Source: Siphlonurus alternatus (Eukaryota; Arthropoda; Insecta; Ephemeroptera; Siphlonuridae). Taken from it: DNA of 64,000 nt. Under the pieces are notes generated by a model that was not told the origin of the DNA, did no database searches, and worked only from the letters and a program-made list of their open reading frames with translations. The stretch covers positions 30,599,351 to 30,663,350 of the forward strand of contig OX463782.1 of NCBI GenBank assembly GCA_949825025.1. The letters run 5' to 3'. The translations under genes and the position numbers were made by a program. Of the stretch, positions 1 through 64,000 are shown in pieces (within the stretch, counting starts at the first letter, position 1; each line of letters begins with the position of its first letter).

Positions 1-24
1 GGTCCATTGAGAAAAAGTAGAGGT

Positions 25-125
25 GTCCGTCCTGACTGAGGTTTTCCACGGTTCCCTCAGTCTCACCTCAGCAAATGCTGGGACGCGTAAGCATGCAGGC
101 CGTGGCCACTATCCGTTCCCTAATT
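25..125. repeat. Dispersed repeat, copy 1
   Basis: Shares a block of about 35 bp (CTGACTGAGGTTTTCCACGG onwards), plus weaker flanking similarity, with the inverse of 25110-25230. No coding potential is credible in the 67-codon ORF over it. Confidence 0.5.
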
Positions 126-895
126 ATCCCTATACCCAGTACCCCGCCGCGAGCTGTAAGCTCTTAGGGGATCCTTGTAAAAATATAAAAAAAAAAAATA
201 ATAAAAATTCAAATGATCACAGCTAGGAGCCGATAAAAAAACTTTACATTATATATACATTAAGTGTAAAATATAAGAAATATAATTATTATATATAAAT
301 TCAATTGATCACAGCTAATTAAGAGCCGATAAAAAACTTTCACCATTACGTGCAAGTATAACATTTTTTGTAATATATTCATATAATTATAATATATTAT
401 ATTTTGAAATTTTTGTCAATTTTCTGAATAAAAAAATATCCACATTTATAACAAAAAAGTATTATATTTTATACGCGCGTATATGATATTATACAGCTAT
501 ATATATTATAGTGCCATGGTTTCATTATAATGTATACTGTTCTGTTCATGCATTTATTGCAATACATTTTTTTATTTTTAAATCAAACCCTATTGGGTAC
601 TTTTTATTTACTAATTACATACTACTTTGAAACCCCGAACCTTCCGAAACCCTAACTTCGCGGTAAGGTTTCTCAGAAATTCCAACATTAGGCAGGCAAC
701 TCGTCTAGCACTCGAGTACGATGGGTGGCCGCAATTACAGGCGTTGTGTGAGCAGCAAAGGTAAATTTGACAACGTTGTAAATTAGAAAAAAATCATAAC
801 AACCAAAGCTCCCTATATCCTATATAGAAACTATGCAGATCCGAGTTGTTTCTGTACAAAATTTCAACTAGGCAAAGTATATAGTAACACTTTTC
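126..895. other. AT-rich intergenic sequence
   Basis: No gene recognised. Contains a short direct repeat, GATCACAGCTA...GAGCCGATAAAAAA, at about 214-240 and 307-335. Confidence 0.5.
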
Positions 896-1506
896 GCCAC
901 CGCAGCGCTAGTGTTAAGACAAACCGGAAATTGGAAGTTAATAATCGAACATCACCCGGGAACCCCACAACAGGCTTATACTTCTAAGAATCGGGTATAC
1001 GCGCTCCGTTCTGGTATTCGAAACCACTTTTCTAATTTCTGATTGGCCCCAAAGAGCTTGTTGATTTTTTTGCGGCTCTTCATTGGTTGCTAAGCAATGT
1101 AATGAGCCAATCACAGGCCAGAAAATGGAACTGACCAATCAAATGAAAGGAAGTTTTCAACCCGAAAAAGTAGGTGTTATCGTTAAGTGGTCGACTTCAA
1201 CGATTCAAAAATCGTAATTTTCAGCACAAAGTACTCACAGACTGCATGTCTTATCTTCCACCATAATTCCTCAGGAGCTCTGGAAATTGGCACCAAAGTT
1301 GGTGGTTTTCCTATAAGGTTACAGGGGGCGTGGCCTAAAAGGTCCACTTTTCTCGAACTGCGTATACCCCCATCCCAATGGAGCATAGCCCTGCCCCACA
1401 ATGTTATTTTTAAATTTTCGCGCCCAAGGTGACGTTCGATTATTAACTTTATTAACTTTCGATTCGTTCCAATTTCCGGTTTGTCTTAACACTAGCGCTG
1501 CGTGGC
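896..1506. mobile_element. Terminal-inverted-repeat element with CCAAT boxes
   Basis: Ends are an inverted pair of about 40 bp (GCAGCGCTAGTGTTAAGACA at the left, its complement at the right). The interior carries at least four CCAAT/ATTGG motifs (about 1041, 1083, 1109 and 1134) and is GC-richer than the surroundings. Non-coding DNA element. It lies about 480 bp upstream of the STAND gene start. Confidence 0.75.
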
Positions 1507-1985
1507 CAAAGCAAGAACTACATGCTACATGCTACTTCAATGCGATATGCATCAGAGATAATACATAATACATGATATGCATAGCTTCTATTGAGTACAT
1601 AAAGGACCAAGAGATGGCGCTGAGTGCTGAAATTTTGGCGAGGATACAGCAATACCTATAGCAGTAAGAGAATCACAAAAACAACAAATTTTATATGAAA
1701 TACATCTTTTACGAAGTTGAAATATTTTTTTATATTTGTCCGAACGTATTTGACAACTAATTATGGTGTTGTCACTTCTGTAACATTATGCTGTGGCTGC
1801 TGAGAGAGCATTTACATGATTTTACAATGTTAAACATATACAATGGGCCTCGCTAGGCGCACGTAGTTCAGCTGTTTCCCGTCAGTTTTCGCGAGGGGCG
1901 CTACTAACTTTATGACGTCAATAGATATAGGGAGCTTTGATAACAACAAACAACAAGCAGCGAGATCAAAGATGTCTGCAGATGC
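1507..1985 (+). promoter_or_regulatory. Probable promoter region of the STAND gene
   Basis: Sequence just upstream of the proposed start includes a TGACGTCA-type site at about 1913-1920 (ATGACGTCAA) and GC-rich CGCGAGGGGCGC at about 1891. No TATA box is convincing. Placement rests on the gene model only. Confidence 0.35.
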
Positions 1986-2152
1986 ATGTCAAGTCCGTGG
2001 TTAAGTGAAGCGGTTCGCATGATAAATGAAGTAAACACTGATCCTTTTGGAGAAAATCACTTTATGCATACAAAAGAAACTATAAGCTGTGAGATCAGTT
2101 TGGACTCGTTACTGTGACTGCAGGATTGTAGATACAACAACATGAAGCGCAG
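1986..2152 (+). CDS. Candidate first coding exons of the STAND gene
   Basis: Start codon at 1986 opens MSSPWLSEAVRMINE and reaches a GTAAAC donor at 2031. A second short exon, 2124-2152, follows a TGACTGCAG acceptor and ends at a CAG|GTTGGT donor in phase 2, exactly the phase needed by the exon at 3160. The proposed 93-nt intron removes an in-frame TGA at 2115-2117. If the intron is not used, the 1986 frame is a 43-codon upstream ORF and translation would start at 2142 (MKRR). Only transcript data can decide. Confidence 0.4.
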
Positions 2153-5100
2153 GTTGGTCCATGATCTGGTACAATATGCATACAGTATGCATAGGAGCAT
2201 GAATGCTCCTTCAGCAAAGGGTTTTTTTTCCTAGGGTTTTTTTTCAAGGGTTTTTTAATACAAGGGTTTTTTTTCCGAGGGTTTTTTTTCCGCTTACCCT
2301 CTGGATGATATGCATGCAAGCACAAGCACACTGTTTGCATAATATGCATACAGTAAACACTTTGTAGATCCAGAGAGGATCCGTACATCATACTATTACT
2401 CTCCGATCAGGGGATCCAGAAATCAAGAAGAGCCACCATAGACGCACAAGTGGTATGCATACCATGCAAAGCTACTGTATGGTATGCATATGCTCCAGCC
2501 CAGTTTAGGATTTTAGCCCTGTTTTGGTTCCGACCTGCTTTTAGGCTCCTTACTCCTTATAGGCTAAAAAAGCAATAACTGATTTACCAAACCCTCCCTT
2601 CCATGAAAATAAAAACTGCAATACCTTGATAATTTTTTTACTGGTTAAAAAAAAAAAAAAATAGAAATAAAAAACGAATAAAAACAGGGTTTTTAACAAA
2701 TAATTCGTTTTTATTTTTTCTTAACTAGTAAAAAAAATATCACGGTATTGCAGTTGTTATTTTTATGAAAAAGCTGATTTGATTAATGGGTTACAATTTT
2801 ATTTTTTAACTTTTTTTGGCTATAAGGAGTCCAAAAGCAGGCCTAGCTGGACCAAAACCGGAACATTTATTTTTCATGTAACCGGGTCCGTTACCGGGCT
2901 ATGTGGTGTACGTAATGTAATGTTATGCATATATGCACACTGTATGACACATACAGACTGCCATGCATATGATTTTATATTTTATAAAAGTATGTATGCA
3001 TTTTTATACTGTGCTGAAAGTCCATGCAATCTATTGCAATCTACTGTATCTATTGTAGATCTATTGCAATCTTTATTGTACAGAAATTGTTTTTAATCCT
3101 TCTCCATAATTGACAATTTTATAGTGTACATAGTGATTTTGTATTCTATCTTGTTGCAGGAGCAGGCGTATACAAAGACTTCAGAGCAATAAAAAATCTG
3201 AGCAAAGTGACCAAAAGAATGAGGAGCCATCAGTTAGTTTAGAACAGAGTCAATCCAGCAAAGAACCACCATTTTCAATTCCTGAACAGAATCAACTTGA
3301 CGAGAATCCTGGCAGTTCAAATTCAGAAAATCTACCACCTCAAGAACCTTCCTCAAGCTCTTGTTTAATTACAGGAAATACCTGTATCAACTCGGAGACT
3401 AATCATACCTGTATCAACTCAAAAATTAATCAGTCAGATATTTCTAGTGAACCTCCAGTTATGTGCCAAGAAATACCTTCTAATTTTTCCCCAAGCTCAG
3501 ACAATCTCCAAACCTCTAGTCAGGTAGAGAAAATTGTTAATCCAAGCTGTAGCCCTGATATGCACGAAGAATGTTCCATTGACCCGAGCAATTACGAAGT
3601 GCTTAGTCTAGAGATACCGTGTGTCGCCAGCCATATGTGTTCACCAAGCCCAGAGAGGCTTGCAGACCACCCAGCGAGCAAGGAGGAGGAACGAGAGGAC
3701 TCACCATTGTTCACTATTGATTGTGCTACAGGAAACTTCAACGACTTCTTCAGCATACAGCAGGTACAGTCAAAGTTATCTTTCTCTGTGGGATAATTTG
3801 TTAATTACTCTATGCATGTGATACAGTAATTTTAATAGTACTGTATCATATACTGTACTTCAATAGTTCTGCCTTATTTTAATTAAAAATTTTGAAGGTA
3901 GATATTATTTTAGTATGAATTTCAATTGTTGAGATGACAAATTTATAATATACTGTAGAGGTCTGCACGGGCCAAATTTTTGAGGCCCGACCCGGCCCGG
4001 TCCGTTCGGATGGTTGCTAGGCCCAGCCCGGGTCCGTGAAGACTGCTTCACAGTGCGGCCCGGCCCGTGGCCCGTTCGTAGTTCAACCTCAAATCGCCTT
4101 TTTATTTTAGTGCTTTACAACCGATTACAGTATAAAACTAAGAAAAAGTCACAAGTCATTTTAGAAGCTTTTTTTGCTTACTTGTTCCCCTTCTTCCTCT
4201 TATCCTATAGCAAAAATAACATCAACAACAAAAATCACTATTGAAATTCTGAGAAAAAGCCAGGCCCGGCCTGTTCGCAGACTGCCAATGCCTGGCCCAA
4301 GCCCAGCCCGCAGGCCGGGCGGGCCAGGCCCGGGCCCGTGCAGACCTCTAATATCCTGTATACAGTATTCATATATTGTATTCGAGAAGAGTATGAAGAG
4401 CTTACTTGAACAAACACACATGCAACACGTGATTCAGTCCATACTTGTGTCAAGACTGGATTAGATTAAAGATTTATGACAGCCATCACCAAATCTAGTG
4501 CAAAAGTCTCGGGGCGTGTGACTCAAACTTTAAACGGCACAATAGGAGCAGGTGTCTTCCCAGACGGTCATAAAGTAATGACATTCCAAGCAAAAACATT
4601 AACTAACTATTGACGTGAGAAAGGAGGTGGCGAAACTTGACAATAGACCGGATATTGATGGTTAATTAAGTATAGACCAGAGATGCAAATCTTCGCGCGA
4701 AACATGGTGCGCGAAACTTTCGCGAAACTTTCGCCCGAATATTCGCGAAACTTCGCGAAAATTTCGCGAAATTTCAAAAATGAATGTCGCAATTGTCGCA
4801 ATGCGATTTTTCATATATTCATCAAAAAATTAAGAAAACAAGATAAAATGGCCCCTTTCATGACCTGTCTATCCTCGAATGTGTTAAATGATTTTAAAAA
4901 TAATTAAAAGTAATTTTTAAAATTAATTAAAAAGAAATAAATTTTTTTATATCTACTAAATTAAATTGAATTTTTTTTTTAATTCATTTATGCAATTAAA
5001 CCTGTCATGAAAGCAAAATTAGGAAGAAAACGGCGTATTCATTAAATACGAATCGAAAAAGTAGAGCGGGAAATTCAAATATGTCAATTTCGCGAAGTTT

Positions 5101-8100
5101 CGCGCGAAACTTTCGCGAAACTTGGCTTGCGAAACTTCGCGAATATTCGCGAAACTAGCGAAATTTCGCGTGAAGCTTCGCGAAGCGTTGCATCACTGGT
5201 ATAGACCATCAATACAGGGTACCGGTATTCATTCTATTGTCTAGCTTTGCCACCTCCTTCCCTGTGGCAATAGGTTTATTAAATGTTTTTTCTTGGAGTC
5301 ATTATTTTATTATTTCATGACCGTCTGGGGAGACATCTGCTTCTTTGTGCCGTTCAAAGTTCGAGGCACACTCCCCGAGATTTTCGGCGCTGACTGTACT
5401 GTATTCATGCTCTCATTTTCAGCTGTTGTTATGTAAACATACGAAGACTCATGTTATTTGTGTTGCTTGGTTTCAGCCTGAGTGCATCGTGATTGATGAC
5501 GACGATGAAGAGGAGGTGCCAAAACCTCCCATCTCCGACCCTGAGGCCCAGCTGGACTCTCCTACCTTGGTCCCTGAGGCCAATCTAGACCCTACCATGG
5601 TCTCTGAGGCCAATCTAGACCCTACCATGGCCCCTGATGCCAATCTAGACCCTCCTACCTTAGTCCCTGAGTCCAATCTAGACCATACCATGACCCCTGA
5701 TGCTAATCTAGACCCTCCTACCTTAGTCCCTGAGTCCAATCTAGACTCTACCACCTTAGTCCCTGAGGCCAATCTAGACTCTCTCACCATGGTCTCTGAG
5801 GCCAATCTAGACCCTACCATAGTCCCTGATGCCCAGCTAGACCCCACCACCATGGTCCCTGAGGCCAAATCTGCTGTCACCTCCCCCAACCATGTGGGAA
5901 CTTCAAGCTCTTCTGAGGAGAAACTACTTGTCAGAGACTCCATACAAACATCAGTCAAGAAGCCTCTTCAACCAGATGTTCGTGCCTCCAAGATTTCTTC
6001 TGCAATTCCACCAAACACTCAGAAGGTTTGTCATAGTCCTGTAATAAATATTAGTAACTCCAAGAAGAGGGATTTAGAGTGCAGAACATAGAGTAATATA
6101 CTGTAATTGATCTTTCTAATCATTATGATGATCTATACTAATAAAGTATTAACAATAAAAGCATGTCAATGAGATTAAGGTAGGACCAACTAGAGAAAGC
6201 AAATAATGCTTATGAAGGGGATTTAAAGGGGTACCAAAGTGAATACTTTTTTTACATATTCGGGCAGCTACGAATTATTCTAATATCCCTGTGGCTCAAT
6301 ATTTACGTACGACGCCTAGTTATTTTACAATTAATTATTTAGTTTGAAAAGTGGGTTTGAAAACCGTTGGTTGGCAGCGGTCGGTGATACGACAAGAAGG
6401 GGGCGGGAGGAGGTTCCCCCGATTCACGGGAGATTCTCGTCGTATCAGCGACTGCTGCTGGAGCGCACCGACTTGAATCAATCAACGGTCATCAAACTCA
6501 CTTTTCAAACTAAATAATTAATTGTAAAGTAACTAGGCATTGTACAAAAATTTGAGCCACAGGGATATCAGAATAATTCATAGCTGCCCGAACATGTAAA
6601 AAAAGTATTCACTTTGGTACCCCTTTAAAGTACATACACACTGAAAAAAAGTACTGTACTGTAGTACTGTATTTTTAAAAATTTATTGCTGTATTACTTT
6701 TGGTCTGTCTTTTGAAATGGATTTTTTTTTTTTTTTTTTTTTTGTCTAGGCTATCATTAATATTATTTTTACCTTTCAGTATAAACCTGGTAACAAAATG
6801 TATAAAAACAAAAGGATGTTTTACAAGATTTTGGTATTGCAAATATTCAGTGTCAAAACTTGTTATTACGTAAAGTCAGGGGACTCAAAAAGTTAGATAT
6901 ACCTTATATCGAGTATTACCTTGTATCAAGTTTCTCCTATACAATGCAATGCTAATTATTTTTGACGGGATCGCAATCTCCTTTACTCAAAATCAATTTT
7001 TACCTAACAAAAAGTTGTGTAATAACGAGTTTTTACTGTACTGTATATAACAGTTAAGCATTAATCTTGAAACAAAAACTCCCATGGGTACGATTGCTAA
7101 TTGTAGTGCATGTTTTCAGGCTGAGTTTATCTTGATTGACCTGGCTGACGACGATGATGAGGAGATGGTTGAGGCAACACCTCCCCCCTGTGCACCTGAC
7201 TCAGTCGCTGAGACCAGGTCCACTCCCAGCGTGGCCGAGCAGCTCGGAACAATTGATAGTCACTCTTGGGAGCCGGCACAGAAGGAGCTTCAAGAGCTAG
7301 ACCCAAATACCTCCAAGAGCCTTCTAGATCCTGCTAGTCAACAGAGCTCTCCAAAGGTGCGTAAATTGTCTGCAGCTGTGAGCAAAGTTGACAAGTCTGT
7401 CAGTGGGGAGGTTAAGGTAATACCATTTTTTTTTATGGAAGGAGTTATAGAAAGTTTTTTGCCAGTCCTATGAAACCAGGTAGTCATCAGGAGTCAATTG
7501 AACTGGTAAAGGTTTCTATTATGACATCTTCACTAAAATAATGATGTTGAAACCACCCTTCTTCCTACTACCACTGCTTGCAAGTAATATTTCACTAATA
7601 TCTGTGTATCTCTTGCAAAAATATAATATTTTTAATTTTAGGAAATTAATTGTATGTAACTGCTAAACAGCAGTTGTTAACAATTATAAATAAACATTAT
7701 TATCATTGTATGAAGTTGGCTCTTCCCAAGGCCAAACTCAATGACAAGCTACTTTCAAAATGCTTACAAATACAACTTTATTCAATATTTGAAAATAAAA
7801 ATCAACTGCAGCTACTGTATTGATTGTGACATTATTGCTCATACTGAAACTACTTTATTAATAAACAGCGAGACACTTAAGGGCATTGGGTGTAGCACCG
7901 GTAGTTGGCAACACTGACGTATCTTCACCATGTTAATTTTTGATCATTGCTCCTCGGAGTAGTTTTTATGCTAGAGCTAAGCTGATTGCTGTAGTATTAA
8001 GATAATTAGTAGCCCAAGTGCACAATTTGGCTAAATAAAGCCTGATTTAAAGAAAAGTATTTTTTAGTGATTTTTAAAATTTACATGCATTTTTCTAAAA

Positions 8101-11100
8101 TAAAAAAAAATACTTTTCTTTAAATCAGGCTTTATTTAGCCAAATTGTGCACTTGGGCTACTAATTATCTTGATACTACAGCAATCAGCTTAGCTCTAGC
8201 ATAAAAACTACTCCGAGGAGCAATGATCAAAAATTAACATGGTGAAGATACGTCAGTGTTGCCAACTACCGGTGCTACACCCAATGCCCTTAATTGACCA
8301 CTTTTTCTGTTGGTGTAGGCAACATCCAGCATTGCAGACTCTGCCGTGCAGACCTTGAAGAGGCCATCACTCGGTGACTTGACAGAGCCAGCTGTTTGTC
8401 TTAAGCCCCCCACAAAGAAGATTGCAATGGTGAGATGGCTATTTCTGTATTGATTATTTGACCTTTTTTTCTTACTTTCCGACATAAATATTAAATAAAG
8501 ACCTTGCAATTGATATTTTGTTAATATCGACATCTAAAGCTTCAATTTCTGTACTGCAAAAAAGCTAGGAGTCAAAGAGTTCCCTTATTTACACGAACAA
8601 GAAGTAACAGAGAAAAGAAAATTGATTGCAGTGGAGCATTACATTCATTACCTTCATGAAGTAACTTGAAAATGTCACAACCAGATCAATGGTTTCTTAC
8701 TCTAGCTCTTACTCTCTTCTTCTATTCAAAATAATAGAATTTATAGAGGTATCAATGGCTGTGGCAACCATTTTTAAGATAGCAGCATATCCCTTACAGG
8801 GTAAGCCAGCAGCATTATTACCTTGGCCGTCCTCAAATTGCCCTCCACTGAACTTGTAAAGACTGTATTATTATCAATTACAGTGACTATACGTTAATAT
8901 ATCATCCCTCTTCCGCAATAATGAGCTATCTGCTCCACGATCTCGTTGCAATAATGAGCTGTCTGCTCTTTTAGGTGAGCGCAATTTTGAGCCTTATTTT
9001 ATACCGATTTATAGCTTAATATTGCGTTCATCTGAAATAGCAGACAGCTCATTATTGCAACAAGATCGTGGAACAGATAGCTCATTATTGCGGACGAGGG
9101 ACGATATACATGTATAAATAATAATTTGCATTATTTCTCTTCATTTTATATTGATTCCGTTAAAATTGTTAAACGTCTTTTTTTTTTCTTTTTTTTTTCA
9201 CTCATGTCGATACAGTAATATGTATATAAATAAAAAACAAAAAGCAATATCATAATAATAATAAATGTATTAATTAAAACAGTAAAAATAAGAGAAAAAT
9301 TAATTATTTTTATAAATTGAATGATACAGATTAAAATAAAAAAAGTATGACATAATTTTTCGTGTGAGGACCAATACAATAGCAACTCTGAACTCTCTCT
9401 CTTTATTCAAGTGAATTTAAAGACTTGTTCTTGCAGGCTGTCTCGAGTGCTGCAGAGTCCACGACCGACTGTGTCGAGCAGTTCCGCAATCCTGAAGAGG
9501 TAGTAAAGCTGCTTCCTCGCAGGCCGTCCCCAATGTTCGTCGGCAGAATGTCGGAGCAGATGACCCTCGTCGCGGCACTGGATCACCAAGACTCAAGTCA
9601 CCTGGTAGACGTAGCCATCACCGGTCCGCCAGGTGTAGGCAAGACTGAACTACTGCTCAACACACTTGAAGCCAACGCTGACAGCTTTGACAATATTTTG
9701 TGGCTAGATGCAACCTCTGACAAAACTCTAGAAGATAGTATATTATACATAACTAAAAAATTAGGTACTAATGTAGATGAAAATTTAAAAAATATGAGCT
9801 TGAATTTATTAATTAAAAATTTTTATACTGTATTTTACAATAAGAGAACATTGATTGTATTTGATAATGCTAGTAATCCAATTGATTTAACTAACTATTT
9901 ACCTTCAAGAGTCACTAAAGGTTATAATTTGTTTTTTGTCATCACATCACAATATACTGAGTGGGATTGTGGATGTCAAATATCACTCAAAAAGTTCTCT
10001 GCCAGTGATTCTAAGGAATTTCTGAAGCAAAATTTACCTAGATGTCGTACGCAAGACATCAGAGAAGTGGCCGAAATGCTCGGACATTCTCCTCTGGCTC
10101 TTCATGCTGCAGTCATGTACGTTAAGTACAAGCAAAAAGTCCTTCAATTTAAACAACAAGATTACACCTTAAGAAATTTTCTCACAGAATTCAATGAAAA
10201 TCCTGTTGATTTTTTAGATTTTAAATTCAAAAATGATATTGACATATCTATGTTTTATAAATCAACAATTGAAAAATTACAAAATAATGTAAATGAAAAT
10301 ACAAATGGCATGTTTTTGTTAAATTTGATGGTCTATTCTGAAATTTCAAATTATGAAATGATGTTAAACTTAATTAATCAAAATGATGAAAAACAACTAC
10401 AAGATTCATTACTATTTTTAAAAGAAAACTCTCTCATTGAAAATGAAGGACAAACAATTCTGATAAACCAAATGTTAAAAATATATATCAAATTTAAGTG
10501 TCAAAATGAATTAGGTCTGTACCAAATTTTAAATGCTTTCAAATGCAAATTAGAAATAGAGCCTAACTGCTCAGTTAATTTCATTCATTGTCTGATGAAA
10601 ATTTGGCACTGTGCAAAAAAATGTGAAATCTTAGTAAGAGAATTTAGTATGTTACCTAGAATTGTTGTGAATTCTGATCATATTTCTACAGAAGAAAAAT
10701 TATCATTTATAGAATCAAGTATTGAATACCTTGAAGAATATGTTGGCTGGCATTACAGTGATGATCTTTTATACATCCAAATGGAAAAAGCATTTTTACT
10801 TGTTAAACATGAAAGCTATGAAGAAGCATACCATGTTTGTAACACAATTTTAAAAGTAGATCTTCTTGAAAAGAATGCAAAATTATATTACTTTGTAATT
10901 TCTATTAAATCAAATTGTTTACAAGAATTAAACAAATTAGATGAATCATTTATATTTGTAAAATATTGTTTTGAGGAGACTCTTAAAAAATATGGAGGTA
11001 GTGATTTAACTGCTAACAAACTTTTAAAATTGTTATGCTCAATATCTGAGAAACTTTCACTAGAAAATAATTTTGAAACATGGCAGCAAGTACTTACATT

Positions 11101-11821
11101 AGTAGCAAAAAGAGCCATGTTAAATGATGCTAATCATGAACAAACTCTAGAGATAATAAATACAATCAAAGAAAGTCTTTTAAAATTTGAACGTGGAAAT
11201 AAAGTGTTAATTTTATATGAACGTTTATACATGGCATTAGAAAAAAAATTTGGCAAACTTCATCAACTGACTTTGAAAACATTATTTTACAATGCTCTCT
11301 GTTTATATGATTTAAATAGATTAGATGAATCATGGGATTTATTTTCAAATCTATTACAAATACAAATGGAAGAAGAACATGATTTTTCTGAAACTCTTGC
11401 AAAAATGTGTGCCGTAGCTTGCAAATTAGAACAATCTGGAAAGATAGAGCCTTGGAACACCTGGCACAATTGGGCTCATAGTACAGTCTTAGACGTACTT
11501 ACCAACCCAGAATCATCACTGCGACTCTTGCAGGATGCATCTGTCAGCATGAGAGAGACTGGTAGACTGAGTGATGCCGAAACATTGTTTGACCAACTTC
11601 ACAGCACCATGACAATCAAACTTGGAGATACAAACTCACTCCCACTTCAGTGTCTACTTGTCAAAGCTGAATGTTTATGTAGAGCTCACAGCATAGATAA
11701 AGCATGGGATATTTATGTTAATGTTTGCAACATCTTAAAGATTGAACTAGTAAATAAACCTGATGATATAGAGGAATTAATAGATTTAATTCAAACCTGC
11801 ATTGAAATTTGTGTACTGTAA
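1986..11821 (+). CDS. STAND/NB-ARC-type NTPase with SUMO-interaction-like motifs and TPR-like C-terminus
   Basis: Multi-exon gene. Proposed coding exons are 1986-2030, 2124-2152, 3160-3763, 5477-6025, 7120-7416, 8319-8429 and 9437-11821, about 1339 aa. Each has AG/GT borders and all junctions keep frame. The N-terminal half is low-complexity and rich in Ser, Pro, Glu and Gln, with a basic MKRR-SRR stretch near the start that could be a nuclear signal. Two exons each open with a hydrophobic-plus-acidic motif (IVIDDDDEE and ILIDLADDDDEE) typical of SUMO-interacting motifs. The last exon carries a STAND NTPase module (GPPGVGKT, LIVFDN, GHSPLAL) and a helical TPR-like tail. STAND proteins are usually ATP-driven scaffolds in immunity or cell death. 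A SUMO or nuclear link is inference. The first two exons are the least certain part: a start at 2142 with no upstream intron is the alternative and gives about 1318 aa. Confidence 0.75.
2217..2292. repeat. AGGGTTTTTTTT short tandem repeat
   Basis: Five irregular copies of AGGGTTTTTTTTCC in the first long intron of the STAND gene. The short minus-strand ORF over it (KKNPRKKNP) is a by-product. Confidence 0.7.
2517..2861. mobile_element. MITE-like inverted repeat
   Basis: Left end CCTGTTTTGGTTCCGACCTG and right end CTAGCTGGACCAAAACCGG are inverted and imperfectly matched over about 45 bp. An inner inverted pair around AACTGCAATACC/GGTATTGCAGTT is also present. Lies in a STAND-gene intron. Confidence 0.65.
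3160..3763 (+). CDS. STAND gene exon: Ser/Glu/Pro-rich disordered region
   Basis: Open throughout between a TTGTTGCAG acceptor and a CAG|GTACAG donor. About 201 residues, starting with a basic segment (SRRIQRLQSNKK) followed by Ser, Gln, Glu and Pro-rich sequence with no recognisable fold. It includes a local duplication of a T-C-I-N-S motif. The frame joins phase 0 to the exon at 5477. The extension of this open frame upstream of its first ATG (3461) shows that it is an internal exon and does not begin a short gene there. Confidence 0.7.
3957..4350. mobile_element. GC-rich-armed MITE with TA target site
   Basis: Bounded by TAGAGGTCTGCACGGGCC and its complement GGCCCGTGCAGACCTCTA, followed by arms made of CCCGGCCC-type repeats. 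TA flanks suggest a Tc1/mariner-like family. Intronic. Confidence 0.8.
4499..5396. mobile_element. Large palindromic element, interrupted by an hAT-like MITE
   Basis: Inverted arms of about 170-190 bp at 4499-4669 and 5207-5396 share blocks such as GAACGGCACAA, CCAGACGGTCAT and AAGGAGGTGGC. Together they were nearly a continuous hairpin before the insertion at the centre. Intronic in the STAND gene. Confidence 0.75.
4678..5198. mobile_element. hAT-like MITE with 8-bp target duplication
   Basis: Ends CAGAGATGCAA and TTGCATCACTG match the CAGNGNTGC hAT terminus. The 8-bp sequence GTATAGAC is directly duplicated at 4670-4677 and 5199-5206. The arms consist largely of TTCGCGAAAC-type units. Confidence 0.88.
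5477..6025 (+). CDS. STAND gene exon: first SIM-like motif and decapeptide repeats
   Basis: Begins after a GGTTTCAG acceptor with PECIVIDDDDEEEVPKPP, a good match to a SUMO-interacting motif (aliphatic core then acidic run). Ten degenerate copies of a P/S-E/D-A-N-L-D-P-x-x-V unit follow, then a Ser/Lys-rich end. The donor is AAG|GTTTGT. Starts and ends in phase 0, so the exon could be skipped without a frame change. The open frame upstream of 5477 is intronic and lies partly inside an inverted repeat. Confidence 0.75.
5539..5870 (+). repeat. Coding minisatellite, about 10 units of 30-33 bp
   Basis: In-frame tandem repeats with consensus P-E-A-N-L-D-P-T-x-V. Units are 10 or 11 residues, so length varies by whole codons only. 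The unit contains the nucleotide core CCAATCTAGAC. Such arrays commonly change copy number between alleles. Confidence 0.85.
6223..6629. mobile_element. MITE with TTAAAGGGGTACC ends
   Basis: Long inverted repeat (over 100 bp per arm, for example TTAAAGGGGTACCAAAGTGA at left and its complement at right) around a GC-rich centre. Intronic. Confidence 0.82.
7120..7416 (+). CDS. STAND gene exon: second SIM-like motif
   Basis: Opens after a TGTTTTCAG acceptor with AEFILIDLADDDDEEM, which resembles the start of the 5477 exon ([PA]E[CF]I[VL]ID then Asp/Glu run). This suggests the two exons arose by duplication. The rest is Pro/Ser/Glu-rich. I chose the AAG|GTAATA donor at 7417. An earlier AAG|GTGCGT donor at 7356 is also possible. 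Phase 0 at both ends. Confidence 0.7.
7877..8293. mobile_element. piggyBac-like TTAA MITE, copy 1
   Basis: Near-perfect foldback with ends TTAAGGGCATTGGGTG and its complement and arms of about 190 bp. TTAA at both borders is the piggyBac target signature. A second copy is at 59221-59485. Confidence 0.85.
8319..8429 (+). CDS. STAND gene small linker exon
   Basis: A 111-nt phase-0 exon of 37 codons with a GTGTAG acceptor and an ATG|GTGAGA donor. Encodes a Ser/Thr/Pro/Lys-rich linker (ATSSIADSAVQ at the start, PPTKKIAM at the end). It starts 26 bp after the right end of a TTAA-type MITE. Supported by splice sites and open phase-0 frame but not by homology. Confidence 0.55.
8897..9109. mobile_element. 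Short inverted-repeat element
   Basis: Arms of about 70 bp share CGCAATAATGAGCTATCTG and GCAATAATGAGCTGTCTGC in inverse orientation. The motif AATAATGAGCT also recurs within each arm. Intronic. Confidence 0.78.
9437..11821 (+). CDS. STAND gene last exon: NTPase module and TPR-like repeats
   Basis: Starts after TTCTTGCAG and ends at TAA 11819-11821, 794 residues uninterrupted. A PRRPSPMFVGR segment precedes Walker A GPPGVGKT (about exon residues 63-70). Then come NILWLDAT, Walker B TLIVFDNAS (about 138-145), the sensor-like LFFVITSQ and the GxPLA-type motif LGHSPLALHAA (about 219-229). This is the normal motif order of NB-ARC/STAND NTPases. The C-terminal half is helical, with TPR-like pairs such as TLFYNALCLYDLNRLDESW. 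Both ends are noticeably richer in G+C than the AT-rich middle. A function in signalling or defence is inferred from the family only. Confidence 0.88.
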   Translation, partial: AVSSAAESTTDCVEQFRNPEEVVKLLPRRPSPMFVGRMSEQMTLVAALDHQDSSHLVDVAITGPPGVGKTELLLNTLEANADSFDNILWLDATSDKTLEDSILYITKKLGTNVDENLKNMSLNLLIKNFYTVFYNKRTLIVFDNASNPIDLTNYLPSRVTKGYNLFFVITSQYTEWDCGCQISLKKFSASDSKEFLKQNLPRCRTQDIREVAEMLGHSPLALHAAVMYVKYKQKVLQFKQQDYTLRNFLTEFNENPVDFLDFKFKNDIDISMFYKSTIEKLQNNVNENTNGMFLLNLMVYSEISNYEMMLNLINQNDEKQLQDSLLFLKENSLIENEGQTILINQMLKIYIKFKCQNELGLYQILNAFKCKLEIEPNCSVNFIHCLMKIWHCAKKCEILVREFSMLPRIVVNSDHISTEEKLSFIESSIEYLEEYVGWHYSDDLLYIQMEKAFLLVKHESYEEAYHVCNTILKVDLLEKNAKLYYFVISIKSNCLQELNKLDESFIFVKYCFEETLKKYGGSDLTANKLLKLLCSISEKLSLENNFETWQQVLTLVAKRAMLNDANHEQTLEIINTIKESLLKFERGNKVLILYERLYMALEKKFGKLHQLTLKTLFYNALCLYDLNRLDESWDLFSNLLQIQMEEEHDFSETLAKMCAVACKLEQSGKIEPWNTWHNWAHSTVLDVLTNPESSLRLLQDASVSMRETGRLSDAETLFDQLHSTMTIKLGDTNSLPLQCLLVKAECLCRAHSIDKAWDIYVNVCNILKIELVNKPDDIEELIDLIQTCIEICVL

Positions 11822-11926
11822 ATATTGTTACTCTATTTTACCTTCTGTACTATATATATAAAAAAAATTGTATATTTTATAATGAAAAATGAATTTATGT
11901 TTTGTTTATTGCACTTAAAACAAGAC

Positions 11927-11932
11927 AATAAA
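11927..11932 (+). terminator. Polyadenylation signal of the STAND gene
   Basis: AATAAA lies 106 bp after the stop codon of the STAND gene, in AT-rich sequence. Position and hexamer fit a cleavage and polyadenylation site. Confidence 0.55.
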
Positions 11933-12481
11933 AAACTCACTTAGAGTGAATAATTCTTAAAAATATTTTGTGTTCCAATACAATTTATAATTCAGGTCTT
12001 TAAAAAGGGTCCTAAAACTACAAATTAGTTATTCACGAAGTGTTGTTACAGTTTATACATAATCAACATTCACATTAGTTTTATCCGATGGGTGCAAAAT
12101 TCGGTGCAAAATAAAAAATCTTCAGTCTTGCTGATGTCACAAAACACAGCCAGCCACGGTTAGCTGTAAGTTTTGACGTCAGATTTCTTACTTTGTACTA
12201 CGTGCCGATAAAAAATAATGCTAATGTTGATCAAGAACTTTAGCAACACTTGACGACTGTCTAATTTGTAACTTGAATACCCTTTAAGTTAGTAAACTTT
12301 GAAGGGTGTGCTAGTAATATATTGCCGCCATTCTTTTAGTCTGTATTGTACTATAGTTCGTAAAATTAATTTTTCACAATGTACTGAAGACTGTTTATCA
12401 GGAAACTTATATATATTAGAAGTTAGTATGAACTTAAATCTGTTTTAAGATACCTCAATAATGATGAAAATTAATGTTAAT

Positions 12482-12637
12482 GGGCGCGATTCACGAAGCA
12501 GTTTTAGCCAGGTTTCTAACCACGTTTAGCTTAACCACGTTTAACTAGGGTTGTTTAACACGTAAAACAGGTATAGTTAAACGTGGTTAAGGTAAACGTG
12601 GTTAGAAACCTGGTTAACTGCTTCGTGAATCGCACCC
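12482..12637. mobile_element. MITE family GATTCACGAAG, copy 1
   Basis: Foldback with ends GGGCGCGATTCACGAAGCAG and CTGCTTCGTGAATCGCACCC, arms rich in AACCACGTTTA. Related copies are at 15412-15555, 44850-44993 and 58349-58502. Confidence 0.85.
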
Positions 12638-12916
12638 AATATTTATTTTTTGTGCGCTCAGAGAATGCTCAAAAAAGTGTAAACTGGTTTGGTACAAGAA
12701 ATATGTTTTTTATACTTTTGTTGAGTCATGAACATTGCTCAATGATTACTTGATTGTACTTCAAGTTTGTCAATATTAATCTTTATCTACTGCATAATTT
12801 GTAAGTTCAGCACTCTCCATTTAAAGAAAAATGTTCACAAAACATCTAGTATAGGAAGAATTTCAAATTGAATTTATTTTTCTAACGAGTGCCTTAAGTC
12901 CGTGTGACTGGTTTTA

Positions 12917-12944
12917 ATAATAATAATAATAATAATAATAAAAT
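12917..12944. repeat. AAT/TAA trinucleotide microsatellite
   Basis: About nine AAT units (ATAATAATAATAATAATAAT). Simple repeat only. Confidence 0.8.
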
Positions 12945-13411
12945 GTCACTTTCATTACCTCATTTCATTGATATCCTTGTGAACAGCCACAAAAATTTAG
13001 TTTTTAGGTTTCACATACTGCGACATGTTTTGATCTGTGAGAATGTTCAATAATGAACAATGTTATACAATATGTTTATATAATTATTTTGTTCTTTTAT
13101 GTTATTGATATTATTACGACGGGTATTAATTATTTAAAGGTTTGAGTTACTACTTACGATATTAAATTTTAGAATTACATATAAAAAAAAATATAAATTT
13201 TGAAAGTTATCATGGTACGTCATTTTATTATTTTTTAGGTGACCTAATAAGTAATATGCCAAGTTCTCATATAGAATTTTTAATTATGCTACCATGTAAA
13301 ATCCTTCCCCCCCCCTATTCTTTTTTTTTTTTATTCATTGCCATTAATATGGTTATGCAATAATAAAAAAAAGTACAAATCAATTCAAGAAATATGACTT
13401 TTAATATCAGT

Positions 13412-13729
13412 AGAGTATTGATCTCAATTTTTTTTATTACAGAAATGGATAAAGCGTGCAAAGTTATGCTACCCTGATTTTTTTCAGATTTTTTAGAGCC
13501 CGGGAACTATTTTTAAAAAATTATTGAAAGTTCTTTTTGTGAGGTCACGAGACGCCGCTCCTTAACAAAAAGATAGGACTTGCCGCCGCGTGACGTCACA
13601 AAAAGGACTTTCAATAATTTTTTAAAAATAGTTCCCGGGCTCAAAAAAATCTGAAAAAAATCAGGGGAGCATAACTTTGCACGCTCTATCCATTTCTGCA
13701 ATAAAAAATTTTGAGGTCAATACTCCGTT
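13412..13729. mobile_element. GACGTC MITE family, copy 1
   Basis: Foldback: TATTGACCTC-type end, ATTACAGAAATGGATA, a CTATTTTTAAAAAATTATTG block, then a GACGTCAC-bearing centre and the same blocks inverted. Ends belong to the GAGTATTGACCT subfamily. Confidence 0.85.
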
Positions 13730-13951
13730 ATAAAAAAAATCAATCCTTGTTTTAATATTTATATTAATATTAATATCAATAAAATTAACTGCATAACCTA
13801 TAAGATCAATATGGTTTGTAATTTAATTTTTTGTGTTTTGTGAATTATGTGTACAATTTCCAGAGCTGGATATTTCATGCTTTTACTGTTATTGTCTTAA
13901 AAAATTCTATAGAAAAATGGTGTTATCAAAACTATATTGAGTACAATAATT

Positions 13952-13953
13952 TA

Positions 13954-14048
<95 letters not shown>
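13952..14048. repeat. TA dinucleotide microsatellite
   Basis: Nearly pure TA over about 95 bp. The overlapping YIYIYI reading frame is not a gene. Confidence 0.95.
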
Positions 14049-14049
<1 letters not shown>

Positions 14050-15064
14050 CATTGCCTGAATTTTATAAACAATATAAATAAAACCTTATTTTCAGAATGA
14101 TAATGCAACTACTAGTATAATTAAATATATAATTGTTATATACCTATGTAAATAAAACTACCTATACCTACAAATAAATTTTTAAATTTATATCTGCTTA
14201 TTTTATTTTGCATTAATCTTAGCACCAAAAACATAATAGATCTTGTGTATCTTGTCAGTTCTGTTCTACAACTTCTGTTCAACATAATTGTATTGTAATT
14301 ATAGCTAGGGATCACTGCAGTAACTATACAAGACTCTGAAATTTTAATATTAAAATAGTAATATAAAAGGGATTGTCCCATCTGAAACATTACAAAAGAA
14401 AATAGTCAACAAATTAATGATCTGGGTCTAAAAAGTTTTGTAAATCTGATATGTGTTAGAAAACACTCACAAATAGTAAGTCTTCAATTCTTTCAATTAA
14501 TTATTAAAATTGTATGGTCGGAAAAGAAAAAGCAATATTCAATTTAATTGTTTTGGAATCGCTAATATGCGGCGCCAGCGAGAATTGAAACCTCAAGGAT
14601 TGCGGTGGCAATTTTATGTTATATATTATTATATTAGTCAAATTTGTCTTTTACATTTTGTCCTTAATAATTTAAATTTAAAGAAAATAGGTGTGTCTCT
14701 TAAAAACATTTTATTTTGATAATTTAAAATACATATAATTTATTAACATGCAATTTTACACGTACTAAAATTAAAATCATTATTTAGTTACTGTTATACG
14801 CATAATATAAAATGATTATTGATAGCTAGATATTAATTAATTAATAAAATAAAATAGCTTAATTCTCTAATAATTTTCAAACTTTATATAGACACAGAAA
14901 CTCAATTTTAAAATTTGTTTGATCGAATGACCTCACACGATACAGTGTGATGCAAATCAGCTGCTACCGCTCAATATTTATGAATCTCATCAACAATTTA
15001 ATTATTTTAACATCAATCACCTACCTCTATATGCAAACGTTTAAAAAAATTCCATTATAATAAT

Positions 15065-15381
15065 CGAGTACCGACCTCAAATTTTTTTATTACAGAAATG
15101 GATAGAGGGTGTAGAAATAAGCTACTCTGAATTTTTTCAGATTTTTCTGAGACCGGGAAGTATTTTTAAAAAATATTGAAAGTCCGTTTTATGACGTCAC
15201 GGGCGTTAATGTCCTATCCTTTTCTTAAGGAGAGGCGCCTCGTGACGTCATCAAAATGGACTTTCAATAATTTTTTAAAAATACTTCCCGGTCACAGAAA
15301 AATCAGAAAAAATTCAGAGTAGCATATTTTTGCACCCTCTATCCATTTCTGCAATAAAAAATTTTGAGGTCGGTACTCCAT
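15065..15381. mobile_element. GACGTC MITE family, copy 2
   Basis: Same order of blocks as copy 1, with GAGTACCGACCTCAAA and its complement as ends and two GACGTCA sites in the centre. Confidence 0.88.
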
Positions 15382-15411
15382 TTTAACTGAAGTAAAATAC
15401 ATAAATATATA

Positions 15412-15555
15412 GCGGGGGATATTCACGAAAGAGTTATCCAGAGAGTTTTATGTCTACAGGTTTCTCACTAACCGTACATAGTTATATAGCGACTAAACGT
15501 GCTGGTTATATAGCGAGAAAAACCTCTGGCTAACTCCCGTCGTAGATCATGCCCA
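15412..15555. mobile_element. MITE family GATTCACGAAG, diverged copy 2
   Basis: Left end GGGGGATATTCACGAAAGAG, with AGGTTTCTCACTAACC and an inverted, degraded right end (GATCATGCCC). Older than copies 1 and 4. Confidence 0.55.
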
Positions 15556-16713
15556 ATTAATAATTAACATTGTATTATTATAGCAGAACTCTAAATTAAA
15601 GTGCCTATATTTGGATTGCATTGCGGCGGAAGAAAGTTCAGCGCAGTTTCTTAATTATTGGTCAAAGGGTTAAACCATAAATGGTGAAGCCTTTGCCGCC
15701 TGTAAGTAGGCAGCGCCACAATACCGTGGTGCAACAGGGGTTGCATTTGCGTGTTGACAGGGGCTAATCTGGCGTCACTCTCCAGATCTAGAGAAATATA
15801 AGCACTTTACTTTAAATCAGAACGTCAGACACAAGAGCAGACTGAAGCGCTCGGTAAAGATTAGTACTGAGTCAAAGTTAATGTGTTTTAACATATTATA
15901 GCAAGATAAGAAAAATAGAAAAACATCGCGCGCTTATATAATGTTAAAGTCTCTCTGGTTTTGTGTAGACGTTCTCGTATATGGAATACGTTTTGTATTT
16001 TATTATTATTATATATTAAAATAATTTTCACTTGTACTCTTGTCAAATTTTATGTTCAGACGATGCCGACAGCTCATGCATCATGTTGCATGTTCTCGGT
16101 GAATCAGTGAACAAAATTATATATTTATATTGTACGATACAAATATAATATATACATGCCTGTTAAGGCCAAATCGAGATTGTGTAATATAGTTCACGAT
16201 AACTCCTGAAAAAAATTGAAAATTTTGTTAAAATATCAAACAATAATATTGCATCCACAGAATGCATATTAAAATTATGCGTCAATATATTGGATATTTT
16301 GCTACTTGTACTTTTAATATTTTGCCCATATTTTTGCATTAACAAAAACAGTAACTATGTTTTGCATTTTGAATGGCATTTTGAAATGACACGTACTATG
16401 CAACCAAATATTGCTAAATATAATAATTAATTGCTCTATCAATACATTATAATTATTATACTAGATACATTCTATAAATATACTGTAATGTTTCCCAAAA
16501 GCCAATATAATTTAAATTCAATCCAAATATACTGTAATGAAATATACACAGCATCTATTTATTTGCCCCCACCCTTATCCCCTTAAATATATTGTTAATA
16601 AATACTTTTTCTTAATTGGGTTTAATTAATATTGTTTCATTAATAAAATAATAAAAATAAATAATAATTTTAATTCAAAATGCTACAGAATTACATAATT
16701 ATTTATATTCCTC

Positions 16714-19243
16714 TTATTCATTTAAAATGCTAACTGCATGTAAAAATCTCACCTCACATATGAAGGGATACTTAGAGTCGCATTGTTTTCCCGACAACCC
16801 CACGAGCCTCTGGTCTTTTTCGTGCCTGCCCACGGCGGCGCAACGCTCCACCTTAGAGAAGCGGTCTGGCTGTCCCTTGAGCCATGTGACGTCAGAAGAG
16901 AATGACTCGCTGTTGCCCCCACACCAAGCCCACGTGCTCCGGCAACCCAGGCCTCGTGTCCAGTACATGCTGTCCAGACGGTTTCTGCCGCTCTCTGAAC
17001 AAAATACAACATGCATCAGGTAAGAACTCTATTGTATGCAAAATTAAATAACATGAAGTTAAAAAACTTTCTACATGCATTACGTAAATATTTTTGATTT
17101 TTTTTTCCATTGAATCTTATAATATTTAATTACCTTGAAAAATTTTCTCAAAACATTTGTATTTCTCTTTGGTTTGCACGCTCAACAGACGCATTTTAAA
17201 CTCACAGCATACCTTCTGAGCCATTGTGAAGTTCAACTGAACACCCAGAAACAATTTTATTTATTTGTACACTCGTCGCCTTGGAAAATTTCCCACTTGC
17301 AGCCTTTTTAATCACCATGCCCTGTGTTCTTCTTAGGGGGAATGGTCATGATTAACAAGGCCGCAAGGAAAATTTTCCGAGGCGATAACTGATAATCATC
17401 TCTCCTGGAAGTTAGGCAACTTGTTCAACATCAAATAAAGTAAGTTAGACAAACAATGGAACAGAGATGCCATTTCAAACGATCGCAACATTATAATTAT
17501 ATTACTGGACCAACCAAGATTATTTGAAGGTAACAAATTTATCAATGTTAAATTTCAGAAAATTAGTCAATGATGCCATCGTTACAATTGTTACATATTA
17601 AAATACGCTTACAAAACTCGATAAAAAATTAGTTAATAATGCAGTTTATGTTTAAAAAAGATAATTTCTGTAGTATTTTAAAACTATAGTAGCTAAAATG
17701 AATTTTAATAAATTAATGTAAAAATTAATTACATCGATTGATAAAGAGATATCAATCATATCAATACGCTTACATCACAGTCCTCACATAATCTTTAGGA
17801 TGATATAAGATCAATGTTTTATTAGATAATTTTGGCATGAATTTAATTTGAATTCACGAGGAAGACTATATATAGAAATCAATAACTGAATAGAGTTGTT
17901 TTTATGACTTGAATGTGGCACCGATTTTGTAAATTATGAATACATGTTTACTGAAAATAGACTGAAGAAATTTGAATTAAAAAAAAAAAAAAAAAACGCT
18001 GTTCCTTCACTCTCTAGGTAATATATCTAAGCAATAAAAATAAATTACATATTAACATACGTACCGAATATGTACTAAATACATATTTTTTGGAGCAAAC
18101 TTCCCTTAATGTTGCAAGCTTGAGTGGCACTGAAAAAGTAACTTTTGTTAGAGCTATACATACGTATAATAGAAATTCTGGAAGTTTACAAAATAATTAT
18201 AAAATCATTTTACTATGGTGCCTATAGAGCATTCTAGTTTAAATAATATTTTACCATGAAAATGATCACAAATAATTTTATTCATTGTAATTGTACAGGG
18301 CATTAATTAAAGAAATGAATTATTTTTTACATAAATAAAATGTATAATAATAAAAAAAAAATCAGATTGTAGGCTATTATTCTGATTATTCCTTAATTGT
18401 TATATTTTTATAATATAAATAATATTATAATGTAATATATATATACAACAATTTTAGACTAATTAATACTAAGAAAGCAATGTTTTTCAATGGACAATTT
18501 GCATGACATTTTTTTACTGCAGAAATGGATAGAGGGTAACAAATTATGCTACTCTGAATTTTTTCAGCTTTTTTTTTTGAGAGCAGGAACTATTTTTAAA
18601 AAAAATTGTTGAAAGTCAGTTTTATGACGTCACGGGCGTTTAGCATCTATCCTTTTCTTAAGGACAGACTCCTCGTAACGTCATAAAATCGACTTTCAAT
18701 AATTTTTTAAAAATAGTGCCCGGTCTCTAAAAAACTGAAAAAATTCAGAGTGGCATAACTTTGCACCCTCTATCCATTTCTGCAATAAAAAAATGTCATG
18801 CGAATTGTCCATTACTTCTATCGTCTAGCCACTACCGAAATAAAAGATCAATAAAATTCTTTAAAATTATAAAATTAAGTAAAATAATATACTTTATAAT
18901 TATAACAATAAAAAATCAAAACGATGTATTTTCGTAATTTTTTAATCAATAAAATATAGAAAAAAGTGAAAAAACATAAATAAATGTACTAATATATATA
19001 TTTAATAATTTAAAAAAATTATTTCTGTAAATATTAGACTGCAAAATTAAATTACAATTATTGGCTACTAAATTTCATGATGGGACTTTAAACTATTTTG
19101 AAAACTATTTTTCGATTCTACAAGGCAACAACCCTCAATACATAAATGCTGGAGCAGTTGCATGAAGCACACATATAACATATTATGTATTTACACAAAA
19201 TTAACTTACTTTTTAGAGATCCATCCGGTGAGAACATGGCAGG
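16714..19243 (-). CDS. Gene A C-type lectin domain
   Basis: Exons 19243-19210 (PAMFSPDGSLK), 18129-18065 (CSKKYVFSTYS), 17236-17134 (AQKVCCEFKMRLLSV) and 16994-16714. The core exon has MYWTRGLGCRSTWAWC, WLKGQPDRF and KYPFICE. QPD is the galactose-type triplet. The partner WND motif is missing, so calcium-dependent sugar binding is doubtful. The core can read through a GTGAGA donor to TAA at 16714 (tail VRFLHAVSILNE). The other genes splice to a separate tail exon, which I could not find here: the only nearby acceptor would make a 19-nt intron. Confidence 0.75.
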
Positions 19244-22200
19244 CTACAATGGAAAATGTATTACAATTAAATGAAAGCAATTTAATTTATGTCATTATTA
19301 TCCGAATATTTTTAAATTTTAATTAATAATTTTTTACTTACAATATTATCGCATTTAATTATAGGACACGTAGGACCTGAGCAGTTTTCAAGTTTCCGTG
19401 GCGCAGCATTCTTACTTTTCTTTTTTGCGTATCTTGCTTTACCAGCTATTGTTGTTATAAGAAGAGATTTCGTCGTCAAAGGCTTTGTTGTCGTAACTAC
19501 TTTTGCATTAGTGATAGCTACTGTAGTTCTCATGGTATTTTTTTGTGTGGATTGTGCTTTTAGTGCTCTTTGATCTACCGTAGGTCTCATTGTTGTTGCC
19601 ACGACTCTTGCTGTAGTTTGCATATTCTTCATAGTCGTTATAATAGCTTGTGTTGTCAATAACTTTGTAGTAGGTTTTATCGTAGTTCCTGTAGCTCTTG
19701 CGATTGTTGCAGATAGTGTAACTTTACCTATTGTTGAAGATTTTGTAACTCTTGCAGTTGTTGCTGCTACCGTATTTTTTGCGGTTGTTGCTGCTACCGT
19801 ATTTTTTGCGGTTTTTGCCGTTGCCGTATTTTTTGCGGTTATTGCTGCTGCCGTATTTTTTGCGGTTATTGCTGCTGCCGTATTTTTTGCAGTTGTTGCT
19901 GCTGCTGTAACTTTTGCAGTTGTTGCTGCTGCTGTAACTTTTGCAGTTGTTACTGCTGCCGTAACTTTTGCAGTTGTTGCTGCTGCCGTAACTGCTGTTG
20001 TTGATGCCTTAATTTTAGCTGCTGTTGCTTTTGTTGCTGCTGTTGCTTTTGCCGTCGTAGCGGTGGTTCCTTTCGTAGTTTGAGATGTTGCTGCTGAGGA
20101 GGCTTTGGTTGGCGTTGCGACTGTTGAAGATTTGTTGTTACGTCCAGAGTGCGGAAGTCCCCCTACAGTGCTTGCTGTAACACATTTTGTTTTATGATAG
20201 TATTAGTACAAATTTAAAAACTTTACTAAATAACGTATCCTGATTTTTCTCTTGACATTTTTAATTAGGTGTGTACGAATTCGTGATCACGAAACATTAT
20301 TTTAAACGAGTATTGAATTTATAATTACATGCACCTGAATAGTATACAGTATGCAATGTATAATATATGTATATATTATTATATACATAATTGAAACCTA
20401 CACAGTGATGGAGAAAATAACAATTAATGTTTTGTTGATATTTTGAATCCTCACATTTACGAAATTTATTTAAATGAATTAAATATTTCTTCAATATTTA
20501 AATAATTTTCTTTGCATATTTTTTGGTGAATAAACTCTTGTGTATATTCGCTTACCAGTCTTATTAGCATTGCTTGAATTGCCTTTTCCCGATTCAGCCT
20601 TGACTGACACATTTGAATTTAAAAATATTTTTTTAAAAATGTCGCAATTAGATAACAATTCTTTCTTCTTTTCACACGTAGCATCTGAAACTTATAGTGG
20701 AAAACACACATGTAATGACTGCATGATATTAATAAACTATATGTTAAAGAAAATATTAGAATATTTACAGTAACACGCATGCATATATATATAGTAAAAT
20801 GTGACATATATATATAATATATGAGATTGTAAATAAATATACCTTTTTCCTTTGCTTTCTTCTCCTTTGTAACAGGACATTCCTGAAAAGGTTTTAATGA
20901 GTATAATATATTATACAATACGTGCAATTTTCTCCTACAATAAGTAACATTAATTTTTATAAAAAAAATTAAAACGTAAGATTATATATATAATACATAA
21001 TAATGTAGTATATAGAAATATCCATGTACCATAAAAATATAACACAAATAGTACGTACAGTAAAAACATAGCAGAAATAAACTTTAAACACGAATTCGTG
21101 TCAGCTAACCATAGACCATATTTATGTGCTGTTTTGATTTGGTTACAAATAAACATACGAGAACTTATAATTTTCATTAAAGAGAGATAATCATTTTTTT
21201 TAAACCTCACTCAATGTGATTAGGTGTAAGAATAGGCTTGCCTAAAACTAAGCATAAAGATATTAGATATTTTCTATTTACAGTCATTCATCAATCAGTA
21301 TAATATTTCAACTATTACTTAAAGTATATATATACAATTAAACTGTTGTCATTTTTGGTCAAGAATAATTTCTAATAAATTCGAATAGAGTTTCCAATAA
21401 TATTTATGACTATTTAACGCACCATCAGTAAACACTTGCGCACACACTGCATCAGCATTAGGGGCTGTGCTAAACACGAAGCCGCCATCTTGGTTTTACT
21501 TTGGACAGTAGGGCACAGGCCTGTAAAAAAAATAATAATAAGATAAGTAGAAGGTTGATTTTCAATATTTATTCTTCAAATTATTTTAAGTCAATTATCA
21601 ACTGTTTCAAATTAACAAAGATGTGACTGACAATCAAATCTTCTTCACAAAAAATATGGAACTTATGAACAACTAAAAGAGTATATTTTTTACTTGTATT
21701 GTTTAAAAAATTTCTAGATAATTTAAAAAAAAAAAAAATAGAAAGTGTCTCTGTTAAGAAACAATTGTTTAGCTACCTTACTAAAAAAAATTATTGTATT
21801 AACAAAAGAAAACTGTCAATAATAATTGTGTAAATTCTTATTTGTAATATGTCTAATGTCAATAATATCTTTCTCCTTTTCAGATATCTGGAAAAAAATT
21901 TAGTATGTATAGTCTCAATGTACCAAATGGTATTTATTTATTTATTTATTTAATGTGAATAAATAAATATTTAAACGTGCAGTTTAGCTTTCATATCAAA
22001 ATGTAACAAGTGTCATATTTTTTTTTGCTGGAAACGGATGTATGTACGTATATACTGTACGTTGAAACAGCTAACACAGCTTGAAAGCTAACGCTGATTT
22101 TGTTGCTTGAGTTGTTGCGTGTTTTTATTGTATTTATTGCTTTACATACATCGTGTCAATACAAAATTAGCAAAATTTTGACAAGAATTCATATTATCAG

Positions 22201-25200
22201 ATTTTAAATAAAATTTATACAAAACATGTAGATGTTTTGTGTTTCAATATAGGAAACAGAGTAAAAAAAAAAAAAAAAAAAAAACTTTTCTATGATTGCA
22301 ACCATCAGATATAAAACTCAAGGACAAATTTTTGATTCCATAATTATAAATTTTAAATAATTTTTTAAGGTCGAGTTGAATTTCACAACATCAAGATTTA
22401 TATAATATATTACTGCAAAAATCAAATTAAAATTATCTCATTAGTAAATTTTAATAATCTTCAATCGCTTCTTAGAATTCTTCGATCAGGCGCGGATCCA
22501 GGGGGGGGGGGGCTGGGGGGGCTGCAGCCCCGAAATTTTTTGGATTTAACATGGGCAATATAGGCATTTCCCCCACTCCAAATTTTTTTTAACATTGGCC
22601 TTATGGAGGCAGCCCCCCCCCCCCCCCAATTTTTTTGCTGGATCAGCGTCTGGAATTCTTCTCATGTTAACAATATGTGTGTGTTTTTCTTTTACTTGCG
22701 TGAGTTTTCATGTTTTGTCATTTATTTTAGTCATTAAAAGGAAAAAAGATGCGTCAAATTAAATGAGTTATTGACCTCAATATCCCAATGACTCAAAGTC
22801 ATTAAAAAAATGACAAGTTGAGAAGCAAGGGAAATTTTGTTTCTCTTAATATTTTTTTAGAATTTCCCGAGTGACATGATAATCTATATATTTTTTAAAT
22901 ATTGAAAGTAATGACAATGCCCCTATTAATACATTATATATAAAAAATTGATAGGAATTTGACGCCGGGGCATAGTAATTTTCTGGACTTGGAAATATCT
23001 GAAAGTAATAAGGACAAAGTAACTTTCCACTATGTTTTTATCACGTCTGAAGTATTAATTTTCAAACAAGTAGTGCAAAAAACGTATCAATTTTGAATTA
23101 CTTTTAGCAATACTTCCTGGCCACTAAAAAAATCTGAAAAAATCAGAGTATCATAATTTGGTTCTCCCTATTCATTTCTACAGTAAAAAAAATCATGCAG
23201 GTTGTCCGGTGTATAATTTATATATGATTCAACAATAGAATATTAATATTTTAAATAATGATTATTTCCTCAAGTTAATTGTATCTCTACACATACTTGC
23301 CTGCGATAGTTTTTAAGCAGCTATTCACCCCATTTTTCAACATTTCCTTCCAGTCTGTCTTCAAAGAAGCTGAGAGAAACTTGATCACTTGTTCATGATT
23401 GATTTTGTTTTCTGCGTTTAACTGCGGTGAAAATTTAGCATAATTTACTTCAATTTTGCTTATTGATGTTTGTTTATTTACTTACCAGATTTTCTTTGCG
23501 GAATATACACTCAACAAAGCTCTGAAAAAAAAATATATACATTGAAATTATTTTTAAAAATTTTCATGAGAAGTTGTATAAAATTTTGAAAATTCTTACC
23601 ATTTGTGCTGTCATGTTGCGTCCTGTTAAAATAAAATTATTATGTCATGATTATTCAAAGAAAGATATAATACATATATTTTTATTTTAAAAGTTGTGTA
23701 TTGTTTAAAACAATATATATTAATTATAATATAATAATATTATTATTCTACTCTCATGCGCGGTGTAAATGTGCAGCATAGCTATTATAATATAATTACA
23801 TCTTAATTGCATACAGGATACTAAAATTCCTCAGTACTGTTTCATGAGAACCTAGATATTATGTGCTCTGAATCAATTTTTACAATCAGCTTAATTTCAT
23901 TATCATTATCATGCACGCAATTTAAAATTCATGTAATTTAATTATTCCTTAAAAAGCTTTGATGTTGTACGTGTATATTGTAAATAAATAAGTAATATGT
24001 AATGAAAAATTTAACTGTTTTAGCTGTGTTATCTCTATTTTGTTTTCCTTGTCGTTTCATATTATAATTACTCATAATTACTAGGAATCGAGGTATAAAT
24101 TTAACTCCGAAACCTAGTAGACTTGAAATATATAGAACAGGGCCTTTTATGAGCTGTTTGAGAATTTATAATAATTTACCATGTTTTTTAAAGTGTATTC
24201 CTGATGTGAAAATGTTTACAAGAAAACAAAAGTTTTCTCATCGATAAGTGCTATTATTCAGTGTCATCATTTATGAATGAAAAGTTTTAATGTGTTGTGT
24301 TAGTGTGATATTGACGTTTCTGGAACCTCAAGAATTTGTATTATTGTATTTTAATGCATTTGATTGTAGGATATTATGGAAATAAAAAATTATTGAATTT
24401 GAATACAAATACACGATACCGTGAATTTTATGTGTGACATGTAACGGGAATTTGTGTCTTCAACTCATCTTTTAACACGTCTAAACCTAATCTTTTTACC
24501 TCTGAAACACATCTTATTTCCTCTTCTCTCAAAGTGAGGATGAAATGAAGACAATATTTCTAACATTTCATGTTCAAGAAGAGGAAAAAATACGTAATCT
24601 CTTCTTTTTCACCTCTTTTTTCCTCTAAATTGGTGCAAAATAAGAGGAGAAAAGACGAGAGGAGAGCTTAATAGCGAAGAAAAGATGAAATTTATTTCAA
24701 TTCAGGACACGTACTTCACGCTCCGTTTTAACAAATAACTTTCTACTCACGGACATTCTCCTCCATCTGTCCGAGAGTTTCGTTCTCCTTGTAATGGCGG
24801 TGCAGAATGAACTCTTGGAAGAGCACCATGTTCTCCGCGGCGGCCACGCCAGATATGTTCTTGTTACAGTGGGTCACGATACTTTTGTTCAGATTGATCT
24901 CAGGCATGTTGGAACAACACATCGCACTGCCCTGAAAAATAAACCTTATTACCATATAACTTTATGAATGTTAAAACTTGATATTTTTTTATACCCAAAA
25001 TTCCAAAAAAGGCTGCAAATTGACATTTTATGCAGTATATGTAGTGTGTTTCATTAAGTATCACATTTTTTTTTTAATTTTTACAGTGATAACCTTCACG
25101 AGCTTGAAGCTTGAGGTATATTAAAGGGTAAGGGTAAAGGAGATAAAGGATCGTGTCCATGCATGGCCTGTTATTCGTTTCAGCGAGTGAGACTGAGGGA

Positions 25201-28200
25201 ACCGTGGAAAACTTCAGTCAGAATGTACAACTTATTTTATTTTTATCAATGAACCAAAGGAACGTCTAAAGCCTGTGGAACTACAACCAGTACATTCACT
25301 GCACTGGGTGGAAAGCAAGATGAATTTACCCCAGAGATGGAGCAACGTAATTTTTACTATAACTGTTTTTTAAACTCTATACATGCACTAGCTACGAACT
25401 ACATTAACAACTGAACTTTTATCGCTGAATGCTAATTACACTTGTTACAATTGAACGTTATAATGGAACATGAAATAAACTTACAGTAAAATTGAGGTCT
25501 CGACAACGAAGACTTTCTGTTGCAGCGGGTCTCTCAGACGTTGACTTCACCTCCGTTTTATCCTTAGTGACAACATCATCAGTGGACTCAATTGTTGTCC
25601 CGCTCTCGTCAGACATACTGCAACAATAACAACAATATTCAACAAAAACTCGCTATTAAATTATCATCTTCTAGTATCACAAAAACCTTAACATAAAATA
25701 TGCTTATTCGCTATTATCTTATTATTAACGAAAAAAAGTAAAATATCATTTTATAAAATTTATTGTACCTATTTTAAATATCAATGCTATTTTTATAATC
25801 CATAATTATGTAAATACAATGCATGAATTTACTATAACAATATTATGATTAAATGCTTCAGCAACTGAAAAAAAAAATAAATAAATAATTTGCATTATTT
25901 AAATTCACTTCAATTTCTTCTACCATAGACGTATATTGCATTATGTAAAGGGCATTCACAAAGCCTTAAGGCCACATTTAAGGCTCAATAATTTAAGACC
26001 AGAAATTTTGGGTCTAAAAAACACGTCTAAAATCAAGCTTTAAATTATCGAGCCTTACATTTGGCCTTAAGACTTTGTGAATGCCCCTTAGTATGTATAT
26101 GTATACTGCATTACATATTTTTTCGGATAAAAAATAAATTAATTTTTAATCCCACCTGCTTTCCTCATCTACAACCGTATCTGATTCGTCTGAAGGATCA
26201 GCTGTCGTTTTTTTCTCTACAGATTTTGTTGTGGCGGATTTTGTAGTAGATTTCTCAGCAGGTTTAGTGCTATTTGATAGAAAATAAATTTTAAAATCAC
26301 TTAAAATATTAATAATATATTAAATATTAAATAACAAGCAGAAGTATGAAAGTGATTAATTAATTTCCTCGATCAGTTTACTTCTTAAGTAAATAAGATA
26401 CATAAAAAAATCACAAACTTTTTTTTTATTTGTGTACTAGTTGCAACAAAAATTCATAGATCACTTGGTAAAAATATGCATGTAAAACAAAATAACATGA
26501 TTAGATGTTAAAAATCATTGTATTTTTTAAAAAAAATCAAATTTAAACTGCAGTTTTATTTTGAGTGCCTTACAAATAGTAATAAAACCTTTCATTTCCA
26601 TTTTTTCGAATGCTACAAGGTAAAAAAAATGAATAAATAAAAAAAGGTTTATATAATAATTATAACAAATAATAATTTTGTGATAAATAGGTATTTACGT
26701 TTCATCTGTAACGTCTTCTTCATTGACCGATGGTTCATCTGGGTTTTCTGCTGGAGCACCATCTTCTTCTTTAGCTGCTGTGGTGGCTGTCTTGATGACA
26801 CCTTTTGAAGGAGACTTCGCCACAGTTGAAGAATTTGACTTACTGTTAGTAATTTTAGTTTCAGTGTTAGCGGTGGATTTTGTGCCATTTTTTTCTAACT
26901 TCACATCTGTTTTTCCTCCCGACTTTGCATCAGATTTTATTGAATTTTTTTCTGATTTAGAATCCGTTTTACCGTCCGATTTAGAGCTTCCAGCTGGTTT
27001 GCCTTTGTCTCCGAACTTCTCATCTTCTGTCGTTGAATTTTTATTTTTGGAAGAAGAAGAAGTCGACGGAGTTTTTCCTGCAGCTTTTGTAGTTATTTCT
27101 GGTTCTGAAAATGTGTAAAAATTAAAATTAAAAATTAATTTTAAATTAGCATATTTAAGCTTCATAGGCTTTTGTTTACTCTTAATATTTTGACTACATA
27201 TAATATTACATATATATGTTATATATATAATATTATATTACTGTATTTTGTCCATAAAAGAGATAATAAAATAAGTTATTAAATTATATTTTAAATTAAA
27301 TTCTACAAATTAAATTCTACAAATTAATACAAAAAATGTTTTATTTTATCATGCGTAATTTTTTTCTTGTTAACTTTTATGCACTGAAATATGTAAATTA
27401 AATTTAATATTAATTATAAAAATATATGTATAGCAAAAAAAGAGTAACCCACATTTATATTAATTTTATAAGAGCTATTCACAAAAAAATTATCATTGAT
27501 TTAGCCTTGAAACTTTGAGTACCAGATTTAGTACTGTAATTTTATACGAGCGCGTACTATCAATACAAATTTACATAGGCTATAATAAAATCTATGCTAA
27601 CAATTTTTTTTATATAATTTTGATACGAGCGCGTACTATCAATACAAATTTACATAGGCTATAATAAAATCTATGCTAACAATTTTTTTTATATAATTTT
27701 GATACGAGCACGTACTATCAATACAAATTTACATAGGCTATAATAAAATATATGCTAACAATTTTTGTAAATTATAATTTGTAACATTAAAAAATATACT
27801 TTTTCATTAATGCAATATTCTCCAGTGCACTTTATTAACGTAAATACATGAATATGAACCGACGATCAAGAAACAATGCAACTTATAAATCATACCAGTA
27901 TGGTCTGTAGCCTCTTCAATATCATCTGTCTCCTCATCTTGACAAACAACTAGAGTGACCTGGAAGTACAGTTTGTTTACTAGAAAATTTTACATCAGGG
28001 TATCTATTTGCTGCAACAGTTCAAAGGCCATTTTTGAGTGCGTGGGTAATAAAAGTCAAGAAAATGACTTGACTTCATGGTAACGATAGAAAAATAAACA
28101 GCAAAATAACTAACAATTTTAACTGTTGACTACAATAAATACATTGATCTTAAATTTTAAATTAATAAATAAATGTCCCTTAAAATATGCAAAAATAAAA

Positions 28201-28710
28201 ACTACGTAGAATATTGTGTATCATTTATAAGTATCATATTATAACGTTCAAAAAGTATTATATATATTATTAATATTATCATGTAGAATATACAAGACAT
28301 ATCGCAAGACACTATAAATGCAAGAAGTATGTACTAGTAATGGTAGGTTGCTAAAATGAGCTGTAATAACATATATTAATTAAATTTAACTAAAATTTTA
28401 TTGTTGATAAATGTAGAATTAATAAAGTATAAACTTTATAACGAAATTGTAAATAATATTGATTTATTTGAACATCCAATAACTAATTTCATAATAGTGG
28501 TACCTTATTAAACATTCATAATTTAAATTCCAATTTTTATGCTCATAATACAATTGCAATTTTCGATGTTGAAAAACAATAATAGATCTGACTGCTCTTA
28601 TATATATATATTGTCATAATTATTTTCTTTGAAGGTATAATAAAAATAGTTCTTACGCTGTATAAGAAGGTCCCAAAAGAAAGAAGCCACAGCAATGTGA
28701 ACTTCGTCAT
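16714..28710 (-). CDS. Gene A: secreted OBP-C-type lectin chimera
   Basis: Seventeen proposed exons (5' to 3'): 28710-28657, 27959-27896, 27104-26699, 26269-26156, 25617-25485, 24931-24751, 23622-23600, 23521-23486, 23421-23301, 21520-21423, 20882-20843, 20684-20556, 20174-19342, 19243-19210, 18129-18065, 17236-17134 and 16994-16714. Total 2715 nt, 904 aa, every junction in phase. Order: signal peptide (1-18), acidic segment, Lys/Ser/Thr linker (to about 257), Plus-C OBP-like domain (about 251-412), Lys-rich segment, Thr/Ala repeat linker (to about 744), one CTLD. The leader and acidic exons match genes B and C, and the 3' exon series matches every CTLD in the cluster, so the OBP part sits inside a lectin-family gene. 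The protein is probably secreted. Ligand is unknown. One gene is favoured over two because no leader exon or terminal exon was found between the two domains. Confidence 0.72.
18489..18813. mobile_element. GACGTC MITE family, copy 3
   Basis: Inner blocks as in copy 1, but ends are AATGGACAATTTGCATGACA and its complement, defining a second subfamily. Lies in a gene A intron. Confidence 0.88.
19342..20174 (-). CDS. Gene A Thr/Ala-rich repeat linker exon
   Basis: One 833-nt exon, open from a GTTACAG acceptor to an ATT|GTAAGT donor. The first two thirds are near-tandem repeats of a unit like T-A-A-A-T-T-A-K-V/N-T. The last part loses the repeat and ends in the three-cysteine motif C-S-G-P-T-C-P-I-I-K-C that precedes CTLDs in this cluster. 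The composition suggests an O-glycosylated mucin-like stalk. Most of the frame lacks an ATG, as expected for an internal exon. Confidence 0.75.
19770..20000 (-). repeat. 30-bp coding repeats in gene A linker
   Basis: About seven degenerate 30-bp units on the minus strand encoding ten residues each (for example AAITAKNTAA and AATTAKVTAA). Adjacent copies are almost identical at the DNA level, indicating recent tandem expansion. Confidence 0.75.
20556..20882 (-). CDS. Gene A Lys-rich exons after the OBP-like domain
   Basis: Exon 20843-20882 encodes ECPVTKEKKAKEK and supplies the C-P end of the OBP-like domain. Exon 20556-20684 encodes DATCEKKKELLSNC then a Ser/Asn/Lys-rich stretch ending NANKT. 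Two more cysteines are present. Phases 0-1 and 1-1 connect to the large Thr/Ala exon. An internal AG at 20604 could be an alternative acceptor in the same frame. Confidence 0.6.
21423..24931 (-). CDS. Gene A Plus-C odorant-binding-protein-like domain
   Basis: Five exons: 24931-24751, 23622-23600, 23521-23486, 23421-23301 and 21520-21423. Visible landmarks are AMCCSNMPEI (CC..P, residues 261-269), HCNKN, SFVECIFRKENLL, a DWKEMLKNGVNSCL helix and a C-terminal QCVRKC. The next exon starts with ECP, giving C-V-x-x-C...C-P. Doubled cysteine followed by proline, VECIF and a terminal C-P are hallmarks of insect Plus-C OBPs, small secreted hydrophobic-ligand carriers. The 23301 junction fits only a GC donor (GCAAGT): the nearby GT donor would put a stop in the next exon. 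Reading past the last donor gives a stop two codons later (LLM-VR-stop), so an OBP-only isoform is possible. Confidence 0.78.
22486..22652. mobile_element. G-tract foldback element
   Basis: Left end CAGGCGCGGATCCAG with a run of G, and right end a run of C then CTGGATCAGCGTCTG, inverted with a GCAGCCCC core. A copy of GAATTCTT lies near both borders and may be an hAT-type duplication. Gene A intron. Confidence 0.6.
23099..23210. mobile_element. GACGTC MITE family, half copy 4
   Basis: Only the right arm is clear (AATACTTCCTGGCC...AAAAAATCTGAAAAAATCAG...CATTTCTACAGTAAAAAA...GTTGTCC). The left arm is lost or too degraded. Gene A intron. Confidence 0.55.
24082..24410 (+). mobile_element. LINE 3' remnant, plus strand
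   Basis: A frame from about 24082 to 24247 reads PKPSRLEIYRTGP, then LRIYNNLP, the style of the C-terminal end of LINE reverse transcriptases. It is followed by untranslated sequence ending GGAAATAAAAAATTATTGAA. Truncated and dead. Inside a gene A intron. Confidence 0.5.
25110..25230. repeat. Dispersed repeat, copy 2 (inverted)
   Basis: Inverse of the repeat at 25-125, sharing GAGGGAACCGTGGAAAACTT. Gene A intron. Confidence 0.5.
25485..27104 (-). CDS. Gene A Lys/Ser/Thr-rich linker exons
   Basis: Three exons (26699-27104, 26156-26269, 25485-25617) encode about 217 residues dominated by Lys, Ser, Thr, Asp and Glu, with repeated KSD/KTD motifs such as SKSDGKTDSKSEKNS. This part is charged and Lys-rich, unlike the Thr-rich linkers of genes B and C. 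The last exon ends SLRCRDLNFT, whose cysteine may be the first of the OBP-like domain. Phases are 1-2, 2-2 and 2-0, the same series seen before the first CTLD in genes B and C. Confidence 0.7.
25946..26090. mobile_element. Short MITE in gene A intron
   Basis: Ends TAAAGGGCATTCACAAAGCC and CTTTGTGAATGCCCCTTA are inverted. Arms share CCTTAAGGCC/GGCCTTAAG. Confidence 0.78.
27545..27765. repeat. 79-bp tandem repeat, about 2.8 copies
   Basis: Unit begins TACGAGCGCGTACTATCAAT at 27545, 27624 and 27703. Copies differ at only a few bases. Lies in the gene A intron between the acidic exon and the Lys/Ser linker. Confidence 0.9.
27896..28710 (-). CDS. Gene A leader and acidic exons
   Basis: Exon 28657-28710 encodes a signal peptide (MTKFTLLWLLSFGTFLYS) and ends at AGC|GTAAGA. 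Exon 27896-27959 encodes VTLVVCQDEETDDIEEA and ends in phase 1. The layout (phase-0 leader exon, then a 61-64 nt acidic exon ending in phase 1) is the same as in genes B and C. Confidence 0.78.
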
Positions 28711-28818
28711 ATCTCTGCCACTGCGCTACGTGGCAGCTTTTTGCCATCAATGTGGAGCCAATAAAATAAAAAAAAATAAATTTCAGTCATATCCTGTCAA
28801 TTGTCGTCATTTATGTAT

Positions 28819-29046
28819 CGTAACATACAGTAAAATTTACATAACATTCCCTCAGGAAGTAGCCGGAAGTGTAAGGTTTCTGATCTTTCTTTCCGTATTT
28901 CAGTGTTACAATTTCACACACAGGTCAGTACTTCTACTTCAAACTAATCTGTAAAATTTCAAAAGTGAATTACAAACAGAATAGTTGCAAACCTCACACT
29001 TCCGGCTACTTCCGGAAGAAATGAAATTAATTTGACTGTATGTAAC
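28819..29046. mobile_element. Inverted-repeat element upstream of gene A
   Basis: Ends GTAACATACAGTAAAATT and AATTTGACTGTATGTAAC with an inner inverted pair GGAAGTAGCCGGAAGTG. It begins 109 bp before the gene A start codon, so it occupies the promoter region. Confidence 0.75.
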
Positions 29047-29356
29047 AAATCGAAAACAAATTACAATTTTATAGCTATAAATAGTAAATGAAGAGCTTAT
29101 ACTGTACTGTACTGTAATATACTGTACGTCAGTGACATTTTAATTCACTTAATAATTGTTGCTATTAGAAACAAATTTATGACGATCAAATTTAAAAAAA
29201 AATAATAATTAATTTATCATCTCATTAATTATTTTATTTTATTCCTAACAAATATTAGAATAAGTATTTTATTCAAACCTAAATATTATTGATTATATAA
29301 TTATATGCGTATGATTATATAATTCTTATAAACAAATTCTGCCTCGATCGTGGGAA

Positions 29357-29678
29357 TAGAGTATTGACCTAAAAATTTTTTATTGCAGATATGGATAGAG
29401 CGTGCAAAGTTATGCTACCCTGATTTTTTTTTCAGATTTTTTAGAGCCCGGGAACTATTTTTAAAAAATAATTGAAAATTATTTTTGTGACGTCACGCGG
29501 TGGCAAGTCCTATCTTTTTCTTAAGGAGCGGCGTCTCGTGACGTCACAAAAAAAACTTTCAATAATTTTTTAAAAATAGTTCCCGGATTCTAAAAAAATC
29601 TGAAAAAAATCAGGGTAGCATAAATTTGCACGCTCTATCCTTTTCTGCAATAAAAAATTTTGAGGTCGATACTCCATT
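29357..29678. mobile_element. GACGTC MITE family, copy 5
   Basis: GAGTATTGACCT subfamily, closely similar to copy 1 (GTGCAAAGTTATGCTACCC, AGCCCGGGAACTATTT, GTGACGTCAC). Confidence 0.88.
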
Positions 29679-30236
29679 GTATGTAAAATTATGTTCTGCC
29701 ATGATTGTAAAATATGTTATCATCTGATAAACCTGTCATGTGAGACGGTATTATAGAACCTAAATTTTATAACATTTGAAAACAGTGTAAATGGGACCTT
29801 GATTTTGTGACCTGTTCGGTAAAATCCTTATTTTTTTTTTTCATATTTTAAATTAAATAATTTTATAATGCTTAGTTTATATTTTTGACTATATTTTTCA
29901 ACCATTTACTTATTTTAAACCTCAAGTGATAAACCTTGAATTTTACTTAAAACTCTAGAGACTATAACCAACCAGTGTGAATCCTCAATATTTGTCACGA
30001 ATGGTTTTAGTACAACCCCCTTTGTTTGGTTATTGTTGAGGGGATATTCCCGTGGATGGAGCAAAGAGGCTACATGGAGACTCTTAAAATAACTGTGGTG
30101 TTTTCACTCTAGCATTACCAAAGGGAGAGTCAAAATATCCCAAATCTCTTTCAAAACGGAAAAAAGTACAAATGATTGCTCTAAAAAAATCTGGAAAAAT
30201 TTGAAATTCTCAGTTAGATAACAAACAATGTATTTC

Positions 30237-30240
<4 letters not shown>

Positions 30241-30305
<65 letters not shown>

Positions 30306-30306
30306 G
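30241..30306. repeat. TA dinucleotide microsatellite
   Basis: About 65 bp of TA repeat. Confidence 0.95.
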
Positions 30307-30400
30307 TGAAAAAAAAACATTAAAAAAGGTTAGTTAATTAGGGATTTAACTAGAGGATCCTGGGCAAAGCGTTGGTACAAAAAAGTTCTTGCATGGTAAA

Positions 30401-30645
30401 GAACCCTAGCATTAAGAAGCTTTTTCATATAGTGATGTCACGCGAGGCTTGGTGGGGCGAGAAAAGCGCACTTGTAGTGAAACCGTATGGTGGCCATATT
30501 GGCGAGGAAAAATCGCTGTGGGAAAGTGATTTTTCCTCGCTTATATGGCTGCCATACGATTTTACTGCAAGTGCGCTTTTCTCGCTCTGCCAAGCCTCGC
30601 GTGACATCGCTCTATTTATGGAAAAGCGTCTTAATGCTAGGGTTC
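30401..30645. mobile_element. Foldback element GAACCCTAGCATTAAG
   Basis: Inverted ends GAACCCTAGCATTAAG and CTTAATGCTAGGGTTC. Arms share GAGGCTTGG and GCGAGAAAAGCGCACTTG. Related sequence occurs at 59775-59985. The overlapping ORFs are by-products of the arms. Confidence 0.8.
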
Positions 30646-31317
30646 AGCCGTCGAATAACATGCGGTAGTGCCCAAAAATAGAATCATGATAACTTAATTT
30701 TTAACTTGTTTATTGATATCATTTTTTTAAGGAGATAACTTAATTTTGAAGGATGAAATAATTAGGAAAATTCTCTATTATATAATATAGTATATAGTGT
30801 TTTATTTAATACAGTTTAATGTTATCAGTTTTATTTAAATATTCAAATTACATATTATTATTATTTTTTTTTACAATATGATCTAATTTATAACAAAAAG
30901 ATTCATTATATTTTGTAGCGTTTTCTTGACAGGCTTATGAAATATGCGTAATCACAAATTATTGCAAAATTAAAGTGTGCAGTTCACCTTGCTGTGAAAT
31001 TTGGCAACAATGTCAGCAGCAAAACATAGCGGATGAAACTATTACTCCACAAATTTTAGCCCCTGCTATGTATGTAACCCACTCTATATTTTTGTTGAAC
31101 AATTTGCATAACCTTTAGGCGAAAAGACATAGAATATTAATAAAATAACAACGAAAACAAATTTCCAATAAATAAACTGATTGATTTAAAGGTACTAAAA
31201 TATTTAATTTCATTATCTAGCTATTTATAAGTATAATTATATTGAAGATGGACATTAATTTAAGTTATTTTATAATATAGACTGAAAAATGTCGATTAAA
31301 AATATTATTTATATAAT

Positions 31318-31814
31318 GAGGTACTGACCGGTATTTGAGTTAGCAATACTAATAAAAATTACTGTGAATTCTATGAAGAACGAGCCCTATTAGAGCATTC
31401 TACGACAATTTGCTGATTTTATATGGATTTTTAAAACTTTTTTTGATGACGTCATACCATTGAATCTTAAATGGGAAAATGCATCAGTTAACATTACTAA
31501 AATTAAAAGTTATTGAGGTAGGAATTTGAAACAAACCTTCATTATCGTGATTCTAGCACCTAAAAACCTTGCAAATGAAGTTTTGGTTACATTTCAATAT
31601 TAAGTATGGGATTTGGCAATGTTAACTGATCTCTTTTCCCATTTAAGATTCAATGCTATGACGTCATTTTTGAGAGGTTTTAAAAATTCATATAAAATCA
31701 GGAAATTGTCGTAGAATGCTGTATTAGGGCAAATAGGGCTTGTTCTTCATGAAATTCTCGTGCCTTTTGAAATATTGACAAAAACTTGCAACTTTTTTTT
31801 TGGTCAGTACCCCA
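31318..31814. mobile_element. MITE with GGTACTGACC ends
   Basis: Ends GAGGTACTGACC and GGTCAGTACCCC. Arms share TGACGTCAT and a block around TTTCCCATTTAAGATTCAAT. Lies just beyond the gene B stop, so it may be in the 3' untranslated region or flank. Confidence 0.75.
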
Positions 31815-31880
31815 TTGAACCTATTTCCAACTTGTCCTTGTATTATAAATTAAGGAATAAATTTTTCTGCAATTTCAGAG

Positions 31881-32831
31881 TTAGAATTTTGACTTTCCAG
31901 ACTTTGATGTTAATTTAATAGTAGTTTTCAACATTGTTGTTCTTGTTGTTGGCGTTGCCTGAAATTAAAACAACAATTACATTGTTTGCAATACAATTCA
32001 GCAAAGTAAATTGTTTTTTTTTGTACACTTCTTTAATAATAAAATATAACATAAATGGATATTAAATAATCAGAAGTAGAATTACAAAAAGAAATTTTGA
32101 ATAAATGGATATATTACAGCACTTATAGCCAACAGCTGGGAGGTCACTTGCAGGCGGGTCAGAGAAGGGGCAGATATCGTAACTTTGACCAATGCAATGA
32201 AAAATATTAAGGAAAGACCTTAATAATAATTGTTCATTGGGCTAATAAATACAATACAGCATTTTGACCAGCATTTTGATCAATTGTACCTTCAAGTTAT
32301 TGACTGAAATAAATCCATTTAAATTTTTAGATAAACTGAGTGTAAATTTTACTTCTCAAAAGATTGTTTTAAACAGTTATAAATTTAAATTGTTATTAAG
32401 GATTAATATCACTGGTAAAAAAATAGATCAAATAGATGGTACACCATTTTGAAAATTGTAGCAAACCGTCATGACACCATGAAAAACAAATTGATAAAAA
32501 ATCAGTGAAATTTTTAAAATATTCAGCATTTTAAATTAGCTTGTTTTAAATGGGGACTGCAGTGAATTTTAATCAAATCTGTAATATGCATATCCCTTTC
32601 ACACGAAAAAGATAATTAATAAAAATTTACACCGAATTTGTTGTTTTTTACATCAGTAAACATATAATTATATTACCCTTTATTTTATGTACTAAAATAG
32701 TTTCAAATTACCATCAGAAAAATAAATATTAAACAATGGCCGTGCGCAGGTGGCTATTAAACTTAACCAAAACGTACCGTGGTTGCTGCAGGAATCATAA
32801 CTTTGTTGATCGAAGAGATTGAGACAGGATC
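31881..32831 (-). CDS. Gene B C-terminal tail exons
   Basis: Exon 32778-32831 (DPVSISSINKVMIPAATT) and terminal exon 31881-31958 (ATPTTRTTMLKTT, ending in Lys/Ser then TAA at 31881-31883). Both start in phase 0, as the tail exons of genes C and D do. A MITE (31318-31814) begins 67 bp past the stop. Confidence 0.65.
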
Positions 32832-35800
32832 CTGCAGCAATATCAATGCACAAAATAGGAAATAAAAACTTATCTATATAATAATTAGATTTACTTCTTG
32901 ATTATATTTATTATGTTGTAATAAGTTTTATTAGTTAAGCAAACTGTTCAAATTATTAAGGCAAAATATTTTGTTATGGTTTTATTATATAATTTAAAAC
33001 AAATCGTATTTTCACAATAATGAAAATAATTAAAAAAGTCAAAGTATAAACTTTTTATAGAAAATAACAAAATTAATAAAACAAAGATTATTCGAACATA
33101 AATTCAAAATGATACATTTTAATTAAAAAATATACCAAGATTTCTTACCTCACACAAGTATCGTTGAAAATTTATAAAGCTGTTGTCGTTGTAGCTACTT
33201 TTCTGCCCTTGAGGCCAAAATTCGACCACCAGAATGTTTTCCATTCCATTTGCATTATTTGGTTCATTTTCTCCCCAGGGATATCCTCTTGAAGATTGTG
33301 GTACTGAAGTATCACACCATTGCCACGCGTGAACGCACCCAACGTTGGTAGCCCCAGTGAAGAAATTGCCATTTGTCTTGAAATTAGCTGCTCAGAAGAG
33401 ATAAATTAGAGAACTTCTAAGGAATTTTTTCATAGATTATTCTTTTTATTGGAATTTTTTTATAAGCATCAATGACTGCGTAGTACATTCAAAAAGTACT
33501 TTAATTCCACTTTATCCTAGATTTATTATCCCTCGTTAAATTTCATACTTAAAATGGGACTAAACTGGAGGCTAAATATGCTAAAAATATGTGCTAAATC
33601 GATGCTAAAAAAATGTATATGTTCAACATTGTTTGGTACTCGATTTAACCTATGATATACAAATTAATCTAGGATAAAGTGCTTTGCTCCTCATTTATTA
33701 GAATGTATGTACTTTTTGAACTGGATGTTTGTATGACAGTGCTTGTGTGTTTTGTGTTATAGATACAAATGTAGAATCGACCTAAGAAAAATTATTGTAG
33801 AAATGGATGGTGTAAAGTTATGCTACCCTGATTTTTTTCAGATTTTTTAGAGTCCGGGAACTATTTTTAAAAAAGTATTGGAAGTACAGAAAAAGTGACG
33901 TCTCTTTAGACGCCTCTCCTAATAAAAGGATAGGGACCTAAAGGGGGCATGGGTTCAAATCCAACCTTGGCGAAACTTGTTAGCAATACTTCCCAGGCTC
34001 TAAGAAATCTGAAAAAAATAAGAGTGGCGTAACTTTGTACCCTCTATCTATTTTTGCAATTTTTTTTAGGTCGATATATACTCTATTACATGAATAAAAA
34101 CTATTTATAGTAACTATAATTAATAATTCCTACCAAAACAGTTGCTCCTGTGCGATTACACAAATAAATAATTATGAATATAAATAAATATTTTGTGAAG
34201 CTACCATGTTACAACTTATATATACTTTATTTAAATATATATAGTACCTTTGTACAGTTGATCCAGACAATCAAATTCCTCGGTTGTTTCAATGTTTACC
34301 AAATACATTCCCAGATTGCAACACGCCTTAACAGCCTCAAAGAAGTAGATCTAAAACAAAACCATCAAATTAATTAATACTTATTTTTATTTATAAGACG
34401 TCAGATAAAAAAAACTACTTATAGTATACTAACACTGGTAAGTATACTTCAGTTTTAACAGCACAGCAACACACCTTTTTTTTTCCGAATACGTATGACT
34501 TGCCACATCCTTTTAATAACACCGCAGTTGATGAGGATCCTGCAAAGATAATACAACCGAGTTGAGTAAATCAATTTCACAATACTATCGGAACCAAAAA
34601 GGTGTGCCCCTCTCCTTATGGAACTTGTATGCTCTTTAGGGGCACACCTTTTTGGTTCTGATAGTAGTCAATATAATAAGACACTTAACTAGTTAAAACA
34701 GAGAGTTCATATTTACCAAGAAAGGTTCCGTTTGAAGCAAATAATTGAGAAGTTTTCTGTGGTCAGAATATTGATTTAAATCAATTACTAATTAAATAAA
34801 TTACTAATAAGTATATAATATTATTATATTAGTAGTAAATGCACTATTATAAAATATGCTCTATTCTGTCTTTGAGGATATAAATATGGTCATATACTAT
34901 TTTCACCAACTTTCCTAATGTTTCTCTACAATCACGTCTCAACCTAATTAATACCTTGGTAGTGGTGCAGGTATTCACTTTGCACTTGGGCTTCGTACAA
35001 ATGTCCGACGCTGCAGATTCTTTGACCACCTGTAAGAGCATTTTCAGAGTTTTAATCTGATCTATTATTAATGTAATTAAAATAATATTCTATTAATCCA
35101 TTATTTTACTTGAAATATTATATTAAAAAATGGTCCCTGCATGGAAATGCTTTTTTAAGAAGTTAAGAAGCATTTTGTAAATAATATTTCCCATGAATAG
35201 GCAAGCATTTCATTTCAAGTCAATAAATTTAATTTTTTTTTATTGGTCATTTTATTTTTTTTATAGATCAACCAACTATAATTAATTAATTGGAAATAGA
35301 AATTATAGTTGTAAATTATACAATTGATGATAAATTATGAACAATGTTTTTGTAGGCTCAAGAGAAATACTCACAATAATATTTGTTTAATATAGATATC
35401 ATGATGCATGTAATTTTTTAATTTTGTTAATGGACAACCTACACGAATTTTTTTATTGCAGAAATGAATAGAGGGTACCAAATTATGCTACTCTGAATTT
35501 TTTCAAATTTATTTTTGAGACCCAGAACTATTTTTAAATAATTATTGAAAGTTCTTTAAGTTAAGTTGGCACTCCTGAATCCTTAATAAAAGGATAGGAC
35601 TAGAGACGCCTATTGACGCCTTCAGGGGGCGTGGCCGCACTTTCAATAAATATTTAAAAATAGTTCTGGCTTTCAAAAAAATCTAAAAAAATTCAGAGTA
35701 GCATAATTTGTTACCCTCTATATTCATTTCTGCAATAAAAAAATTTCATGTAGATTGTCCATTTTCAAAGATTTAAAAGAAAAAATATACATTATATAAA

Positions 35801-38800
35801 ATAGATAAATGCAAAATTAGAATTTCTGTGTAATGTGTATTTTTATTTTAATTACAATAATTTAATGCTCACTTTTGGAATTTTTATATCTGCAGTGAAT
35901 TTTAAATTTTCCCTCTGTTCCTCATTGGTAACACTTGTTGGAGATACTTCCTGAAAACAAAAAGCATAAATTTCATTAGTTCGGAAACTATTTTTAAAAA
36001 ATATTGGAAGTGCGGCCACTTCCAATATATACTTCCACATTCCTTCATGTAGGTTGTTCATTATAATAATTTACCTCACAAATGAATTGCTGCTTTTCTG
36101 GACATTTCCTGTCGTTCATAAAAACTTCAGACTTAGACTTGCTAATAATATTGAACTGGAGAGCCGCACAGTTTTCAATGCCCTGGAAGTTGTCCGGGTT
36201 GCCCTTTTTCCAGCGGATTCCCACAGGGAAGGACTGTCCTGCGCCGCACCACCAGAACCTCCCCTCACACCACTCGTCCGAACCGTCCGTCCAGAACACC
36301 GTCTCACCGAACTGCAGATCGCCACCTTCACAAAGGTCAAAATTTCCTTGAATTACACAATTACAGACACAACAAGGTGATTTTTGAAGCCTGTACGTGC
36401 TGTCTCATTCATTTTGACCAAGACTGTACTGAGGTTAATAATTATTATATAAAGAATTAATCATTTTCATTTTTAAAATATAAATACCTATATACAAAAA
36501 TGTATTATTAGTTAAGAAGCACATAAACATGCCATGGATACGTAAATAATTAAAAAAAAATGTGCATAGTACTGAATTATGAAGCTATGAAGTCAAAATA
36601 CTGTTGCATTACCATGTATGCTGAAAAGCTGGCACCTGATGAAATACCACCTTTGGCCAGACGGACACGTATTTTGTTAAGGTACTCAGGGTCTCACCTG
36701 AAATGAGCGACTCGAGACAGGTGAACTCCTCGATGGTTTCGATGGCTAACAGTCGCATGTTGAGGGCACAGCAGATCTCCTGGGCCTGCACCCAGCTGCC
36801 CTGAAATTGCAGAAATAAAAATTTGAGCTGTCAATGTCATTAAAAACTGATTAGCACTTTATACCTGTGATAATTTCCAGAATTAAAATTTTTATTACAA
36901 GTCATTATTTAAAATAAAAATTTGAAACATAATTTTATCCTCTTTTTATTTTTTTTTTTTGTAAATTTAATTTTATTTTCCATTTTTTCCATCATATAAT
37001 GAAAAATTAATGTCAGAACAAAAATATAACAAACAGTATTTTCATAATTTCTTGAAGATAAAGATCAGTTGAAGTTAAAAAGGGGAGTGTTGTTTAGAAT
37101 ATTATATCATTCATGTTTTGCATATTTTAACCAATTGTATAAATATAATTACTGATTAATGTAATTTGCAATACATCTCAAATAAACCTCTACACACCTC
37201 TAATTTGCTGATCATATATTTCTTCTTACAAATCGTTTTCAATATTCCAAGAGCACTTGGAACTGCAATTGAAATTCATTACAAACTTCTAAAATTATTA
37301 TAAAAAAAAAGAGTAATAAATTTTTGTGTTTTAAGAGATAATGTAAATATAAAAGTTTATCATTCCTATACTTCTCTTTCTTTCAAGTTTTAAGCAAATT
37401 TGTGGTGAATGTAGTCACAGTTTATCTGCATTTTAATGTTTTTTTTTATCTCAAATGTGTACCATTTAACACAGTTAACATGTTTCACAAAGCCATTTCA
37501 AAAGCAAATGTTATAGTAAGTAAATTAAGGTGCTAATACTTAATTGAGACGCTTATGGATAAGAATTAGTATACTTTAAATGGTGAAATATATATTCAGT
37601 AGCCTACTAATTTCTGCGCATGTTAGTTATTTTTATTAAATTTAGAATAAAAATTTAGTATAAAACCTACCATTGGGTGAACCATCCGATAAAATCATTT
37701 TTGGCTGAAAAAGACACAAAATTATTTATTTCATTGTTATTAATATTATTGTATAAGATTAGTTATTCACATAATCCGATTGTACGTTCTCAAATTTTAA
37801 AGTTAAAAATATACTAATATACTCACGTCAACTTTACATTTGAATGGAAGGCATTGCGGGCGCAAATATTTACTTGTGTCCGCAGCAATGGGTTCCTGTG
37901 TAAACAGAAATTATAGAAGCAAATTATCATAATTATGTTTTTTTTTTTACTTTCTATATTACATATGTTGTAATACTTATTTCACCTGTATTTTTATTAT
38001 AATAATGTTATAAGCAAATTAATTGTCATTCATAGTTGTTAAAAGCCACAAACAATAATTGATTAATAAATTAATACGTATGGTATTAAGCGAGTATTTG
38101 ATACATTTTTCTAATTTTTGCACACACTTTTGCCTTAAAATTGAAAACTTCAACTCCATTTGTTTGAATTAAGGACATAAAATTTTCTTATAAAGATATA
38201 AATTTTATTAAAAATTAATTGTCTCATGGCATAATAGCAGACTTTATATGCTATAAAAAAAATAAAACTATGATATTTACAATTGTTTATTTCAATTCAA
38301 ATTAACAAGTGATAATGTAGTCTGATCGATTTTAGTATAAGATAATTTAGGGGTTTAATTAATTTAATTCAGTATTTAATTAAAGTCTAGATGTAGTAAA
38401 TAATATTTCACATAGGCAGCTCCATATCAACTCACTTTGCAAATAAAGTAGAAGTTTTTAGTACAGTAGTTATCATTCAACACTGCTATTTGCTTGCTAA
38501 GGATGAGGGTGATGCAATTCTCGTTGCCATTGACGTTGTTCGGTTCACCTGGGGCCCACTCTGCTATACTGTCCAGTGGCGCCCCAGAGGGACACCACCT
38601 GAAGTTTCCCTCGCAACCCTCGTCCGAGCCAGATGTCCAAAACGTTTTAAACGTATTGTTGTTGTTTGCTGCAGTCATATCAACAGAAATATTTTATATG
38701 ACAAGGTCGAGCTCAGTTATGTTACGAATCCACTTCACGCTTTTTTCCCACGCAATCAATTACATCAAATATCATGGGACAGCTGTCACTTCTGTGTTTG

Positions 38801-41800
38801 CGCTTTGCATGAGCAGCCTATTTTTTGATATGTGTACATTTTTTTTATTGTTGAAATATTAAATAAATATATTAAGTATTGGTTCAGGCTGCTTTCATCA
38901 TGCGTAAACATAATATACCAAAAATCTTTAGACATAATTTTAAATGAGCATCCTCTAATTTTTTTTTATTATATTATACAGTAAACTAATTATCATACTT
39001 TTTTAGTACTAGCTCTCTAGATTATTACTCTCACTTGAATAAACTGACGTGATAGAATCGTATTCTCGTTTTGTGTCTAGACTGAACAGTTGCATCCCAA
39101 GCGTGCAGCAAGATTTATGGGCGTCAATGTATGAAATCTGAAAAAAAAAAAAAAAAATTGAGTTTTAAAACATCGAGTTTTTTTTATAAAATACAAAATG
39201 TTATCATGCTTTAAATGTTTTTTTGGATCCTTAATATTTTATTTATTTACTGAACTTTAGTAGTTCTAACAATGAGACTGCAGTAAACAAAACTGCAGTT
39301 ATCAAAACTGCCTATTAGAAAAACATAAACTGTATAATAGATGTGGTCTGAGAGATTATATTGAATCATATACGTTCTCTGGTATGGCTAAGTATGAATT
39401 AGCTTGGAATATATATACCTTAGGTAACTTTGGATAAAATATGGAATTTTATTTGAGTCTATTTTCCTATTGAATATGTTCCATAAAAAATATAAGAAAA
39501 GCTTTAAAAAAATATATATGTCGTAATTGTATACATTGGGCTGAATAAAAATTAGAATGTAACTTTTTTTATAACACGGAAATTGTCAGTTGAAAGTTTG
39601 AGGTTAAAATTTTATGGATTTATCTGGATTTATGGATTTGTATAGTTTTGTGCCTAGAAGGATATTTTAATTAGGGATCTGTTATAATACGTATGTTTAC
39701 CATGCAGATAAGAGAGAAGATAAGTATACATATTATTTTATATAAATTAAAATGAATTTTAATTTATAGACGGCGTACGGTAAACTTACGTTCACATTGC
39801 TGTAAAAGTATTTTCCATCACATGTTGAGTAAACACTTCCAAAATCTGCTGGAACTAGAGAGAGAATAAAATGGACAATTTGCATGACATATTTTTATTG
39901 CAGAAATGGATAGAAGGTGCAAAGTTATGCTACTCTGAATTTTTTCAGATTTTTTAGAGACCGGGAACTAATTTTAAAAAATTATTGACAGTCAGTATTA
40001 TGATCGGAAAAATAGTTCCGGCTCTCAAAAAAAATCTGAAAAAATTCAGAGTAGCATATTTTGGTACCCTCTATCCATTTCTGTAATAAAAAAATGTCAT
40101 ACAAATTGTCCATTGTACTCATTGTCAGAACAATACAAAAAGTCAATCAAAATTTAGCGATCACAATCAATTAAAAAAAAAATTAAGAATTTTACAGTTT
40201 TTCTTTACTGAAATTGCCATCTAAATTCTTAGTTAAAGTATAACCATGGTCTCCATATGGAAACTATGGAATTAACTCATATCTGTATTATAATTATGAA
40301 AAATATTTAAATACAAACATATTATTCACAATGATTACTAAAAGTGCTAAAAATTAGTGATAATCATAATAATTCCAAGAGGAGAAAAATCTGTGGAATA
40401 TTTTTCATAAGGCAATGCAATTTCTCTAGTGTTTTTTCCTTCCTTTATAATTATACCAATTAAAGTTCCATTAGCTGCAAACATCTTGGGCTGAAATGAT
40501 AGAAAAAATATTATATACATTTTAATTAATAACAGCCTTCATAACAGCTATCAAAATAAACATTTTTATAACATTTAATAATTTTTTCCTGTATTTGACG
40601 TCTTTGTACAATCTATGAAGTTTAAATAAATAAAATAAAATAAAAAAATATTAAAAATATTTGTTAATTAAAATACACTAAATTGATACATTACACATTT
40701 CATAATTTCATATAATATATAATGTTGTTCCGTACAATGTTTCATTTGAAAATATGAGCTACCATTATTTATTACTTACTTGAAATAAAAAAATATTACA
40801 TTTAATTTGCAAGGGCAATTAAAATTGAAGCAGGCAGTAAAACGGTATGAAAGTCATGAAATAATTAAAACGTACTATTCAATTTGTGAAACAAAAAAGT
40901 TTGGGTTACAGGGAACAAAATTGAATATGTTGTGCCCAGGTGCAATTTTCATTGTTGTAATACTTCATTTTTTTCCTCGTGCGTCAGGCAAATAAAAAAA
41001 CTGAATGTAAAATAAAATCTTTGTCTACAAGTAATTTTAAGAAGCTGTTTTACGTGATTATGTTTACATATAATAACATATACACATGTATAATATATAT
41101 CCAAGCTATTAATTATAAGATTTATAAGTAATTTAGTACACAACTTTTATAATATTAGTTGTCCCTTCTTTATTTGAGATGCAGGATTTAGTATGGGCAT
41201 TGCCTTTTCCTGTACCCTCTTGAGTAGTTTTTCCTTACTTTGACTATGGCAATTTTTGTATCTTGTCTATTTCTACTCAATAAAACATAATAAAATTACA
41301 CTTACGTCTCTTTTGCAATCAAAAAGGGGACAGTTAGGTCCATTGCATTTATTGTTGCTTTTGCTTTGTTCTTTTCCATTAATTGTTGGAGTTACATAGC
41401 TGAAAAATAAAACAAATTATTTATTAATAACAAGGAAATAGTCATTGAAATATAAAAATTTAAGAAAAATTACATTCGCCTGTTAGTAAAAAAAAAATAA
41501 ACAATATATATATGAATGGAAAGGGGAAAGGGCGAAATCGTAAGTTAATAAAATCACCTTTTTGCAGTTGTAACATCCCAATAATCTTCTTCTTCTTCAT
41601 TATCATTTACTGTCTTCTTAGAGTTGGAAATCTTGGTAGTTAATTTATTTATGTATTTTGTCGTCATAATTTGGGTCGTTGTTGTTGACAGTTTCGTTGT
41701 CATGGCAACAACAAGGGCTGATTTAAGGGTTGTAGCTACCCTAGTTGTGACCTGCTGTGTGGGGGTCTTTGCCACAATAGAGGCAGCTGCAGGTCTTGCT

Positions 41801-44546
41801 GTGGTTTTAACTGTAGTTGTGAAATATTGAGTAGCAGCTCTAATTGTACTGGTCACAGCAGCTTTTACTGTAGTAGGAGAACTCGTTGGCTTAAAAATTG
41901 CAGTTGTTGCGAATGTAAGTTTTGTCGGAGTTAGCAATGGATTTTTGTTAGTGCCTTTAATTCCGCCACTAAACAATAAAAATTAAATTAATTTAATTTA
42001 ACTTTTATAACGTAGATTTGAGATACAAACTGTACCAAATTTCATTTCTACCTTCGCAACCATTATTTACTAAAACAAATAAATTATTTTAAAAATGGGT
42101 ATGTAAAAAATTTATGGGTTATAAACTGTTGAAACCACATTTTTAAATTTGTTCCATTAAAAACAGAAGTCAAGTTAGTTATAATAGTAACAAATTATCA
42201 ATTGATTATCTGCATGGTGGAAATGGTGGAATATTGAAGTATTAATTAATTAAGAAGTCAATATAAAAGTTAGAATTCTGATATGATATGTTCTTTTGAA
42301 TATTTTTTTAATTATGATTATAGTACAATTGTGATAGTAAATTGCTGATTCAATAAAAAACACTGTTGAAAAATAAACAATGCAGTTCAAGTATTAAAAC
42401 AAATACAGCAATACAATTCAAAATACTTGTGATTTCCTATATTATTATAAATTATATAGGTGAAAAAACTCACATGCTTGGAATATTATTTGTAGTAAGT
42501 GGATCTAGAAAATCAGCAATAAGTTTTCAAATACACGATACCAAAAATTTTAATATAATATATATTTTACTTTTATTATAAAATGTGAAACAATAATAAT
42601 TATCAAGTGATACCATTTTTTTTTCTTTTTATGTTTGTATTTTTTAATGATGCACTTCTATAGGGTAATTAAAACAAGCCTAAAGACACACACACACACA
42701 CATGTTTATGTGAAGCATTATAATCAATTAACTTCATTAGTTATATTATTTTATAAGAATAACTTTTAAAATTTGCATTTTTTTTTTATGATTATTTTGT
42801 TGCTGCATATTTTTTTTAAAATGAATTTACTCAATCAGAGCAGCATATAAATTTAAATTTAAATTATTATTTTCCAATTATTAAACCAAGGCACTAAATA
42901 ATATATTTAATATTACAACATGCAACACAAAAACATAATACAATAAATATAAATTATAATTTATTGCGACAAACAGGAGCTTGAACTTCGACATTTAAAA
43001 AAATATACTTCCGTTAGAGCAAAGTACAGTAAAATAAATTTAACATTCCCTTTCGAAGCAGTATGAATTTTGTATCCTAATTTTGTTTTGAAACTCTAGA
43101 GGGGATTTGAAGTACCCATGTGTGAAATTGCAACATAAATGAAATGCAAATAAACTGGCTTAATTTTGGAAGGAATATTGAATAATTTTAATTGTACTCT
43201 AACTCTGTAAGTACTCTAAAATGATGTATATTTAAAATTGCTGGCATAACTCAAACTTTATTTTACGTTTGAATGACTTTACAGGGCTGTGCATGACGTG
43301 TTATTGTTCAACAATACTATGTGATGTAACCCTGAGCAAGGTGACAAGGGTCTCACCTTCTTCGTCATCCTCCTCTTCGTCTTCTTGTCCCGCGACCATC
43401 ACACATCTTGTCCCCAGCTAAAATAATATGTAAATTCATTTGGATCCGAGGACAAATTTTCTGCAACCAATTGCTCTGTAATTAATAGAATGATCGTGAT
43501 CACGTGTATACATGAGACCATGAGAATCAAATCAGGACAATTAACTAAAATGTGTAATAAAAGTCATTTTCATTATTTAGAGATGAGAAAAATAGCTCTT
43601 AAGGGGGATTCATATGGCGATGTTCAGCCTGCGACGCAAAGCGAATTAATGCGCACTTGCTGTAACATCCATTCATTTTATTTATTTTTATTTTATTTTA
43701 TTTTATTTTATTTTATTTTATTTTATTTTATTTTATTTTATTTTATTTTATTTTATTTTATTTTATTTTATTTTATTTTATTTCACCCATGTCAATTTAT
43801 ACATAAATACATATTTATATTTTACAAAAAAATTAAAAGAATAATAAAACAACAAAGAAAAGAAAATAAAAATAAAAATTGATAAATATAGCCCATTTTT
43901 GAAAATTTTTACGGTGAGGACCAATACTGTAGTACCAAAGTGGCACCATGACACAAAAGTGGCATTGATCCATAATATACACAATATTAATTGACCCATG
44001 AGGCCTAGTCAAACAAAATATTATTAAATGTTCATTAGATGTCTCTTTAAACATAAAGAGAAAGAAGAAGGTGGCTGTAATTTAACATCGGCAGGTAAGT
44101 TATTCCATTGAGTGGTGCAACGGTATACAAAGCCGTTTTGGTAAAGTGACGTCCGTACTTTGGGAGGGATAAGTCTTGCCACACTTCTTGGCGATTAAAA
44201 AAAAAAAGAGCATCGTAATTTAATGCGATATTCGCCGCCACATAGGATTTCACAGCTTTTGGGTCAAAATCGCGTCACATCGCCGTTGTTGCTATAAGGA
44301 TCCTCCTTTATAAGAAATTGCAACTGCATTATTTCACTTCATTACAATAATAAATCTACATTACAAGAAAAATATATTAATTATGTAGCTTTTTTCTATG
44401 GTATACTTTCAAACTACAAGAATTGGATAGTGAAAAAATAAAGACCTAATTGTGTGTATTGTATGAATTTTGTAATTTTGTTGTTTACTTACAATTAAGA
44501 AACAAACTGCTGTAACTATGAGCAACATAATTGAAGAATTCTTCAT
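31881..44546 (-). CDS. Gene B: secreted lectin with three C-type lectin domains
   Basis: Twenty-two exons: 44546-44493, 43417-43357, 42069-42036, 41968-41558, 41399-41306, 40490-40457, 39854-39790, 39137-39035, 38668-38436, 37895-37827, 37704-37671, 37262-37198, 36800-36698, 36325-36075, 35950-35873, 35029-34955, 34756-34717, 34539-34475, 34350-34248, 33387-33149, 32831-32778 and 31958-31881. Total 2343 nt, 780 aa, all in phase. Signal peptide, acidic exon, short Cys exon, Thr-rich stalk, CTLD1 (about 187-363), CTLD2 (364-537), CTLD3 (538-737), Thr/Lys tail. Probably a secreted pattern-recognition or adhesive lectin, judging from the family. The small exon 42036-42069 uses a GTACAG donor chosen because it restores phase, and is the weakest call. 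Confidence 0.8.
33149..35950 (-). CDS. Gene B CTLD3 (EPN, inner cysteine pair lost)
   Basis: Exons 35950-35873 (extra linker), 35029-34955 (CTKPKCKVNTC), 34756-34717, 34539-34475 (CGKSYVFGKKK), 34350-34248 (ACCNLGMYLVNIET) and 33387-33149. The core reads WQWC, WGENEPNN, then GMENILVV where ENC is expected and YNDNSFINF where ND..C is expected, before RYLCE. Both partners of the inner disulfide are missing while EPN and ND remain. The flanking frame is intact, so this is divergence and not pseudogenisation. Confidence 0.82.
33773..34087. mobile_element. GACGTC MITE family, diverged copy 6
   Basis: AGTTATGCTACCCTGATTTT, TCCGGGAACTATTTTTAAAA and inverse blocks are kept. The centre has been replaced by GGGGGCATGGGTTCAAATCC-type sequence. 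Gene B intron. Confidence 0.75.
34580..34667. repeat. Strong hairpin in gene B intron
   Basis: CTATCGGAACCAAAAAGGTG, then TGCCCCT, pairs with its downstream complement across a short loop. Arms of about 32 bp with few mismatches. Could be a very short MITE. Confidence 0.8.
35429..35763. mobile_element. GACGTC MITE family, copy 7
   Basis: AATGGACAACCTACACGAA-type ends (second subfamily), inner blocks conserved, centre altered (GGGGGCGTGGCCGCACTTTC). Gene B intron. Confidence 0.82.
35981..36063. mobile_element. GACGTC MITE family remnant, copy 9
   Basis: Collapsed copy: GGAAACTATTTTTAAAAAATATTGGAAG joined to TGCGGCCACTTCCAATA, then the ATGTAGGTTGTTCATT end. It makes up most of the 124-nt intron between two gene B exons. 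Confidence 0.65.
36075..37895 (-). CDS. Gene B CTLD2 (NPD variant)
   Basis: Exons 37895-37827 (CLPFKCKVD), 37704-37671 (PKMILSDGSPN), 37262-37198 (CKKKYMISKLE), 36800-36698 (AQEICCALNMRLLAIET) and 36325-36075. The core has FWTDGSDEWCEG, FWWC, WKKGNPDN, ENC, MNDRKC and QQFICE. The specificity triplet is NPD, neither EPN nor QPD. A MITE remnant fills most of the 124-nt intron after the core exon. Confidence 0.85.
38436..41399 (-). CDS. Gene B CTLD1 (EPN type)
   Basis: Exons 41399-41306 (three-Cys motif CNGPNCPLFDC), 40490-40457 (PKMFAANGTLI), 39854-39790 (CDGKYFYSNVN), 39137-39035 (HKSCCTLGMQLFSL) and 38668-38436. The core has FWTSGSDEGCEG, FRWC, WAPGEPNN, ENC, LNDNYC and FYFICK. EPN plus ND is the mannose-type calcium site, so this domain may bind sugar. 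Confidence 0.85.
39870..40114. mobile_element. GACGTC MITE family, deleted copy 8
   Basis: Second-subfamily ends ATGGACAATTTGCATGACAT, both arms present, centre deleted. It begins 15 bp upstream of the acceptor of the gene B exon 39790-39854, so it is close to the splice site. Confidence 0.82.
41558..42069 (-). CDS. Gene B Thr-rich stalk exons
   Basis: Exon 42036-42069 (VNNGCEGRNEI) and exon 41558-41968, a 411-nt Thr/Ala/Val-rich stalk that ends NEEEEDYWDVTTAKR. The acidic tyrosine motif DYWDVTT recurs at the same place in gene C, so it is likely functional, perhaps a sulfated tyrosine. The Thr content suggests O-glycosylation. Confidence 0.75.
43357..44546 (-). CDS. Gene B leader and acidic exons
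   Basis: Exon 44493-44546 encodes a hydrophobic signal peptide (MKNSSIMLLIVTAVCFLI) and ends ATT|GTAAGT. Exon 43357-43417 encodes LGTRCVMVAGQEDEEEDDEE and ends in phase 1 at GTGAGA. A LINE fragment with its tail lies in the intron between them. Confidence 0.8.
43676..44290 (-). mobile_element. 5'-truncated LINE with TAAAA tail
   Basis: Minus-strand frame reads VRTSLYQNGFVYR and TTQWNNLPADVK, the end of a LINE reverse transcriptase-type ORF. A 3' untranslated part and about 100 bp of pentanucleotide repeat (43676-43783, TTTTA on the plus strand) follow as the tail. Sits in the first intron of gene B. Confidence 0.7.
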
Positions 44547-45654
44547 TTTTTTATATTTTTTTCCACACTACACTGAAATGTACACTGTTGTACGTACACT
44601 GAAATGACATGGCTTTTCGAATGATGTAAAGCATCCGTTTTGGTAAAGTCATACCGGATATTTACTTTTTTTATTTATTGTTTTCAGTTTTATTTTTAAA
44701 GTAATTTTATTTGTGAATGGAGTTCATGCGCAATCAAACAAAAAACAAGGATCCTATTGAATGATAAATTCGATTGCTGTTTGTTTCATATATTATACAG
44801 AACTATATTTAATTATAGTCATCTACGATCATAGCACTGTTCAAAATAAAATTGCAATTCACAAAGGAGTTATCCAGAAAAATTAACCAGGTTACTTGCT
44901 ATAAAGTATAACTACGTTTAGTGCATGATATTGAGCTAGGTTGACACTATAACCGTGGATAGTAAAAAACCTGGATCTTTGTGAATCGCGCACTTGTTTT
45001 TACACTAGTTAAGTACACAAATCTTTACTTTCTGTTAGGAAAATAACATTCACTTAATACTGTTAATTAGCTGTGATTGACGTTTAAATGTGAGAAAAAT
45101 TATTGAATGAGAATTGTTTTTAATTTAATATTTTTATTGAATTAAAATGCAGCATAATATATATAAAACGTAACTCAATAAGATATATATTTTTTTATCT
45201 TCAATTGTTTAATATCAAAATCCTGTATTATGAATAATGTGAATAAAATAAGTTTGAAAATTGTATAATTTAAACTAAAAAAATAAAAAGCAGTCATAAG
45301 AAGATTATAACTTGCCGTTATATCTACACACTTATTAAAAACCGGACTGCAGTTATCCTTTTTAAGTAGATAAAATTTGAAGCACGAAGATATAGGAAGA
45401 ACAAATTTGTTGTAAATTAAGCTTAACTTTAAGGATGTAATAAGGTCTTTATAATAATTTGTATCAACCAATAAGGTCATGTTGTATAACCTTGGTTGAT
45501 CTGTATCACTAAATGACCAATAAAAAAATATTTTAAGGATTTTTTAATTAAAAATACAATTAATTGAGTTTCAGAATTAGACAATTCCACAAAACAGGCA
45601 CACAATGATGTCAATTTTCTTTCTCTCTCTTTCTGAAGGATCTCTTTCTGAGTT
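44547..45654. other. Intergenic region between gene B start and gene C end
   Basis: About 1.1 kb. Holds the gene B promoter region and one diverged MITE copy. No TATA box I would defend and no other gene. Confidence 0.55.
44850..44993. mobile_element. MITE family GATTCACGAAG, diverged copy 3
   Basis: Left GCAATTCACAAAGGAG, TTAACCAGGTTACT and right AAACCTGGATCTTTGTGAATCGCG form a degraded inverted repeat. Lies 300 bp upstream of the gene B start. Confidence 0.6.
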
Positions 45655-45741
45655 TCAATTTTTTTTCGGTCCAGCGGTCACTGCGTACGCTTTTCCAGTC
45701 GTAACTATGTTCGAAACGTCTGAAAACTTCACTGCGTCACC
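45655..45741 (-). CDS. Gene C terminal exon
   Basis: Starts after a TTTTTCAG acceptor in phase 0, encodes GDAVKFSDVSNIVTTGKAYAV and ends at TGA 45655-45657. The preceding intron is only 74 nt. Confidence 0.75.
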   Translation of the reverse strand, partial: GDAVKFSDVSNIVTTGKAYAVTAGPKKN

Positions 45742-48700
45742 CTGAAAAATGAGGAGGAATAATATATTAAAAATAATCGCATTCCGTCGTTCCCATTGTC
45801 TTTTTTTAGTGTTACCTGTTCACAAATGTATCGATATTTATTGATACATTCTCTGTCGTCAAGTTTCGTGTACGAGTCGTATGAGAAGGAAGCCACTTTG
45901 AAGACGATTGCCAGGCAGTTCTCGCGTCCCCCGCGGTTGTCCGGGTTTTTGTCCCGCCACGTTAGTTTCATGGACACCGGTTTACGTGAGCCGCACCACC
46001 AGAACTTTCCCTCTATTCCCTCGTCAGAGCCGTCCGTCCAAAACTCCGTGGAGCTCCGTACCAAAACTGCAGAACATGTCTATAAATTATGTTATATAAT
46101 TTGTAGTAGAAATATATCAAATATAAAGGATCAATTGACATGCAAATCAGCTGTTTCATTTTATTAAGAAAGATTAACGCTCTGATCTCAAGGATTTTGT
46201 ATTACATACAAAATCCTTGTCTGATCTATTTTTCAGCTTTTTTATGAACTAAAGACGTTTTTAATTTCAATTGTGAAATTTAAATTTATTGTAGCACTGG
46301 AATGCAATATGACTGCATGTGTATTAATATAAGAAAATATATATATATATATAATTATTTTAATCTATGATATCATGGTTTTACCTTCTATTTTTTTTTT
46401 AATTTGCAAACAAAAACACCTGAGTTTTCACATAATATATTCTTAACAGTATTTCAATAAGAATTTTTATTATTATCATTACTATCTCCGATAAAAAAGG
46501 CCCCCTTCCCATTACTTGCCTCTTGCACAAAATTTATCATAAATAGTGGAATGGGATAATACTACAATTAAATTGAGTGTTATATTTTAAATTACGAACC
46601 ATTGTTGAGAGTCCCAAGGATCTGGAACTCGGACAGAGTGTCCATGGCGATGAGTCGCATACCGAACGCACAGCACGACTCCTGCGCTTCCGTCCAACTT
46701 GCCTGAGGAACCAATGTTAAAATGTGTTGCTTCAATTTGTACGTCTATGTTTACTTTCTAATTTTGTTTTCTACTTATTTTTATATCAACCATCCAAATA
46801 ATGTTTCTATTACAATTACACTTCTCACTTTTCCTACATTTATATACCATTCGGTGTATACTTAATCCTCGGACAAGCTGTTGAATATTAATTTGCTGAG
46901 TTGGTTATCTGTTATTTTTACGATTTGTCATCTTCCTTAAGTGAGTGAAAAGTTCATACTGTTTACCAGTGAGGTTATTTATACCATGCAAGTAATAAAC
47001 AGATACATAAAAATGGTTTTCAATATAAATAAAAACTTATTTTTGAAGCCATCGACAAAACAAAAAAAAATAAATATTTTTTACGAAGATCATAAAAATT
47101 TGAGTTTTCTGAACAATACGAAAGACTTTAAAATTGAAAATAATAAACTGCATTTTTTTATATGATGCACTAACCGCTGCATTGCTGAAAATGTACTGCT
47201 TGTTGGCGATGATTGTCAACTCTCCCATCAAACTTGGTATGGCTGAAACATAACGTTTTTGTTTTGTTTTTCGTCTCAAAATCAATTTATATGTTGTAAT
47301 AACTGATATACAATCTACACAACATAATATATACTTCTGGTTAATTGACGATCATGGATGCTTAAATTTTTATAATGATGTTATAAAAATATTAGTAATT
47401 TACTGATACATGATCGATACAGTTGGTGAGAAAAGTATATAAGACAACAATCAGCTTGGACTGTGGAGAAATTTAATCAAATCAGCATCTAAAAAAACAT
47501 TAAAAAATTAAGAACTTAAAAACTTAATTGCATATGATCAGTCCTTTATATTTTTAGGTGATAAAATATTTTAGAGTTACCATCGGAAAATATGAGCAAA
47601 ATTAATTTTTAAATTATATTTTTAACGATTAAACTTCATTAAAGTAATTTCAAACCTTTCAGACTTCCATCAGAGTTGAATTTTTTTGGCTGCAAGCAAT
47701 AAAATGATGTACTAATATCGCATTGAATATATCAATCCTTAAAAATAATAACATTAAATCAAATACTATTTGAAAAAATTATTTTCAAATTTATTTTCTG
47801 ATTTAAATATTTATAAATAAATATAATATGATATTTCCATGAATTGATCATTGGCTGAAAACGAAAACATTAAGAAGTAATAGTCCTACACTATCATGAA
47901 AATATAATGTAATGCAATATATATTTTTTCAATCCAACTTTTTATAAATGAAAACATAATATATTGCTTGAAGTAATAAACTTAATTATAACATATAATA
48001 AGCTTATTAATAATAATTAAGCATTAAAATAGTGACATACATCGGTGAAGCATTTAAAATCCAGACACTTTAATTCCTTGAAGCTAGTAATGGGTGCACT
48101 TTGAGCATTTGGTAATAGAAGCTTTGGTTTCATTTGCGTATCTTCTTGCTGTACTGCAGAGCTGGATTTTCCCTAGAAAATAAATTTTTATGAAATTCTT
48201 TGTATGAAAAAATAAAATAAATGGAACAAGATAATTAATTAGCATTAACATTACAATGAATTTAAATATAAGTTGACTAAATATAGGTAATAACATTTAC
48301 CCGTAATATGATGATAAAAAAGTAACACCCTGACATTTTTTTTACTCCAGCTTCTGTTTCTTTTTGCTGTACATAAAAATCTAGCTAGGGTACGATTTGC
48401 AAAAATAGTTAACCGTGTTTAGCGCCAGCAAAACTTAAAATTCAATGAAAATAAATGTAATTATAGTGAAAAATTTTCTGAAAAACCTCTGTATAACTTC
48501 CTTCATAAATCGCTCCCCCCCCCCTAGTTTCTTATATTGTTAATTGTACTTAGAAATTAAATAATACTCATACTGCACACACCTTGCAAATGAAATTTTT
48601 TTTCTCTGAACATTTCCCGTCATTTATCCTACCAGCTTTCCACTGTGCAAACACCAGCTCGACGCAACTCTCCTCATTGTTGAAGTTGTTTGGTTCGTTT

Positions 48701-50018
48701 GGGCGCCACCAGGGTGAATCCTTGTTGAAGTTATCACCCCCCGTGTTGCTGCACCAATCGAACGTGCCCTTGCAGCCCTCGTCTGTGGCGCTCGTCCAGA
48801 ACGATTTCCTGCCGAAAAACGACGCTGTCGAGGTAGAAAAAAGTTAGAAAGCTTTGTGAATTTATCCTTATTGAATGGTTATACTCGTATTTTATTGTTA
48901 AAATGGAGCATTGAATTCTTTTCAGAAAATGAGAGCATATTGGTATGTTAATTATATTGCTTTGATTTACAAAAAAAGGATTGCATGTAAGTATTATTAT
49001 ATAATATATATCTTATTTACTTATATAGTAAATATAGTATATGTTATTTTGCTTTGATTTTGTTAAAAAAAAATTGTTCAGGAAGTATTTTTTCCAGTTT
49101 TTAACAACCAGCAAATTTCATTTTGGCATCAAAATACTATCCTTTTCAATTAAAAATTAACGCTGGAAAAAGGAATATAGTCGTCTCTTTTCAATAATTT
49201 TAAATAGTTAATTGTCATATTATAAAAATATTAAAAAATATATTATATCTTTACTCTACATGAAGTAAAAACAAAATTTGAGGTTGAAATTTACCCTGAA
49301 TTTTATGCACTGAATTATAGAACAATAAAAAAATATATTACTATAGTCTAGTATCAATTAAATTTTGACATGATTTAAAATTTAGGAACTATATAAATGC
49401 ATTTACCTGCATAAAGCTTTGCTACACAGTCCATCTCGGCTTGCGATTCCAAGCTCATTAGCTGCAGACCCAGGTAGCAGCAAGCAGTGGCCGCTTCTAC
49501 ACTCGTCATCTGCATAATATGTAAAAAGTAAATAAATAAATGTCGAGAAAAACTGACAGCATTATAATTTGCTGTGTCTCTATAACATATACATACTGTA
49601 TAACTTATACAGTATGTATATGTTATAGAGACACAGCAAATTATAATGTATAACTGTATAACCTTTTTACCTAAGGAGTAGAATAGAACCTACTATAGTA
49701 AAATCTAAATGACATAGATCTATGCAAGTGTTGGAATATATGAATTTATAAATTGAGAATAAAAATATCACCTGAATATTGCTGAAAACGTATTGGTATC
49801 CACAAGCACTAAGAAGCTTTCCAAACATATATGGTACTAAAATCAAAAGTTTTAAAATATTAAAGGAGTATACGTTCGGTTATGAATTTATTTTAGAACA
49901 AAAATTCATGATTCTATATCTGCAATCTGTCTTTCTTTTCAAGCTTTCGTACGACTTCTACATATACCAATTAACGGGTCCAGCAGAAGTCATCAGATTT
50001 TTTTTTCTATTTTCCACA

Positions 50019-50117
<99 letters not shown>

Positions 50118-53100
50118 AAAACAGTTTGCAGAAGAATCAGAAACTTATGCTACATTTTTATTAATCCATGGCATGGCACTCAAATATATCGTTTTCTAAA
50201 ACAAAACTTCGTAAAGAATGAAATTTCATTGGAATTTAAAAATTTATTTATTCATATAATTCAAACATTATAGTATTATTATTGGGTACGCGCGATTCCC
50301 GAAAGAAGTCAGTAAATCATGCGTCTATTTTTACTTTTTTAAATTCTGCTAAAAAAATCTGAGAGTATAATTTTTTAATAATCATTATAGTGATAAAGTG
50401 TATTAATTAAAATGTTACTAACCTACTAAATTTCCCGCCGTTGAAAACATAGCAGGCTGAAAAAAATCACAATTTTTAACAAATTGCAAGTCAAACAGAA
50501 AATTTGTATACTAATAATGTTTTAAGAAAGAATAAAAAAAGAAAATAAATATTGGATAGAAAAGTTAATTCTTATAAACAGGGTTGCATCGGGGAAAAAA
50601 TTTAAAATTATTTCCGAGTTCAGGAGGGTCGATTACCCCTTGAAAATTAAATTCATAATTTTAGCACAATTTTTAAGGAAAATGGATTTTAGGGGTAGGT
50701 CTCCACCCTCAGGGGTGCGTCGGGGAAAAATCTAAAATTATTTCTGAGTTCAGGTGGGTCGATTACTCTATGCTAGAAACTTTCTCCGCAAAATTCCAAT
50801 GATTTCAAAAAAAGTTGTATTTAACATTGAATTTCCATAAGGCGAAAATAATTTGTCTAAAAACCACCCCTGAAAGGGGTGTTATTGATGTCCAATAAAA
50901 ACTTTAACACCCTGAACTAATTTTTACAACCCTCAGCTACAAGTGTACCAAATTTGAAGTTTGTACGAAAATTTTTGCAATACCAAATTTACGAAAAAAG
51001 TTGGCACGCGAATTGTGGTTCACTCGAATCTGTACATTATTTCATATTGTATATTATATGGACGCAATATTTAATTAACATTTTTTTAACATGCATGTAG
51101 GTCCATTCATAGAATATCTTCAGAATCAAAGTTATAAAATTATTTGTAATTTTTATTAACTTACATCCTTTTTACATTCAAATTCAGGACAGGTGACACA
51201 AGTTTCTTTAACTTTGACGTTTTCAGCTGAAATAATCTCCAGTGGTGCTAATGCAATGCTGTAAACATATTAAAAAAAAAATTCATATTTTTATGTTACT
51301 GTTCACATGATTTCTTCATTAAAAAAATTCTGAACCTTATAATATCGTGTTTTGTTTTGTTTTTTATTATCGATCACTGAAACTCTTCTTGTTAAAAAGT
51401 GCATAGTTATAAGAAAATAAATTAATATTCAGTATCTTAAAAAAATTATCAATAATTGTGATTAAAAATATTTATTCCGCGCGTGTTCGTTAATTAATGA
51501 AATAATTTTTTTATGTGAATTTTCAAATTATTCTTAAATTACATTAATAAATTTAAATAAAAATAACCTTTTTTGAGTAGTCACGTCCCAATAATCTCCT
51601 TCGTCCTCCACTGCCGCCTTTTTTCGTTTAGTGGTCGTTTTCACTGCGAATTTGAATGTTGTTTTCTGAGTTGTCGTTGACAATGTTGCTGACAATGTTG
51701 TTGACGTGGACATTTTGGGCATGTTTAGTGGCTGAACTGCTTTATTAGTAACGATCTTACTTGCTAAAGTAGTCGATATGGTTATAGGTTTGATTGTGGT
51801 TTGCTGTTGAGTTTTAGTTGGCATGGTTGTAAAAATAGCTGCCTTTAGAGTCGTCACAATAAACGAGCTTTTAGTTGACACTGTAGTTTTTAAACTTTGA
51901 GTCGTAGGTGGTTTTGTTTTCAATGTGACGGTTGTCATCTTTGCAGGTAGCACTGTCACAGTTTTGGTTGTTATATAATTTGTGATTTGTGTTTTTTTGG
52001 TAGTTAAAATAGGTTCCTCTTCATCGTCACTGAAACAATTAATAACAATTACAATAACAATATTGAAGACATCAAGGGCCAATAAATGTTTCTGTGACTT
52101 GAAATTTAGGATGTTTAAAACGACGCTATAAAAATATATAAATATTAGCATTTGCGGAGAGTCACAAAATGAACAAAATTTATATTAATTTTTTGGTATA
52201 TTGCTAATACTTGTGGTGTTGTCAATTCTATATAAATTTATAATGTGGCTGTGAGAGCATTTGCACGATTTTACAATATTGGTCAAAACACATTTAAAAA
52301 TCATCCTTTATTTAAACACATATTTCAAATTCTCGATCACCACTAGGTTCTCTCAACAATATTAAGCCGGTATTACACGATACAATTTTTCTAACTATTG
52401 AATACAATTTTTCCTTACAAGAAAATTTCATCTCCATACAAACCAACGGAGTTCAAATTTTCTTGTAAGAAAAAATTGTATGCAATAGTTAGAAAAATTG
52501 TATCGTGTAATACCGCCTTTAAACTGCTGTGCATTAAAAAAATCATATTTTTAATAAAGATGGCAATTTTATTATTAGTGAGCTGCGATATAATCAATCG
52601 TTTTTGTATCCTGTTTCTAAAATGAAAGCGAAAAGCAAGAGTTCTGTTTTAAACGCAGTCAATTTTTTTTATAATCAATTAATTCTGATGAAAATTTATA
52701 TTATGTATTTAAAATGAAAACGAGAAGCATCGAATTTTATGTAAACAATTAATTATGTAATCAATTAATTAAACGACATGAATGAAACTATAATATTGTT
52801 CTTACCTTGCTTCTGAGTCAATTTCATCCAATGGTATTTTGGTTCTGTCAAATAATTTAATTAGCAAACAAAATAACTCTAAAATTATATTTAATTCGTA
52901 AAAATTAAAGAAATTATTTACACACTTTGATAATTAATACACTTATAGAATTTTATAACTATATTTTTCCCAAAAAAGGTTTCAAATTTTAGTTTTTTTT
53001 TATAAAAACCTATAATTTTCACTTGAATTGTATTTTTACTTTGAGAAAAACCTAACTTTATTATAAACTGAGTAATATTTTGTTAGTTAATTAATTATCA

Positions 53101-53363
53101 GGAATAGATTATCTCACGTCACTGGAGCTGGCTTAGTTGTTGTTGTCACAACTTTCTGCGTTGTAGGCACTGGCTTGGACGTCGTCGTAGCCACTGTTGC
53201 AAGTTTAGAGATCGACAAACATTAGAGTTTAAATAATAAAACCTAGCATTAACAAGAAGGGGGGGGGGGAGAATCATTCCAACCCGTAAATCTTTTAAAG
53301 AGGAAAAAAAGTGTAAAATACTTCTCCAAAAATTCAGACAAAAATTTGTAATCCTTAGCTATT

Positions 53364-53404
<41 letters not shown>

Positions 53405-54992
53405 GGTGAGAAAAAAATTTAAATTTTTCTTTAACATGTGATTTAAATAGCGGATCATTTCTACCCCCACCCCCCCTGCCCTCTTGGTAAGGCGTGTGAA
53501 AAAAAAAAGTAACTTGTTAATGCTAGGCTTAAAAAAAATTGGTAACATAAAAATGTAAAAATCATGAACATCATTAGTTTAAGTTGCAAAACACTAAAAA
53601 TTCAGTACGAAAAATTTATGATGTCCTATGATACATTTCATAATCTGGAACCATTCTTCATTCAAAATTTCTTTTTTTTTTTTAAAAGTTTTAACTACAT
53701 GATAAGCAGATTGAAAATGAAATTAAATACAAAAATTATTATTACAATCAAAACTACTACACAATTACACTATGTATACATGGTAGTCTTGATTACAATG
53801 AAAAAAAAAATGTCAAAGTCTTTTAACTAAGCAAGCAGGCAAGCATAGTTAAACTTGAAGCGTAGGTTTACAACTGGTTGTAAAGTAGACAACATAAAAC
53901 ATAGTGATAAGCAAGCCTGGAAAATGACATTATATAATTATTTAAGAGTACTTTAAAAAATTTCCTTTAATAATCTCAACGAATATTTATGGCGTTTTAG
54001 TCATAGTATAACACACAAAAAGATGAGTAAAATTTTCATTCTAAATTTAAAGAGTCTGTGGACAAGAGTCTAAGGTCACGTGACATGGTCTCACCTGGCT
54101 CTTCCTCATCCGCGGCATCTTCTTCCTCCTCCTCGTCATTACCTCGTGTACCGTGCTGCAAGACACGTGCGCATTATGTCTGCTAAGCCATCCCTCATTC
54201 TTATATCGCTTCGTAAGATTCATTAGGGAAAAAATCTAATTTCCTTTTTATTCAAATTCTATGCTGCATAAAATCTCAAATATTTTTTTAATCTTTCCCG
54301 TGGCTCATATGAATTATTAGAATAATAAAAAATAATTACCAGAGTCGGACGTACGCACCATCACAGGGAGCACTGGGACGCTCCCACAGCAAAAATGACA
54401 ATGCTGTCTAACTCTCGAGCCCCAGAGGTCGTGAGTGACCTTTCACTTGACCAACCGCACTCCAACGATCTTGCCCGACTAGGCCACGAACTAACTTACT
54501 ACAGCTATGCCGTAAGCTCTCTCGCCCCAGCGTCATGCTCCAAGACCTCCTCAACAATCCTTGCCGCCTGTCTGACTTGTTAAGTTGAGTTTAGGAAGAC
54601 AGTGACTTTGTCCTGATCATCTGAGACTCGCAAGGGAGAAATGAGACGTTCCAGAATTTACTATCAAATATTTGATAAGAACCATCGGGAAAAATTAAAA
54701 ATCAACACAACTGGTATATAACTGAAAGTTCATCAAAATATTATAATATATATAATATACAAATTATACTGTGATTATGATTATCTTTTACTAAACAACT
54801 TAATTTGCTAAAATTTGAGGACTTGTATTTTGAATAAAAGATCTTAATAATTAACAAAATTGCTAATACAATCAGTTAATTCTCTACAAGAACATAGTGA
54901 CTGGAAACTGAAAATATTAAAACATATTGACTTACACTGAGGAGGCACACCAAAGTAAGTAGGAATATTGAAATTCGAGTGCTGAGCACCAT
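45655..54992 (-). CDS. Gene C: secreted lectin with two C-type lectin domains
   Basis: Sixteen exons: 54992-54936, 54155-54095, 53193-53118, 52844-52806, 52029-51568, 51258-51165, 50456-50423, 49836-49772, 49509-49407, 48824-48583, 48172-48041, 47689-47656, 47242-47175, 46702-46600, 46066-45816 and 45741-45655. Total 1908 nt, 635 aa, in phase throughout. Signal peptide MVLSTRISIFLLTLVCLLS, acidic exon, three Thr-rich exons, CTLD1 (about 232-411), CTLD2 (412-607) and a 28-residue tail ending TAGPKKN-stop. Same layout as gene B. The first exon lies inside a 1.4-kb unit bounded by inverted repeats. Confidence 0.82.
45816..48172 (-). CDS. Gene C CTLD2 (NPD variant)
   Basis: Exons 48172-48041 (44 residues ending KCLDFKCFTD), 47689-47656 (PKKFNSDGSLK), 47242-47175 (ANKQYIFSNAA, in which the usual Cys is Ala), 46702-46600 (AQESCCAFGMRLIAMDT) and 46066-45816. 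The core has FWTDGSDEGIEG (Cys replaced by Ile), FWWC, WRDKNPDN, ENC, LDDREC and YRYICE. The Cys at the KYxFSN motif and the Cys of EGCEG are both absent, so they may pair with each other in sister domains. Confidence 0.85.
48583..51258 (-). CDS. Gene C CTLD1 (EPN type)
   Basis: Exons 51258-51165 (CVTCPEFECKKD), 50456-50423 (PAMFSTAGNLV), 49836-49772 (CGYQYVFSNIQ), 49509-49407 (ATACCYLGLQLMSLES) and 48824-48583. The core has FWTSATDEGCKG, FDWC, WWRPNEPNN, ESC, INDGKC and NFICK. EPN and ND are intact, so a mannose-type calcium site is plausible. Confidence 0.85.
49560..49648. repeat. Perfect 89-bp palindrome
   Basis: Two 44-bp arms around a single central C at 49604, checked base by base with no mismatch. 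Located in the gene C intron just before the exon 49407-49509. Confidence 0.95.
50021..50113. repeat. TA dinucleotide microsatellite
   Basis: About 90 bp of TA repeat in a gene C intron. Confidence 0.95.
50584..50768. repeat. Direct repeat of about 120-bp spacing
   Basis: CATCGGGGAAAAA...GAGTTCAGGAGGGTCGATTA recurs as CGTCGGGGAAAAA...GAGTTCAGGTGGGTCGATTA about 125 bp later. Probably part of an unidentified repetitive element running to about 51020. Confidence 0.65.
51568..53193 (-). CDS. Gene C Thr-rich stalk exons
   Basis: Exons 53118-53193 (VATTTSKPVPTTQKVVTTTT), 52806-52844 (TTKIPLDEIDSEA) and 51568-52029. The large exon starts SDDEEEPILTTKKTQ, is Thr-rich throughout and ends AAVEDEGDYWDVTTQKR. 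It shares the DYWDVTT motif with gene B. Probably an O-glycosylated stalk. Confidence 0.78.
52363..52521. mobile_element. Short MITE in gene C intron
   Basis: Foldback with GCCGGTATTACACGATACAA at the left, its complement at the right, and an internal TTACAAGAAAATTT/AAATTTTCTTGTAA pair. Confidence 0.82.
53241..53530. mobile_element. Foldback element with CCTAGCATTAACAAG ends
   Basis: Left CCTAGCATTAACAAGAAGGG and right CTTGTTAATGCTAGG, G-run and C-run arms, and a poly-A of 35 bp (53368-53402) inside. Gene C intron. Confidence 0.75.
54095..54992 (-). CDS. Gene C leader and acidic exons
   Basis: Exon 54936-54992 starts ATG and encodes a signal peptide ending at AGT|GTAAGT. Exon 54095-54155 encodes HGTRGNDEEEEEDAADEEEP and ends in phase 1 at GTGAGA. 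The 61-nt length and phase match gene B exactly. The left inverted-repeat arm (from about 54350) lies in the intron between the two exons. Confidence 0.8.
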
Positions 54993-55766
54993 TTTTGACA
55001 TCATTTAGAGAGTTGCTGCAACAGTGCAGTTTCATCTGTTTGTAATATTTCCATCTACATCCTCTGTTATCTCTGATAAACAGGAAACAACAATATACCA
55101 TATATATAATATCAAACAAAAGAATTTTATTTATTATTATAATATATGGGCTATGAAATTGATAAAAAATTATTTCATGGTTTTGATTTTCATGGAAGAT
55201 TACTTCTATATGAATTTTATTTTATACGTAAAATAACATATAATAGTTTTATATTGTTACATTGCAGTGATGTAATTATTATAAGTAATAATAAAACCAG
55301 TAATATATACGTGAAAAATATCAAGAAAACGTGCACGTATACAAAACTAATTTTTTAAATTTAATATTTATTTTGTTCCAATTGCACAATGACTATACTT
55401 AAATTGTTGCTAATTAAGTACATATAATAATTGTACTGACAGAACAAAAAGGGCAGAATGATTTCATGCCATTAATCGCATGTGAATTCAGCTATCCATT
55501 TGTAAATTATTTTAACATTACGTGATATAAAAGTTAACTACTTTATTGTAAATACTGGAATGTCTTATTTCTCCCTTGCGAGAGAGCTTACGGCATAGCT
55601 GGAGTAAGTTAGTTCGTGGCATAGTCGGGCAAGATCGTTGGAGTGCGGTTGGGCGAATGAAAGGGCGCTCACGACCTCTGGGGCTCGAGAGTTGGACAGC
55701 ATTTTCACCTATGCTGTGAGAACGTTCCAATACTTCTTGTGACGGGGCGTACATATGACTCTGCAT
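54350..55766. mobile_element. 1.4-kb unit with long inverted-repeat arms enclosing gene C exon 1
   Basis: Arms at about 54350-54680 and 55530-55766 are inverse copies (for example CTCGAGCCCCAGAGGTCGTG, CAACCGCACTCCAACGATCT, CAGCTATGCCGTAAGCTCTC). The left arm has about 110 bp of extra sequence. The AT-rich interior contains the signal-peptide exon and presumably the promoter of gene C. May be a foldback transposon or an inverted duplication. Confidence 0.7.
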
Positions 55767-56484
55767 GGTATTTTTTTTTTTTATTTTACATATGAATTAT
55801 TAAAAAAACATATATATTAATAAAACGGATAGATGGATTTAAACAATTATTGATGTCCGTTTGTGAAATCATTCTACCCCAAAACGACGAAAATTAATTA
55901 GTTGCGTTATATTTTCAATGCTCTCTTTAATCATCTAATTAAATAAATTTAACTTGCGGTTGGGGGAATCGTATATTATATATAAATAATATATAATATC
56001 AATGATATGTGTGTGATTTGTATGTTTGAGTCTGCATTTTTATACAAATAATTAATAATTATAACAATATCTGTATAAATAATTTAAAATTAAAATCAAT
56101 ATAAAAGCAAAGCGTTCAAATTCAATTAATCTTTATATATATACATATCAAGTAGATGAAAACTGGGTGTAAATATCACTTATCTTGAAATAAACATAAA
56201 AGATTTCACTTTATGTAATTTGCAAAATATATAAAAATACGGTAATTATAATTAATCTTAATACACAGTTCCTCACATCAGTAACAATATTTTACTTATC
56301 AGTAATTTCAGCTATTTAAATTAAAATTAATTTTATTAAAAAATACATTAATTTATACATATATATTTACAAACGAAAATACTAATAGATTTTTTATTAA
56401 GTCACTTAAATAAAAAAAAAATCCATCTAATTGTAATACATATTTCATAAAAAGGTTATAAATATAATACTCTCTCTATATATT
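55767..56484. other. Intergenic region between gene C start and gene D end
   Basis: About 0.7 kb of very AT-rich sequence downstream of gene D, including its polyadenylation signal. No gene seen. Confidence 0.55.
56393..56398 (-). terminator. Polyadenylation signal of gene D
   Basis: AATAAA on the minus strand, 87 bp beyond the stop codon of gene D. Hexamer and spacing are typical. Confidence 0.5.

Positions 56485-64000
<7,516 letters not shown>

Follow-up and report, generated by a model that had tools for sequence, protein, structure and literature searches.

A candidate Plus-C odorant-binding protein domain inside a C-type lectin gene of the mayfly Siphlonurus alternatus

Odorant-binding proteins (OBPs) typically act as small, free carriers, and in immunity and matrix proteins C-type lectin domains (CTLDs) serve as recognition heads. 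OBP folds do occur in multi-domain secreted proteins, namely the dimer OBPs and the D7 salivary proteins, in which OBP is paired with OBP. Among the papers listed in a literature search with little coverage of subscription journals, none described an OBP-CTLD protein; the sequence-only reading of this locus had likewise known of no example. In the Apolygus lucorum description (PMC4605488), Plus-C OBPs follow the motif C3-x39-47-C4-x17-29-C4a-x9-C5-x8-C6-Pro, and in PMC6275457 calcium-dependent sugar binding by lectins is tied to EPN or QPD plus WND. Here we describe gene A, found in a window of 64,000 nucleotides (the whole stretch analysed), which is probably a true fusion, with a Plus-C-type OBP domain set in frame inside a lectin-cluster gene and a single secreted protein as its predicted product.

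Gene model and coding quality

Gene A lies on the minus strand (28710-16714) and its 17 exons, listed in Table 1, join in phase into 2715 nt (904 codons plus stop) free of internal stops, just as the sequence-only reading had claimed. Donors are GT in 15 of 16 cases and GC in the remaining one, all 16 acceptors are AG, and the window contains no Ns. This intactness, together with the placement of the OBP exons between leader and CTLD exons across 12 kb, argues against a decayed or misassembled, nonfunctional locus, which we regard as highly improbable even if the loss of both the C2 cysteine of the OBP domain and the Asp of the lectin WND motif would fit it.

Table 1. Exons of the gene A model, with positions in the window
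Feature	Position	Strand	Content
Exon 1	28657..28710	-	start codon and hydrophobic leader MTKFTLLWLLSFGTFLYS; end phase 0
Exon 2	27896..27959	-	leader end and acidic stretch; phase 0>1; phases like lectins B and C and OBP gene P
Exon 3	26699..27104	-	low-complexity, Lys/Ser/Thr-rich; phase 1>2, matching lectin C exon 3
Exon 4	26156..26269	-	Lys/Thr-rich with acidic end; phase 2>2, matching lectin C exon 4
Exon 5	25485..25617	-	acidic; 3' end RCRDLNFT with first OBP Cys; phase 2>0
Exon 6	24751..24931	-	OBP, 181 nt, CC motif; phase 0>1
Exon 7	23600..23622	-	OBP, 23 nt (likewise 23 nt in P and Q); phase 1>0
Exon 8	23486..23521	-	OBP, 36 nt, SFVECIFRKENL; Ser in place of the Cys C2 of P, Q, R and T
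Exon 9	23301..23421	-	OBP, C4; phase 0>1; GC donor
Exon 10	21423..21520	-	OBP, C4a, C5 and extra Cys407; phase 1>0
Exon 11	20843..20882	-	OBP, C6-Pro; phase 0>1
Exon 12	20556..20684	-	OBP, C6a and C6b, then donor (stop nearby in P, R, S); phase 1>1
Exon 13	19342..20174	-	mucin-like Thr/Ala-rich linker (27-nt repeats) and lectin-cluster Cys motif NCSGPTCPIIKC; phase 1>0
Exon 14	19210..19243	-	34 nt, PAMFSPDGSLK; phase 0>1
Exon 15	18065..18129	-	CTLD unit start, 65 nt; phase 1>0
Exon 16	17134..17236	-	CTLD, 103 nt; phase 0>1
Exon 17	16714..16994	-	CTLD end and stop; QPD present, WND Asp absent; alternative donor after 16753

In a codon test trained on 23 lectin-cluster exons, including exons 16 and 17 of gene A itself, positive in-frame scores are obtained for 16 of the 17 exons (just +1.2 bits for exon 12), and exon 15 is negative (-6.9). 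The true frame is the best of the three in 13 exons, the exceptions being exons 1, 10, 13 and 15, and in exons 10 and 13 a different frame outscores it. The last 12 codons are uncertain, since exon 17 carries a donor after 16753, which is the site of the best-scoring donor in 5/8 other CTLD units. As predicted, the product would consist of a Lys/Ser-rich N-terminal stalk, the OBP domain, a long Thr/Ala-rich linker and one CTLD, in this order. The profile search of the translated model that the sequence-only reading had proposed places both Pfam domains above their cut-offs in one protein: PBP_GOBP with 24.6 bits for the whole protein and 28.1 for the domain (cut-off 22), and Lectin_C with 23.2 and 28.3 bits, respectively (cut-off 22.6).

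The OBP block and its stand-alone relatives

None of nine Cys-preserving shuffles of gene A matched PBP_GOBP, a profile that leaves one of the three members of the A, P and Q alignment (see below) unmatched. The sequence-only reading had assigned five middle exons to a Plus-C OBP-like domain; the OBP assignment stands, and the domain covers all seven exons from 6 to 12 together with the end of exon 5. The core of the domain, C3-x41-C4-x20-C4a-x9-C5-x8-C6-Pro (Cys 330, 372, 393, 403 and 412, Pro413), falls within the Plus-C motif and appears in 25/200000 shuffles, and in combination with C6a (its range extended to 13) and C6b in 0/200000. The C2-x3-C3 element is absent, the C2 position being occupied by Ser326, and C2 is Cys in each of the four relatives for which the 36-nt exon could be located (P, Q, R and T). 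The published ranges are exceeded by two spacings, with 46 residues between Cys279 and Ser326 (C1-x8-41-C2) and 13 between Pro413 and Cys427 (C6-Pro-x9-11-C6a); OBP gene P, with 44 residues from C1 to C2, also falls outside the full published pattern. The lost C2 and the two spacings, along with the negative codon score of exon 15 and the better-scoring other frames in exons 10 and 13, count against the fusion. A joint profile of A, P and Q reaches PDB entry 3PM2 (E 7.5e-6), which gene A alone did not reach; 3PM2 (AGAP007287) is AgamOBP47, a Plus-C OBP. For OBP47_like, gene A alone gives E 0.004, no better than the chance match of the best shuffle (0.0037).

Stand-alone OBP genes of the same type also occur in this genome, one modelled whole (P) and three in part (Q, R and S). 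Located on another contig, P encodes 246 aa in 10 exons with its own leader and its own stop. Its exons 3-10 correspond to exons 5-12 of gene A with equal phases at all borders inside the block, the RCRDLNFT end of gene A exon 5 aligning with the end of P exon 3, and the alignment scores 185 against a maximum of 65 among 3000 Cys-fixed shuffles. The lengths of gene A exons 6-11 are equal modulo 3 in P (6/6) and in Q (6/6). This exon by exon correspondence with independent OBP genes of the same genome supports the fusion. After C6b, the last OBP Cys, the stop follows 3 residues on in P, 7 in S and 11 in R, and in Q a Thr/Ser-rich tail comes first; in gene A a splice donor stands where these four run on to their stop.

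Of the seven genome matches listed, five fall in gene A, one in P and one at a further locus (C3, E 0.76), which was dropped, the surrounding 10 kb holding nothing more. With P as the query, seven of 11 matches were in P itself and the rest in Q, R, S and at C7:12278284 (E 1.39); as this query missed gene A, the genome has at least the OBP loci listed and may contain further fusions. A weak match to the lectin Cys motif near P (E 0.004) was discarded, with CTLD absent beside it. A PF01395 scan of the own genome gave no matches and likewise missed the controls, the OBP exons being short.

The lectin part and the neighbouring lectin genes

The end of gene A had been described as the same CTLD exon series as in the neighbouring lectins B and C, and its layout does agree with that of the neighbouring CTLD units in scans on which the gene A phases were imposed; under these imposed phases the best candidate for the exon 16 equivalent measures 103 nt in 9/9 units. 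A 74-nt C1 candidate for exon 15 was rejected as not CTLD-like. Gene A has a single CTLD unit, compared to the three that lectin B and the two that lectin C seem to carry, and the best PDB sequence match of the lectin-cluster profile is the mosquito mosGCTL-1 (9t9z). In the gene A CTLD the QPD is kept and LSGKQC stands at the WND position, where 6/8 aligned units have D (unit U63 being left out of the alignment), so that one half of the EPN/QPD plus WND rule is present and the other missing. Since the QPD is kept and the WND Asp is missing, the predicted binding is more likely protein-type or non-canonical than classical calcium-dependent sugar binding.

Exon 13 alone links a Thr-rich stretch to a lectin-type Cys motif. 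Its end was compared with the motif exons of lectin B (0/5000 shuffles as good) and lectin C (224/5000), and its start resembles the lectin Thr-rich exons weakly (141/5000 for B, 1028/5000 for C). At the other end of the gene, the leader and acidic exons had been read as the same as those of B and C. This holds for the phases, which are those of lectin C exons 1-4 (0, 0>1, 1>2, 2>2), and not for the sequence: neither the leader (723/5000 against lectin C) nor exon 2 (261/5000 against B, 2681/5000 against C) is significant, in an exon 2 test that is itself weak (354/5000 for lectin B against lectin C), and the shuffles gave no significant homology to lectin exons for exons 1, 2 and 5. The basis of the leader homology is thus intron phases and not sequence. 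Phases of exons 1 and 2 fit OBP gene P as well as they fit lectin C; given this fit and the own N-terminal Thr-rich, mucin-like exon of OBP gene R, exons 1-5 might be of OBP origin.

Transcript structure and comparison with known systems

The fusion depends on the predicted 20556/20174 junction, and it weighs against it that this junction has the weakest of the 16 acceptors (exon 13, 1.6 on the splice matrix built in this analysis). Such an acceptor would suit two genes, with exons 1-12 and their read-through forming a Lys/Ser-stalked OBP gene terminating within intron 12, and exons 13-17 belonging to another lectin transcript with its leader unseen or lost. An OBP-only transcript is indeed possible, because with the exon 12 donor unused the frame closes at 487 aa with AATAAA close by at 20470 (one of 50 AATAAA or ATTAAA sites in 28.7-16.0 kb); the mucin-like N-terminal exon of R fits as well, and a hydrophobic, leader-like start lies at 21069, from which a weak donor could lead in phase into exon 12 or 13. 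We nevertheless consider this arrangement unlikely, since the exon 12 donor scores 10.3 where the stand-alone genes run to their stop, exon 13 is open for 833 nt in the phase given by exon 12, the phases of exons 3 and 4 are those of lectin gene C, and leader-like starts in 30400-16700 are about at the opposite-strand background (10 on the minus strand including that of gene A, against 7 on the plus strand). Separate-gene readings also call for parts that are not observed, such as a leader-like start for an independent OBP between exons 5 and 6, where none was found.

Less probable still is a locus of mixed output, giving mostly plain lectin by skipping exons 5-12 via a second acceptor 4 nt inside exon 13 (20170, phase 2; 649 aa) or exons 3-12 via 20174 (477 aa), with the OBP exons as a minor or relic cassette. 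Both skips preserve the frame and 20170 shares its phase with exon 5, the Thr-rich exon, of lectins B and C; however, 43 of 120 contiguous exon skips of gene A keep the frame, which makes this fit weak evidence, the AAG acceptor at 20170 follows a CAG acceptor by 4 nt, and the OBP frame is open and codon-positive, which a relic would soon lose.

For the fusion, the steps are readable because both partners have stand-alone relatives in the same genome whose exon layouts match. The mature-domain exons of an OBP gene would have been inserted into a lectin gene beside its Thr-rich exon, with loss of the OBP signal-peptide exon and stop codon, and exon 12 would have acquired a donor feeding exon 13 in phase. 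The leader would then direct export from the cell, a small hydrophobic molecule may occupy the OBP pocket, and the CTLD may dock on a glycan or protein surface; rather than diffuse freely, the cargo would be retained on the surfaces of mucus, cuticle, gut or microbes. It is a tentative and rather doubtful extension that gene A is an expressed, fixed chimera and the first OBP-CTLD protein, a mucin-stalked receptor with two heads whose OBP pocket displays or captures a hydrophobic molecule on surfaces that the CTLD selects, with a 4-nt tandem acceptor that would switch between fusion and plain lectin. If true, the fusion would be a new domain architecture linking odorant-type carriers to surface recognition, with a pocket for small hydrophobic molecules and a surface-binding head in one protein, and the debated non-olfactory roles of OBPs would become testable within one molecule.

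Protein database searches with the OBP region in long proteins, the OBP alone and the lectin region in long proteins gave 0 matches; since relatives were lacking for both domains, insects are probably underrepresented in the database, and the result tells little about other species. Compared with Plus-C OBPs (3PM2; Apolygus lucorum, PMC4605488), gene A has the PBP/GOBP profile, the C3 to C6-Pro spacing, C6a and C6b, and its OBP exon layout is that of the stand-alone paralogues, but it differs in the Ser at C2, C6a after 13 residues and not 9-11, the extra Cys407, and the missing stop after C6b, its OBP domain belonging to a far longer protein that includes a CTLD. With insect C-type lectins it shares the CTLD, and its leader, Thr-rich stretch and exon layout are as in the neighbouring lectins, whereas the inserted OBP domain and the missing WND Asp set it apart. 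Finally, unlike in the dimer OBPs and D7 salivary proteins, the partner domain in gene A is a lectin fold and not a second OBP.

Gene structure and protein layout

Gene A, which like the lectin genes of interest is encoded on the minus strand (the window corresponds to contig C5:30599351-30663350 of a 455.7 Mb genome in 102 contigs), joins its 17 exons in phase into 904 codons plus a stop, as the sequence-only reading had claimed, with AG/GT splice sites throughout except that exon 9 ends in a GC donor. Sixteen of the 17 exons had a positive in-frame score in a codon test for which 23 exons of the lectin cluster served as training set, and the true frame was the top-scoring one in 13, the exceptions being exons 1, 10, 13, and 15. 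The protein begins with a hydrophobic leader (across the full protein, the six most hydrophobic 19-residue segments begin at residues 3–8). We consider a coding fusion well supported at the DNA level.

Features of gene A, its surroundings, and related loci (window positions unless otherwise stated; P, Q, and R are stand-alone OBP genes)
Feature	Position	Strand	Remarks
Gene A	28710–16714	−	17 exons
N-terminal stalk	exons 2–5	−	after leader; acidic and Lys/Ser-rich
OBP domain	about residues 246–446	−	after stalk
Extra Cys407 (CVRKC)	21432–21434	−	four residues past cysteine C5; P, Q, and R lack it
Linker		−	after OBP domain; 280 residues, 26% Thr, 23% Ala
Short Cys motif		−	between linker and CTLD
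Single CTLD	residues 745–891	−	after Cys motif
Lectin gene cluster	33149–63134	−	several genes appear to have two or more CTLD units; rigid exon layout
Further CTLD units	32–40 kb past window end (L012)
Fold-back repeats	13413–13725, 15062–15382, 18489–18813, 29355–29678, 33803–34047		MITE-like, arms 71–142 nt; 18489–18813 in gene A intron 14; similar stretches near Q (by eye)
Open frames	3137–3793, 5321–6088, 7051–7470	+	GC-richer stretch; acidic repeats (EANLDPTM-type) in one of them; nothing matched in Pfam at E 0.1
Q tail	L042: 3750–3973 (G000 C7:26493750–26493973)		Thr/Ser-rich, mucin-like, then stop; Q is of Plus-C type
R N-terminal exon	L039 (G000 C4 about 39353150–39352300)	−	apparent, Thr-rich, roughly 280 codons, before CC exon; by eye

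The OBP domain and its stand-alone relatives

The OBP domain of gene A scored 28.1 bits against PBP_GOBP (cut-off 22), with a match in none of nine shuffles that kept every Cys in place, so that the expected OBP profile match was indeed obtained. With OBP47_like, gene A alone reached E 0.004, no better than the best chance match of a shuffle, and against the PDB it matched only 8bxu (E 0.033). The Plus-C pattern, given in the accessible text of PMC4605488 and PMC11652525 as C1-X8-41-C2-X3-C3-X39-47-C4-X17-29-C4a-X9-C5-X8-C6-P-X9-11-C6a (a variant with C6b appears in that of PMC5623005), is followed by gene A across C3 to C6-Pro, and C6b is present; the full published pattern does not apply, because C6a comes after 13 residues and Ser326 stands at C2. 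The Plus-C core together with C6a/C6b (range widened to 13) arose in 0 of 200,000 shuffles, and the core alone in 25 of 200,000.

A genome search with this domain gave seven matches, five of them gene A, one judged chance, and one at 14.09 Mb on contig C2, where we modelled P, an OBP gene of 10 exons and 246 aa with its own leader, a stop three residues past C6b, and a PBP_GOBP score of 24.9 bits. P carries C2-x3-C3 and the core, its C1–C2 spacing being, as in gene A, above the published range. Exons 3–10 of P correspond to gene A exons 5–12 with phases agreeing at every border within the block, the exons of 23, 36, and 121 nt have the same length in both, and the alignment score was 185 against 65 for the best of 3000 Cys-fixed shuffles. 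Searching with P gave 11 matches, seven being P, and led to Q (contig C7) and to R and S, two OBP genes on contig C4; gene A was absent from these matches, and both searches give lower bounds.

Modelled from its CC exon onward, Q has exons of 175, 23, 36, 118, 101, and 31 nt, their counterparts in gene A measuring 181, 23, 36, 121, 98, and 40 nt; modulo 3, the lengths equal those of gene A in 6/6 exons for both P and Q. In the parts of R and S that were read by eye, the stop comes 11 and 7 residues past C6b, respectively. Combined into one profile, A, P, and Q matched 3PM2 (AGAP007287) in the PDB at E 7.5e-6, and at E 0.1 or better PBP_GOBP matched two of the three and OBP47_like all of them. 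Cysteine C2 lies in the 36-nt exon of all four relatives where this exon was found (P, Q, R, and a further locus, T; the exon scan gave none for S), and the loss of C2 is therefore most likely on the gene A side. Cys407 may stand in for the partner that went with C2. No convincing CTLD was found beside P (CTLD queries, 30 kb) or near the OBP loci on contigs C7 and C4 (20 kb each; best E 0.34).

Lectin exons and the junctions

Nine CTLD units were scanned within the window, all on the minus strand. The best exon 16-like candidate, sought with phase 0>1 and 70–150 nt imposed, was 103 nt in 9/9, and the best exon 17-like candidate ended one residue past the last Cys in six of the nine, gene A among them, which upholds the lectin-type exon series proposed for the end of the gene. 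Exon 14-like (34–40 nt) and exon 15-like (59–68 nt) exons were each recovered in seven of eight units, gene A phases being imposed. A CTLD profile built from eight units, omitting U63 and the exon 15 of unit C1, matched 133 distinct PDB sequences, the best being mosGCTL-1.

The leader and acidic exons had been described as those of the neighboring lectins B and C; the phases of exons 1–4 do agree with lectin C (0, 0>1, 1>2, 2>2, 2>2, 2>0 before its first CTLD), but no leader exon was found in lectin B (0>1, 1>2, 2>2, 2>0). Exons 3–4 have lectin phases; exons 1–2 of P share those of lectin C, so either partner may have given gene A exons 1–2. Exon 13 unites a Thr-rich stretch and a Cys motif that occupy separate exons in B and C, its motif end matching B (0/5000 shuffles) and, less well, C (224/5000), and its Thr-rich start matching weakly (141/5000 against B, 1028/5000 against C).

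Exons 5–12 sum to 761 nt, a two-base shift for which entry into exon 13 at 20174 (phase 1) compensates. A second acceptor at 20170, 4 nt inside exon 13, has phase 2, as the Thr-rich exon of B and C, and its use with exons 5–12 skipped would keep the frame and yield a predicted 649-aa plain lectin. Such a form is weakly indicated, since 43 of 120 contiguous exon skips keep the frame. As to how such a fusion could have arisen, Thr-rich stretches occur on both sides (lectins B, C, and D; OBPs Q and R) and, being common to both partners, offer a possible route for OBP–lectin recombination.

Putative function and known families

OBP folds carry small hydrophobic molecules. The gene A product is predicted to be secreted because of its leader, and could be a stalked carrier with the CTLD holding it at a surface. 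Its CTLD has QPD, and LSGKQC at the place where six of eight aligned units have D, which under the EPN/QPD plus WND rule (to which the accessible text of PMC6275457 notes exceptions) makes classical calcium-dependent sugar binding doubtful. We found no paper describing OBP and CTLD in one protein among the matches listed, in a search thin in subscription journals, and this agrees with the sequence-only reading, which knew of no example. In the accessible text of PMC6275457, OBPs are reported for insects but not for mites, crustaceans, or myriapods, on which ground we took the genome for that of an insect, and OBP and CTLD are handled as separate families.
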